A program made the position numbers and the translations under genes. Shown piece after piece: positions 1 through 64,000 of a DNA stretch of 64,000 bases. The notes beneath the pieces are model-generated. The model ran no database searches. It was not told the origin of the DNA and saw only the letters and a program-made list of their open reading frames with translations. Location of the stretch: contig OW203763.1 of assembly GCA_934045905.1 (NCBI GenBank), positions 19,722,948 to 19,786,947 of the forward strand, read 5' to 3'. Numbering within the stretch: position 1 is the first letter of the stretch; each line of letters opens with the position of its first letter. This DNA is from Leuctra nigra (lineage: Eukaryota > Arthropoda > Insecta > Plecoptera > Leuctridae).

Positions 1-77
1 TCAGAAGAATCAGTTTCTTCCTCATTTTCTCGCTCCCTTTCATGAAGGAGTGGTCTTCTATTTAATGTATTATCCAT
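1..77 (-). CDS. Putative first coding exon of a gene leaving the window on the left
   Basis: On the minus strand an ATG at 77 opens a frame that stays open to the window edge, about 25 codons. It is acidic and polar and begins MDNTLNRRPLLHERERENEE. The RRPLL followed by acidic residues resembles a dileucine sorting signal, as found at the cytosolic N-terminus of some vesicular or lysosomal membrane proteins; that is inference only. A second ATG just upstream (at 90) is closed by a stop within seven codons. I do not recognise the protein. It could be a chance open stretch. Confidence 0.35.
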   Translation of the reverse strand, partial: MDNTLNRRPLLHERERENEEETDSS

Positions 78-2440
78 TAAAATTGAACATAAAAGTAAAA
101 AAAACTATCCTTGTATTGGAAACCTGTAGATGCAATAAATCATGTAATTAACATAGGTAACAACTGCTGATGTAGGTATGCAATTAATTCAGCACTTCAA
201 AATACACTATAATGACAGGAAAAGCATAGCATTTTCAATGACGGACTGTCAAGTAGGTACAGTGTCATTAAATGTCTGTTACACATCTTGAAGTCTCAGG
301 AATTTGATCAAACACACAACCATCGGCATTTTATCATTGGCATGGACATAGGTGGTAGGTAATCGAGTATTGTTATTGTTAATTTCGTACATTGTAATTT
401 ACCCATAAAGTAAGGTTCCCATGATTCGCATTCAAATCGCAAATTGCACGCAATTCGTGTTTTGATGAATCGCAATAAACCTATAAATTGACAGCGATTT
501 GACACCCATAGTGACATCTGCAACCATTATCAGAAACATCAAATAATAAGGTCTTAATAATAATCTTTTCGCGATTGTTGTACAACAATTGCGCAACTCC
601 AACTCCACCCCTTTTTCGTTGTTTTCCAATGATAATATCACGAAACTGAACCGTTTGCGATTCATGGAAACCTTACTTAAAAAGTTTTTTTTACATTTCG
701 ATGAAGTTGCTCGATTGCTCTGCATACCAACCCAGTTACATCTCACTTACAATTATCATGCAAGCCAATACCACTGCTACCTCATTATAACAATCATATT
801 GTTAAGCGATGGGAGTTACAATACATATTTATGTTAAAGGTGTCGACCAAGGTGCATGCTATCGACAATTACCAAAATTAAAAGAATTACAAGTAGATAC
901 AAAATAGTACATACAATTTCAACAGGGCTAGAGGCACTTCGTACAAAAAAACCTGTGCAGCAATCCTACCTACCAAATACTAATTAGAAAAATATTACAA
1001 AATATCTACTAACCTTATTTCCAGCTGTTATTTTAGTTGCACCCTAAAAGGAACAATGTCACGAAATGTTTAAGTAGGTACTTGTACTTATTATACAAGA
1101 AGTTTCATGTTTTGTACTTGAGCGCTGAAGAGTAGACAAAGGGAATAAAGAAACAATAAAAAAGGAAAAACACGCATATCAACAGTTGTTATTTCAATGT
1201 TCAAGTATTTCTCTTGTTATCTGACAGGTGTTTAGAAGTGTCACTTGTTGAGCCCGAAGTTAGTCACCGCCCACAACTGCTATAACAGTGGTACCAAAAC
1301 CACAGATTTATCACTAGGATTGAAGGAGTTGTAAAACAAAATATTACAACGAACTCTCTGTGAATACATTTATTTGGCACCCATAACCATTTGAGTACTG
1401 TTTGCGGCTGACGTACGGGCTTAACAACTGTTCTTATGTTCAAAATTGATGTTTAAGGATATGGGGATAATTTTGTCAAGATTACCTACTGAATTCTAGT
1501 GACCGGGATATTTGAATTTTCAATATTTTTTAAAAATCCATTATTCATAAATAAAAATGTGTCTTCATAATTCTGTATTGTTTGGAAGTTTCAGTCGCTT
1601 TGCTGTATAAATATACAAAACAAACAATAAGGGAATATATATTTCCGATAAAAATGTACAGACTGTTTTATTTTTAAGAAAATTGGAAATTTGGAGTACC
1701 TAGTAGTCTATTGACAAACTTTATGCAACTTGATATGTTTAAACAACACCTGTTCCTTCCACGAGTATATCCAAGCACATTATTCAATGTGCATTTACAA
1801 ATTATGCTTTCTTCATTAAAGCTGCAAATTTATATGCATTTTTGAAAGTGATATCAAGGGGGAAGTAAAATTCACTTTAATCGAAGGAATATTAGGTAGG
1901 TACCATGCCAATACATAGATAGTATAATCTTTTGGTAGTATGTTGAATGGGGATTATTGCTAACGATTGGAAAAGGAAAATAGGTATATTGAATTTAAAG
2001 TGATGCAATCTTAACAGTCCTTAGTCATACGTCTTCAAACTATTTTCATGATCCATTGAGAGTTGATATGCAATTACTATAAGAAATTAAGGATACAAAT
2101 TAGAATACCTAATTAGTTGAAAGCCAGTAGTTTTATGGTTTCATCAACTTTCATGGCTTCTTTATTTGAGACAAAGCTATGTGAACATAATATTATGGCA
2201 CTATACCAATTCGAGGTACATTCATTTACAAAGTAACAAAATAAATCTGACTACAAAAAATATGATTAACAACAATAGCATGCACACAAATTGTCATTAT
2301 TTGAGATCCGTACTTGCGAGATATAATAATATATTCCTTCCTCTTTGCAATGAAAACATAATTTACATTCACTCACAATAAACTGCTCACCGTTACTTAA
2401 CTATGTATTAAATAGATTGAGATCACACAGACATTAAATG
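78..2440. other. Intergenic stretch without a recognisable gene
   Basis: AT-rich sequence with only short, low-quality open frames and no recognisable domain. It should contain the 5' region of the minus-strand exon at 1-77 and the 3' UTR of the transporter gene ending at 2441. A minus-strand AATAAA (plus-strand tttatt at 2161-2166), about 275 bp past the transporter stop codon, is a candidate poly(A) signal. Confidence 0.5.
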
Positions 2441-5400
2441 CTAAGGCAGTTGCGTTGAATTTCCGTTAAGTAGTGACCTATGCTCGGATGCTAAGCTGTG
2501 CCGCGTAAGCGATAGCCGGTTGTGAGACGGGGACATTTCTATAAGGTCATCTTCTTCCTCATTCTGGTTAGCCAACTGATAGCCATTATTATTGACAACA
2601 CAATACTTTTCTCCAAGTTTGGAGGCAAGTTTCCACATGATTACAAAAAAGAATATACATAAGATATTGATGACTAGAGAGGAATGCATAAGCATTGTAG
2701 GATGCAACACCATGAGATGATAGATGATAATTGGACATATCATTTGTCCCAGAGTAACTGCTATAACGAAGACAGCCGCTACTTTATTTGTAACATGGAT
2801 GTACCGTTCAATCCATAGTATTGAAGTAGGGAATATTGATGCAAGACCAACTGCTAAAAGAATAGTGCCCAACCAAAGGGCCCACTCAAATCGGTTTCCC
2901 ATAGAAGAGAGTACTATGGTTCCAGTTGTACATAGTGCACAGTTAAAAAGCATCATTGATATAGGACTTAGTCCACTAGAAGAAAAAATAGATGCAAATC
3001 GAGTAATTGAAAATGTGCCCCAAAACACAGCAGCTAATACACTCCCTGTACTTTGAAGTAGTTGGAGGTCACTATGAACAGAGTAAGCAATGACCATTTG
3101 GCCGTATGTTACCTCCAAACCGACATACAACAACAAAAATATAGACATCAAACAAACAAAGCTTGCACTCATGCTTGGACTGATCACCTTCTTTGACCCC
3201 TGGCCTTCTTCTTGCTTCGACTTGGGATCTCGAGGGTTGTGGCACAAGAAACCCAAAAATACGAGTGAGATTACAAACACAAACAAACCAACTATAAGGT
3301 AAGTGAATTGAATTTTGGTGAGGCCATATTTTTCGATACCACTTGCAAACATATTAAAGATTGAGTTGATGTCCTCAGTATCATTATCATAAGTGCCAGG
3401 TTTTAAATGGTGGACATGCCTAGGTGTCGTAGCTAATGTTTGCAGAATTACTTCTGTTGGCAACGGTATCACGTGAGGCGTAGTTTGCTCATATTCTACT
3501 TTTCTACTTTCCTCAGAAAAACTTGAATCGGGAATAACTGGTTCCTGTTTCAGCTCGTTCTCATAATCGTTTTCAGCACTATCTCCCCTTGCAAAGATAG
3601 ATTCAACTGGCTCATCCTTCCCAGCATCCACGACTGGTTCTTGGATGTACGTCGGTTCGTTGTGTTCATTACTAACGTTAGTCTCCTCAGCGTATACTGT
3701 CTCCTCGTTATCTATGTCAGCATCCTGATTATAAACAGGTTCATTATTATCAGTATCTACACCTGGCTCCACAGCATCGTTTGCTTTACTTGACTTCTTC
3801 ATACTATGTAATTCCACATCATTTGAGACTGTCGAAAGTTGAGCAAAAGCTTCGCTAGTTTGATGTATGTCTGTTACCAAGTCCTCAGCTAAAGTGATGT
3901 TCGATTTCTCTATAAAATTAGCAGTGATATTCACTGTTGACAACGTTGAATAACGAAGTATGTTTGCAGTTGTCGCACTTTCAGCAAAGCTGCTCTTCTC
4001 AACTGTTGTTGTCGACATCAGAGTGATTTCTTCGGGCTGGATTTGGCTTGCAGGGATTGGACTACTGTCAAGCATTTGTTGAGTAGAACTATCAGCTGGC
4101 AAAGTGCTGGGATTAGTAGCTAGTGGTGTCGTTGCAGTTGTAGTTGATGGCAGAATGAGATCAGATAAAGGTGGTTTGCCGACGTGAATCCTGTCCCAAT
4201 TCTCCGGACCAAGTTTGCTGCCATCAGTTTTAGATGGTTTCGGTTTAGGAACTCGTTGTGTTGTTTGAGAAACTATTGTCATATGAGTTGTTGATGTTAA
4301 TTCAGTAGAAAATGACATCTTGTCACTCGTTAGAGAATTCTGAGAGACGTTGAAAATGTTAATATCAGAGGTAACATTTTCTATTGTCTTCGACAACATA
4401 TGTGCACTCTTCAACAGAACCTCATCTTCGCGTTTATTTCGAAACGAATGAAAACCAAACGGATGTTGCTGATCAAGATTCTTTGGCACTTGAGGAAACT
4501 GTGATAACGAATTTGTCACGTGATTAGGCATCAGCGGTGATTGAAGGAATGGGGCAGCCAATAGCGGAGCGACGAAAGCACCGAGGCCGAAACTAAAGTG
4601 GAGCGCTTGCATGAACGGAGCAGAGTTGCGACCCCAAAGATCTAAGCACAGTACGTTGCCACCTGTATCAAGGAATCCCATAGAAATACCCAAGAGCACC
4701 ATGCATGCTTGCAGTAGCCAGAAGATCTGGCACCATGGCACGACGATGATGAAGACAGACGTTAGCAGCAGGCTGATGAAGAGGAGGAACAGGCGGTTGA
4801 AATGGTCGAACAAGAATCCGCCTGGAAATCAACAGCGATTTCTGTTAAACATACAGTCAAAACTTTTATAACTAAAGGAAATGATTCTACATACTCTAAA
4901 ATGTGAAAACTTTGGAGGGCAAAGACAGAATAAATACATTCAAAAAAATAACATACTCTCAGATATAACTGGATACCTAGACTAAAGAATTAGTATGAAA
5001 GTTTTCATTTCACTTAAAAAAATGGGCAGCTAAAAAGCATATTAAAAGTAGGCATAAGTAATAATCGCTTCCAATTGCCGCGAGCTATTGGAAGCAAATG
5101 AGTCCTGACGGTGACTAGAAACCAAACCATGACTTTTGAATGCAATATGCCATATCTTTTGACCACTTTCTGAAGCCGCATATTTTTTGTTATTTTTCAC
5201 TTTTTGTATTCAATTACTTAAATTAAAAGCTTTTCCAAAAATTTTCCAGAAACAACAGAATCAAAGGCAAACTATCATGAGAAAGACAACATTGGTGGGG
5301 GTCTAAATTCAAAATAACTTCATGTAGGTAGGTTTGTTAACAATGCATGCATTATTAAGCCATTGAGTGCTTCGGTAATTTTATATGAGTACTACAGGTA

Positions 5401-6282
5401 AATAAACCCCCCACACAGGTCCTGCATTAAATATTTTATGAATTTGTAGTAGTAGGCATACTTTATATTATGAGGATACTACACATTAGGTACTATTCAC
5501 TAGGTACATTACCAATGATGGCGCCCATCAAGTAACCGCAAGATCGGGCCGCGTAGATGCTGGAGACTGGAGATACATCGGCTTGAAGGGTCATCGACGG
5601 CGAGAGAAATGTTGGGCCCGGAATTGCAATGCACAGACCCTGGGAAATAGAACAAGTATCTTATTGTTAGGTCTGTTCCAAAATATACTTAGCAGTTGGC
5701 ACATCGTTGTTTAGGGCATTATAGGGTTAAATATTATATTTATAGATGTAGATAGATTTAATATATTATAATATTTCACATCTGGCTTTCTAAACTACTT
5801 ACCTATATGCACGATGCGCCAATATATTTGGTTTTTAAAATTTAGTTTTGACTTGAGTTGACCCATTTTTTGATATCAATAAGTACTTTTCAGTGCTGAA
5901 TTTTTAGACTTCTATTTTGTCTATAGTTGAAGAGACTTGGCTGGTATTTTAACCCAGAGTGTTTTTTATTGGGATATATCATGTACCAGAAATTTTCCAC
6001 AATTTTATAACTTTTCTGGATAAGTAAAAGTTTTGGCTAATTACTATTAGTAATTAAATGTTACACCACTACATTACCCCCAAAATTGAAACATACTAAA
6101 TAAATACTTACCAAACCAAAGAAAGCACCACACAGCCCAAGAGTTTTGGAGAAAAGTCCACATTTACCACTCGAAACCCGTCGGATAGCAGAGTTGCGCT
6201 TAGAGGAACTATTGAGAAGACCGGCTTGATCGAAGACAATGTCCTCTTCAAAAGGATCCTCTTCCTCCCGATAGCTGGCCAT
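2441..6282 (-). CDS. MFSD4-like major facilitator (sodium-dependent glucose transporter 1-like), 3 exons, 892 aa
   Basis: Coding exons are 6112-6282, 5513-5639 and 2441-4821 (minus). Both introns are GT/AG and in phase (0 and 1), giving 893 codons including the stop. The N-terminus is acidic (EEEDPFEED). It is followed by membrane segments TM1 (about 47-70), TM2 (about 84-103) and TM3-TM5 up to about residue 192, with the MFSD4-type stretch FMQALHFSFGLGAF. Residues of about 193-604 form a roughly 410-residue Ser/Thr-rich and then acidic segment with several N-x-S/T sequons and degenerate NEPVY/DEPVE-like repeats. Seven further hydrophobic segments follow, then a polar tail ending SEHRSLLNGNSTQLP. 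Family members are usually near 500 aa, so the excess is this loop between TM5 and TM6, which should be extracellular. Expected role: hexose or related solute transport at the plasma membrane; the substrate is not shown by sequence. The start is the only ATG giving a clean cytosolic N-terminus. Confidence 0.88.
5861..5965 (-). repeat. Diverged copy of the 60.9/62.0 kb inverted-repeat arm, in a transporter intron
   Basis: Within the first intron of the transporter, sequence around 5866-5960 (ttttttgatatcaat, gaagagacttggctgg, acccagagtgtttttta) matches in order the right arm of the long inverted repeat at 61929-62136. It is an older, diverged relative of that element. Confidence 0.5.
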
Positions 6283-6602
6283 GATTACCGAATTCTAGAT
6301 AAAGCTAGCCCTAAAAACAACAACAAGGTTAGGTACCTACAAAAAGGAATCAGTTCTTACAGACTTAATTAAATGTGAGAATCCGGCCTTTCATATGTTT
6401 AAGAATTACATAACATTACTCCCATCAGACTTAAAATGCACTGTTCATCGGAGTTGAACATGACCTAAGTTAAAACCATGGTCTTCTTTAAAAATATTTT
6501 CAAGTCTTAGCTAAGTTTTAAGTTTCTCGGAAGTTAACCACCTATACCATCCACCCACACTAGAATATTTCAATTCCACGTACAAAACTACAAAACTAAG
6601 TA

Positions 6603-7176
6603 AAGTAAGGTTTCCAAGGGCGGAATTTTGACACGTTGGGGGAAATATTTCGCGACGGATTTGTTCCGCGGAAGTATCCCGTTTCCAAGCGCGAATTTTT
6701 CTCCGCCTAGTTTGTAGTGGTACCTAGCGGCCAAATTAGGCAGCGCTGAAATAAGTCGATCTATCGAGATCGAGATCTTAAAATCGTAAAGACAAGAAGG
6801 ATTGTCCTGGACCACTTAAATAAAATATTCTGGATCATATTCCATGAAGTACATGATTTTATTAATAAACAAATATAAACTTGACAACACATGTCACTAC
6901 CTGACGGCAGACAACATATTTGATTTATATCGAATATCGATATTGAAAGTCGACTGAAAAACGGAAACTTTAACACCACGAACCTGGCGGTAATCGTGAG
7001 AAAACTACCAGCTTCCGGTGCGCGGAACGAATTTCGTCCCGCTAAAGTAGAAGTAGATTCAACATTCTCGGCGGCGACTTCGCCGCTGGGTTTCTGGCTT
7101 GTGATTGGTCAAAGTCGGCCATTTTGCGGAATTTCTCCCGCAACGCGGCGAAATTCCGCCCTTGGAAACCTTACTT
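6603..7176. mobile_element. MITE with 26-bp terminal inverted repeats between two divergent genes
   Basis: The left end (6603-6628, beginning aagtaaggtttccaaggg) is an exact inverted copy of the right end (7151-7176). Imperfect similarity continues inward for about 30 bp. The 574-bp interior has no coding capacity. The exact target duplication is unclear because both flanks are AAGT/TTAA-like. It sits between the transporter start (6282) and msl-2. Confidence 0.8.
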
Positions 7177-8712
7177 AAGTCTTAATGTGGTACTGTCATC
7201 TTCAGGAAACTTGGCTTATTAGTTAATTTTGCATTATCAGAATATTCTAAGAAAAAAAATCAAAAAAATCGGAAGGGTCCTAAAACAACATTCTCGCTCG
7301 CCCCCCATCCTACGTCACAACTGGTAAGGCGCTACCTGCTCCGTCCGGTCTATTCAAAGCCTTCCCAGTTTCCTGGACCTTCCCTCAAAATCAGCTCAGT
7401 CCTGTCTCTTAGCCTGCTTTGTTCGCAAGTCAATAAAGTGTAAATATTCAGTGTGTGCTTTTCAGTAATCAGTATGTTTGTTCATTCACATTCTTTATAC
7501 CTATACTTGATAGTACCGTTTAGACATGGTTTGTGAAAGATTAATTTTTTGTATGTTTTAAATATTATTGATTTGTTTCATTGTTATTTGTGTGTAAAAA
7601 CAATATATAACGTCATTCGTACTGCGTATTATTTATTTTTGTGGGAAGACAATTAGGTATAATAATCACTGTTTACATTGACGCGGGTAAACGTGACAGA
7701 CAGACCGGAAGGCAACTGCCCGGCGGGCGGGCGGTCAGCTGGACAGAAGGGGAAGAAGTGAGTCGTGAGGACTAGGGGTGTTTCTATATCAGTTTCTACG
7801 TCATTCAGTTTGCGCGGCGATTCAAATATCGCATAATTGAATCAAGTATAATATCCGTCATCTATGGTCGAATATTTTTTTATTTTTTTTGGTAAATGTT
7901 TTTGAAATAGTAGAACACAAAAAGTGGGTTTTTACCAAGATGTAAGGTCTCCTTTAACGTGCTGCCTCCCCCATGATGTATTGGTGGCTACAGTGGCCCG
8001 ACCTGTAGTGAAATGTCATTGTTGAACTCTTTTTTTATCTGTGTGTGGACAGGCCAGGTTGAATTGAACAACTCTACCCCTAACCAAGTGCAACCTTGAA
8101 CCTATCTACCAAGTAGGACACCCACTAGATGGTCCTTAGGTGGGACTTACAACTAATTAAATTGTTAACATAACTCACCAATATATTAATTAAAAATATA
8201 AATGGGATTCAATAATCGAACTATTAATGATAATTGAGTCAGGTCAATAGCAAGAAGGGCCGAAGGAAAAGTTAGGTGTAGCCGGTGAAGGAATTTCATG
8301 CGTTAATTATTACCTTGGAGGTAGCACTATCTACGTATTATGCAATTTAGATTAAACGAAGTTTTTCTTCAGATATAGTGATATTATTCACCTCCGTACG
8401 ACTGTTTTCCGGCAGGTATAATGATTTTCTACTGCCATTGACATTGACAGCCAATGACAATCGACCGCCATTGCATTCCACTTTCCACTGTTCCTTGTAC
8501 AATGGACAAAGAAACATACAAACCGAACCGAAGTGAACCGGATTCTAACCTAACAAATTCTAAATTCTAAAACCAAAGCAATCCGAACTCCGAAGCCAGA
8601 AATTATGGTTTCGGCAACATACAGAGAGTGTTAAATTTGTGAAAATGTTTAATATGTAACAAAGGATAGTACTACTTACCAATTTATTCAATTGATAATG
8701 TCAATCAAGAAG
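7177..8712. other. Region upstream of msl-2
   Basis: No recognisable coding sequence. Two relatively GC-rich islands (about 7300-7440 and 7680-7800) stand out from an AT-rich background, and 8400-8600 is the segment directly upstream of the msl-2 start. Any of these could hold the promoter or a 5' UTR exon. No TATA box or initiator could be assigned with confidence. Confidence 0.35.
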
Positions 8713-11700
8713 ATGAACCCAACTACTTTGTATACATCTGTCTGCAGGGTTGTGATGCAAGCCGATATTAATGATTTAACATCTTTGCATGATCTGTATA
8801 TTTTATTTCCCTATTTACGTCAATCGCTGTGTTGTACAGTTTGCGGGAATTTACTAATTGAACCTCAAACACCACAAACGTCCACGGAACCACCTTGTCA
8901 ACATCATGTGTGCCGAAAATGTAAAGGTGGTAGGAAGAAACTGAAACCAATTTGCATTCTGTGCACGGACTATGACAATCATGTAGAGAATCGTCAACTA
9001 CGAATAGTGCTCCAATGCTACAAACAGCTATGCCAGTATATAATGATGACTGAGTTGTATGCATGTCTATCTCCAAGTCCAGATACATCTGGAAATGGGG
9101 TTTCCATGGGAACGTCAAGCTTACTAGAATTCATTCAAGAAGGCGCAGGTTACGAAGACGAATATGTAAGCAACGGAGGTCTGTCAAGATCGGCGTACAG
9201 CATATTACCTTGTGTGTACACTAGTACATCTACTCAGACTCATACTGCTGTAGGGGTACCTATCGTAACCGAATCATCAAGTTCAAACACCGAAACTGTA
9301 AATCCTGTTCGAACAGTCTCCAATGGTTCAGCTCTGTATTCTGTAATGTATGCAGGCAATGGGACCAATAAGCTTACTATCAGAAGAAAGAACTCAGAGC
9401 AAGAGACTGAAGTAGAAGAAAATGTTGCTGCTTGTTCTTCAAATTTACCTACAGTGGCCGTAAGTTATTGTATTTGTTTTGTTTACACTTGTTTGTTTAC
9501 TTTTTGAAATGGAATAATCAAATTGTGTTGGATGATCACTATCAGAGAAGGTTTTCTCAATTATTGTTTTCCATAATATTGAGTGTTTTCTTTTCACACA
9601 AGCATTGATTGGGCTAAAATGTTTTAAGATAACTGTCAGCTGGCACCTACCTAGTAGGTTGTACATATAGTAGGTACACCCACCTCCAAGTGTTCGTACT
9701 GTGTTTCTCATAAGAGCACAATGTATAAACCGGTAGGAACACTTGGAGGCGGGTGTACATGATGATTTATAGGCAAGATGTACAGTTTTCACGTAAATTT
9801 CCTCTTAAAGTGGAAACAATTAAGTTACGTTGTGCTGTGGGTATAAGTCAAGATTATTGCAATGGTACAATTTAATTCTAATTCAGATTCGTTTTCTTGC
9901 ATTGTCAGTGCCGTCCCTTCAATATAAAAGTTTCCCATTTGATGGGCACTTGTTTTTCGCACAATTTGTTTTCCTGTCTAGGCTACTTTAGGTAAAATTA
10001 TTTTTATAATCATAATAAGTAATTGACTCTTACACATTCTCTGTTATGGACATGAAGTTAAAGAGTGTTGCAGTTCAACCTTGAGCTAGGTACGAGGTGT
10101 TAGCAAATTTGCAGCCGGGTGTAAGTTACCTAGTGCAATATCAGGAAGACGGGACCCATCACTTAATAAAATAATACCTAATTATTAATATTCATAAAAA
10201 AAGTGTTTTATTAAGTCCCGTCTTGGATTTCGTAAAACCTATGTCTCAAGTCGATGTTTCTTTTTTTTCGGAGTGATAGCTTGGTACCAGGGCCAGCTTT
10301 AGGTGTACGCGACGTATGCGACCACAGGCACATTCGGATAGGCAGCACTTTCAGCATTTTTCGAAAATTTATTATTTTGTATCATCATGTTATTTTCTCG
10401 GAAGAAAGAAAACTATTTTTGGCGAAACGATGACTGATGTTTTGTTATGTATCCAAACAAATCTCGTTCTCGGATATCGAAATTTTGAATTTTTTTTTGC
10501 GCATGAAAAATGAGTGACATACAAAAATTGATTGCAATGTTGTCAGCAATTTTACCAGAAACGAGTAGATTTACGTCAAAATGACCACGAAGTGCAAAAA
10601 AAATTCGCGGGGGCGTTGCCACCGCGGGCCTGCATTTGCAAAAACTATTAGGTAGGTACCAATTTGTGGACATTGGTAATTTATATTTCCCAAAAATATC
10701 TATGTGCAATTTAAAATTGCAACAAATCGAATGGCCTTGAACCAAAATTTACTCGGTGGCTGTGTCCCCGAACCCCCCTGTACTTAGCCGTCATTTTTCA
10801 AATTATTAGGAATGCCCCCCCCCCCTCCCCCACGAAATGTTATCCTGCGTCCGCCCTTAATAGGCGGCATTATCATTTTTCGCATAGGTACATCAAGAAT
10901 GTACCCAAAGCCGGCCCTGCTTGGTACCCCCAATTATCGTAGCTAATTAAATACGTAACTCGGTAGACATAGGTATTGTCGACCAACCCCCACCCCAAAG
11001 TCTCTCCGTGGATATGTCCCTCCCTTCAAATGTCCAAACACAAAATAGCACCACTCACCAGGGATTATCACATGCATACTGTTTTGTATTTATGTTATGC
11101 CCATTCTAAATTATCCACGTATGAAAATATCTAAATTCATCACTTTCCGTACTCTAGATGGCACCTCTACCTACTAATATGGTCGGATCCCTTCCATGTC
11201 CAGCAACAACCTCTTCCATTCCTCTTCTGGCTGTCCCTCTCATCGTCTGTCTAGAGCAACCCATCATCCAATCATATCGGTTATCTCTGAGAATCTAAGA
11301 ACTCTACATGACCAGACCACACCAGACAAGTATTTTTGTTCCTATGCAATGGCACCGCACTCTTTTACCCACTCTCCTGGGCCACATTTAATATGTGGCA
11401 CTGTCAGTGTCACTAATTCATTCCTTATTTGCTCTATTCCAGAAACTTGACAACTTCTAAAAAATTCTGTCTCAGCAGCTAGCAACCTTGCTTATCTTTC
11501 TGCCCTCAATCAGTAAAACGATCTGAGCTATCATCTCATATTACCCTCTTTTGTCTTTGTGTTTCCAGAGCATCTATATTTTCTATATTTTATATTTTTG
11601 TTTAACTTCCTGAGCATATTCTCATGAGTCATGACCTTAAGTTTAAATAAGAAATTAAGTATAAACCAATCCACACAAATCTTAAATTATTATTATTCTA

Positions 11701-14700
11701 ATTCATTTTATGTTAACTTTCGTTCCAGGTCAATCCTGCTGGTTTCAAGAAGCCACCTTCACAAAAATTAAGTAGCAAAAACAACGGTGGCAACAGTGTG
11801 AATAAACGGAAGGGTTGTCGATGTGGGAATGCCACTGCTACACCTGGGAAGTTGACGTGCTGTGGCCAGCGGTGTCCGTGTTATGTCGACAGCAAAGCGT
11901 GCATAGATTGTCGATGTCGGGGATGCCGAAACCCTCATAGACCTGGCGGTCACAAGGTGATTCATTTGAAAAACAATATGGAATTATGCAGACAATAGAC
12001 ATTGTAATTGTAACAAGTTGCTTTTAATTGAGGGTTGGAAATTAAACTAGTGTGTGGGTACAGATAGTATAAATAATGACTAATGAGTGACTAATGAATA
12101 GGTAGGGTCACATTCAAAAGAAGCCGGCCAAATCCCTATGTTGGTATGGAAAACCGGTATAGGAAGTATTGAATGTGGCTGTAACTACCATATGACGTAC
12201 CTATGAGTATGAGTGACCATGAATGGTCATGGGGAGAGCAGGCCATGAATGGAACCTATTTTGGAATTACGAAGCTGCATTGAAGCCTAAATTATCAAAT
12301 AGATAGCACACAAATATCTAGAACGAATCATTTTTCCGGGCTTCTTCCTTATCTACTTCTGTCCGAGCTTTTGTCTTCTCTTTACAAGAGATTATATATC
12401 AAAATGTTGATAATTAAGTATTTATAACTACCCTCAGCTTTGAAATTATTTTGAATTATTTTGCTTTGAAAATATGCCATTTTATGTATAAACTATTTTG
12501 AAAGTACTGCATACACTCTAGGTAGGTTTTATTAGATGACTAAAATGTACATTGCCAGTTGGCATTGCTTTTGACAAATTACATACAAGAATATGTCTTG
12601 GGAGAAAAGTGCACCCCACATGGATGAGCTTCATTTGTTTCATTTCATTTTCATTTATCCAAGATCTAATTCTATGTAGATACAGCCGCGGACTCATTAA
12701 TAAGTAGGTAGTAGTACTTGCGAAAATATAAGTCGTTTTTCAAAGCTTGATTATCCAGACGACATCACAGGTAATGCCATCACCTGCAGAAGGCAAGCTG
12801 GTGGGGTTGGAAGGTTGGATGATTATAATCAACCAACTAACCATCTCAAGTAACCATTTCTCCATTCAACAAACATTGGTGCTTATTTGAGCTCCAACTT
12901 AGGCGTTATCCATCAATTATTTAGTCCGTGGGTGTACCTTTCAATTAGGTATGTGTTAGTAAAAGTTTTGCTTGACAGGTGCGTCCGATGATCCCCGAAC
13001 TGGAGAATTTCCACATCCAGCTGGAGAACGATGCGAGAACCTCGTCGAGCATGAGTGTGTCCGCCCTCAGTACATCGAATATCAGCACATCAAATCTAGA
13101 CTGGCTCGTTGCAGCAGAGCACGACCCTCAACTTCGACATTCGTTGGAAGCCGTGGAATCATTTGCTACTCAGTCGAGTCTTGGCATGACAGGAGAAACG
13201 TTAGGTGACAGTATTCAGGTATGTATCAATCTCCATTAACTATTAAGCACTTAATTTGACTGATATACACAAATATATTTGCACACAAAAGTACCTACCT
13301 AACAATTTTTCGACAAAAAACAGACAAAAATTATAATATGTCACTATTTAATCCTGCTATTACTAGTGACCCCCACCAATTTTGGAAGAAATTACATAGG
13401 TACTAATATTTTCTCTCTTGTTTTTTTAATGTTTCTTTCTCTTAAAATTACATATTTCAAAACACATTTGATGGTAGATTTATTCCTCTTTTCAGTTTGA
13501 TCAACTGGACTGTAAACTTTTATTTATAATCTTTGAATTAGGTACCTACCGTAAACCGGGGTAATGCTGAACAAAATTTGACTACTTTTGTGAATACTAG
13601 GAAAACGCTCGGTGTAACGCTTTGATGAGCGAGTACCAAAACGCGCATCATCTCCAACCAGAATTTCGTAACGCACAGAAAACATAATATACACCCACAT
13701 TGAATTGAAATACGATCCACAAAATCAAAATAAAAGTACCTGATTTTAATTGAAACTGAAAATAGCCATCTATACACTCTGGTGCATCAAGAAAATTGGA
13801 TCAAAGTTGCACTGGAAATCCCGTTTTGATATAATCTCTTCTGACATTCTATTTCAAAACAGTTAAAATTGAAAAAAGTACATAAATTCTCTACTGATTG
13901 GGCTGAAAACTTGTAAAATAAGAGAAAATGGTACCTAGAGTTAATGTCTACGCAAAATTTGAACTTCATCGGAACATTTTGATTTTCCACCACTTTTTTA
14001 AATTTTAACCAATAGTAGGATTTTGCTGAGAAACTGTGTAAAAGTTGATAAAATGTTGATCTTCATTACACTGCAAGTTTTAATTTGATCAAATCAACCA
14101 TTCATTTTAAAAATTGAACCAATCAATGGATTTCAATTTTTTTTATAATTATTAATTTTAAAACTATACGACAGCCTCAAAAAATTTGAAAAATACGATT
14201 TGATAGGTAAAACCATGGACTAATACACCTTTACAGGAATAGATAACGCCATATCAATTACATGCAAAACGAGCGTCCTACCCGTGTCCAGCAATCAATC
14301 AGCAATCAGCTGCACTGCAATCAATTGCAATCAGCAATTCACAGAAATAATTTAGGCGGTTTGGCAGATTCTTAAATATGGACGGAAAAATTGAATAGTT
14401 TCATACGGTACCTAGTCTTGCAAATTTAAATATTTACTTGCAGCTTCACACACAATTAAATAATCACTGATTCTCCTTCTTTGGCGTGATACAGTACGCG
14501 TGTTTGGTCTTTTGGCTGAAGAAACAATTAAAGAAAAACACAATATGTTCGGCAAAATCACTGGAAAATCATGTAAAAACTAAAAATGTTTAGAAAGCTA
14601 AGGTGAACCGGGTAGTTCATATGAAACGCGAAGTTACCTGTAGTAAAGGTGTATTCATCCATGGTAAAACGGTGTATTTCAATTAATATCATAGTTATGC

Positions 14701-15625
14701 ACAAAGTTGCATTACTTTCGGTACAGCCCTCGTACTATATTATACACTTACCTATTACACTGACTATTATACAAGTTGTCATATTTTTCCAACTTCATAT
14801 GTTGAGTATTTTTGAAAAAAAAACTATTTGATGTTCAGAATTACCCCTGTGTTCAGCATTACCACATTTTACGGTATCTAGGTATTATAATTTATTATTT
14901 ATTAGATTAGATTTCATGGTAACTGAAGCGTATCAATTGATTTTGGTCGACTTGTAATAGGTACCTCAGCGACTAATATCTACTCTATCTAGAGACCACA
15001 CTTTGAAACATTTAAAAAAAAAATGTGAGCAGATTCAGATAAACCACATTTCAGAAAACCTCACTTCTCTGTAGAGGTAAAATTAGATTAGGTAGGTACC
15101 ATTAGAACAACGATGCAGACTGCTTGTATGCTCAATTTCACACCACTGCACGAATATTACTTGACCTTATCGATTCAAGGTCACTGTCTTCCAACAACGC
15201 AAGTCGCGCTGCTGCGTCTTGATATTTTGAGACGAACCTATCAGAACAGCGTGCACACTGCCGCGCATTGTAAATAGATCTGTTTTTATTGAGGTTGACT
15301 CTTCTTTCATCTGTGAATTTGCATGACGAATTCGATCAGAGCTCTGATTGGCTGAGCAGCCAACTTAGCGTAGCTACGAAAAATCGCGTCCTTGGAAAAC
15401 AGGATATACTATTTTTATGTGCCTATGTATTAACCCACTTTGACATGCTACCTACCTGTATTAACTCACTATTCAAAAGGTTAAAAAACATTTTTCGATT
15501 GGATGCAGGTTTTGGGAGTCTATACAACCCAGCTCCAACACATTCCGTCAGCGCTACCAGCTGCTTTACTCATGGGTGAAAGTTCAAACGATGACTCAAA
15601 CAGTGACGTCGAAGTCGACATCTGA
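8713..15625 (+). CDS. msl-2: MSL2-type E3 ubiquitin ligase, 4 exons, 443 aa
   Basis: Exons 8713-9459, 11729-11956, 12979-13218 and 15509-15625 are all phase 0 with GT/AG introns; the stop is at 15623-15625. The start MNPTTLY at 8713 matches the conserved MNP N-terminus of the family; an in-frame ATG at 8698 would add five residues. Residues of about 36-85 hold the RING finger (LRQSLCCTVCGNLLIEP, then CQHHVCRKC and CILC). Exon 2 carries the cysteine-rich CXC domain (GCRCGNATATPGKLTCCGQ, CPCY, CRCRGC). The C-terminal exons are polar and end in an acidic tail (SNDDSNSDVEVDI). Known role of the family: subunit of the MSL histone H4K16 acetyltransferase complex, acting in the nucleus on chromatin, with ubiquitin ligase activity from the RING. 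It is shorter than human (577 aa) and fly (773 aa) proteins. The introns hold mobile elements at 10288 and 13549. Confidence 0.93.
9673..9758. repeat. Hairpin inverted repeat in msl-2 intron 1
   Basis: A 26-bp arm (within 9673-9700, including cacccacctccaagtgttc) is repeated inverted at 9733-9758 with about two mismatches and a loop of about 35 bp. It is a small palindromic MITE or an RNA hairpin in the pre-mRNA. Confidence 0.6.
10288..10919. mobile_element. hAT-type non-autonomous element with 8-bp target duplication
   Basis: Ends CAGGGCCAGCTTTAGG and (inverted) CAGGGCCGGCTTTGGG, flanked by the perfect 8-bp duplication cttggtac at 10280-10287 and 10920-10927. CAGGG termini and 8-bp duplications are hAT features. 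The 632-bp interior has no transposase. It is related to the copy at 19589-20322, which lies in the opposite orientation. It contains a C-rich run near 10810. Confidence 0.9.
13549..14874. mobile_element. Non-autonomous DNA transposon with CCGTAAA...GGTAATGCTGAAC inverted ends
   Basis: Left end ccgtaaaccggggtaatgct and inverted right end ccgtaaaatgtggtaatgct, each flanked by TA (13547-13548 and 14875-14876). The interior (1326 bp) is non-coding. A diverged fragment of the same family occurs at 36285-36665. The superfamily is uncertain; TA duplications suggest a Tc1/mariner-like target choice. It lies in msl-2 intron 3. Confidence 0.75.
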
Positions 15626-16064
15626 CATCATCCGAGTTCCTATCTCACGAACAACACTATCCTAGTTACAATTGACGATGACTTTAATTAAGGGGTAAAT
15701 TGATTTAAGTTATTATCTGGACTGGTCATATTCTGACGTGAAATTTTCTTTGTGTATTCACAAACTATTGAATTAATTTCATCTCGGCAATAGTAGGTAC
15801 GATGTTATAGGGTGCATGTTTTTTTCTATTTTTGTACTTTACCTATTAGTGAAACTAAGCTGTCTTCATTGATTTCTGCCAAGTAACAATTGCATGTTGC
15901 TACTTTTGCATGTTCTTTATTCCTATAACTACTGATTTTAAACAAGTGCTCTATGTAAGAGCATTTTTATCATTTACAATCAAAAAGTAATTTACTAGTG
16001 AGTTATTTTGATTGTATCACTTTTAAGGAGATGATTCATCAGAGCTAATGTGCATTTTGTTATC

Positions 16065-16070
16065 AATAAA
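16065..16070 (+). terminator. Candidate msl-2 poly(A) signal
   Basis: AATAAA about 440 bp after the msl-2 stop codon, in an otherwise non-coding AT-rich 3' region. Confidence 0.55.
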
Positions 16071-16302
16071 TAACCTAGCAATCTGATTTTAAAAAATGTA
16101 AATTGGCATACTTATGTATATCAAACATTGCAAAAAGGGGCGTGCGGTTTGGGGTAGGCAAGGTGGCTCAAACAAAATCATTAAAACAGGTAATTAAAAA
16201 AAAGTAAACTTGGTGTAGTACCTATCTTGTTATAGACATTAATAAAAAAACTTCACAATGCAATGGAGGATGATCGAGAGAGAAAGAGACTTGGGATCAA
16301 AT

Positions 16303-16410
16303 TACGACTAACCAATGATGTTGGACACATTGAAATCTCTGTAAGGTGACTATAATATTACGACTAACCGATGATGTTGGACATCAGTTGAAATGTCTGT
16401 AAGGTCTCTC
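16303..16410 (+). repeat. Two-copy tandem repeat of about 55 bp
   Basis: The sequence ttacgactaaccaatgatgt...tctgtaaggt is repeated with a few changes, first at about 16303-16349 and again at about 16359-16410. Confidence 0.7.
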
Positions 16411-18274
16411 TGTATTTCTTTCGTCAGACCAGATAAAAGTGATTCTGTAGGTAGTATTACAATACTGTAAACAGTCACAGAAATTTGGAATTGTGACAAA
16501 ATTATAGTGATGTAGAGATAAAAATGAAATCGATAATTTATATTAAAACAATGTGCATGTCCCAAATCAGTTACTTGACACATTGATAGACTTCATTTAA
16601 CTTTTTTCATAAAATAATCTGAATTGTATCTTATGTATGTAATTTCTCCTTTGATTCAGTTTCACCGACATATCAAGCAAGTCTTTGTGTGATCCTATTT
16701 CTCTTTTTATCACGTAGATCACACATTAGTTTGATGAAAGAATAGCACTTTAAATAAGTGAAATACAATGTCTAGTTCAATTAAATAAGCCTGAACTGTC
16801 AATCGCTCACAAAGAGAACTGAAACGATAATCAACTATTGGCTGTATCAAAACCACAACCTCTTTTGTTGTCATTTGGGCGTACTATAATTATGTATTAT
16901 ATTTTTTATGAACAACCTGGGTAATGAAATGAGGATGTAGGAGTGAAACAAATTGATTAAGAAAAATCTTTTACATCTTTATTTAATCTTTTACATTATT
17001 TTATATGACTACTACCATGTAGTCATACTTCCCATATAGTTTTAGATTGAGTGAGGACTAACATACAGAGGTCTAGGTGTAATCTCCATAATGGTTATTA
17101 TACATTCGGATCTTTTCATAATTTCCTATATTTTACAAAGGCAAATAAATGTTGTTGCAGTTCTCAATTCTGTACTTCAGACGTAGAAGGCCCGATATCC
17201 ATTCCAATAATTCTTGAGGTGAGATTAAAAAATAAAAACCATTAATTCTGCCTTCATCCAATCCTATTTGTAACCGTGACATGAGTCATTTTGAAAAAGA
17301 ATACTACTTCAATATACATAGTATGTATCTGTATTTGGGAACATCAGCCCATTTACTATAGATAGAGCTTATTACGCAATTCCAAAAGTATGTAAAGTAA
17401 TATAATATTAATACAATATCAAGAAAATGGTTATTAGGACTTCTGTGTCTGAGGTACAAAATTATTGCACTGCATGACTACTGTCTTCTACTTTCATCCT
17501 CATAAGTACACCCTAATCGGTGTCGGTTTTCTAAGTAACATCAGCAATACAAACATCAATCAGCAGCCTTAAGATTAGCCTTCTTCTTAACAACAATAGG
17601 GAGGCCTTGGCAATGATAATCAATAATCATAGATTTAGAGTTCAATTACATAATATCTTGGCTGAGATATTAGGTACATAAAGAGAGGTCCACATTTTGC
17701 ATGTTATAAGAATTCTTGACAGCAGATATTCATTGTGAGGGTGCACTACTAGATTGACAGGTTGCCTCTTGGGTTGAAATCTTTTTTTCACAGTTGGTAT
17801 TTCTAAACAAATCTTTGTCAAATATGTTACTTACTGCTGTGACTAATACTATTAATTGGCATATTCTAAACTTGGTAGGCAAAGATTTCAATTAATAGAT
17901 ACGTAACATAGAGTAATACCTAATAATAATGTTAGCAATAGATATTTGGTACAGCCTAGTACCTGGTCTACCCACCACTGAAAACCGCACTGCTTGCTTC
18001 TTCAGACAGATAGTCTGAAAGATATTTTACCTTACATGAAATGGCTACAGTATACATTATTTGTATATAAAATGTAGAAAATACTGTGACAATTGTGACC
18101 TGAATTAAAATTTCTGCCTTTCAGTAGCTTTGTCAGTGTTCAAAAGTATCAATAATTCCTCTGTATCACTTGTAAACTAATAAATGTTATGGAACGAAAC
18201 GAACTGGAAATTGTATATTTTTCTGAATAGGTTTTGTCTAACATACGTCATGGGGCAAAGTAGATACTTCATGG
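16411..18274. other. Intergenic stretch between msl-2 and the hAT element at 18275
   Basis: AT-rich, with no gene seen. The only recognisable piece is a single MITE end at about 17165-17232, listed separately. Confidence 0.5.
17165..17232 (+). repeat. Solo end of the 28138-28402 MITE family
   Basis: The segment ctgtacttcagacgtagaag...gatatccattccaataattcttgaggtgag matches the right end (inverted) of the MITE at 28138-28402. No second end lies nearby, so this is a fragment. Confidence 0.6.
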
Positions 18275-18640
18275 TAGAGATGGGCATTTTTTAGTAATAA
18301 ATCGATTCTCCGATTCGATTCGATTCTTGAGGAGTTGAATCGATTCGCCGATTAATCGGCTACTAAAAAATCAATTAATCGATAAAAAATCGGAATTTAG
18401 GAATCTCACAATTTGAATAAAAGTACCGCGAAATCAAAAGACATACACAGAAATAAAGACATTCTAGCAAAGGATTTGGTTTCTTAGGACAAGATATTAT
18501 CATTTATTGTTAAATCAATGAATGTCAACTACATTTTTATTGAAAAGGTTGAGCTGGCACATGTTTTAGGACATAAATTCACTTCCATTTGGTTGAATCG
18601 AAAAAGATCGAAAATCGAATGAAAATAAATCGATATAGCG

Positions 18641-18672
<32 letters not shown>

Positions 18673-18983
18673 GTCTATATTCTCAACAGAGCCAGGCTCC
18701 ACTAGTGAGAATGTAATATAAAGAAGGGAGGAGAGGAAACCCGGTACCGGCATGTAGCCTACTCCTGACGAAAGATACCAAGGGGACCAACGGCTTAACG
18801 TCCCTTCCGAAGGACGGTGTAACATTCACAGCACGAGCCTCCACAACCCGCGCCGTCGAGAGACTGATAACAGGTGGAGGAAGGTCGAGTTAATCAAACT
18901 CAACAGAATCGATTTAAAAATCGATGAATCGAGAGCTAAAAAATCGATTTTCCAGAAAATCGATTCTGAATCGCCCATCACTA
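18275..18983. mobile_element. hAT-type element with 8-bp duplication, carrying a nested 5S-derived SINE
   Basis: Ends TAGAGATGGGC and, inverted, TAGTGATGGGC are flanked by the perfect duplication cttcatgg at 18267-18274 and 18984-18991. The interior is unusually rich in ATCGATT-type motifs. About 250 bp of it (18641-18890) is a later SINE insertion, so the element itself is about 460 bp. Confidence 0.88.
18641..18890 (-). mobile_element. 5'-truncated copy of the 5S-rRNA-derived SINE
   Basis: Read on the minus strand this matches the body of the SINE at 49671-50066: ctgttatcagtctctcgacg, cttcggaagggacgttaagc, ggtaccgggtttcctctcct, then a (TAA)n tail. The 5S-like head is missing because the copy is 5'-truncated. 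Confidence 0.85.
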
Positions 18984-19588
18984 CTTCATGGTCACTGCAA
19001 TGCAAACTATGAACTTCAAACTTCATTCATGGGTTCATGGGGACTTCAAACTTGTGAATATTGATATTGTGAGTTGTGACACATTAGCTCATAGTTATTT
19101 GATGCAAATAAATCTGTCCAAGATTTTTAAGAAATTTATTTGGAATGTAATTATTTCCTGGATACCATAAATCTCAGTGGTCAACAGTATATCTACCAAC
19201 ATTGAAAGGAAAAACTACCCCCTAAACCGAGAAGATTGTGATTGTCTCGTTGAAGTTTAGAGTTTATGTTGCAGCCACGAAGTTGTAGTACTGAGTTGCT
19301 CTTTGACCACTTTTATAAAAAAAGTATATCTAAAAGTTATGAGTATATTTTGCACAAATATCACTGAACTTGAAAGTTAAATTAAGATCTAGAAAACCAC
19401 TCGTAACTTTAATACCAACATTAAAAACATGGTCATGGTCATTCAGAGTAATTCATTTCCTACAACTGTTTCGCTTCCACATAAACTCTCAATGAGATGA
19501 TTTCAATCTTAATTTTGGCTAAGGTTTTCATTTAGCTCCTTTAGTGTTACGTAGTAGAATGTATCGATCACTATGCTGTGGATAAGAT

Positions 19589-20322
19589 CAGGGCCGGCTT
19601 AAGGTACATTCTGGATGTACGCGAAAAATGATAATGCCGCCTATCAAGGGCGTACGCAGGATGACATTTCTATTGTGAGGAGGGGGGGGGGGGGGGGGCA
19701 CGTTCTTAATAATTTGAAAACTAACAGACGAAATAGGGGGGTTCGGGGGCACAGCCCCCGAGAAAAATTTGGTTCAAGGTCATTCGATTTGGTGCAATTT
19801 TGAATCGCAGATTAGTTATTTTTGGGAAATATAAATTACCAATGTCCAAAAATAATTCCAGTCATTTTGGTAAGTTTTCGACATGATCTGCCTCTTTCTT
19901 TTACTTTTTTGTTCACATATTATTTTAAATGTGCTGCTTTCTTAGATGATGTTCTGATTTTGGGGGGGACGCTCCCGGATTTTTTACATTTCATGGTAAT
20001 TTTGAAGTAAACCTACGCGTTTCTGGTAAAATTACTGCAACATTGAACTCAATTTTTCTTGGTAATTTTTCATGCGCAAACAAAAAGTTCAGGAACATAT
20101 CTAGGTGAAGGTATTAACATAACATGAACGAGATTTGTTTGGATACATTACAAAACATCAGTCGTCGTTTCCCCAAAAATAATTTTATTTCTTCCGAGCT
20201 TGAATATTGGTCTACATGATGACACAAAATAGTAAATTTTCGAAAAATGCTGAAAGTGCCGCCTATCCGAATGTGCCGCCGTACGCGGTCGCGTACGTCG
20301 CCTATGCCTAAAGCCGGCCCTG
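19589..20322. mobile_element. hAT-type non-autonomous element with 8-bp target duplication
   Basis: CAGGGCCGGCTTAAGG at the left and inverted CAGGGCCGGCTTTAGG at the right, flanked by the perfect duplication gataagat (19581-19588 and 20323-20330). Long stretches match 10288-10919 in reverse orientation. It contains a run of about 18 G at 19681. No transposase is present. Confidence 0.9.
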
Positions 20323-20707
20323 GATAAGATTTGATGACATGTGAAGAATAATTGAAGGAACTTGGACAATGAGTGTAATAGAATGAATGTACACAAGCTA
20401 ACAAGAACTTGTTTATTGACTGAAAACAAGCATTTGGTAAAAGATAAATTCACACCATAAAACTAGCACGAGTTGTGGTGGATGGTATTCTCGAATGATA
20501 GTTAGTCAAAAGTAATGAATTTTGGAAATTGGAAGCTCTAAATGATGTCATTGGCATTCTAGTAAAAAATAATTTTGAAGGTTCGAGATAACAAAAGATT
20601 TAAAAATGAAATGGTTCCCTATATGACGATATTGATAACAAATGGACAATTAAAAACGATTAGGACCGTAAACCAAGAGAATAATCGAAACTTGGTCATA
20701 GGAAAGT

Positions 20708-23700
20708 CTAACTGACGTAGCGTTGGATGGCACGACGACGGATATTTTCCATCGTCTGGTGAATCACCCACACTGCAAAGCGAGGCGCAATGCTCTCTAG
20801 GGTCTTGACTACCCACACCTGAAACAAGAAATAGAGAGACTTAACTGTAATTCATTCCACAAACCTGTTATCACCCACGGCCACCAGCCACCATCAGCTC
20901 CACTCCGTTCTTCTCCTGATATCTTATTCTTAAAGGAAATCTAAACATCACGATGCTCTCTCTTTCTAACAGAGTAGCATAACTTCCTCCCCCAAAAAAT
21001 GTATTCAACCCGTTGGCAAGGTATAAAGACGAAGTATACTTTAAAGTTATTGGAACACATGAGTCCAGATTAATTTGTGTTATAGAAATGAAAGTATAAA
21101 AATTAAAAAATACTAATTAGGTAGGTATATGTAAGTACGTACAACGAATAGCAAAGCACGTATTACTTTAATTTTTTATACTTTCGTTAAAAATTTTCTT
21201 TGAAACGGTAGTATAAATAAAATATTGCTTGGAAAACAAATTAAAATTAAACCAGATTAAACCCCAAATTTTATAAATGGCCAGAACTACTCTAAATTGT
21301 GGCCTGTTATTAGGATTCAATCAAATGCTATTTTTTTTAACATTTCAAAGTTACTGCTCCCTCTAAAGAGGCAAACGGAAGCGAACGGGAATCGCTTGGT
21401 TCGTCAGAGCGTTTTTTTGAAATTGTGTCTTCCCACTTAATAATTTTAAAAAATCAGATAGTAACGACCCATAACAGCCTAATATACTAAATAATGCCGC
21501 ACACTGGAGTTCATTATGACCTCTGGTGCGATCTCAAAGTGTTAAATACGATATTTTTTATAAAATAATTGAAAATAATCTTATTTAACACTTTGAGGTC
21601 TCAAAGATCGCTTTGAGGATCGCACTTTGAGAAATGCGATCTCAAAGTGGTAAATACGATATTTTTTATAAAATAATCGAAAATAATCGTATTTAACACT
21701 TTGAGGTCGTACCAGAGGTCATAATGAACTCCAGTGTGCGGCATTATTTAGTATATTAGGCTGTTATGGGTCGTTACTATCTGATTTTTTAAAATTATTA
21801 AGTGGGAAGACACAATTTCAAAAAAGCGCTCTGACGAAGCGTGCGATTCCCGTTCGCTTCCGTTTGCCTCTAAAGGTAGGTACCTACTAGGTTCACTCCT
21901 ATAGTGTGGTTTTATGGAAAAAGTGTTTCCTTTAAACGCATTAGAAGACCACCTCATGAGTTTGTCTCTGGGCCGAGTCGTTTTGATTGGTTTTCAGAAA
22001 ATACAGCTGTCCGCAAAACGCAAATTCACACTATGTCAACATAGGTACCAACGTTAAGTCATTAAAAATGTTCTGTACGTACTAGCATTGAATGTGGCAT
22101 GTAGCCGGTGGTGACATCTAGGATGCCGATGGTGTCGATGGCGCTCTTGACATAACGCTCTGGCGTCGGCGCCATCCATGTTCCGTGCTTGATCTTGCTC
22201 ATCTTGGTTGCAACATAGCCAGGCATCAGGCACTGCACGGTGACACCTCGACTGCGGTACTCGTTGTGGATGTCTTTCGTAAACTTCTCCACGTATGCCT
22301 GGAAGATGCAAGCAAAAATATCTAGGATTAGGTACTTACTACTTTTAACATAAAAAAGTTTGCTTCCGATTGCTTTAAAATATGCACATCCAAATTTGAC
22401 ATCCCACTGGTTCTGCCTCCTGGAATTGGTGACCCCCCTTCCCTCGACATCATGTAATAGAAATTGCGGAATTCAGGATATTGCAGGTCCCACAATTACC
22501 TGTACGGTCTACGTAGGTTCTCAATAAGTGTACCTGAACAATGCTGATTGTACCTAGGTACTGAGAATGATCGACCATCTCTTACCTTGGTAGCACCGTA
22601 GACTGTCAATAATGGACTGGGAATTAATGCAGCAGTCGATGACACATTTACAATGATTCCCTTCCTACGCTCAACCATCTGTGGCAGGAGCATCTTCGTC
22701 ATGTTGGTAACTGCGATGACATTACAGTTGATCATGTTCGAGAAGATCTTTTCACCGTGTGGTAACTCTAAGAAGTATTCTGGATGTGGATAACTGACGC
22801 CCACGTTGTTGATGAGACATCCGATCTCGAGGCCGTACATTTCCTTTTCAATGTTGTGGTAAGCTTCTGCAGTGGAATCGTAGAAGTCGGCTTCAATCAG
22901 TTTCACATTGACGCGGAATTCTGCCTCTGAAAGGCAAGAGTCATTAGAAGAGACATCTTGATCATTTTTTTCCAACATTTTCTTTATTGTAAATTTGCAA
23001 ATTTTTAAATGTTAAAATTGTTTTTCTGTATTTTTCTGGATATTTTTAACCTCTTTGGCCTAAAAGATCGAGTGGAAGGAGGCAATAATTGGCCAATTAT
23101 AGCGAACCTTCCCAGCATTCGCCTCACGACTGAGGGAATCCTCGAAAAACCAGTCTTCTTCTTCAGTCAGGAAGAAGTGTCGTGGGAATCGAACCCGGGA
23201 CTCTGTAGTGCAAGTTCAGAGTGTTTTAGCCCTGGGCCATCTTGCTCCATTAGCATCATGTACGTATTTCTCAACAAACTTATGAGAAGGAAATTTAAAA
23301 GACAATTTAATTTATTAAAATGTTCGTGTCAACATTTAAATGATAAAATAAGCTAAATTTACATTTTTTGCTAGAGCAACCTAGCAAATTCAAAATTACG
23401 TAGGTACCTATCCGTTTTGTTTGCAACTTCCAACTTTTTCCAATTTGTGAAATATGTATCATAATAAAATATAACTCAGGTAGTTTATTACCTAATTATT
23501 TTGAATTATGCCTATCTTTATTTGGTAAGTCTGCTTAGAAAAAAATTATAATCTCTACTTAGACAAGACATCGAGAAAAAAATAGCAGGCTATTATTAAA
23601 TGGAGGACAAACTTTTTATAGAAACTAGAGAGAAAGACCACATGCACACAATTTAAAATGAAGTCGGTAGGTACCTACTTCCATAAATAAGCCCACAAAA

Positions 23701-26700
23701 GAAACAGGAAAAACATCCCGTATTTTGCATTACTTTCCTCTATTTTTCATGATTCAGAATCCATATTCTAAAAACTCAAGGTGTCACATAATATTGTTAG
23801 TTTTCATAAAAAAAAAACATGAAGACGTGATAATTAAATCAATTAAACTGGCTAATATACTGGACAATTAAACTGGCGTTGGAAACTGTGATTTTTTATT
23901 TTACTTATAGAAAGAAAATGTAAAATCTAAGTTAATAAAATGCTAGAACATAGCAGGGACACTCGTGGGGAGAATAAATGACAAATGTTACTGTTAGTGT
24001 GACAAATATTTGACATGACATTAATGTGGAAAGAAACGACAATCATTGCAAGCGATAACTAGGTAATACAAATAATTCTCTTTGAATATTTCTCTATGTG
24101 CAGAGTTCTGGAAAGCGTGCTATGGTCCAGTGAAAGCAGGCAGGTATTATTGTTATTATATTAATAGCTTGACTGACACACTGATAGTTGTTGGCTTCTA
24201 TCGACGGGCCACCTACATTCATACACAACATGAAACCCTGGTTAGCAAGTGGATCAGTGACTGAAGAGAGACCTACAAGAATCTATACGTACCAATTTCT
24301 GCTCCAACAGCGAGAAGTTTGTCCATATTTCGGCTGATCAAAACAATATCCAGGCCTAGTTTAGCCAACTGTAATGAAAATAAATATAATTAAGAAAATT
24401 GACTACATTTGCATTTATTTATTTATTCCTCTCTTTCTTGGTCTTGCACCAGTTTAGCTCATGCAATGTGTTTGTGGGTAGGAAGCGGTCGTGGCCTATT
24501 GTAGGGTACCTTCCCAGCATTTGCCGGTCGACTGGTAATACCACGAAAGAAAAATGTTAAAGAGGGGAAACGAAAGGCTGGCTGTTAGTAACTTCCTTTT
24601 AATCTAGCCAATAGCTAGTCATAATTGGGAGAATGTAAAATCCAGCATTGCTAATTGATTAATTTGGAAATTGATATCGTACGTACCGCTCTGGCATACG
24701 CTTTACCAACGCCATCTGTTGAGCCTGTGACCACTGCAAAGAGAAAGATCATCATTTGACTGTGCGTCATCAAAATAATCATTGCAAATGTTTGTTCACA
24801 CACGGTTCAATGTTGCATACAATCAGATTCAATTCAATCGTTTGGTTCAACGAATGTAACCCTGTAAACGCGAAATTGATGCAAATGGTAACTTAATACG
24901 TTTAATACGCAGGTCCTATTTTTCCTTCAAAGAATTGATTGCATTGAACCGTGTCAACTAGTGTTCCCATGTAGGTGCAGTGTAATCTAAAAAAAAACAC
25001 TAGTGTGGTGAAATATTTTTTTTGTCTGGGGCTTAACGTCGCACTGTTCTGCAGCGAGGCTAATGGCGACAAAAAATAGTATGTGTAATAGAATGAAATG
25101 TGGTGAAATAGAATTGGAAGGTACGAAATTGAAGTCCGGCAAAAATTCAGTTTCATTTTATTAAGTTCAGAGACATTGGCTTTTCAGGGACAATACGTAC
25201 TACCTTTTTGTTTTGGTTGCAAATATAGATTATAGATGATTGTCATTCTTTTGTATCATGGTAAATTGCAATTCCTCTACAAAAAACAAGCAACTTCTTA
25301 GTAAAAACGATCTTTATGATGTGTAGAGAAAAATTATTTCAAATGTAATAGTTGATATTTTTTATTATTTTACCAAGAATAATAACCACAAAATTTCAAC
25401 TGCTGAACGCAAATAATTGTAAAGAAAAAATATGTGTCAATATTCAATAGTCACATCCCACATCTTCAAGATAAATTCAATAACACAATGAAACACTCAG
25501 TCATGCCATGCCGCGATCTTTTGACTCATCTGCGATTTCTCCTCCCGGAACAAAAAAGCATCATCCCAACTGGCTGCATACAAGATCAATGTTACGTTGA
25601 AGTAGTAGCCCCAAGGTAAACAAGTTGCTCCATTCATAGCAGCTCGTATCTACTCATTGCACCGCTAGCTTCAGTAGGTCAACAACTTGGTTCAAGGACA
25701 ATCTTGCATCGGTCCCAATACGCGGATATTATCATTTTTTTCTGGAGTTATTTATATTTTGAATTTAAACCCAATTCAAATATCCGCAGTTAAAGTGTGT
25801 TCCACTTCGACATTGGCAATATTATAATTAATCGGTGTGTTGACGTATCCGTTTGTAAAGTAGTCAGGTGTAAGGCAGGTATTTAATGTAATCAGGACGT
25901 AGCCCCATTGTCAGTTTAATAGAGATTAACATATCAATTCACACAAGCTATGAAAAGGAATTATTGTCAAGTCATTTTTCCTAGATTGACAAACTAAAAC
26001 AGGTGCTGGCACATTTAGTCATGTTTCAAACAATGTGCATCTCTATTTCTGATACGATTCTTTACACTCTCCTCATAATCGTTATTCAGTTTGATATAGT
26101 AATTAAAATTTAACCAAGTTCTGTCCGTTATTCAGACAGGGAAAAAAATCAAAAAATATTCGTAATTTTACGAGGTGCTACCCAAAAGCTCGCAAAGGAT
26201 GACCGTTAATTAAAATTAAAAAATATGTAACTCCTAGATTCTACCGTCATATTCGAAGTAATACAGCAATTTTATTTTGGAGTTATTTCAATGATTCCAT
26301 ACATCCCTAGACGTCATCAAGTTTGACTATGTTGAGCAAGTTTCGCGATGGATGATTTCATCTTAAAATTAAATGCAGATCATTGAAATTGGGGTGCTGG
26401 GGGTGGGAATAAGGGGTGATTTGGGAAATTATGAACTTCTGAACTGCGATTGAGGTGTTGGTCAATTACATCAAGATCGGGTTTTTGAAATGTAAGGCAC
26501 ACTTAAAACTATGTTTGCCACTTCCTGGCTTCCAAAAACACGACATTCCTTCCCCATCATCCCTATTCGCACGAACTCACCCCCTGTAACTTAATACCGT
26601 TCTCTAAGATGCAATTCCGGCTGAAATACAGGTTTTTACACAATTGAGGAGATGAAAGCACCATCGCGAAACGTGCGAAACATAGTCACACTTGACGACA

Positions 26701-27412
26701 TCTAGGGATGCATTGAGTTAGTTGAAATAACTCCAAAATTACCGTAGGTATATACCGACGTGATAAACGGTACTAGGTAGGTACCTTAGACTAGAGGTTT
26801 AAGACTTAGACTTAGACTACCTAAAGGGGTTACCTAATGGATTTTTTTACTTTGTGATCCTTTGCGAACTTTTGGGTACTAGCACCTCGTATAAGTGATA
26901 CGAGGTGATAATGATAATAAATGATACTTAATGATAATCTTAAATTACTGATGGATTGTGCACTACCTTAGCATTGCATAGGACAATCACTCTTCTCTTA
27001 CTAGGTACTTTGTCTAATGGCTACATAGGTTACATATTATTTTAAAAATGAACTGTAAATTTCATAACAAAACTAATAATTGCCAAAAAGTTATTTTTCA
27101 TTTTTGTTGTTGACTTTGTAGTGTCATTACTTTTGACAGATGACAGATTGTAGCCGACCAATCAGAGACAAGCAAAAATGATTTAAACACCCATCTAGGC
27201 TACAACCCTCTCCATACAAAGTTCATTCACCACATAATATAATATGTATTTTTATTCTCACCTGCCCATTTTCCCATGTTCCTTGGATTGATGTTCAGTC
27301 TCATGGTAGGTCCAACGACGTTAATATAAAACACTTTAATAATGGCCCGAACAAGTTGGAAACCCACCACCGTAATACACACCAACCCCACTTTTTCCAA
27401 CGTAGTAAACAT
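20708..27412 (-). CDS. Very-long-chain 3-oxoacyl-CoA reductase / 17-beta-HSD12-like SDR, 6 exons, 313 aa
   Basis: Exons (minus) are 27262-27412, 24687-24733, 24293-24368, 22586-22926, 22083-22298 and 20708-20818. All junctions are GT/AG and phases are consistent, giving 314 codons with the stop. An N-terminal hydrophobic segment (residues 8-30) would anchor it in the ER membrane. The cofactor motif TGSTDGVG is at 53-60, NNVG at 131-134, the catalytic serine in NVSS (185-188), and YGATK (Y201, K205) completes the SDR active site. A C-terminal amphipathic/hydrophobic region (VWVVKTLESIAPRF) follows. The length equals that of HSD17B12 (312 aa). Known role: NADPH-dependent reduction of 3-oxoacyl-CoA in very-long-chain fatty acid elongation; insect homologues include fly spidey. 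A minus-strand AATAAA (20412-20417) may end the transcript. The introns contain several mobile elements. Confidence 0.93.
21368..21872. repeat. Fold-back element with nested palindromes in the last SDR intron
   Basis: Outer arms of about 155 bp (from 21368, gaggcaaacggaagcgaacg, and inverted to 21872) are nearly identical. Between them lie two tandem hairpins of about 75 bp, each opening with gatctcaaagtg and closing with cactttgaggtc. The whole 505-bp segment can fold on itself. No coding sequence is present. A diverged trace occurs near 35893-35945. Confidence 0.8.
23066..23255 (-). mobile_element. tRNA-derived SINE
   Basis: On the minus strand the head has a tRNA B-box-like GGTTCGATTCCC preceded by a plausible A-box region (atggcccaggg). 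It is followed by a body (ttcctgactgaagaag...gattccctcagtcg) shared with 34155-34350. It is in an SDR intron. The distal part (aatgctgggaaggt) recurs at 24455-24545. Confidence 0.65.
24455..24545 (-). repeat. 3' fragment of the same SINE body
   Basis: Plus-strand cctattgtagggtaccttcc and cagcatttgcc correspond to the distal part of the SINE at 23066-23255. No tRNA head is present. Confidence 0.5.
25015..25085. repeat. Short interspersed repeat sharing a TTAACGTCGCACT core with 36838-36905
   Basis: ggcttaacgtcgcactgttc...aggctaatggcgac resembles gtttaacgtcgcactcttct...aggctgatggc at about 36840. The family is not identified. Confidence 0.4.
26171..26889. mobile_element. Mariner-like long-inverted-repeat MITE with TA duplication
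   Basis: Ends CGAGGTGCTACCCAAAAG and, inverted, CGAGGTGCTAGTACCCAAAA, flanked by TA on both sides (26169-26170, 26890-26891). A second, inner inverted pair (ccctagacgtcatcaagttt near 26308, and its inverse near 26690) makes the arms long. ACGAGGT-type ends with TA duplications resemble mariner-family elements. No transposase reading frame is present. Confidence 0.75.
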
Positions 27413-28137
27413 GACTTATATTAATCAAACTTTAAACAACGAAGTTTAATATCGACACTAAATTACACTGATGTTAAGTTTCATGAGTAATATTTTCTTC
27501 TACGAACTAATCTATCCGGTGTATAACATCAAAATGATTTTAAATAGATGTCACCTCATGAGGCCGGTGTGAAACTTGAAAGTTGCGAAGAAGAAATGGC
27601 ATGGCGGAACGTAACGCGCATGCGCTACTATGATTTTTTTTTAAACGCGAACCCCTACTGCCCGCTAGCGCCAAGTTCAAGTTTGTAGAACGTTTCAATT
27701 CTGTGCGCTTTCTCCTCAAGAATAAGTCATTCTGAACGGCACTTGCTGTAGGCCCTTTCTCTGCAACTGATGATTATTAGATACCTAAGAAAGACATCAC
27801 TAGGAAGATTAGTAACGCCATGACATGAACTGATTACCCTTCTTCCTTCCTTGTTTTTATAGTATTAGCACTGCAGGCCAGTGCGGGCTTTATTTCAGAA
27901 TTTGTATATTTATTTGGTACGTGAAAGATGAGTGAAAAAAGCGTACAAAACAATCTTGTTTCTTGTAGTAAATTATTTATTCAGCTTAAAGACAGTAATC
28001 ATTTTTAGGACTCAGTTTGGACGGATGTTATTTTTAGGCCTGTTTCATTACAATTATTGGATATGTAGAGGAACAATTACCTTACCATTACATCCTACCA
28101 TAAAAATGAGATTTTAAATTGATTCTCAGGAATTTAT
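27413..28137. other. Region upstream of the SDR gene
   Basis: The probable SDR promoter lies in 27413-27760, including a relatively GC-rich patch near 27590-27700. Beyond that nothing coding is seen. Confidence 0.4.
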
Positions 28138-28402
28138 CTGTAACTCAGAGGTAGAAGGCCCGATGTAAATCGTCTCGATGTTGTGTTGTCCAATTTTGGA
28201 TTCATGCAATCAAGCTCCGTCGATTGCAATTTGACTTAAGTCATCAAGAAGTCAACAGATCCAGTTATATTAAAATATTCTCTTTCAATATGACAGGTGT
28301 CACTATTAAAAATATGATTGAATGAAGGTTGAATTACTGGTTATTGACCTCACCTCAAGTATCATTGAAATGGACATCGGTCCTTCTACCTCTGAAGTAC
28401 AG
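28138..28402. mobile_element. 265-bp MITE with about 29-bp inverted ends
   Basis: Left end ctgtaactcagaggtagaag and inverted right end ctgtacttcagaggtagaag are followed by gg(c/a)ccgatgt on each side. The target duplication is not clear. A lone end of this family is at 17165-17232. Confidence 0.75.
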
Positions 28403-28668
28403 AATATAGACTTGTTTCATCCAAACTGAATACCTACACATTAATCAAACACACTATTAGACCTTGGAAATATACATATTCGTTCACATTTATGGTATGA
28501 ACTTTTTTGGTACAAAAACTAAAGAATATACGTAGGTAATATGTAAATCTATCTAATGTATATTCTAGTGAGATGATACCTACATTATAAAATTAATCTA
28601 AATAACTGACATTTTTTAGTCAATAAGTCAATAAAAACGACAAGAAAATTATATTTACTGCAGAGAGT

Positions 28669-28822
28669 TTATGGTTTAATGACAAGCCAGCGCTGATGCA
28701 CGTAGTTCGGGTTTCTTGCACGAATTTGCATCACTTCATTTTGAGCACTTCGGAATTCTTCAACTCCTTGGGAATATTTTCTGTTGTAATCCTCGCTATG
28801 TATAGTTGACACTGAATGTATT
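28669..28822 (-). CDS. IL-17R-like, last exon
   Basis: Acceptor ttttatag before 28822. The phase-2 join yields LVG|IHSVSTIHSEDYNRKYSQ, continuing to the stop TAA at 28669-28671. It completes the end of the SEFIR domain and a 30-residue basic tail. Confidence 0.82.
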
Positions 28823-31800
28823 CTATAAAAAAAAACATTTTATGACACCTGACAAATAGACTGTTGCATTGTTTTTGTTCAACTTTTGTCTAACTTTTGT
28901 AAAGTCACGTTTTTTTTGTAAAATAATTTTACTTTAACCTATATCTTCTTCAAACGTAAGAAAAACATGAATTTGTAAGTAGGAGGGACGAATAAAAAGT
29001 ATAAAAGTAAAAGATGAAGTACTGTCATAAAAATATTTCTTCAACATATTTTCATGAGCCTTCATATTCTAAACATGGGGTGTTAATGAGTTTGTAGCGT
29101 GATTTTTTTTAAAAAGAGGGTGTTGAATTTATTACACAATTAATGGGGGGGAGTTAAAAAGGTGTCCTTCAAATTCTAAATGAACTTCATTCTAGAATAA
29201 GAAAAAGCTATTCTTATTTTCTGCTACATGCCAATGCCATTCAATTGCATTCACTGTCTGGATATCAGGCTTCAAAACTCATATTGTCTAATAGTCCACA
29301 CCAGGGCCGGATTTAGGGGTGTGCGACCTGATGCCCCCGCACAGGGCGCCAAGCTCGAGGGGGCGCCGAGGGGGCGCCAAAATATAAAATATGTATTGCT
29401 ATTATTGTTGTATACATATTAACGCGATTGAAAAGCACTAGTAAATATAATACTAGAAAAGCACTTCCTTGTAAGCACTAGTTTTTATAACCAATGAAAG
29501 TTAAAACTTAAAGCTATATGGGCACATACAAACTATTTTAGCTTACAATGTTGAATTCGTCAAATAGTAATCAAAATATTTATAATCCTGCATTGAAATG
29601 TATACATTTTATTATTGCCTATTGTAATCCAATCAGCTATGCTAAAAAGGCGTCAAATGCGATCTAGAAGCCCAAAATTTTTCCGGGGCTATGCGCCCCG
29701 GACCCGCATTGTGCTGGGGGGCCCTCCCCCCAGACCCCCCATTGTGATCGTGAGCAAACTCGATTCGTCGAATTTCGTTTCTGAAGTTTTTTGGTGGGAG
29801 GGGGAGGGGGGGGGGGGGCGCCAATTGTTACCTTGGCAAAGGGCACCAAACTGCCTAAAACCGGCCCTGGTCCACACACTAAGCAATTCAAATTCGAGTA
29901 CATATTTCAATCACAAGCTATCAAAATTTCATTTAAAACACAATTTTATTGACTAGGATAGGAATTGAAATGTTCGATTTCAATTGCTAGTGAAATAAGG
30001 GTTATTATAACTTATAAACGTTGTATAATAAGTCTTTCATCTTCCTAAATATGTTTGTTGGTTGTTTGAGTAACTTGGACTTACCCAGTGATCTCGATCA
30101 AGAAACTGTCGAAGTGTTCCAAAAGCATAAAACATCGAAACGGAGTTATGTCTGTGGGAAGGTCAGAAGGCAGCCCGTCAAATCTGAAATCAAACGTTCG
30201 ATTTCAATCCTTAAAATAGTTCCTGTTTTTATACAAATGACAGCGGTTGATTGTTTCAACACGTACCTAAACAAATGTGATATTAATGTAGATAATAAAA
30301 TATGTTTTTATTATAGCTATTAAAAAAATATATTTCTCACGAAACTTCTTACAGTTAATTTAGATACAGGTGAGATTATTATCAGTGTAATAACAACGAA
30401 CTTTTTAAAAAGTTCGTTTTATACGTAATATTTGAAATTTGTTAACGTTCAAGTTCTTTGGAACGAATAATCAAAGCTTGAAATGTAATAAAAACAAAAT
30501 TAAACATTAAGAGAAGGTGTGTTTGGGTGTACCTACGAGTGTACTTCATATAACTGGTAATTAGGTATGTATCTAATGAGTAACTTCGAACGTGAAAAAG
30601 TAAAACAACGCCGCCCATACAATAAAGAATATGCATCATTTGGATGATATTTGCAATGAAATGGAAACATTTCAATCCATGTATACAAATAGGCACACGG
30701 ATCCCCTCCCCCCCCCCCCCCCCCCCCCCCCTGCTTCCTGAACCCTCACGTGGCCATGTCTGAGTGAGATAACGTAAAGCACTTGTTTCTGTCTGTTTTC
30801 ACGTCTGTATATGACAGCCAGAATTAATTGGCTCATTGAACGGTTTTCATTGGTATATTTTGGAGTCAACAGCGTTTGATAATTAAGTGTCCATTGCCAT
30901 TATGTAAAGTTGTTTTTAATTAATTATGTATTGCTGTATCAATACGTCGTAGAAAATGAATGCAAAATGTATTTACAAACTCTGTCACGAACCTGACTCA
31001 TAATACCCGTTGAATTTAACATAATTTCCTTATCAAAACACACAGAAGACTATGTAAGCTGCAAGTTTCGAAATGGGTTGAAAAGCAAAGTGTAAAAAAC
31101 ATTGAGATTGGTAAGAGAGTCAACTAAGACAAAACTGATTAAAAAGATAGATCCAAGTATTGGTTGGAGTTTACACACGAAATGTCTCAACGTTACTCCT
31201 GTGAACACTGCATCCCGGTCGACTCACATGCACGTTGGTTGCATTACCACCATGGATCAGACTGGCAATAATGCTCAAATAAATACCCACAAAACAATCT
31301 AGAGATGAAGAATCTAGGCAATACGATAAAATAAAAAATATGCATTAAGTAATAAAGCACAATGTCCAATAATTACATTCATCGTATGTAATTAAAGAAC
31401 AATTGAAAAAAAAACTAATTCTAGGCGTGTAGGTATTCTCTTTCTTTGTATAATCCCTCATCATTTGATGATATTTGCAATGAAATGGAAACATTTCAAT
31501 CCTGTCCATGTATACAAATAGGCACACTGATCCCCCCCCCCCCCTGCTTCCTGAACCCTCACGTGGCCATGTCAATAATAATATCCACCGATCTGGAATA
31601 ACGTAAAACACGTGATTTAACTTTAAACGTCTGTATATGACAGCCCGAATGCATAGGTTTATTGAACGGTTTTCATTGGTATTGACACAGACAAGTTATA
31701 CCCCGCAAGGAAATGATGTTCACCAAGTGCAGAGACAATATGAGCAAGATAGCAAGTATATCACTCGATAACGTCAAAACTTAGGTTTCAGTGTGTTAAG

Positions 31801-34800
31801 TTTTAGAGTGACGCATTCTGTATCTCATTTGCAATTCAATTGACTGAAATAAATACCAAGAATCATTAATTAGTTATTAGTCAATGACTGAATTGCCGCT
31901 CTAAACAAACGTCAAATTTATCAATCAGCACTTTTTACAAGTTAACAGTTAAGTGATAATTTTAGTGGAAAAATGTTGACCAGTTTTTGTTTTGCCACGA
32001 ATTCGGAACTACTCAAGTTCTGTTATTCTCTGAATATTGGACTTATGACCGGTTTAAAAACCACAGAATAAATGTTATGTGCTGGATAACTCGGCATTTC
32101 AGATCTCTCGCATTGGCTAGTTTGGTCGACCTTATTCAAGGAAAATGTTTCCAAGTGCCGTTTGTATGATTCCAGTAAGTCCCAGACAGAGATTTCATAA
32201 AACCGTTAAACCCATTCATTATTCAAAAAAAATCGAATGAGAATTCGATAAAATAAAATAGAACCGCAGAACAATAAACAAAATAAAATTCACGCTAGTA
32301 GTTTTTCTTGCCAAAATAAATAAAATTGTTCATAATTACCCGACTAAAAATATTCTCCTATAATCACTGCTCAGCAAAGGATTTCGCAAATGATTTAATG
32401 CACTTGTGAACAAGATGTCCAAGCAATTTGGTTCATTGGCAACCAGTTGATTGCCATTTGTTTCCGCATCTAGGCGCAGTATTGCGCCCTCAGATGCAAT
32501 GAAGATCACTTTCACATGCGGAGAGTAGAGAAGTTCTGTGAGCCACAATTCACTGTTGCGAGAAATAGTCTCGTTTTGGGATTCATCAAATGGATCGAAA
32601 ACCTGAAAACAATGGGACACAAATATTAAAATAAAGGTTGCTTTTACTGAGCAGTTTGCATATTATGTTATGTTTATTTTAGAATTAAAATACTCAAGTA
32701 AAACAAATAAACACTGGTAATGAATATACTTATTTGCCAGGGGGGATTTCTGCCACGGGGCCACATTTTTTTATAATTTTGTGGACGATCCCCAGAAAAT
32801 GTGATGTCCATGTATGCGCCATGTATGACGCCATGTATGACGCCATGTATGACGTATTTGATTATATTAGATTCTATGGTTACACGGCGCCTCAACGACG
32901 AGGTTATATTGCATTAATTTTTACTTTTTACTTCTTTGATCATAAGTGGAGGACATGGGGAGGGTTTGACCTAACGGGCCCGTTCCGGGGGAGTCTGAAA
33001 CTGATGGGAAAGCCAGTTTAGAATGGGGACAGATCGAGGGGCTTCGGGCCGGTGGTACCCGATTTCAAGGGGATCACCATCTCGAGGAGGGAGGCCGGCC
33101 CGAGGGGCCCGCAAATTTGGGGAGGACATGGACTAGGTCGACCCTGAACTGCACTTATTTGGGACCAACTTGTAATGTCCGCGTCAATGTAGCAGTCCAT
33201 TGGTGAGTTACGTATTTGATTGTCCAGTGTTTAATTGTGACGTATTTGATTATCCAGTGTTTAATTGCAATCGAGATGAACTCACCTCCATGTTATCATA
33301 ACGCAATTCCAGGAGATTTCTAAATGATGCGACCAGTTTGACAAACTCCTCGGAATCTCTTGAATAGATGAGAAGTATTTTGATTTTTCCTGCTAGAAGC
33401 GGAGTCTTCACAGCTTGAGAATCCGCTACAACTATTCGATTGAACTTGAATTTACCTAAAAATAAGAGAACTGTTTAAAGCTCTAGCCAGGTAATGTGAG
33501 AGGTTCGAACCTTATCAGGCCAGATACTTTTCTAATCATATCACTAAGATTTTTGTTTTAGTTGGCTTTGCTCATTTTTTACTTTATTGTAAATCCTTTA
33601 AGAATTCCTTTAAAAGGCCATTGGATAGATAGGAAGGGATGTGCGTTGTGAAAAATATCCGACTGAACCGGGACACGATCGCGGGAAGCGAGAATTTTTC
33701 TGGCAAAGAGTTCGTAAATGGGACGTAAATTGACTGTGACAAAAACTCTAATAACTTACTTATTTTTACAAATAGAACTATGACTGTGTACTGTGTAATA
33801 CACACAGAATAGTACTGTGTTCTGACAGCTATTGCATCAGTAAAATGAAGGTTATATTTACAGTAAATATACACTATTCCGAATTAAAATATATAACATG
33901 TTTTACTCTAGAGGGTTTTCACGACCCCAATTTCATCCCAGAACTATCGTGAATGACATTTGAAAACACAATCTAGTTAAATCAACCATTTATTTCACTT
34001 TAAAAATGTTAAAACTTGAATTTTATAAAAATATTTTTTTCTCCCATTTACGAAGTCTTTGCCAGAAAAATATTCGCACCCGGAACTCTCACTTGCCGGC
34101 GAGAGCTCTACCAACTGAGCTTCCCGGTCGGACGGATGGACATTAGACACAACGCACTGATGAGAGTTAGAGATCTCCGAGGAGAATCGAATGAAGGTAG
34201 AGAATGCTCACTACGAACTGTCATACCACCGGTGACGATACTGTCACCACGTGTCATTGCACTTGCTGCTTGAGGGAATTCCTCAGTCAGGAAGGACGGC
34301 CGCGGGAATCGAACCCGAGACCTACAGAGTGCACGTCTAGAGCAACTGGCTCCATACAAGCCAATATAAATATTACTGAATTATTTCCGGACTCTATTTT
34401 CAACACATTTGTTTTGTTTACTAACGTGTTACTGACATGTGAGTGTGACTTACCTCTGTGCTTGAATATGCCGAAGAAAAGGGCCGCTACGCACATGCTC
34501 GAGATGGCTGCGGCCATGACGATATACGGCAGTTGGGTTCTTACGAGCTTCATTGCAGGCCGCTGCTCCAGGACCAGATCTGACCAACATGCATACATAC
34601 ATTAGACAAACACTTTTTCAGAACAAATCTACAGACCTTGGTTTCTGTGTAACATTAATTAGAACTTACTTTTTAGATCCTATTTTATCACATTAAATTT
34701 TGTTTCTGTACCAATAACTTTATTATAACCACGACGACGACTGAACTATTTCGTCAAAATGTCGGTCATAATAAATATTTGTCCACGACTAACCAGACGT

Positions 34801-37800
34801 TTTGATAATGTGAAACTTATACCTACTTTTCTACGGTAACTAAAATGAATTGAAAGCCCGTCGTATAAAAATCTGTGTGATACTTAGTATATTATTTTCT
34901 GAATAAAATTGGTTTTTATGTCATTTTGGAAGTTTGGAACATTACTTTAACTTAACTTTGACATTAATATAATTATCGAATGTTTTTTTAGAAGTGACTA
35001 CGAAGAAAGCACAAGGAAATTGGTTGAGTGTTTCTTATTTGTTTAATGATATCCAATTTGTCACTGTTTTATTTCTCACACATAGAAATTCTGTGCATCA
35101 GTGAAGATCATTCAATATGTTCTATGATTGAACTGATTATTTATGTGCCCGAGGCCATTGCAATTGCAAGAAATGTAATTGAAACTGCATGTACCTTCAA
35201 TATATACAGTCTCCGTGTACACCACGCAGTTTGCATCCTTCAGCAACGATATCTGCGAGGAAATTACACATGTACTTACATGACACTGGAGAAATTCAAA
35301 GTGAACAATTAAATTATTAGTTATTACTATTGTGAAAGTGTAATTAGTTTATCAGTTTCACTTCAATTTCAATCTATTTCTGTATAAAAAATATCAGCTT
35401 TCCAACTTTTTCAAAATCTTCAATATAATTTTAACTTTGTAATGATTTTCAATTCAGTCATTTATTAATTGATTATTCTAATCAATCTGCCAGTCTAATA
35501 CTTACTGTCAGACAATGATACCCTATCGAGACGTTTCGGCGCCATGGGTTAGATATCTGAAAACAAATTATTCACACTTTACTTGATGTCGATTTTTTTT
35601 TCAGGAAATACCGACTTCACACAAAATCATCTCTATAGTAATGTTACGTATTTTTAAGAATTTTAATTAGATTCGTAGTACCTATGTTACAAAAAGAAAA
35701 ATATGAATAGCGTGTGTTTTTGATCGCGTAATTGCATTATTTTTCCTTTGCATGATCGAATATTTGTAAAAAGCATGCCACATTATTCAAACTCACTTAT
35801 TTAAATATTGCCACAATACTTACAGTAAGTAATTATTGACTGAGGTTCGTCCTCAAATTGTTAAACATGTTTTTAACTCGAATTAGCGTCTTGAGGATGT
35901 ACCAGAGGTCTTAATGTACCTACAATGTGGCTTTTTATTTAGTTTAGAAAGCTTGAATATTGCGCGCATAAGCTCTTGGTTTTTAATGTGACGACAAAAA
36001 ACACAAAAATCTTTCAAGAGCTGAGCGAATACGTCCAGTTTCCTCTTCCTTGCTAGATTAAAAAAAGTGTATCAAGTAAAGTATAAAGGAAAAGTAGATT
36101 GTGTATATTTATTTTCATATAATTTTGATTGATAATGAAAAGTAGATTTCAAGATTTCTTTTCAATAGGGAAGTTGCATGTTTTATTACAATCTATATCA
36201 AAATAACAACATATTTGTTGATAAAATACTATTTTTACTACCAAAAGTGTACATTTTCATTTAGTACAAACTTAAATATTTATTTACTAGGAAAACGCTA
36301 AGTATAACGCGAGCCTTCATAGGAATTCCGTACCTAACGCATAGAAACATAATACATCCTTATTGAATTGAAATATGATCCACTCAATCAACATTAAAGT
36401 ATCTGTTTTCTATGGAAACTTAAGAATATACACTTTGGTACATAAAGCAAATCAGATCCAGTTGCAGTGGAAAACATTCATTTCGATAGGTACTTCATTT
36501 CTGACAGTTATTAAAACTGTCAATAAGTGCATATTATGTTCTTGACTGATTGTGCTGAAAATGTGTAAAATAAGAGACAATGTCGGTCTTAACCACCATG
36601 CAAAATATGAGTTTGATCAGATTTATCGAAGACCATTTGATAGGTTAAACGGTGGTGCAAACTACAAATCAAGATTACGAAGAAATTAGTATACCGATTT
36701 TGCTGGAAATTAATCTTTTTTGAAAAAATTTGCCAGATTCGTTACTTCGTTTAAAATTTAATGCATAAAACACAGATATAAAAAAGAGATTTGTGACATA
36801 AGTTTTAAGTGGAGACGCTCGCTGTGGTGAATTAATTTTGTTTAACGTCGCACTCTTCTACAACTAGGCTGATGGCTACCTACGGCTTGATTTATTTGAT
36901 GTGACGAAAAGTCGAATCAATGTGTGTAAATATTCATGTATGAACCGATTTCAGTCCACCTTCAATGATTTTATTCCTAAAACAATTGATGTAAGTGATC
37001 TGTCTTTTCTTACTTTTAAATATGTTATTAATAAGCTGTTACAGTGATTTTAATAATGTGGATTGATTATGCACTTTATATTCTCATGTTATTGTTATAT
37101 TTTATCGGTGCTTGTTAATTTTATTTGTTTTGACCTGTACTTTTTATTATATTGCACATGTGGGATATTCCCGTTGACAATAAAGTATTAATAATAATAA
37201 TAATAAGTCTGTGACGAAATTTAAGAATTATTGGCTTTTAATGACATTCTCCATAGTCAGAATTTCGGTTCGAGGTGTTGCGCATATCCGTGCTCGCTCA
37301 TCAACGCGTTTCCCTTTCCTAGTTATGTTAATCAATCTCTAATTCGTAAATTATAATTAAAATCACATCATTTTGCATATTTTATCAATCTTTACTGGCA
37401 TCGATATGAGGCATATTTCCTCTCCATCCCACAAAATGGGATAATTTTCTGTTTCATCTTCACAATTGTTTAAATGTTGGTACCAATGATCATGTCAATC
37501 GGTTGAAGTCCTCGGTAGTATTGTTTTTATTGTTGTTTTTACACATATTTACATTAAGCTTGAACCCCCAGGGAATACTGTGTGAAGCAGTTGCAGTTTC
37601 TGAAGATGTTTGGGGATGATGATAACAATAATTATTTCCATTAGGAACACAAGTCCTCGGTAGTATATTGTTTTATTGATAATTGTACATAGACAGCATA
37701 ATACTTATTTACATAAGTAAACTCTTTACTATGCTATACAATCTATTTTTTTGTGAACATGAGAAACGGAACAAAACAATAACAATGAAAACCAATGAAA

Positions 37801-40800
37801 CACACAACAATGCGTCAGCACTCGCGCGACAGTTCTCTCTCCGATGACCTCGGAACTCATGCCTTCCATGCCGCCATGATGCAATACGCCTCCTCCTGAG
37901 CGCACTGTGCCCCACCAACGTTCCCGAAACCTTCTCGCTCCAGCCCTCCGCACATTAGTACAACATGATACGTATTTAACAAGTAAACTATTTACCATGC
38001 TATTACTTTGTGTCATGAGAACACGGAACAATCCAATCACAAGAAAATCACTGAAAACACATCACGTTGCATCAGCCTCGCGACAATCTGTTCACTAGCT
38101 CACGCTATCCATGCCGCGAAGATGTAATACGCTCCCTCGAACATCGAGGAGCCGGAGGTTGAATCAAAGCAGAACGCTGAATTGGATGAGGATCTGGCGA
38201 AAAGATTCAAGTATGAATGTTTGCGGGTGGCAGGCGCGAACAGGAAAATCAGAAGATTTGATGCTAGGTTGAATTCTGGTTTGGTGGGGGCGATTGATGT
38301 CATACTTCGGAACGCGTTAGCCGAGATAGAGGCAAGTGATTCAGCAGTGCGTGTAAAGAGGGACAGGGCTAAGAAAGCCATATATATAGCAGGTGTGGTA
38401 ATATCACAGGAGGTCGCGAAGAAAAAGAAAAACAGGCAGAAACCGAAGCATATTGTCACGGGTGAGGTCATCGCCAAGCTCAAAGGGCGTATGTTACTGT
38501 CTCAACAACTACGAGAGTGGGCAGGAGGAAGATTGCCTCCGCAGTTAAAACATCATGCGAGGGAACTGAGGAGAAGGAGAATTACTCCTAAGGAATGTAT
38601 TGCATTAACTAGTGATAGAGTCCGTATTTTGGAGGGAACACTAGAACAGCAGAAGAACAATCAGAAGGTGCAGAAGTTGAGACGGAGGTTTAGCGAAAAG
38701 CCGTCAATTCAGATTATACAGGACAGGACAGAGAGGTTGCAGCCCTCATTGGAGAGTGTAGAGGTCTTTTATTCGCGATTCTACAAGGAAGTGGATGGTG
38801 GTGAGAGACGACCTACTCCAAGATTTAACAACTGGATAAGGGCTTTGCAGCAACATAAGGAGAGCACCACGTGTACGCAGACTGGGCCAGAAGAAATTAG
38901 TAAGTTGGTGAACATTTCTCTTCAGTCCGCGGCTTCTTGGAAGGCGCCGGGGGAGGACGGCATCCCGGCAGGGCTGTACAAGGCATTGCCGAGTGGCCGG
39001 GAGTATTTGCGCAAGTTTGTGTGTGGTGTACTGGCTGGTGATTGTATATGTACAGAGAAGGACGTCCGCGGTAGGGTGATATTGCTGCATAAGGGTGGGG
39101 ATTCGAACGATCCCGCGAACTATAGGCCGATCGCCCTGTTGAACACGGACTACAAGATATTAACATCTGTGATTTCAAAGCTTGTTAAGCAGAGCCTACC
39201 GGAGTGGGCCGTGCCAGAAGAACAACTCTCAAGGGAGGGGGTATGGGGGACGGTCCACGGGCTGCTGGTTGACAAGGCGATCACGCGAGTAGCAAAAAAG
39301 AACAGGGGGAAGCACTATTCGGCGTGGGTAGACTTTGCTAAGGCGTACGATACGGTGTCACACTGCCAACTACGGCGCCTCATTCGAGCGCTGCCTGTGA
39401 GCGGGGTAATAACAAATGTGTTAGTGAACTTGACGAGGAGGTGGTCGGTGCGGATTGCAGTGGGCAGGGAACATTCGAGGCCAATATACGTCAAACGTGG
39501 TGTATATCAGGGGGATACGATGAGCCCGTTGCTGTTTGTGCTGATCACGGCCTTCATACTGCACGAGGTCAAGGTAGACAAGGGTGTGAATGTGGCTGCG
39601 AGAGGCCGGCAGTTGGTAATTGCGTACATGGACGACATCAAGCTACATTCACCAACCAGGATGGGAATTGACGCCTTGACTGCATGCGTCCAGGAGTGTG
39701 GGGGTGAGGTCGGGTTGAAGATGAACAAAAGAAAGTGTGGTGTGTATTGTAGAGAGGAAGTGGAAGAGGAAGGTGGGGAAGTTGGAGAGGAGAAGGAGGA
39801 GGAGTCTGCGTTCCTCCCACAGGTACGTGAGGGGTACAGATATCTGGGGATTGTCCAACTGGAACTGGACACCGCTGTCAACATGGAGGCTGCCACTGGA
39901 AGACTGCTGGAAGGGGTTGAAGAGGTGGTGAAGTCCAGGATAGCGCCCTCCCAGAAAATTGAACTCATAAACTCCACCTGTGTTTCGGCGGCAACATATG
40001 TGCTAGGAAATATGTTTTCCCAACTAAAACGTTCGTCGGTGCTGAAGAAATGCAGGGCGATTGACGTGGAGGTTCGCAAGTTGCTGGTGAAGCATAGAAT
40101 AAAGACCTACAGCACTTCGACGGCCAGTGTCTACTTGGCGAGAAACAGCGGCGGCCTGGGCCTAAGATCAGTAGCCGAGGAAGTGGAACTTCAATTTGTC
40201 AGAAGAGGGATATACTTGGAGAGGCACTTGGGGCTGAGCGAGACTCGGAGTAGATACGAGATGCTGGAGAGAGGTGGGTGGAGAAATCCAAAGACCGATT
40301 GTGTATGGCGATTGTGGTTGTGTATGAGTATGGTGTGGTGAGGGACGAGTGGGAAGATGGGATGGAGTTGGGGGTGTATGTGAGAAAGACGGTGGGAAGG
40401 GTCAGGCAACAGCAGCAGGAACGGTGGCTTCGTGTCTGGGGAGGGAACATGGCGTATGGGCGTGTTGTCGAGCGCGAGAGGGGGAACGTAACATTCCCCG
40501 CGTACAGCTCCTGGCATATGGAAGACTGGCGCATCGCGATGTTGCATGCGGCGGCAGAGGACCAAGTGCAGGGTCTTGGGGCCATCCCCACGGAGAGGAA
40601 GATGTGCTCCAGGGGCTGCAAAAAGGAGCTAACTGCTTACCATGTGGCGGTAGCGTGCCTTACGCCGGAGTTTAACCAGCGACACGATAGCGTGGTAAGC
40701 AAGCTGCTGTATGCTATAGTTGAGAAAACGGGCCCTGAAGAGATGAGGAGGAGGTGTCACGGTGGCACGATGGTGGAGGAGTATGTGTGGGGGGACAGGT

Positions 40801-43800
40801 CGGTCAGGATAAGGGCTGGTGTTCCGATAATGGCGAACAACCGTGTTAACCATAATAAACCGGACGTTGTAATTATCCTGTCGAATCCAGATGAGGTGTT
40901 TGTGTTGGAGGTGGCGGTGGCGCATCTGGGAAATATACGTACCCAAGAGAAGATTAAGAGGACTCGCTATGAGGTGAACTCCATGGCGGAGGTCAACAAT
41001 GATAATCACGATCGTGTGCCGCGGGACACGAACATTGTAAGTGAGCTGCGGTCAATGTATCGGTGCCCTGTGGAGCTGGGAGTGTTTGTTGTTGGGGCCT
41101 TCGGGGAGCGGCTGCAGACCGAAGAACTGGGAAGAGCAGCCGAGATCCTCCGGAGGCTGGGGGTCCCGCCATGGAGGTTTGAGAAGTTAATGAAGGATGT
41201 GTGTTATGGCGTGGCAGCCGACACTGCCAAGATCTTAGTGAATAGGTTGGCACGCGAGCGCTGATGTAATGCTATGTGTTTTTATTGATGTCTTGTTATT
41301 TTGATTGTTTCCTGTATCTCATGTCCACAAAACAATATGTTGTAATAGCATGGTAAAGAGTTTTAATTTAAATAAGTATTATGCTATGTATGTACAATGA
41401 TAAATAAAAAAATATACTACCGGGGAATGTGATGGTGGAGCGGGCTAGAAGCGAACACGACGCTAGCGGGAACGAGACACGTGCTGTAGGAGAGTGACGT
41501 CATCTAAACAGCTGATGCCAAGGTTGCAGCGGTAGAGCACAGTTAGCTGCACGATTTGAACATGTGGGATTGAGATTCCAATATACAGTAGCGCATTCTA
41601 ATTGACGTTTATAAATATTGTAAAAAGGAAAAAAATACTTTATTTAAATATGGCATCAAAATTTAGTTATTTTATTTTATAGTAGAACATTCTATTTTTC
41701 AAATGTATGAATTGACTGGACTATACTACCGTCCGTCGAGTGGGACGGACGCGCTGCAAGTTCGGCTCCAGGAAATAACGTGTTATTTACTTGGTGTTTT
41801 CGAAATTGTGGTTGTTAGGTAGTATAGCCACGAACGTGAAACATCCCGATTCAACCTAGTTAGATGGGATATGGCGTTCGGTGTGTGCGTGAGGTCTGGA
41901 ACGAGATAGTTTCGTGAACGTTGGTGGGACACAGTACACTCAGGGGGCGTTTTTACAACATGGCGGCATGGACAGCGTGAGTTGCCAAGAGTGAACCGAC
42001 TGTCGCGAGTGCTGATGCAACGTGATGTTTTCAGTGATTTTCTTGTGATTGGATTGTTCCTTGTTCTCATGACACAAAGTAATAGCATGGTAAATAGTTT
42101 ACTTGTTAAATACGTATCGTGTTGTACTAATGTGCGGAGGGATGGAGCGAGAAGGTTTCGGGAACGTTGGTGGGACACAGTGAACTCAGGGAGCGTATTA
42201 CATCTTCGCGGCATGGATAGCGTGAGCTAGTGAACAGATTGTCGCGAGGCTGATGCAACGTGATGTGTTTTCAGTGATTTTCTTGTGATTGGATTGTTCC
42301 GTGTTCTCATGACACAAAGTAATAGCATGGTAAATAGTTTACTTGTTAAATACGTATCATGTTGTACTAATGTGCGGAGGGCTGGAGCGAGAAGGTTTCA
42401 GGAACGTTGGTGGGGCACAGTGCGCTCAGGAGGAGGCGTATTGCATCATGGCGGCATGGAAGGCATGAGTTCCGAGGTCATCGGAGAGAGAACTGTCGCG
42501 CGAGTGCTAACGCATTGTTGTGTGTTTCATTGGTTTTCATTGTTATTGTTTTGTTCCGTTTCTCATGTTCACAAAAAAAAAAGATTGTATAGCATAGTAA
42601 AGAGTTTACTTATGTAAATAAGTATTATGCTGTCTATGTACAATTATCAATAAAACAATATACTACTATAGTTTCGTGAACGTTGGTGGGACACAGTGCA
42701 CTCAGGGGGCGTTTTTACAACATGGCGGCATGGACAGCGTGAGTTGCCAAGAGTGAACAGACTGTCGCGAGGCTGATGCAACGTGATGTTTTCAGTGATT
42801 TTCTTGTGATTGGATTGTTCCTTGTTCTCATGACACAAAGTAATAGCATGGTAAAGATTTTACTTGTTAAATACGTATCATGTTGTACTAATGTGCGGAG
42901 GGATGGAGCGAGAAGGTTTCGGGAACGTTGGTGGGACACAGTGCACTCAGGGAGCGTATTACATCTTCGCGGCATGGATAGCGTGAGCTAGTGAACAGAT
43001 TGTCGCGAGGCTGATGCAACGTGATGTGTTTTCAGTGATTTTCTTGTGATTGGATTGTTCCGTGTTCTCATGACACAAAGTAATAGCATGGTAAATAGTT
43101 TACTTGTTAAATACGTATCATGTTGTACTAATGTGCGGAGGGATGGAGCGAGAAGGTTTCGGGAACGTTGGTGGGTCACAGTGCACTCAGGGAGCGTATT
43201 ACATCTTCGCGGCATGGATAGCGTGAGCTAGTGAACAGATTGTCGCGAGGCTGATGCAACGTGATGTGTTTTCAGTGATTTTCTTGTGATTGGATTGTTC
43301 CGTGTTCTCATGACACAAAGTAATAGCATGGTAAATAGTTTACTTGTTAAATACGTATCATGTTGTACTAATGTGCGGAGGGCTGGAGCGAGAAGGTTTC
43401 AGGAACGTTGGTGGGGCACAGTGCGCTCAGGAGGAGGCGTATTGCATCATGGCGGCATGGAAGGCATGAGTTCCGAGGTCATCGGAGAGAGAACTGTCGC
43501 GCGAGTGCTGACGCATTGTTGTGTGTTTCATTGGTTTTCATTGTTATTGTTTTGTTCCGTTTCTCATGTTCACAAAAAAATAGATTGTATAGCATAGTAA
43601 AGAGTTTACTTATGTAAATAAGTATTATGCTGTTTATGTACAATTATCAATAAAACAATATACTACTATACTACCGTCCGTCGAGTGGGACGGACGCGCT
43701 GCAAGTTCGGCTCCAGGAAATAACGTGTTATTTACTTGGTGTTTTCGAAATTGTGGTTGTTAGGTAGTATAGCCACGAACGTAAAACATCCCGATTCAAC

Positions 43801-46800
43801 CTAGTTAGGTGGGATATGGCGTTCGGTGTGTGCGTGAGGTCTGGAACGAGATAGTTTCGTGAACGTTGGTGGGACACAGTGCACTCAGGGGGCGTTTTTA
43901 CAACATGGCGGCATGGACAGCGTGAGTTGCCAAGAGTGAACAGACTGTCGCGAGGCTGATGCAACGTGATGTTTTCAGTGATTTTCTTGTGATTGGATTG
44001 TTCCTTGTTCTCATGACACAAAGTAATAGCATGGTAAAGATTTTACTTGTTAAATACGTATCATGTTGTACTAATGTGCGGAGGGCTGGAGCGAGAAGGT
44101 TTCGGGAACGTTGGTGGGACACAGTGCACTCAGGGAGCGTATTACATCTTCGCGGCATGGATAGCGTGAGCTAGTGAACAGATTGTCGCGAGGCTGATGC
44201 AACGTGATGTGTTTTCAGTGATTTTCTTGTGATTGGATTGTTCCGTGTTCTCATGACACAAAGTAATAGCATGGTAAAGATTTTACTTGTTAAATACGTA
44301 TCATGTTGTACTAATGTGCGGAGGGCTGGAGCGAGAAGGTTTCGGGAACGTTGGTGGGACACAGTGCACTCAGGGAGCGTATTACATCTTCGCGGCATGG
44401 ATAGCGTGAGCTAGTGAACAGATTGTCGCGAGGCTGATGCAACGTGATGTTTTCAGTGATTTTCTTGTGATTGGATTGTTCCGTGTTCTCATGACACAAA
44501 GTAATAGCATGGTAAATAGTTTACTTGTTAAATACGTATCATGTTGTACTAATGTGCGGAGGACTGGAGCGAGAAGGTTTCGGGAACGTTGGTGGGGCAC
44601 AGTGCGCTCAGGAGGAGGCGTATTGCATCATGGCGGCATGGAAGGCATGAGTTCCGAGGTCATCGGAGAGAGAACTGTCGCGCGAGTGCTGACGCATTGT
44701 TGTGTGTTTCATTGGTTTTCATTGTTATTGTTTTGTTCCGTTTCTCATGTTCACAAAAAAATAGATTGTATAGCATAGTAAAGAGTTTACTTATGTAAAT
44801 AAGTATTATGCTGTCTATGTACAATTATCAATAAAACAATATACTGCCGAGGACTGTGATGGTGGAGCGGGCTAGAAGCGAACACGACGCTAGCGGGAAC
44901 GAGACACGTGCTGTAGGAGAGTGACGTCATCTAAACAGCTGATGCCAAGGTTGCAGCGGTAGAGCACAGTTAGCTGCACGATTTGAACATGTGGGATTGA
45001 GATTCCAATATACAGTAGCGCATTCTAATTGACGTTTATAAATATTGTAAAAAGGAAAAAAATACTTTATTTAAATATGGCATCAAAATTTAGTTATTTT
45101 ATTTTATAGTAGAACATTCTATTTTTCAAATGTATGAATTGACTGGACTATACTACCGTCCGTCGAGTGGGACGGACGCGCTGCAAGTTCGGCTCCAGGA
45201 AATAACGTGTTATTTACTTGGTGTTTTCGAAATTGTGGTTGTTAGGTAGTATAGCCACGAACGTGAAACATCCCGATTCAACCTAGTTAGGTGGGATATG
45301 GCGTTCGGTGTGTGCGTGAGGTCTGGAACGAGATAGTTTCGTGAACGTTGGTGGGACACAGTGCACTCAGGGGGCGTTTTTACAACATGGCGGCATGGAC
45401 AGCGTGAGTTGCCAAGAGTGAACCGACTGTCGCGAGTGCTGATGCAACGTGATGTTTTCAGTGATTGGATTGTGATTGGATTGTTCCTTGTTCTCATGAC
45501 ACAAAGTAATAGCATGGTAAAGATTTTACTTGTTAAATACGTATCATGTTGTACTAATGTGCGGAGGGCTGGAGCGAGAAGGTTTCGGGAACGTTGGTGG
45601 GACACAGTGCACTCAGGGAGCATATTACATCATCGCGGCATGGATAGTGTGAGCTAGTGAACAGACTGCCGCGAGGCTGATGCAACGTGATGTGTTTTCA
45701 GTGATTTTCTTGTGATTGGATTGTTCCTTGTTCTCATGACACAAAGTAATAGCATGGTAAAGATTTTACTTGTTAAATACGTATCGTGTTGTACTAATGT
45801 GCGGAGGGCTGGAGCGAGAAGGTTTCGGGAACGTTGGTGGGACACAGTGCACTCAGGGAGCGTATTACATCTTCGCGGCATGGATAGCGTGAGCTAGTGA
45901 ACAGATTGTCGCGAGGCTGATGCAACGTGATGTTTTCAGTGATTTTCTTGTGATTGGATTGTTCCGTGTTCTCATGACACAAAGTAATAGCATGGTAAAT
46001 AGTTTACTTGTTAAATACGTATCATGTTGTACTAATGTGCGGAGGACTGGAGCGAGAAGGTTTCGGGAACGTTGGTGGGGCACAGTGAACTCAGGAGGAG
46101 GCGTATTGCATCATGGCGGCATGGAAGGCATGAGTTCCGAGGTCATCGGAGAGAGAACTGTCGCGCGAGTGCTGACGCATTGTTGTGTGTTTCATTGGTT
46201 TTCATTGTTATTGTTTTGTTCCGTTTCTCATGTTCACAAAAAAATAGATTGTATAGCATAGTAAAGAGTTTACTTATGTAAATAAGTATTATGCTGTCTA
46301 TGTACAATTATCAATAAAACAATATACTACCGAGGACTTGTGTTCTTGATGGAAATAATTATTGTTATCATCATCCCCAAACATCTTCAGAAACTGCAAC
46401 TGCTTCACACAGTATTCCCTGGGGGTTCAAGCTTAATGTAAATATGTGTAAAAACAACAATAAAAACAATACTTACGAGGACTTCAACCGATTTACCGAT
46501 CAAAACTTCGCATGGTCATTGGTACCAAGTACCAACATTTAAGGTATTTTTTTGCCAATTTTCAGTAAATAATATAACATTTAAATTTAGTGGACATTTT
46601 GGCGGGAAACTGTCCAGTGATATCATATTTTATTATAACCATGCCATCATCATTGTTGGTTGACAAAAATGACATCACTCGATAGGAATACCATTTTCCC
46701 GCCAAAATGTCCACTGAATTTAAATTTTACATTTATGAATGAAAATTTAAAATATTTATTGTGAAAAAAGTCTGTTTTACCAACAAATATGTTTCTATTT

Positions 46801-48920
46801 TGAAATGTAGTTTTCAATAAAAACATGCACATTTCTTATTGGCCCATACATTATTTGCCTGGGACTGTTGACATAACGCACTTAGATAGAGCCATTCCCT
46901 TTCTTTAGAGCGAACTCTATCAAAATTCTCGTGGCACACATAGTAACAACAAAATTTAAATTCAATTCTTGACCATTTTTTACTTATCATTTGGCCGCAT
47001 TATCTGATTTTATTTGAAGATTCACGTATTACTTTCTACTTGTGCAATGATCTGATTGGAAAGGTTAGATCATGTTTGATACTCACATTGGTCCATCTGT
47101 ATTGGACTGGTGGGTCCACAATCCCACTGTTCACGGTTCCATTGCAAGTGATGCTGTGATCTGCACTTAATACATTTACTAGTAACTCGGTTGAAGAAGA
47201 CAGATTCCTGCTGATGTCAAATTCCAATTCTTTTCTGAAATATAATAAATATATTACTAATTGTTTCTTCTACTAAAAGAAACAATAAATTATGTGACAG
47301 ATTCGGAATATCCATAAATTTGTAATGATCGAGATAACTTTTCCTTACAGACTCAAAATATGTTTGTACACAATCAATCAAAAAAACACAATCTCATAAA
47401 ATTTAGAAAAAAATAATGACACTTAATATGGAAACAAGTACAATTAATTATTACTAGACGATGTACTATTTTTATGGAGCCTGAAGAGGTTGTATGAAAG
47501 ATCAATAGTTAGGATAAAATACTGAGTGTATATTCCTTGTTACCTCGGTGACGTCGCTTTGAAAAAAGAATCGCTCTTTCGAAGAAGCTCGCATTCACAG
47601 CTAGTCGTTTCTGAAAGACAACATAATTTGTGTTAAGTTAATAGTAATTAATGTAACGATACAACCATCAGTCATTCATTTCAAGATATGTGTTAATTCT
47701 CATAGCAAAACTTCACTGTAAAAAATATGCTATCTTTACATGTGAACACGGTTCGATGCAAGAATATTCTCAATAGGTCTATAAAATCCCGTTTCTGCTG
47801 GAAACAGATTCGGTGTAATGTTAATTCATATAGCCATGAATCGGATTCCAGCGGAATCGGGAAATATTACTTAGGTAATAGAACAGTTACTCCTCACCAG
47901 TTGATGCAACATAACATTTTCATGTACATTTTTCTATTACACTGAAAATGTACCATATACATGAAAAATGTACTTTTATATATCAACTGATGAGGGGAAC
48001 CCAAGGAACCAGACGACCTCCTACTTCATTCATGTAAAAATAGCAGTTATAGTTTTCACATTGTTTTGTCGCCATGCGGTGTCAACGAAGTTTTAATAAA
48101 GCTTAATTATTGTTTTTTTTCATTTAGTATAAAGTCAGACAGTCCTAAATATAGACGAATTACCCTGTGATGTTCCATGTTGGTATGGAACAAGGCGCCC
48201 ATACTCAGTGACTACGTGTTAAAAATTATACATATGTTAAAAAAAACTAGTGTCTATTTGGCACATTAATTTAATTTTCATGTTTTATTATGGGTGGATT
48301 TGACCTTGCGAATTTTCTTGCATCTAACCGTGTCACTTACAATACAAATACCAGAGAGACCATTTTAATTAGTGACGTGATGTGAAAAATGTCGAGGTGA
48401 AGCACCAATTAATTTGGAAAGAGTAACAACATAAATTTACTAGTAAATTTAATCATTCGACAATCCTGGTCCTGCTATGGAAAATGCAGATCTCTGGTAT
48501 TGTTCTGAGTCGTTCCCAAATTATAATTGTGGGTATTGGAAATACATTGAGTTTGTTTGACAGATACTCGAAATTATTTTATTTGTTAATTTAATTAAGC
48601 ATACGGTGTTTAGCCTACGCCTATACCCATGCTCAGCCACTCATGGTCATTTAGCACAGGTGTTATGTAATTCCGGTAATTAGTATTCGTAGCTAAACAT
48701 ACGTCATTCATGAGTCTTGTCAACTAAATGGGCATTGGCGTTGTATGGGACATATTGACGAGATCATGGGTTTTGTGGAAATTTCCAGTTAGGATGATAT
48801 GAAGGGATGTGCGACGTGAAAAGGATAAAAAGGAGCTGTTCATAAAGTATGTCACACAAAATATGCCATCTTTTTTACCCCCTCCCCCTCCCCCTTGTCG
48901 CAAGTTGTCACACTTTTTAC

Positions 48921-48956
<36 letters not shown>

Positions 48957-51900
48957 ATACAACTAAGAAGTAGTAGTATTTAGACATAAAGTAGTAGTAC
49001 TTTATGTAAAGTAGTAGACATACTAAAAAGTATGCCACACCTGACGACACCCCCCTTCCACAAAAAACACAAAATTCATATTTTCACTATCACGCTTGTC
49101 CGCCTCCCCCCCCCCCCCACCTCCCCTGTCACAGATTGTCACAGTATAACAGACTCCCCCTCCCCCCCTGAGGCGTGACATAGTGTACTTTATGAACAGC
49201 CCCAAAGACGTAGTTAAAGAGTGTTGTAGGTGTTACTGTTGGAGAGGGGTTTGTTTGACTTATAATATTTTTTTAGCTGGTTTCAGACCGTCATAGCATA
49301 GACCATAAAGCCGATTTCACATAAAGCGCGTTTCGCGTTTTGCGTTTTCGCGTTTTGTCTTTTTTTATAACGCCTAGAAGAGGCCATCGAAAACAGAATG
49401 TTAATATAAATTTATTGTTCTTGTTAGTAACAATTTGGGAGTTATTAGATATTATTAGATGGAATAATATGCACAGGTAAGCAATTATTAACATTATAGT
49501 CTTATTTTATACTTGACGCAGTCGCACGTGATTAGCTGCTAGGTCGTGACGTAGGGGTTTTCACCACGCGCGGTACTGAAAAAATCTCCCTACAATCGAG
49601 ATAAGGCTGCATAAAAATAAAACGCATGTGGCAATGTTTTCGGTGGTTTTGATCTGTTTTGATTGGTTAACCCAACGGCTGGTGTGTTGGATACCTCGGT
49701 TCTCGTTAGATCACCGAGGTTAAGCAACATTGAGCGCAGTCAGCGATTGGATGGGTGACCATTCAACTCTGCCTTGCCAGGTTGCTGCCGTTGGGCCAGA
49801 GAGACTGGGGTGTTTGGGGGTTAGTGTGACGACCTCCCTCCACCTGTTATCAGTCTCTCGACGGCGCGGGTTGTGGAGGCTCGTGCTGTGAATGTTACAC
49901 CGTCCTTCGGAAGGGACGTTAAGCCGTTGGTCCCCTTGGTATCTTTCGTCAGGAGTAGGCTACATGCCGGTACCGGGTTTCCTCTCCTCCCTTCTCTATA
50001 TTACATTCTCACTAGTGGAGCCTGGCTCTGTTGAGAATATAGACTTAATAATAATAATAATAAAAAAAAGCGAAACGCAAAACGCGAAACGCGCTTTATG
50101 TGAAACCGGCTAAACCGGCTTAAGGAGCTATAATATAGATTTAACCTCCATGTCATAGACGTATTAAAACTACCAACGTTGCTATTAAATTAGTTACTAA
50201 ATTAGTTATTAAATTAGTACAGTATTTTCTCTGCCAGCGTATTAGGCCACGCTTGGCAAAATCGGTCAAAACCCCTATTTTTTACCATCCCTTCTATTGT
50301 ATTCGGATGAGAGCTATCTGGATTTCCCTGACCGACCTTCCCCAATCCACCATCCTGAGGGAAGTACAAGATAGTGCAATAACACGCTTGCAGTGAAAAC
50401 TACTATTTGCGGTACCGAATTTAGATACTTTGAAACTCTTATCTGGGTGTTTTATTTGATCAATTAGCATGGTTTGATACCGATGCAATAAAAATTGCGA
50501 AGTACTTATAAATCAAAATATATTCTGTTTGAAAAGTGCCCGAAGAAACATAAGTACCCATTACAGTGATGTGGTACATGTCATACCAGGTGTGAGGAAT
50601 AAGTGTGCTGTTACAAGGGGTCTGGGGGCTTTGTCCCCTGGCCTCTAGTTTGCCTCGCATAGCAATTTTTTAATTTTGGATAGGTACAAATGAATCGAAT
50701 GGGCTTGTTCACGCAAAGCTCAGCATAGATGGCGCCACTATGTTACGTACTTTAATCCGACTTAAGGCCGAGATGGGTAACAAAATGACGTCATTTCCGG
50801 CTTTGATTTCCGGTACAAATAATTATGGCACAGAGTGTTTACATTATTAAAAATGACCCAAAAATTAACAGAAAAAACAAAAAAAAAACTCAAATGTACA
50901 TAGTACAAAGATGTAGCCTGAAATCGTATTTTGTTTTCATGTGAAAACTATTTACTGGGCAGAGATTAGAACGCGGCAAGATGACGAAAATTTGAAAATA
51001 TGGAATTTATTTTGGGTCAATGATGACATTTCGTTTTACAAAGATATTATGCACGTAGGACACTGTAATTTACATTTTTAAATGTATTTGAGATTACAAC
51101 AGACTACCAAAGACTATAAATACATAAATTGGTCATTTAAACTCTTTAAAACTCATTTTAGTTACTACCAAAGATGTTTCTCAACCGCTGGCGCCATCCC
51201 ACGGACATTTTGGTTACTAAGAAAATTTTTACTAATCTCGGCCCAACGAAGCTGCCCAAGCTAATCCGATGCTAGCGATCCTGGTAAGAGCAAATGGCAG
51301 TGAACAAGCCCATTGAAGCTATCGTACGGTAGGTATCATTTTCAAAGAAATTTAAAATGCAAATTATATGTAATATTCTTGTGGAAACTTTAGACATCAT
51401 TCGTAACTATTTGTTTTATGATAAAATCCCCATTGGTCCCGCAGGGAATTTCTTGCATTTTTAGAAAGGAGAATCGAATTTGGAGCGCTCATCAGTGTGT
51501 TGTGTCTAATATCCGTCCGTTCGATCGGGTAGCTCAGTTGGTAGAGCTCTCGCCCGGCAAGTGAGAGGTCCCTGGTTCGAGCCCCGGTTCGGTCGGATAT
51601 TTTTCATGACACATGCCTTCATTAACATCCTGACTCCATGGAAGTTTTCCACAGAAACTTACGTTCTCAGCTTTGGTATCCTTTTCAAAGAAATTTAATA
51701 TGTTCTTGTGGAAACTTTTGACAAATGCAATGTAATCTGTAACTGTTTGGTTTATATTGATAGAATCCCCATTTGCGCCACAGAGAGATTTTTTAATTTT
51801 TTGTAAAAGATAATCGATTTTGAATCGATTTTGAAAATCTTTTGAGAAAAATAATACGTGACATGCAATATTTGTAAGGAAAATGTAGGCAAATACAGTG

Positions 51901-54900
51901 TGCAGGTTACCTACAGTAATTCAGTCTAGATTTCTAGTGTCTAGATTTTGAGATATTGTAGTTATAAATTCCTATTTTTAACATGTAGTCTTATCTAGGC
52001 CATTAAAATCATTACGATTTCCATGCTATTTTTGAGTTTTGAATTTTACTGAGGTTTAACGTTTTTTCAAAAAACTGATTTCTAGATAGATAGTTTGACA
52101 TTCTATTAGGAAAAAAATTGAAAACAATACCAACGTGTGCTATTTTAAAAGTTATCAACCAAAAACTAAATGATTTCCCTAAACCTCATGTGTAGTGTTT
52201 TGTTCATTCTCGGAAGGCAATAAATTGAAACCTCGCTATAAGACAGTATATGATCCTTTTAAACTTAAATAGTTGAAATGTAGGAAGGAAAACGTTTTTT
52301 GAACTTGTAAAATCAAGAAAAAATATTTTTGTATATGTATATCATGATGGAGCCGCCTTAATGTGTAATTATTACGTTGTAGTACCTATACATATATTCA
52401 TGAGGGTGGTCAAGTTGGAAAAATGAGTCATTATCTCATTGGATTATACCTACACTCTTTTCAATTAGTATTGCACAGAGAAAAATATGAGAACTCAATC
52501 TCATAATGGAGCACGGTCACAACTCATTAGTCATTTGCATTATTACATCTTATTTTGCACAATTTGTGTATATCTGGGGGTGTTATCTGTTAGCGTCAAG
52601 GTGTTATATGTTATCATATCCTTTCGGAAGGATGTGAAGATAGAATTTAAACCAGACAGGATACTGCGGTCACACAATTAATTATAATTACTACAATGCA
52701 GATTTAGATTAAAATGGGTTCATTTTTCAAATCAGAGATACGAAAGGACCAAAGGAAATACATTTCGGTATCTCAAACTCAAGCATCTTGCTGATTACCA
52801 ACATTAATTCGGCAACAAAAATCTTAGCTCCCCGTGATTATGTGAAATTGGTTTAGAAAAAAAGTGTCCTCTATAAAGTGCGGCATACATACATTTAAAC
52901 ATAGTGCTTGAACAGAGAGGACGTGTATTCGATTGCTCCGCAAACCGGATCGTGAGCATGTCTACGTGTGGTGAATGTGCGTTGACATTAGCTGACGGGG
53001 AGTTTGTTGTGTGTGCGGGTTGCAACAAAAGCTTGCATTTTGGGAAGTGCGCGGGTTTGCAGAGAGCTTCGTATTTGTCAAAATCGCTGGACTCTAAAGC
53101 ATCGTGGATCTGTGCAAAGTGTAAGAAAGAAAAGAAGTCTGGCGGCTCTACGCCGATTGACCCTGTCCAGTCATTCGCCTTCGGAGAGGTGGACTTGCGA
53201 AAGATTTTGGAGGAATTCCGCGTAGAAATGCGCGAGAGTTTCAAACTTTTAGGCGAAGATTTGTCTACGTTTAAAAACCAGATTGGATCAGAGATCAGCG
53301 ACATAAAGCAGAGTGTTGTTGCGTTGCAAAAAGAGAGTGAGGAGAAGGACAAAGTGATTGAAGGTCTTTCTGCTCAGCTTAACTTGTTGGACCAATACAA
53401 TAGGAATCGGAATTTCGAGTTGGTAAATATTGAGGAGCTAGAAGGTGAAAATATTGACAATCTTGTTGTTACGATTGCGGGTAAATTAGACATCGGCTTG
53501 GAGGTCAGTGAAATTGAGGCAGCTCATCGCCTCCCTTCGCGAGATAAAACCCGTCCACCCGTCATCATCGTGCAACTTGCCAGTCGGAAGAAGAGAGACC
53601 CGTTCCTGACGAAACGACGAGCATTCTCCAACTTGTCCAGCAACGACATCACGGGGGAGAAAGGTCAACGCGGAAGAACGCGAGTATACACCAACGAGAA
53701 TCTCAATCCCTTTTATAAGCAGCTTTTTTGGAAATCTAAATTAGCGGCCAAAGATAAAGGGTTTAAATTCGTCTGGTTCAGCAGGAATAAGGTTCTAGTT
53801 AAAAAAAAAACGACACTTCACGTGAAGTCATAACCATTAAATCGTTCGCGGATCTAAATAAGTTTGTAGATAAGGTAGTAGTTAATTCTGAAAATTCTGA
53901 TACTGAGAATTCTGAGGAAGCCCATGATTAATGCTGATGATGATGATTGTGATGATGATTACCTTACACAGATTATAACGGATGACTTAGATAAGTGGGT
54001 TGATAAGCGTAATAAGTTTAAAATCTTGCATTTGAATGTTAGGTCTCTGAATAAAAATTGGAATGAGCTCAATTTAATATTATGCAATGTTCTTGGAAAG
54101 TTTCATGTTTTGGTGTTAACGGAAGTGGCGTTAGATGATGAAACAAATACAGAATATTATTAATTGAACGGATATAATTCATTTTGGTACATAGGAAAAG
54201 GTAGACGAGGAGGAGGGGTGGCAATTTTTGTAATTGAGTCGATGAGGTTTTTAGAAACAATAAAGAAATCGCAATGCTTTGAAAATGTTAGTGGTGTTTT
54301 GAGTGGCGATGCAACTGAAAAAATGTTCTTAATCGCCATGTATAGGCCACCCTCAACCAACAAATCTGATTTTATTAGTGAATTGGAGGAAACCTTATCA
54401 AACTGTTCATGTAATTCTGCTATTTTAATTGGTGACATAAATTTAAATTTGTTAGACATTGATGATAATTTTGTTCAAGATTATGACAGTATTTTGGCAG
54501 TAAATGGGTTCCGTAAATGTATTGAAGGTGTAACCCGTGAGGAGTTCAAAGAAAGTTCATTCACTAAATCATGTATAGATCACATTTATATCCGTTCAAA
54601 TATTAAAGAAATAGATTCAGTAATTTACACATCTAAAGTATCAGACCATTATGTAATAGGAGCGAGTTTTGAATTTGAGGTTCAGGGAAAACAAAGTGTT
54701 ATTAAATGTAGTAATTTAATTTACAATGAAAAAGCATTAAAAGTGAAGTTAAATGAAATAGATTGGTATGATGTAGGTATTGGTGAGACGGATTGTAATG
54801 TGTTGTATAACAAAATTGTTGGAAAATTTGAAGAATGTTATGCTAGTTGTGTGCTTAATTGTTCGTATAAAGGTGTTAAAAAGAAAGCTAGAAAGGAGTG

Positions 54901-57510
54901 GATGCCTTCTGACTTACTTGTGAAAATTCATCAGCGAGATTTATTGTTTAAACGGTTAAAATATTGTAAGAATACTTTGAGATCTACTCTTAATACGGAA
55001 TATAAAAAATTAAGAAATGAAGTGGTGGATGACATAGAGAGGGCTAAAGTATCATTTTATAGGAAACTGATAGAAAACTCCAGGGGCAATGTTAAGGAGT
55101 CGTGGCAAGTGATAAATGAAATCATTGGAAAGCAAAAGAAAATGTCTGTTGATGATGTTATTTTCAAGTATTTAGGGAAGGTTCATTCAAATGAAGTTAT
55201 CTCTCATGATTTTGTTAATACGTTCATAAATGAAGTTGAAAATGTCAAGCATGACTGTCATTTGCGAATTAGCAATTGTGAAGAAAATAATGAGTTGCAG
55301 TCCATGTATTTGCGGCCTATTAGTCCACCTGTAGTAAATTCTATTATTTGTGGAATGAATGTAAACAAGCAACCGGGAATTGACGGGATAAGAATGAAGG
55401 ATTTGGTATTAGTTTCAGAAAAAATAAGTCCGGTTTTGAGTAATTTAATGAATTTATCTTTTAGTAATGGAGTAATGCCTCAAGGGTTAAAAGTGTCAGT
55501 CGTTCGTCCAGTTTTTAAGAAGGGAAATCATTTAGATTATAAAAATTACAGACCTATTGCAATTTTACCTGCAATTGAAAAAGTAATGGAGCGCTATGTT
55601 GAGGAAAAGTTATCTAAATATCTTCGAGATTATAATATAATTAATCCTGCGCAATTTGGCTTTCAGAAGGGCAAAGGCACTGCTGACCTCTTATTGCTAT
55701 TCTCAGATTTCATTAATACGAAACTTAATAATAATATGCATGTGTTATTATCTAACTTTGATTTGATTGATTCATTGGTTCATTGATTGGTTCATTGATT
55801 TTACAAAGGCCTTCGATACCCTGAATCATAATACGCTTATAGACGCTTTGGAAAAAGTTGGGATTAGAGGGAGTTTGTTAAGATGGTTCATGAGTTATTT
55901 GGAAGAAAGGCACATTGTAGTTAAAATTGATAATTCGTATAGTATGAAAAATAAGTATGTCACCGGTGTACCGCAAGGTTCTATCTTGGGGCCAATTCTC
56001 TATCTTATATAATATGTCAACAATATTTTCAACAGTATTTTGATGTGTAAAACTTTCATGTATGCGGATGACACAGTGTTGATTGCCGTACATAAAACAT
56101 TAGAAATGGCGGAACATTATTTGCAAAACGATTTTAATAATATTTTGAGAGTGACTCACGATAGAAATTTAGTAATTAATTCCGCTAAAACGAAAATAAT
56201 TCATGTGGCTTTGCCTTCAAATAGAAATAGAAATTTTCCAGTCAATATAACGTTCCATTCTTTTGATTGTTTGCATACGAGTAGATTAGAAAATGAATGT
56301 ACAAGCTGTGCTGAAAAGATTGAGGTAGTTCCTAATCATGTATACTTAGGTGTTGTTATTGATAATAAGTTTTCATGGAGACCTCACATAGATAGATTGT
56401 CAAAGAAATTGTGCTCGTGATTTTGGAGAATATATAATTTGAAAGATATCCTTCCTTTTTACGTATTAAAATCTGTATATTTTGCTTTAGTGGAATCAAT
56501 TATGTCCTATGGAATATTGGCGTGGGGAAATGCAACTGATACACATTTAAATCGTATAGAAAAATTACAGAATAAAATTATTAAGAGCATTACTCCATTT
56601 ACTATAAAGACGGAATGTAACTTTGAAGCCGAACGATATTATGAACATGTCAATATTCTTCCTTTGAAGGCACTTCGTAAATACAGATTAATTCTAAGAA
56701 ATTATTTTGAGGATAAAGTTTATGTGCGAAGAAATCGATTCACTAGGTTAGAAATTCAAAATCTTATGGAGGTTCCTCTATTTAATAATAAACATGGAAA
56801 GAGGATGCTTTCATATGAAATTCCCAAAATTTTTAATAGTATGCCTTTAAATCTAAAACAATTAGAAAAATATAATGAAATTAAAATAAATATTAAGAAA
56901 TGGTTGTTGTCTTAAAATCACTGAATTGACATGTTTGTGATATTTTTGGTACGTTAGGCAGTTTTTCAATAAATTATTATGGTTATATAATATAAATTAT
57001 CATCTTTGAGTCAGTATATTTTTGTTTTTTGTTCTTGTCATCCGTCAATGCTGTTCGTTTGTTGCAATCGAAATGCAAGTTATTTTCTGTTTAGTTATTA
57101 TGTTTATTACTTAATTTGATTACTTCCACATTCAAGCCATTTTATGGCTTTGTGGACCTGAGTGTTTAATTTTTGTAAAGTGTATTTATCCTGTGTATTT
57201 GTAACAATAAAAAAAAAAAAAAAAAAAATCACGGAATACCCAAACCAATATTTGCCGACGTTTCAGTAAATTTCATAAAATGTCTAATAAAATTGAAGTG
57301 AAAGATATTACGTACCATTGTCCGTCTCATTGAAGATGGATTCACAGTCATCTGAGCTGTAAGTGATCGCTGTCCAACCCTTAGCGAAGTCTGTGCGAAG
57401 AATGACTTTGATCTCGGCGTTGTCGTAATGCTGATCGTCTTCTTTCGTCAATTGCACATTCCAACACATCTCAGGTGCTTTTGGCATATGAAGCATCAAA
57501 ACAAACTCAT
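28669..57510 (-). CDS. IL-17-receptor-like protein with SEFIR domain (5' end missing)
   Basis: Eight minus-strand coding exons, in transcript order: 57316-57510, 47544-47610, 47087-47234, 35506-35556, 34454-34562, 33286-33455, 32340-32602 and 28669-28822. Phases agree at every junction if the membrane exon uses an acceptor at 34563-34564. The extracellular part has several cysteines (EMCWNVQL, DDCESIF, CECEL) and N-x-S/T sites. One membrane segment (PYIVMAAAISSMCVAALFFG) is followed by the SEFIR domain: KIKILLIYSRDSEEFVKLV, FDPFDES, then SPHVKVIFIASEGA and YRRIFLVG. The C-terminal tail ends QRWLVIKP. Known role of the family: cell-surface receptor whose SEFIR domain recruits Act1/CIKS-type adaptors. 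About 385 codons are visible. Signal peptide and first exons were not found; they may lie in 57.5-64 kb or beyond the window. The introns are very long and full of mobile DNA; outside the elements listed they show nothing I can name. Confidence 0.85.
29302..29869. mobile_element. hAT-type non-autonomous element with 8-bp target duplication
   Basis: CAGGGCCGGATTTAGG and, inverted, CAGGGCCGGTTTTAGG, flanked by the perfect duplication gtccacac (29294-29301, 29870-29877). The interior differs from the copies at 10288 and 19589 and is rich in ggggcgcc-type sequence. Confidence 0.9.
30394..30417. repeat. Perfect 24-bp palindrome
   Basis: aacgaactttt and its exact inverse meet without a spacer. No function is evident. 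Confidence 0.8.
30636..30855 (+). repeat. Direct duplication, copy 1 (with poly-C run)
   Basis: About 220 bp beginning tcatttggatgatatttgca and ending gaacggttttcattggtat, with a C run of about 22 at 30710-30731. It is duplicated in the same orientation at 31460-31682. Confidence 0.8.
31460..31682 (+). repeat. Direct duplication, copy 2
   Basis: Second copy of the 30636-30855 segment, diverged in the middle part and with a shorter C run. It lies in the last intron of the receptor gene. Confidence 0.8.
32340..32602 (-). CDS. IL-17R-like, second SEFIR exon
   Basis: Starts phase 0 at VFDPFDESQNETISRNSELW after acceptor ttttcag and ends phase 2 at GTC GG before gtaatt. It contains the conserved hydrophobic strand KVIFIASEGA. 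Confidence 0.88.
32815..33268. repeat. Degenerate GC-rich insertion bordered by short tandem repeats
   Basis: Three copies of catgtatgacgc occur at 32815-32850. Two copies of a 31-bp unit (gacgtatttgattgtccagt) occur at about 33206-33268, and the same gacgtatttgatta begins at 32848. The GC-rich interval between (32880-33200) has no recognisable coding content and may be a decayed insertion. Confidence 0.4.
33286..33455 (-). CDS. IL-17R-like, first SEFIR exon
   Basis: Phase 1 start (G|GT) and phase 0 end. It encodes the KIKILLIYSRD strand and following helix typical of SEFIR/TIR-like folds. The donor is ATGGAG|gtgagt. Confidence 0.88.
33630..34150 (-). mobile_element. tRNA-derived repeat split by a nested MITE
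   Basis: The outer ends match the 61.6 kb repeat: left aggaagggatgtgcgttgtg, right acattagacacaacgcactg. The tRNA-like core is interrupted in its T-arm region by a MITE of about 390 bp (33688-34077). The MITE's own inverted ends, gcgaatatttttctggcaaa and gcgagaatttttctggcaaa, continue to cgtaaatggg. The part with D and anticodon arms remains at 34078-34134. Confidence 0.75.
33688..34077. mobile_element. MITE nested in the tRNA-derived repeat
   Basis: About 35-bp inverted ends with two or three mismatches and an AT-rich non-coding interior. The flanks ttccggg and ttcccgc suggest a short target duplication. Confidence 0.7.
34155..34350 (-). mobile_element. tRNA-derived SINE, second family
   Basis: Minus-strand B-box-like GGTTCGATTCCC, body cttcctgactgaggaattcc and a distal part related to 23066-23255. 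It abuts the composite at 33630-34150. Confidence 0.6.
34454..34562 (-). CDS. IL-17R-like, membrane-segment exon
   Basis: Encodes RPAMKLVRTQLPYIVMAAAI and the rest of a membrane helix, ending FKHR and G in phase 1. The better-looking acceptor ggtcag (exon start 34578) is out of phase with the upstream exon. The acceptors gagcag|CGG (used here) or ctggag|CAG keep the frame. The start is therefore tentative; the donor is firm. Confidence 0.65.
35506..35556 (-). CDS. IL-17R-like, 51-nt extracellular exon
   Basis: Acceptor gttttcag and donor ACA|gtaagt bracket 17 codons, ISNPWRRNVSIGYHCLT. Only this frame is open and it matches the phase-0 end of the upstream exon. Confidence 0.6.
36285..36665 (+). 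repeat. Diverged fragment of the 13549-14874 transposon
   Basis: From tactaggaaaacgct through aattgaaatatgatccac and gtgtaaaataagagacaatg it follows the 13.6-14.2 kb element at an estimated three-quarters identity by eye. The terminal ends are missing. Confidence 0.65.
36930..37205 (+). repeat. LINE 3' end with (TAA)n tail
   Basis: The segment ends gttgacaataaagtattaat followed by about five TAA/AAT repeats, as in 3' ends of Jockey/CR1-like elements. No coding part is recognisable. Assignment is tentative. Confidence 0.4.
37471..38137 (-). repeat. Left inverted arm of the composite
   Basis: Reverse complement of 45855-46543 with few differences. It contains the outer flank unit (37511-37668), one block end and part of a second 240-bp unit. 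It stops at 38137/38138, where the retroelement frame begins. Confidence 0.88.
38138..41264 (+). pseudogene. R2/R4/Dong-type LINE reading frame: reverse transcriptase plus restriction-like endonuclease
   Basis: The first frame is open from 38128 to 40341, with no N-terminal ATG at the junction, so it is 5'-truncated. A highly basic region precedes the RT. RT motifs: NYRPIALLNTDYK, WVDFAKAYDTVSH (39325-39360), GVYQGDTMSPLLF and YMDD (39625-39636). The second frame (-1 relative, from about 40278 to the TGA at 41262-41264) has a zinc knuckle (C-x3-C-x7-H-x4-C, around CSRGC...HVAVAC) and a PD-(D/E)xK-like nuclease core KPDVV...FVLEVAV (from 40857). This order is that of RLE-type LINEs. The two frames overlap by about 60 nt; a single-base indel near 40280-40340 best explains the break. 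Codon composition is much more GC-rich than that of host genes nearby. Confidence 0.85.
41420..42669 (+). repeat. Block I: header plus three 240-bp units
   Basis: Header part 1 (41420-41732) begins with gatggtggagcgggctagaa. Header part 2 starts at about 41738 (cgtccgtcgagtgggacgg). Units are marked by gaacgttggtggg at 41916, 42162 and 42402. It closes with atcaataaaacaatatactac. The open frames in this block are by-products of the repeats. Confidence 0.85.
42670..43662 (+). repeat. Block II: four 240-bp units without header
   Basis: Begins abruptly with gtttcgtgaacgttggtggg directly after block I. Unit marks are at 42678, 42923, 43163 and 43403. It closes with the same AATAAA...ATACTAC tail. 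Confidence 0.85.
43663..44849 (+). repeat. Block III: short header plus four units
   Basis: Starts with header part 2 only (tatactaccgtccgtcgagt). Unit marks are at 43861, 44106, 44346 and 44584. It closes at ATACTGCCGAGGAC. Confidence 0.85.
44850..46328 (+). repeat. Block IV: full header plus four units
   Basis: The header (44850-45330) is nearly identical to 41420-41890. Unit marks are at 45343, 45589, 45829 and 46067. It closes at atatactaccgaggac. The last roughly 470 bp are the inner part of the right inverted arm. Confidence 0.85.
45855..46543 (+). repeat. Right inverted arm of the composite
   Basis: Inverse of 37471-38137. Its outer 200 bp (46330-46543) include a further unit ending aacaataaaaacaatactta followed by cgaggacttcaacc, then sequence ending ggtaccaa...caacattta. 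Confidence 0.88.
46577..46729. repeat. Small hairpin MITE
   Basis: Arms gtggacattttggcggga (46590s) and tcccgccaaaatgtccac (about 46697-46714) are exact inverses with AT-rich continuation. The 153-bp segment lies just outside the composite. Confidence 0.7.
47087..47234 (-). CDS. IL-17R-like, extracellular exon
   Basis: Starts with one base completing an AGA codon and ends phase 0 (ACC AAT|gtgagt). It encodes KELEFDISRNLSSSTELLVN and onward to VQYRWTN, with two N-x-S/T sites and one cysteine. Confidence 0.78.
47544..47610 (-). CDS. IL-17R-like, short cysteine-containing exon
   Basis: 67 nt between acceptor tctttcag and donor CGAG|gtaaca. It joins in phase on both sides. It encodes TTSCECELLRKSDSFFKATS. 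Confidence 0.72.
47885..47997. repeat. Imperfect hairpin
   Basis: ctcctcaccagttgatgc and atatatcaactgatgagg face each other around repeated atgtacattttt motifs. Probably a small MITE remnant. Confidence 0.45.
48832..49203. mobile_element. MITE with GGGGCTGTTCATAAAGTA-type ends and poly-C tracts
   Basis: ggagctgttcataaagta at the left and inverted ggggctgttcataaagta at the right. The interior carries a C run of about 30 (48924-48954) and several shorter ones. Just left of it (48797-48823) is a trimmed end of the tRNA-derived repeat family (gatatgaagggatgtgcg). Confidence 0.7.
49310..50110. mobile_element. MITE with about 40-bp inverted ends, holding a nested 5S-derived SINE
   Basis: gccgatttcacataaagcgc...gtttcgcgttttgcg at the left and its inverse at the right (50070-50110), each bordered by TAAA (49306-49309, 50111-50114). 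About half of the interior is the SINE at 49671-50066. Confidence 0.75.
49671..50066 (+). mobile_element. 5S-rRNA-derived SINE, full-length
   Basis: The first 126 nt (49671-49796) follow 5S rRNA: terminal helix cccaacggc...gccgttggg, loop region gttctcgttagatcaccgag, promoter A-box region gttaagcaacattgagcgc and C-box tggatgggtgacc. An unrelated body of about 250 nt follows (including cttcggaagggacgttaagc), then a (TAA)n/A-rich tail. This layout, with an internal pol III type 1 promoter, is that of SINE3-class elements. The short open frame at 49892 is incidental. A 5'-truncated copy lies at 18641-18890. Confidence 0.85.
50698..51314. mobile_element. MITE with AATGGGCTTGTTCAC ends
   Basis: aatgggcttgttcacgcaaa at the left and inverted aatgggcttgttcactgcca at the right. 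The 617-bp interior has no coding content. The same type of ends bounds 58034-58251. Confidence 0.72.
51332..51477 (+). repeat. Direct repeat, copy 1
   Basis: ggtatcattttcaaagaaat...gataaaatccccattg(g) recurs in the same order at 51674-51815. The two copies bracket the tRNA-derived element. Confidence 0.65.
51523..51594 (+). repeat. tRNA-derived repeat core (tRNA-like, 72 nt)
   Basis: Folds as a cloverleaf: acceptor GATCGGG/TTCGGTC with three wobble pairs, D-arm GCTC/GAGC, and an anticodon arm CTCGC/GTGAG with loop CCGGCAA. The T-arm has one mismatch. C at position 33 instead of U, and copies at 61585-61656 and 34078-34134 sharing flanks, argue for a tRNA-derived repeat rather than a functional tRNA gene. 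Confidence 0.65.
51674..51815 (+). repeat. Direct repeat, copy 2
   Basis: Second copy of 51332-51477 (ggtatccttttcaaagaaat...tagaatccccatttg). Confidence 0.65.
52958..53833 (+). CDS. LINE ORF1 with PHD-type zinc finger, 291 aa
   Basis: ATG at 52958 is the first in a frame open from 52904. Residues 4-55 form a C4HC3 finger (CGEC, CAGC, H..KC, CAKC). A predicted coiled coil (about 75-150, SFKLLGEDLSTFKNQIGSE and onward) follows, then a domain with VVTIAGKLDIG and EIEAAHRLPS, typical of ORF1 proteins of CR1-like elements that bind RNA. Intact, unlike ORF2. Confidence 0.8.
   Translation: MSTCGECALTLADGEFVVCAGCNKSLHFGKCAGLQRASYLSKSLDSKASWICAKCKKEKKSGGSTPIDPVQSFAFGEVDLRKILEEFRVEMRESFKLLGEDLSTFKNQIGSEISDIKQSVVALQKESEEKDKVIEGLSAQLNLLDQYNRNRNFELVNIEELEGENIDNLVVTIAGKLDIGLEVSEIEAAHRLPSRDKTRPPVIIVQLASRKKRDPFLTKRRAFSNLSSNDITGEKGQRGRTRVYTNENLNPFYKQLFWKSKLAAKDKGFKFVWFSRNKVLVKKKTTLHVKS
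53924..56915 (+). pseudogene. LINE ORF2: AP-endonuclease plus reverse transcriptase, broken
   Basis: The endonuclease begins FKILHLNVRSLNKNWNEL and contains GDINLNLL and SCIDHIYI...SDHYVI. RT motifs are NYRPIAILPAIEKVMER, FTKAFDTLNH, GVPQGSILGP and FMYADDTVL. Lesions: an in-frame TAA at 54161, a frame change near 55760-55800 caused by a short ttcattgattgg tandem expansion, a TAA at 56010 and a TGA (probable CGA decay) at 56418. The C-terminal part to the stop at 56913 is well preserved. Confidence 0.85.
57316..57510 (-). CDS. IL-17R-like, most upstream exon found
   Basis: 195 nt, phase 1 at both ends, between acceptor aatttcag and donor AATG|gtacgt. It encodes EFVLMLHMPKAPEMCWNVQL to DDCESIFNETDN. 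The missing upstream exon must end with one base of a GAT-type codon. Confidence 0.78.
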
Positions 57511-58033
57511 CTGAAATTAGAAAATATACACACTGTTTCATCATTGATAACCGCATTTTGTTTGGAATACGCAACTTTCTGTAGTTTTTTGTTTTTTACC
57601 TTATTGTAAGTAAACCATTACCACAATACGTCTAGTATATTTGTGTTTTTATGAGTCACCTAGGCACTCAATTGAAGATAATATGTCCTAAATATTGTCA
57701 AAGCGTTATGAAAAATGCTCGGAAAAATGGGAAAAAATAAATAATTCGTAGCTTATTTTTGAGTCGGCCTTAGACCACACACCAACTTATATATTTGTGC
57801 CGAAACTCGACTCAAAACTGTAAAAAAGTGACACTTCAGCTTTAAAGCCCAGTTTATATTGTATTTGCGGAGTTTATATTATTAGAGTCGACTCAAAAAT
57901 TATTAAGTATTTCACAAAATATTTTTGAAAATTTTGATAATTTGAATGGTTCAAAAGTTATGACGTGAGTAATTATGAGAGTAGGTGGGATCGAAAGCAC
58001 TAATTACGCACTAATTCGTAGTGCATATCCCAC

Positions 58034-58251
58034 AATGGGGTTGTTCACTGCCATTTGCTCTCACTCGCAGCGCTAGCGGCATTGGAGGTGCCTCTCTCTG
58101 ATTGGTTGGTTTCTGAATCCAAGATCTCTGATTCAAACTCCCGCCAAGTTTTAAAAACCTTCCATTCCGCTAGATGCATTTTGATTGGCTCTCTCCCCGA
58201 CAATTAGAACAGCAGCGCCATCTACAATAGTTTTGCGTGAACAACCCCATT
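58034..58251. mobile_element. 218-bp MITE related to 50698-51314
   Basis: aatggggttgttcactgcca at the left and inverted aatggggttgttcacgcaaa at the right. Confidence 0.72.
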
Positions 58252-58288
58252 AGTGCGTCATTGGGCGGTGCCAGCTTCACGGACCTCA

Positions 58289-58683
58289 CTATTATGTCTA
58301 CCTTATAAAAATAAATCCATCAACCGACATCGTCATTTAAATGTGTTATGACAAAAAAAGTCTTCGAGAAAAAATAAATTTTAATTGTGCATTTTTTTTT
58401 CATTGACTTGGAAGAGAGAACAAAGCCCAAATTTGACTATTATCCATAGGGCACATTGTTTACATTATAAAATTAAATCCATCAACCCACATCGTCATTT
58501 AAGAATTTTATGACAGAAAACAACAAAAGGGTGAAGTTAGCTCTCCAGAATGAAGGCAACCCGCAATACTACATTTCACTTATTTGGAAGAGAGAGCAAA
58601 GCCCAAATTTGACAAATATCCATAGGGCGCTATTATGTCAACAAAATAAAAATAAATCCATCAACCGACATCGTCATTTAAAA
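58289..58683 (+). repeat. Tandem repeat of about 170 bp, 2.3 copies
   Basis: aaataaatccatcaaccgac recurs at about 58309, 58472 and 58650, each followed by atcgtcatttaa. The first two copies are followed further on by agcccaaatttgac and tatccataggg. Confidence 0.75.
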
Positions 58684-58852
58684 GTGGGCCGAGGCTATTC
58701 GCACGAAAATCGTGCACGATTTTCGTGCGAATAGCCACTCCACAGTGGGCCGGCTATTCGCACGAAAATCGTGCACGAATTCGTGTTTCGTGCGAATAGC
58801 CACTCCACAGTGGGCCGGCTATTCGCACGAAAATCGTGCACGATTTTCGTGC
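58684..58852. repeat. Tandem array of 44-bp palindromes
   Basis: Three copies of a unit of about 60 bp: ggctattcgcacgaaaatcg followed by tgcacgattttcgtgcgaat and agcc, separated by actccacagtgggcc. Each unit is self-complementary around TGCA. The middle copy has a small internal change and the last is cut after gtgcgg. Confidence 0.88.
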
Positions 58853-59559
58853 GGCGTTTGCTGGAAGTTCCAGGCGCTCTCGCTAGATGGCGCGATGAGC
58901 GCGAAATGAAGAAAGAAGACTGACGTCACGTGGAAGGTTGTTTGCTGTACAGCTGTCAGTGTCAAGGAAGACGACATTTTTACTGGTAATTTTTTGTTTA
59001 CAATTATAAAATAAAGATTTATGGTAATTACGAAGTGTTAAACCTACTTTAATTCGTTCAATCCTTTAGACAAAATTATCTTATAATGTGATATTATTAA
59101 CCCTAACTGATTTAAGCATGTTTCCTGCCGGAGATAATCCGCTAGATAACCTTATTTCACTTTCCATTATTTTGTTGGCTTACATCTAGTGGAGCGGTCG
59201 CTCCACGCCAGCCAAGTCGTACGGCGCGCGCACACTCTCATATAAAGGCTGGAGCAAACCCACTTTTACTGTAAGCATCAAAGTGGCATTTTCGGCCTAC
59301 TGGATCTTAAAATTGAGAAATCTCACATTGTTGCGAAATATCTTAATTTCGAGCTATGGCCCACCCTACAACATATACCAAATTTGGGAACAATAGTTAA
59401 CGCCCTTTGCGCGCTAGAGGGCCGTGAAAACAGTGTTTTAGGGCGGTTTTCATAATAATAATCTTAGTAGTAGTAGTAGGCTGGAGCTAAAATCCGGTAA
59501 ACAGGCCACAGCCTAAACGGCTGAACCGATTGATCTCACATTTTTACCACGTGTGCACT

Positions 59560-60690
59560 TTTGGCGTCTGATTTAACCTTGTCCCCATGAATTTTTTGTG
59601 CCGCCATTTTGAAACCGGAAGTGACGTCATATCTCGTCAACGGTTGGACCGATCGGAACGAAATTTGCGCCAATCGTTTCAGACGGTCATCTATATGGAT
59701 TATCAATATCAAAAGACTGAACATTATTTTAAATAAACCGGAAATGACGTCATGAAATTTGAAATACATCGATTTGCATTTCAGCAACAACTGTTGATCC
59801 GATTGTCTTGATATTTATGTAACGTTTGTACTTTTGATATTTCATTTGACTTGTTATAAAACCAACCGGAAGCCGCCATTTTGAAACCGGAAGTGACATC
59901 ATGTCTCAAAAACGGCTAAACAGATTAGAACAAAACCAGCGCTAAACGATTTAGACGGTCAACTTTATGTAATCAGTAATATTTGATGATTCAAATATCG
60001 AAACCGGAAATGACGTCACACATTTTATGACCTATACCGGAAATGACGTCATAAATATGCTAAATGACGCTAAATTCACCACTTTATACTTTAAAACAGA
60101 TATAAGTAAACGTACTTTGTAAATAATTATAAATTCAAGGTTGCAGTGTTCTCGGCGGCCATTTTTAAAACCGGAAGTGACGTCATATATCGTAAACGGT
60201 TGTACCGAATGCAACCTAAGTTTGGAAATGTGTTGGACTAATAATTATGAATTCAAGACGACATTATTTTCGGCCGCCATTGTTAAAACCGGAAGTGACG
60301 TCAAATATCGAAAATGGCTGTACCGATTGCAATCAAATTTTGGAAATGTGTTGTACTAATAATTATGAATTCAAGACGACATTATTTTCGGCCGCCATTG
60401 TTAAAACCGGAAGTGACGTCATATATCGAAAATGGCTGTACCGATTGCAACCAAATTTTGGAAATGTGTTGTACTAATAATTATGAATTCAAGACGACAT
60501 TATTTTCGGCCGCCATTGTTAAAACCGGAAGTGACGTCATATATCAAAAACGGCTGTACCGATTGCAACCAAATTTTGGAAATGTGTAGGAGTAATAATT
60601 ATGAATTCAAGACGACATTATTTTCGGCCGCCATTGCTAAAACCGGAAGTGACGTCATATATCGAAAACGGCTGGACCGATTGTAACGAA
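59560..60690 (+). repeat. 118-bp satellite-like array with ETS/CRE motif in every unit
   Basis: From 60121 the period is exactly 118 bp (motif starts at 60171, 60289, 60407, 60525 and 60643). Upstream, 59560-60120 carries older, irregular copies. Each unit holds ggccgccat, ccggaagtgacgtcat and cggctgtaccgattg. Short open frames here are repeat artefacts. Confidence 0.88.
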
Positions 60691-60855
60691 ACTTAAAGCT
60701 ATTCTTCTTGGATAATTATTTTAATCTTATATACCAAACGCAACTTTTCTAAGTATCCAAATCGGCATAGGCGTATTTTTTTAAAGAAATAAGTTCTTGC
60801 ACGGACACAAGCTGTGCTACAAGCTGTATGAATAAACTAACAAAAGAAGTGATAT

Positions 60856-62136
60856 CCCAGAAAAAAACACTCCGTGTAAAAAAGGCAGCCAAGTCTCTTT
60901 ACTTTAAAAAAATTCAACACCGAAAAGGAGTGATATCAAAAAAGGAGCCAAGTCAATGACATTTCCAAATATTTAATCGTATCTTTGAAATAAAAGTATA
61001 AACACCGAGAAATACTTTACAAAAGGACTTGGCGCATCGTTTTTTTAAAGACATTTTTCTATTCATAAGCATGTGCCATTTATATACAACCGTCATTTTG
61101 AATGTTTAGAATAATAGGGAAACATCTTTCAATTAGGTACATATTATACATACCTTCTGTAAAATATTTTCTATATGAATATATACGCTATGAAACTTGT
61201 TGTCTATGCTTTCTATAAATATACACAATAGTTATCTTCGTAATATTGTTTCGTGGTGAATATAATTAAGTCTCATCATGCGTTATACCTTCACATCATG
61301 TAACAATTTCTATTAATACACATTTTATAAAAATACATTTCACAAAGAAGACAGTCATATTGAATTTCTATTAAAAAATTTAACTTTATACACTTGACAC
61401 TTCAAAAATATATAATTGTGTTCCATTAGTTAGTAATTATTTGACAACGTTTCATGATTTCCTTCAGTCAAGATCAAATTATGAAAAGATACCAGTCTAA
61501 TATCGCCATATTAACAGTACTGCAAGAATATGTATGAGCCCACTTCCAATTGATATGAAGGGATGTGTGTTGTGAAAAATATCCGACCGAACCGGGGCAC
61601 GAACTTGGGACCTCTCACTTGCCGGGCGAGAGCTCTACCAACTGAGCTACCCGATCGGACGGGCGGACATTAGACACAACACACTGATGAGGATCCTGAC
61701 TCCTGACTCCATGGAAGTTTTCCAAAGAAACCTACATTCTCACCACTTCCAATTGTTATGTAATTCTTTCACCCTTATATTACTTATATATTACAGCATA
61801 AAATCATGCTTCTATCGCCATTGACAAAACTATAAAATAGTCATTACTAAAAGTAGCTTGATTCATAGATTCTGGCTCTAATAGAAAGAGGAAAATGTAC
61901 CTACTTGTAAATTTCTTTCCACTTTTAGGATAGAATGATGTCTTTAAAAAAACGATGCGCCAAGTCCTTTTGTAAAGTATTTCTCGGTGTTTATACTTTT
62001 ATTTCAAAGATACGATTAAATATTTGGAAATGTCATTGACTTGGCTCCTTTTTTGATATCACTCCTTTTCGGTGTTGAATTTTTTTAAAGTAAAGAGACT
62101 TGGCTGCCTTTTTTACATGGAGTGTTTTTTTCTGGG
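60856..62136. mobile_element. Element with about 208-bp inverted arms
   Basis: Arms 60856-61064 and 61929-62136 are almost perfect inverses (cagccaagtctctttac, gtataaacaccgagaaat, ggacttggcgcatcg). The 865-bp spacer has no gene but carries the tRNA-derived repeat at 61553-61743. A diverged relative is at 5861-5965. Confidence 0.8.
61553..61743 (-). mobile_element. tRNA-derived SINE-like repeat with 12-bp target duplication
   Basis: Flanked by cacttccaattg at 61541-61552 and 61744-61755. The tRNA-like core is 61585-61656 (minus), identical in fold to 51523-51594. The sequence on each side of the core (gtgtgttgtg) is inverted relative to the other, extending the acceptor stem. Confidence 0.72.
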
Positions 62137-63539
62137 TTAATATTATAACGTAGAGGTTTGGTAGGTATCTGGTATCCTACTACCTACCTTACCAAGAAGT
62201 TACGTATTTCAATGTGTTATTTATGAGTTTTCTGTCGTCATTCATTAATACCTACAGATGTGCATAAAAAGATGTTTATGTAAGCTGTCAAATACATAAC
62301 CTGTAGCTAACTGCCACAAGCTACACCTCATCGTGATGATGTAGGTAGGTAGAAAGTATAGTTTTTGGCAGTTTTGGCAGGGTAAATGACATATACCTTG
62401 GACCTAATGATCAGTGAAAATAACCAATATTTATTTATGGAATCTTTGGTTATGGTTAGACTATCTCCCACCAAGCTCAATAAATTGGCCATACCATGGT
62501 GGTAGATAGTTAGGTGAGAGAACGCCCTATCTCGTTCCCATTGCCCGCGCGGTCTCAAAAGGCACGCTGTTCACAGTTCCACCGCCAGGCGCGTGAGCGT
62601 CACCCGGTCTGATGCACGGCGGGCTGATAGTCGCGGAACAGAAGTAAAACATCACAACTTGGCGGGAAGGTCTGTTAAAAGTTGCCAACGTCGATATTCC
62701 TATGTATTTTGACGCGCTGAATCCAAAAAGAACCGTTGGCAAGTTGTGGTTTGACTCCTTCACCCTTAAATTCAACAAATACGGGGATAGCTACCCTTAT
62801 TCATAAAATCAGCACTATGTCCAAAACTAGACGAGCTAAAACAAATCTTAAAAAACATAATATAGCTGGCAATGTCATGAACATATTTGTCGCTGCATGT
62901 ATGGTCAAAATGTCAACATATAATGGTCAAAATTATTTTTTTATTTCGACTTGATTAAAATTCCGCCAAATTGAAAACATAACACTCAATTCCGGCAAGA
63001 ATATACAAACCAAGCAGTTGCCATTTTTTCGTAACATTCCTAACTTCTCGACTGCCATAACAAAAGAAACGGCATGCAAAAATATTGAATAGTTTCGTCT
63101 ACACAAATTTTCAAATACATTTGGCTCAGATCGCGGCCGCCTCGGCTCGACTCACGCGGCGTAGACCCCGCCTTCCTTTACAGCCATTCAGCCAATTAGA
63201 ATAAAGAATGACATCATGTTGATCAGCTGATTCCTAGCTTCTTTCTTCAGGGTTTTCTGCATAAAAATGCATTTGTTTTATTATGATAATATGATATAAG
63301 TATGATATTATGTCCTTACGTATCTCACGCGGCGAAGGTATACATATAGATAAATGATATTTCACAAGATCACAATGAAAGTATAGATAGCAAAGCAACA
63401 CATGAAAGACTGGACAATATGTCACATAATTAACTGTCTGTGGAAAACATAATTGTAATTAATGATAATATTCATATTATTTAGGTAATATTTAGTATTT
63501 ATATTATATTAGTATTTAGTATTTAATATTTATTATTTA
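62137..63539. other. No gene recognised
   Basis: Contains two relatively GC-rich patches (62520-62640 and 63125-63180) that could be promoter or first-exon sequence of the receptor gene, but no supported exon. It ends in ATTT-rich simple sequence (63470-63539) at the start of a LINE fragment. Confidence 0.4.
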
Positions 63540-64000
63540 GGAAGTGTTGTGACAAGGGATGGTAAGGTGGAGCGCGAGATAAAGAAGAGACGAGCAGCGG
63601 CGGAGAGCTTTTACCAATGTGTTCGGAAGCTGTTATGGAAGGAGGGTATACCAATGAGGTGCAAACTACTGATATACAAACTGTACTATATTCCAATCCT
63701 GACATATGGGGCGGTAACATGGCCAATGGGCAGAAGAGAAATAGCAGAAATCCAGGCATCACAGATGAAGTTTTTGAGAGGGGTGGCGGGAGTGACCAAG
63801 TTGGATAAAATCAGGAGTAAGAAGATAAGACAAGACTTGGGAGTGGAGAAGTTAAGTTTGAAGATAAGTCGAGAGAGGTTGAGATGGTTCGGGCACATGA
63901 AAAGAATGGGAGAGGAGAGAATTCCTAGAAGAGAATTTGAGAAGGGAAGACAAGTGAAGAAAAAGAAGGCTGGGCGTCCGAGGACCAAGTGGATGGACAG
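63540..64000 (+). pseudogene. C-terminal part of a non-LTR reverse-transcriptase ORF, running off the window
   Basis: One frame is open over the whole 461 bp: GSVVTRDGKVEREIKKRRAA, ILTYGAVTWPM, KFLRGVAGVTKLDKIRS, then RLRWFGHMKRMGEERIP and KKAGRPRTKWMD. This is the region after the RT domain in many insect LINE ORF2 proteins. It is 5'-truncated at an AT-rich simple repeat and is therefore a dead fragment, although its frame is undamaged within the window. Confidence 0.82.

Follow-up and report, generated by a model that had tools for sequence, protein, structure and literature searches.

How did a 9-kb block, in which inverted arms enclose a reverse transcriptase, come to stand in the 64,000-nucleotide stretch of DNA analysed here (the window)? 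The original prediction offered two answers: a site-specific LINE that, along with short derivatives, stacks head-to-tail at a locus duplicated in inverted form, or a fold-back element that had captured a LINE. The first is largely right, although it missed the target, which is tRNA-Asp genes. The second is unsupported, since at the other places among the arm matches listed the LINE and its ORF-less derivative, here named N, mostly occupy one tRNA gene each, the exceptions being a tandem of two N copies (L031) and a stack of two tails (L034). That the inverted block is a new type of mobile element is improbable. It is best read as a tRNA-Asp locus, rearranged and colonised by N and by a LINE of the restriction-like endonuclease (RLE) type with a specific insertion site. 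Very probably it represents a mirror-image pair of insect tRNA-Asp gene remnants, repeatedly invaded by a retrotransposon that inserts into tRNA-Asp and tRNA-Gly genes. Read in this way, an apparently novel inverted composite becomes the readable history of a tRNA-gene-targeting LINE.

Structure of the composite

The near-identical inverted arms are real (98.4% identity, arm against arm), and the reverse transcriptase and restriction-like endonuclease frames are confirmed, as are the ordered blocks described between the arms, which form the chain LINE-flank-N1-N2-N3-flank-N4. The features are as follows.

37471..37508, no strand: left outer tip, read as the flank 5' of a tRNA-Asp 5' end; the mirror at the right end resembles a dispersed repeat
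37509..37524, plus: tRNA-Asp 5' end (tRNA nt 1-16, 94%), remainder of the gene missing
37517..37549, minus: tail of a second LINE subfamily; the mirror copy is 100% identical over 30 bp to the L037 LINE tail (tRNA-Gly gene)
37550..37653, no strand: 5' flank of a second tRNA-Asp
37654..37670, plus: second tRNA-Asp 5' end (tRNA nt 1-17, 94%)
37660..38137, minus: N copy (ORF-less derivative), 5'-truncated
38138..41420, plus: LINE copy, 5'-truncated, one frameshift, 99.4% identical to the full-length copy (C13, 18.44 Mb)
38128..40341, plus: reverse transcriptase frame, open from 10 bp ahead of the junction
40254..41264, plus: restriction-like endonuclease frame
41421..41729, no strand: altered tRNA-Asp 5' end and 5' flank 'E1', a flank also at an intact tRNA-Asp on C7 (L043)
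41730..42666, plus: N1, 5' end complete, without one 240-bp unit
42667..43666, plus: N2, 5'-truncated, adjoining the N1 3' end
43667..44847, plus: TATACTAC and N3, the N3 5' end CGTCCG lying at 43675
44848..45156, no strand: tRNA-Asp 5' end and flank E1, copy two, differing from copy one solely in the first 8 bases
45157..46330, plus: N4, full-length N, 1174 bp
46331..46440, no strand: tRNA-Asp 5' end (reverse complement) and 5' flank, mirror of 37550-37653
46441..46476, plus: second LINE subfamily tail, mirror of 37517-37549
46477..46543, no strand: outermost tRNA-Asp 5' end (reverse complement) and right tip

The arm has at least 39 matches in the host genome (536 Mb); among the matches listed, the window's complete order is absent at other places, and the window's pair with the window's flank is found at none of them.

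Because the composite's tips are inverted and end in TTTAA on both sides, they could be the terminal inverted repeats of a DNA transposon or fold-back element with a TTAA duplication, the LINE targeting those repeats much as Xenopus Tx1L inserts in Tx1D. On C4, two N elements that face outward and have flanks matching each other fit this picture as well. However, the C4 pair carries a different flank from the window's, tRNA-Asp is the target at 10 other ends, no transposase family was detected in the two composite frames tested, and the outer tip is similar (71-79%) to a dispersed repeat in four loci (L029, L030, L031 and L034), a likeness that on the right side runs on beyond the tip. The possible target site duplication consists of the TTAA/TA palindrome alone. 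Given the other genomic copies, we dropped the terminal-inverted-repeat reading, and consider a DNA transposon or fold-back origin highly improbable.

Partial inverted pairs outside the window occur at L040, L032, L030 and L039. The nearest parallel is the C4 pair (L040), smaller than the window's, which consists of an N copy and a fragment of another, both pointing outward; behind each comes the 5' end of a tRNA-Asp, and the two flanks beyond are similar. L032 has an 874-bp inverted repeat (97.9%) that carries tRNA-Asp and ends inside it, in one copy at the exact N insertion point, and L030 has an 86-bp inverted repeat with tRNA-Gly. The inverted arrangement is best read as inverted tRNA loci, not as one mobile unit.

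A recent inverted duplication, or an assembly palindrome, in which the left arm was copied from the right end would account for the 98.4% identity of the arms, shared flank and second-subfamily tail included, and for column 212, the one state that the left N has in common with N3 and N4 but not with N1 and N2; the L032 repeat around tRNA-Asp points the same way. Against such copying, 5 columns separate the left N from N4, the terminal copy, and 2 separate it from N2; it is without the 2-bp deletion and the base common to N3 and N4, and 25 of the 70 columns in the alignment of the tips are gaps. A recent inverted duplication or an assembly palindrome is unlikely, although gene conversion could blur this comparison.

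tRNA genes at the element ends

Pattern matching in the host genome identified 17 element tails outside the window, in 13 non-overlapping loci. The target specificity of an RLE-type LINE is evident: 14 of the 17 abut the 5' end of a tRNA gene (tRNA-Asp in 10, tRNA-Gly in 4), one is followed by another N and two by neither. The element is antisense to the tRNA in all 14 tRNA cases. The remaining tRNA lies on the opposite side of the insert in 12 of the 16 insertion places, with its 3' parts no more than 140 bp upstream. Two of these 16 places outside the window (L035, L036) have no tRNA at the insert, which counts against a tRNA target. Of the eight tails inside the window, six run into the 5' end of a tRNA-Asp (CGAGGA, once CGGGGA) and two into another copy. 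A 15-mer, with up to three changes allowed, occurs six times in the 64 kb, always at window tail junctions, compared with a mean of 1.05 in 20 shuffles.

When the element was removed in silico, ARAGORN called a tRNA-Asp that spans the joint in 4 of the 15 cases (the L027 N, L032, L033 and the C4 LINE) and a tRNA entirely upstream in 2 of 15 (L024, L030); there was no tRNA call in the other 9 joins, which counts against the tRNA reading. The host genome contains 12 exact intact targets, and those retrieved are all tRNA-Asp(GTC) (10/10). Unlike 12 of the 16 other places, the composite yielded no tRNA-Asp sequence past nt 19, which likewise counts against the tRNA reading.

The blocks between copies in the window are tRNA-Asp 5' flanks. 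The mirror of 37550..37653 matches flanks behind tRNA-Asp-inserted copies (L039, 96%; L024, 90%), and E1 follows the intact tRNA-Asp on C7, another contig. The source of E1 is a C7-like locus; a purely local history does not account for it, and this counts against such a history. E1 may have arrived on C13 by 3' transduction. We rejected the reading of two blocks, of 309 bp and 146 bp, as mobile elements ('E1' and 'E3'), and that of E1 as part of N, because they are tRNA-Asp 5' flanks; a tRNA-derived SINE in E1 had no Rfam or ARAGORN support.

The LINE and its ORF-less partner

A full-length LINE copy (L039) lies within a tRNA-Asp gene 1.3 Mb from the window and has one 1232-aa ORF, in line with the single ORF of RLE-type LINEs; the window LINE is 99.4% identical to it over 3283 bp. 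Both match RVT_1, the window LINE at E 1e-27 and the full-length copy at E 5.3e-26, and the C-terminus carries the restriction-like endonuclease with a CCHC-like knuckle. The N-terminus of the full-length copy has no Pfam zinc-finger match. Two three-helix domains are predicted there, for which Foldseek gives weak homeodomain/Myb-like matches (best E 0.97); Myb matches appear in four of seven relatives (P0003-P0006), below the curated cut-off, and in the full-length copy not at all.

N is composed of LINE UTR pieces, 3'UTR and 5'UTR alternating, and its tails at tRNA-Asp and at tRNA-Gly sites alike share 96-99% identity with those of the window. Ribozymes or known RNAs at the 5' ends were rejected: Rfam gave three matches, with E values as high as 5, every one of them within the reverse transcriptase frame and far below its gathering score. 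A covarying 3' UTR fold was not upheld either, since a comparison of the LINE with five near-identical N tails shows changes in both partners at 4 of 51 pairs, too few for such a claim. Three patterns and one profile scan found no match in viral contigs, and phages gave none.

Unequal crossing-over or satellite-like amplification, instead of repeated insertion, could also build such an array. The number of 240-bp units in N varies, and the E1 copies are identical outside their first 8 bases and have the N junction in common, so that one local duplication or more probably took place. Yet N2, the left N and the LINE have different 5' truncation points and a common 3' end, and single copies, each with its own truncation, sit in tRNA genes on other contigs. 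As the way in which the array grew, amplification therefore seems rather unlikely.

History of the locus and comparison with known systems

In all likelihood, the composite is explained by a tRNA-gene-specific RLE LINE and N inserting into mirror-image tRNA-Asp remnants. Both would insert antisense into the D-arm region of tRNA-Asp genes by target-primed reverse transcription; the position within the tRNA is observed at other loci, and the route is inferred by analogy with the R2 family. Insertion would leave the first tRNA bases (about 11-14 nt, from the junctions) and the 5' flank downstream of the element. The window's tRNA-Asp remnants, in mirror orientation, share their 5' flanks, and insertions at their 5' ends would have produced the arrangement seen in the sequence: on the left a single truncated N, on the right the chain LINE-flank-N1-N2-N3-flank-N4. 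Before these insertions, the tRNA-Asp locus with its second-subfamily tail had presumably been duplicated in inverted form. The flank-N block would also have been duplicated locally and the tRNA 3' halves lost, so that two 5'-truncated copies now stand head to head at 38137/38138. With mirrored remnants invaded in this way, the arms would be duplicated tRNA flanks and N-family copies, not an element's terminal repeats.

A single, recently diverged RLE LINE/N family may use two tRNA gene sets, Asp and Gly, in which case its protein may read a feature common to both instead of a fixed DNA word. That feature may be the D-arm/A-box or the Pol III machinery; AGTGG, which we take to be part of the A-box, is present in both genes. 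LINE cuts may drive the inverted duplication of tRNA loci (compare the L032 repeat end at an N insertion), and N may originate from read-through of head-to-tail copies. The combination of all three, one family using both sets through a shared feature, duplication driven by cuts and N from read-through, is tentative and less likely than not. The tRNA-gene-targeting LINE comes with an uninterrupted copy, with tRNA-Asp targets still exact and intact in 12 instances, and with 12 places where tRNA sequence stands on both sides of the insert. Gene-insertion tools from site-specific LINE proteins are reportedly under trial (PMC11371274), so a natural R2-like enzyme that targets tRNA genes and has a small partner lacking an ORF is useful for comparison.

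tRNA targeting by RLE LINEs is already known: excerpts of PMC4640811 list NeSL-1_TV (tRNA-Pro), LIN15_SM (tRNA-Arg) and LIN25_SM (tRNA-Glu), all related to NeSL. The window family shares with these, as excerpted, a restriction-like endonuclease LINE in tRNA genes, but differs in its use of tRNA-Asp and tRNA-Gly, its insect host and its N-terminus of two predicted three-helix domains with no Pfam zinc-finger match. R4/Dong elements, in the parts of PMC7998251 available, combine reverse transcriptase and RLE with an N-terminal Myb/SANT-like region without a zinc finger; the window family resembles them in the two enzymatic domains, its Myb-like matches being weak, whereas the R4/Dong sites given there are rDNA or microsatellites. 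The likeness is thus one of target and endonuclease type for the NeSL relatives and one of domains for R4/Dong. The reverse transcriptase tree places the window in a clade of 11 with P0001 and insect and nematode proteins (support 1.0). R2 (PDB 9nl3, 9nl2, 8gh6) does not group with it, two R2 fragments falling outside, and its 28S rDNA target is not that of the window family. The Tx1L/Tx1D analogy, prompted by the inverted tips, was dropped because endonuclease type and target both differ; the excerpts of PMC4640811 give the Tx1 clade an APE endonuclease and name 'transposons' among LINE targets. The Tetris foldback element, as excerpted from PMC4079207, has long inverted arms and tandem units of about 220-240 bp, like the composite, but the composite's units are LINE UTR pieces and its arms contain tRNA-Asp 5' ends: inverted tRNA loci and a site-specific LINE can together mimic a fold-back element.

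Structure of the composite and its surroundings

The inverted arms, the reverse transcriptase (RT) and endonuclease frames and the ordered blocks that the original prediction placed in the composite are all real. The inversion continues through the tips as far as 37471/46543, with a tip score equalled in none of 2,000 shuffles and none of 5,000 stretches taken outside the region. The window copy of the LINE, an RLE-type element, is 5′-truncated and has a single frameshift, and both frame segments are stop-free up to the natural end.

Features of the composite and of the rest of the window
2441-4828 (-), MFS-type ORF; among named proteins it is closest to those of katydid, termite, cockroach and cricket, and those of damselflies, dragonflies and stick insects rank only slightly lower
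37494-38137 and 45855-46496, inverted arms, 98.4% over 644 columns
37660-38137 (-), left arm's copy of N, an ORF-less derivative
41421-41729 and 44848-45156, block E1, 309 bp
46557-46747, short MITE-like inverted repeat, 86%, immediately right of the composite
49671-49796, 5S rRNA-like match
51522-51596 and 61583-61657, tRNA-Ala(GGC) matches; these and the 5S-like match are possibly SINE heads or genes
52877-56915, further LINE, assigned to the APE type on weak Pfam hits; its first ORF gives hits to PHD and Baculo_FP
60122-60691, tandem repeat, 118-bp unit, 4.8 copies, 93% matches

Insertion into tRNA genes

Eight element tails are readable in the window. Six read rightwards, those of the LINE, N1, N2, N3 and N4 and, at 46476, a short one belonging to a second LINE subfamily; the left arm has two in reverse, one of N and the second-subfamily tail again. 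A tRNA-Asp 5′ end (CGAGGA, once CGGGGA) follows six of the eight, and after the other two comes another copy. Allowing up to three changes, the 15-mer TACTACCGAGGACTT occurs at six places in the 64 kb, every one at a tRNA-Asp/tail junction; in shuffled sequence its mean is 1.05 (20 shuffles). LINE-type insertion is expected to give varied 5′ truncation with a common 3′ end; the LINE, N2 and the left arm's N fit this, each cut at its own 5′ point while all share the 3′ end.

The host genome containing the window (536 Mb, 144 contigs) holds at least 39 arm matches, and 15 stretches were taken to cover the places outside the window. Inserts there have the reverse complement of tRNA-Asp(GTC) or tRNA-Gly(GCC) on their 5′ side and that of the first bases of the interrupted tRNA on their 3′ side. 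Counting matches to two exact tail patterns, a criterion that misses degenerate tails (in L034, for instance, the upper member of a stacked pair), gave 17 tails in 13 non-overlapping loci (L024, L029–L040), with 10 adjoining tRNA-Asp, 4 tRNA-Gly, 1 another N and 2 neither. At 12 of 16 insertion places tRNA flanks the insert on both sides (L024, L039, two in L040, the N of L029, L030–L034, L037 and L038), the tRNA part lying 32 bp from the match start in L037 and 140 bp in L038, and almost the whole tRNA lying upstream in L024 and L030. It is present on the 3′ side only at two places (a 62-bp fragment in L040 and an old LINE in L029) and on neither side at two (L035, L036). These last loci hold two 99% LINE copies ending in A-runs outside any tRNA gene, one spanning the whole window copy plus the 5′ UTR. 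When the flanks of 15 inserts were joined, tRNA-Asp was found across the joint in four and a tRNA wholly upstream in two; no tRNA was found in nine.

Intact tRNA-Asp targets number 12 by an exact pattern, and all 10 fetched were tRNA-Asp by ARAGORN. Six of the 12 lie in a 2.09-kb tandem on the window's own contig (C13:17497052-17507531). Because tRNA-Gly inserts leave 13 nt of tRNA downstream, insertion there falls near nt 13/14, and the Asp junctions are compatible with 11–14 nt left. In tRNA genes generally, insertion at this point, near tRNA nt 11–14, would hit the Pol III A box.

Origin of the arms and of the blocks between copies

At either end of the composite the parts come in one order, from the tip through a tRNA-Asp 5′ end, the second-subfamily tail, flank and another tRNA-Asp 5′ end to N. 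This arrangement would be best accounted for if a tRNA-Asp locus had undergone inverted duplication long ago. Of tRNA-Asp, nothing past nt 19 is left at the composite locus. Judged by sequence, the N parts of the two arms are probably separate insertions, since the left N has two differences to N2 versus five to N4; one of its states is common to N3 and N4. The composite locus imitates a fold-back element.

Other tRNA loci also contain inversions. In L032 the inverted repeat is 874 bp long and 97.9% identical (3005-3875 and 5218-6089); its inner ends fall within tRNA-Asp, at the position where the LINE inserts, and one of the two carries N. An 86-bp inverted repeat surrounds tRNA-Gly in L030, and a 68-bp flank piece is present inverted in L039. 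L040 has two outward-pointing N sequences, one a fragment and the other a copy, at a distance of about 3 kb; after each comes a tRNA-Asp 5′ end, and the flanks that follow resemble one another.

Block E1 represents tRNA-Asp 5′ flank: next to an intact tRNA-Asp gene on contig C7 (L043, 1521-2340) it is found as two matches, one of 151 bp at 99% and one of 145 bp at 97%, split by 524 bp with a hAT-like, MITE-like insert and an 8-bp duplication, GTGGGATT. The window copies have a footprint-like scar at the position of that insert, and the flank may have come to C13 by 3′ transduction or DNA duplication. The 146-bp block consists of tRNA-Asp 5′ flank (96% in L039, 90% in L024) and a 36-bp second-subfamily tail.

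The derivative N and known tRNA-targeting elements

N4 starts with LINE 5′ UTR (about nt 10-260, 78%), continues with 3′ UTR pieces (about 3904-4051, 72-73%) alternating with 5′ UTR pieces (158-259, 74-76%), and ends with the whole LINE 3′ UTR (74%). This pattern is what a head-to-tail multimer, copied as a single RNA, might leave behind. In N4 no ORF reaching 150 codons was seen, and N would use the LINE's protein.

Three contigs from MAGs labelled cyanobacterium and Mucilaginibacter (L001–L003) contain eukaryotic LSU rDNA, which is contamination, with RLE LINEs inside that are distant relatives of the window family. R4/Dong elements have a Myb-like domain at the N-terminus (PMC7998251). Our literature search found no description of an insect family specific to tRNA-Asp/Gly, a result of little weight because the search preceded recognition of the tRNA target. 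Target-specific RLE LINEs in tRNA-Pro, tRNA-Arg and tRNA-Glu genes are already published (PMC4640811), and the window LINE family belongs among these known tRNA-gene-targeting RLE LINEs as an additional family.
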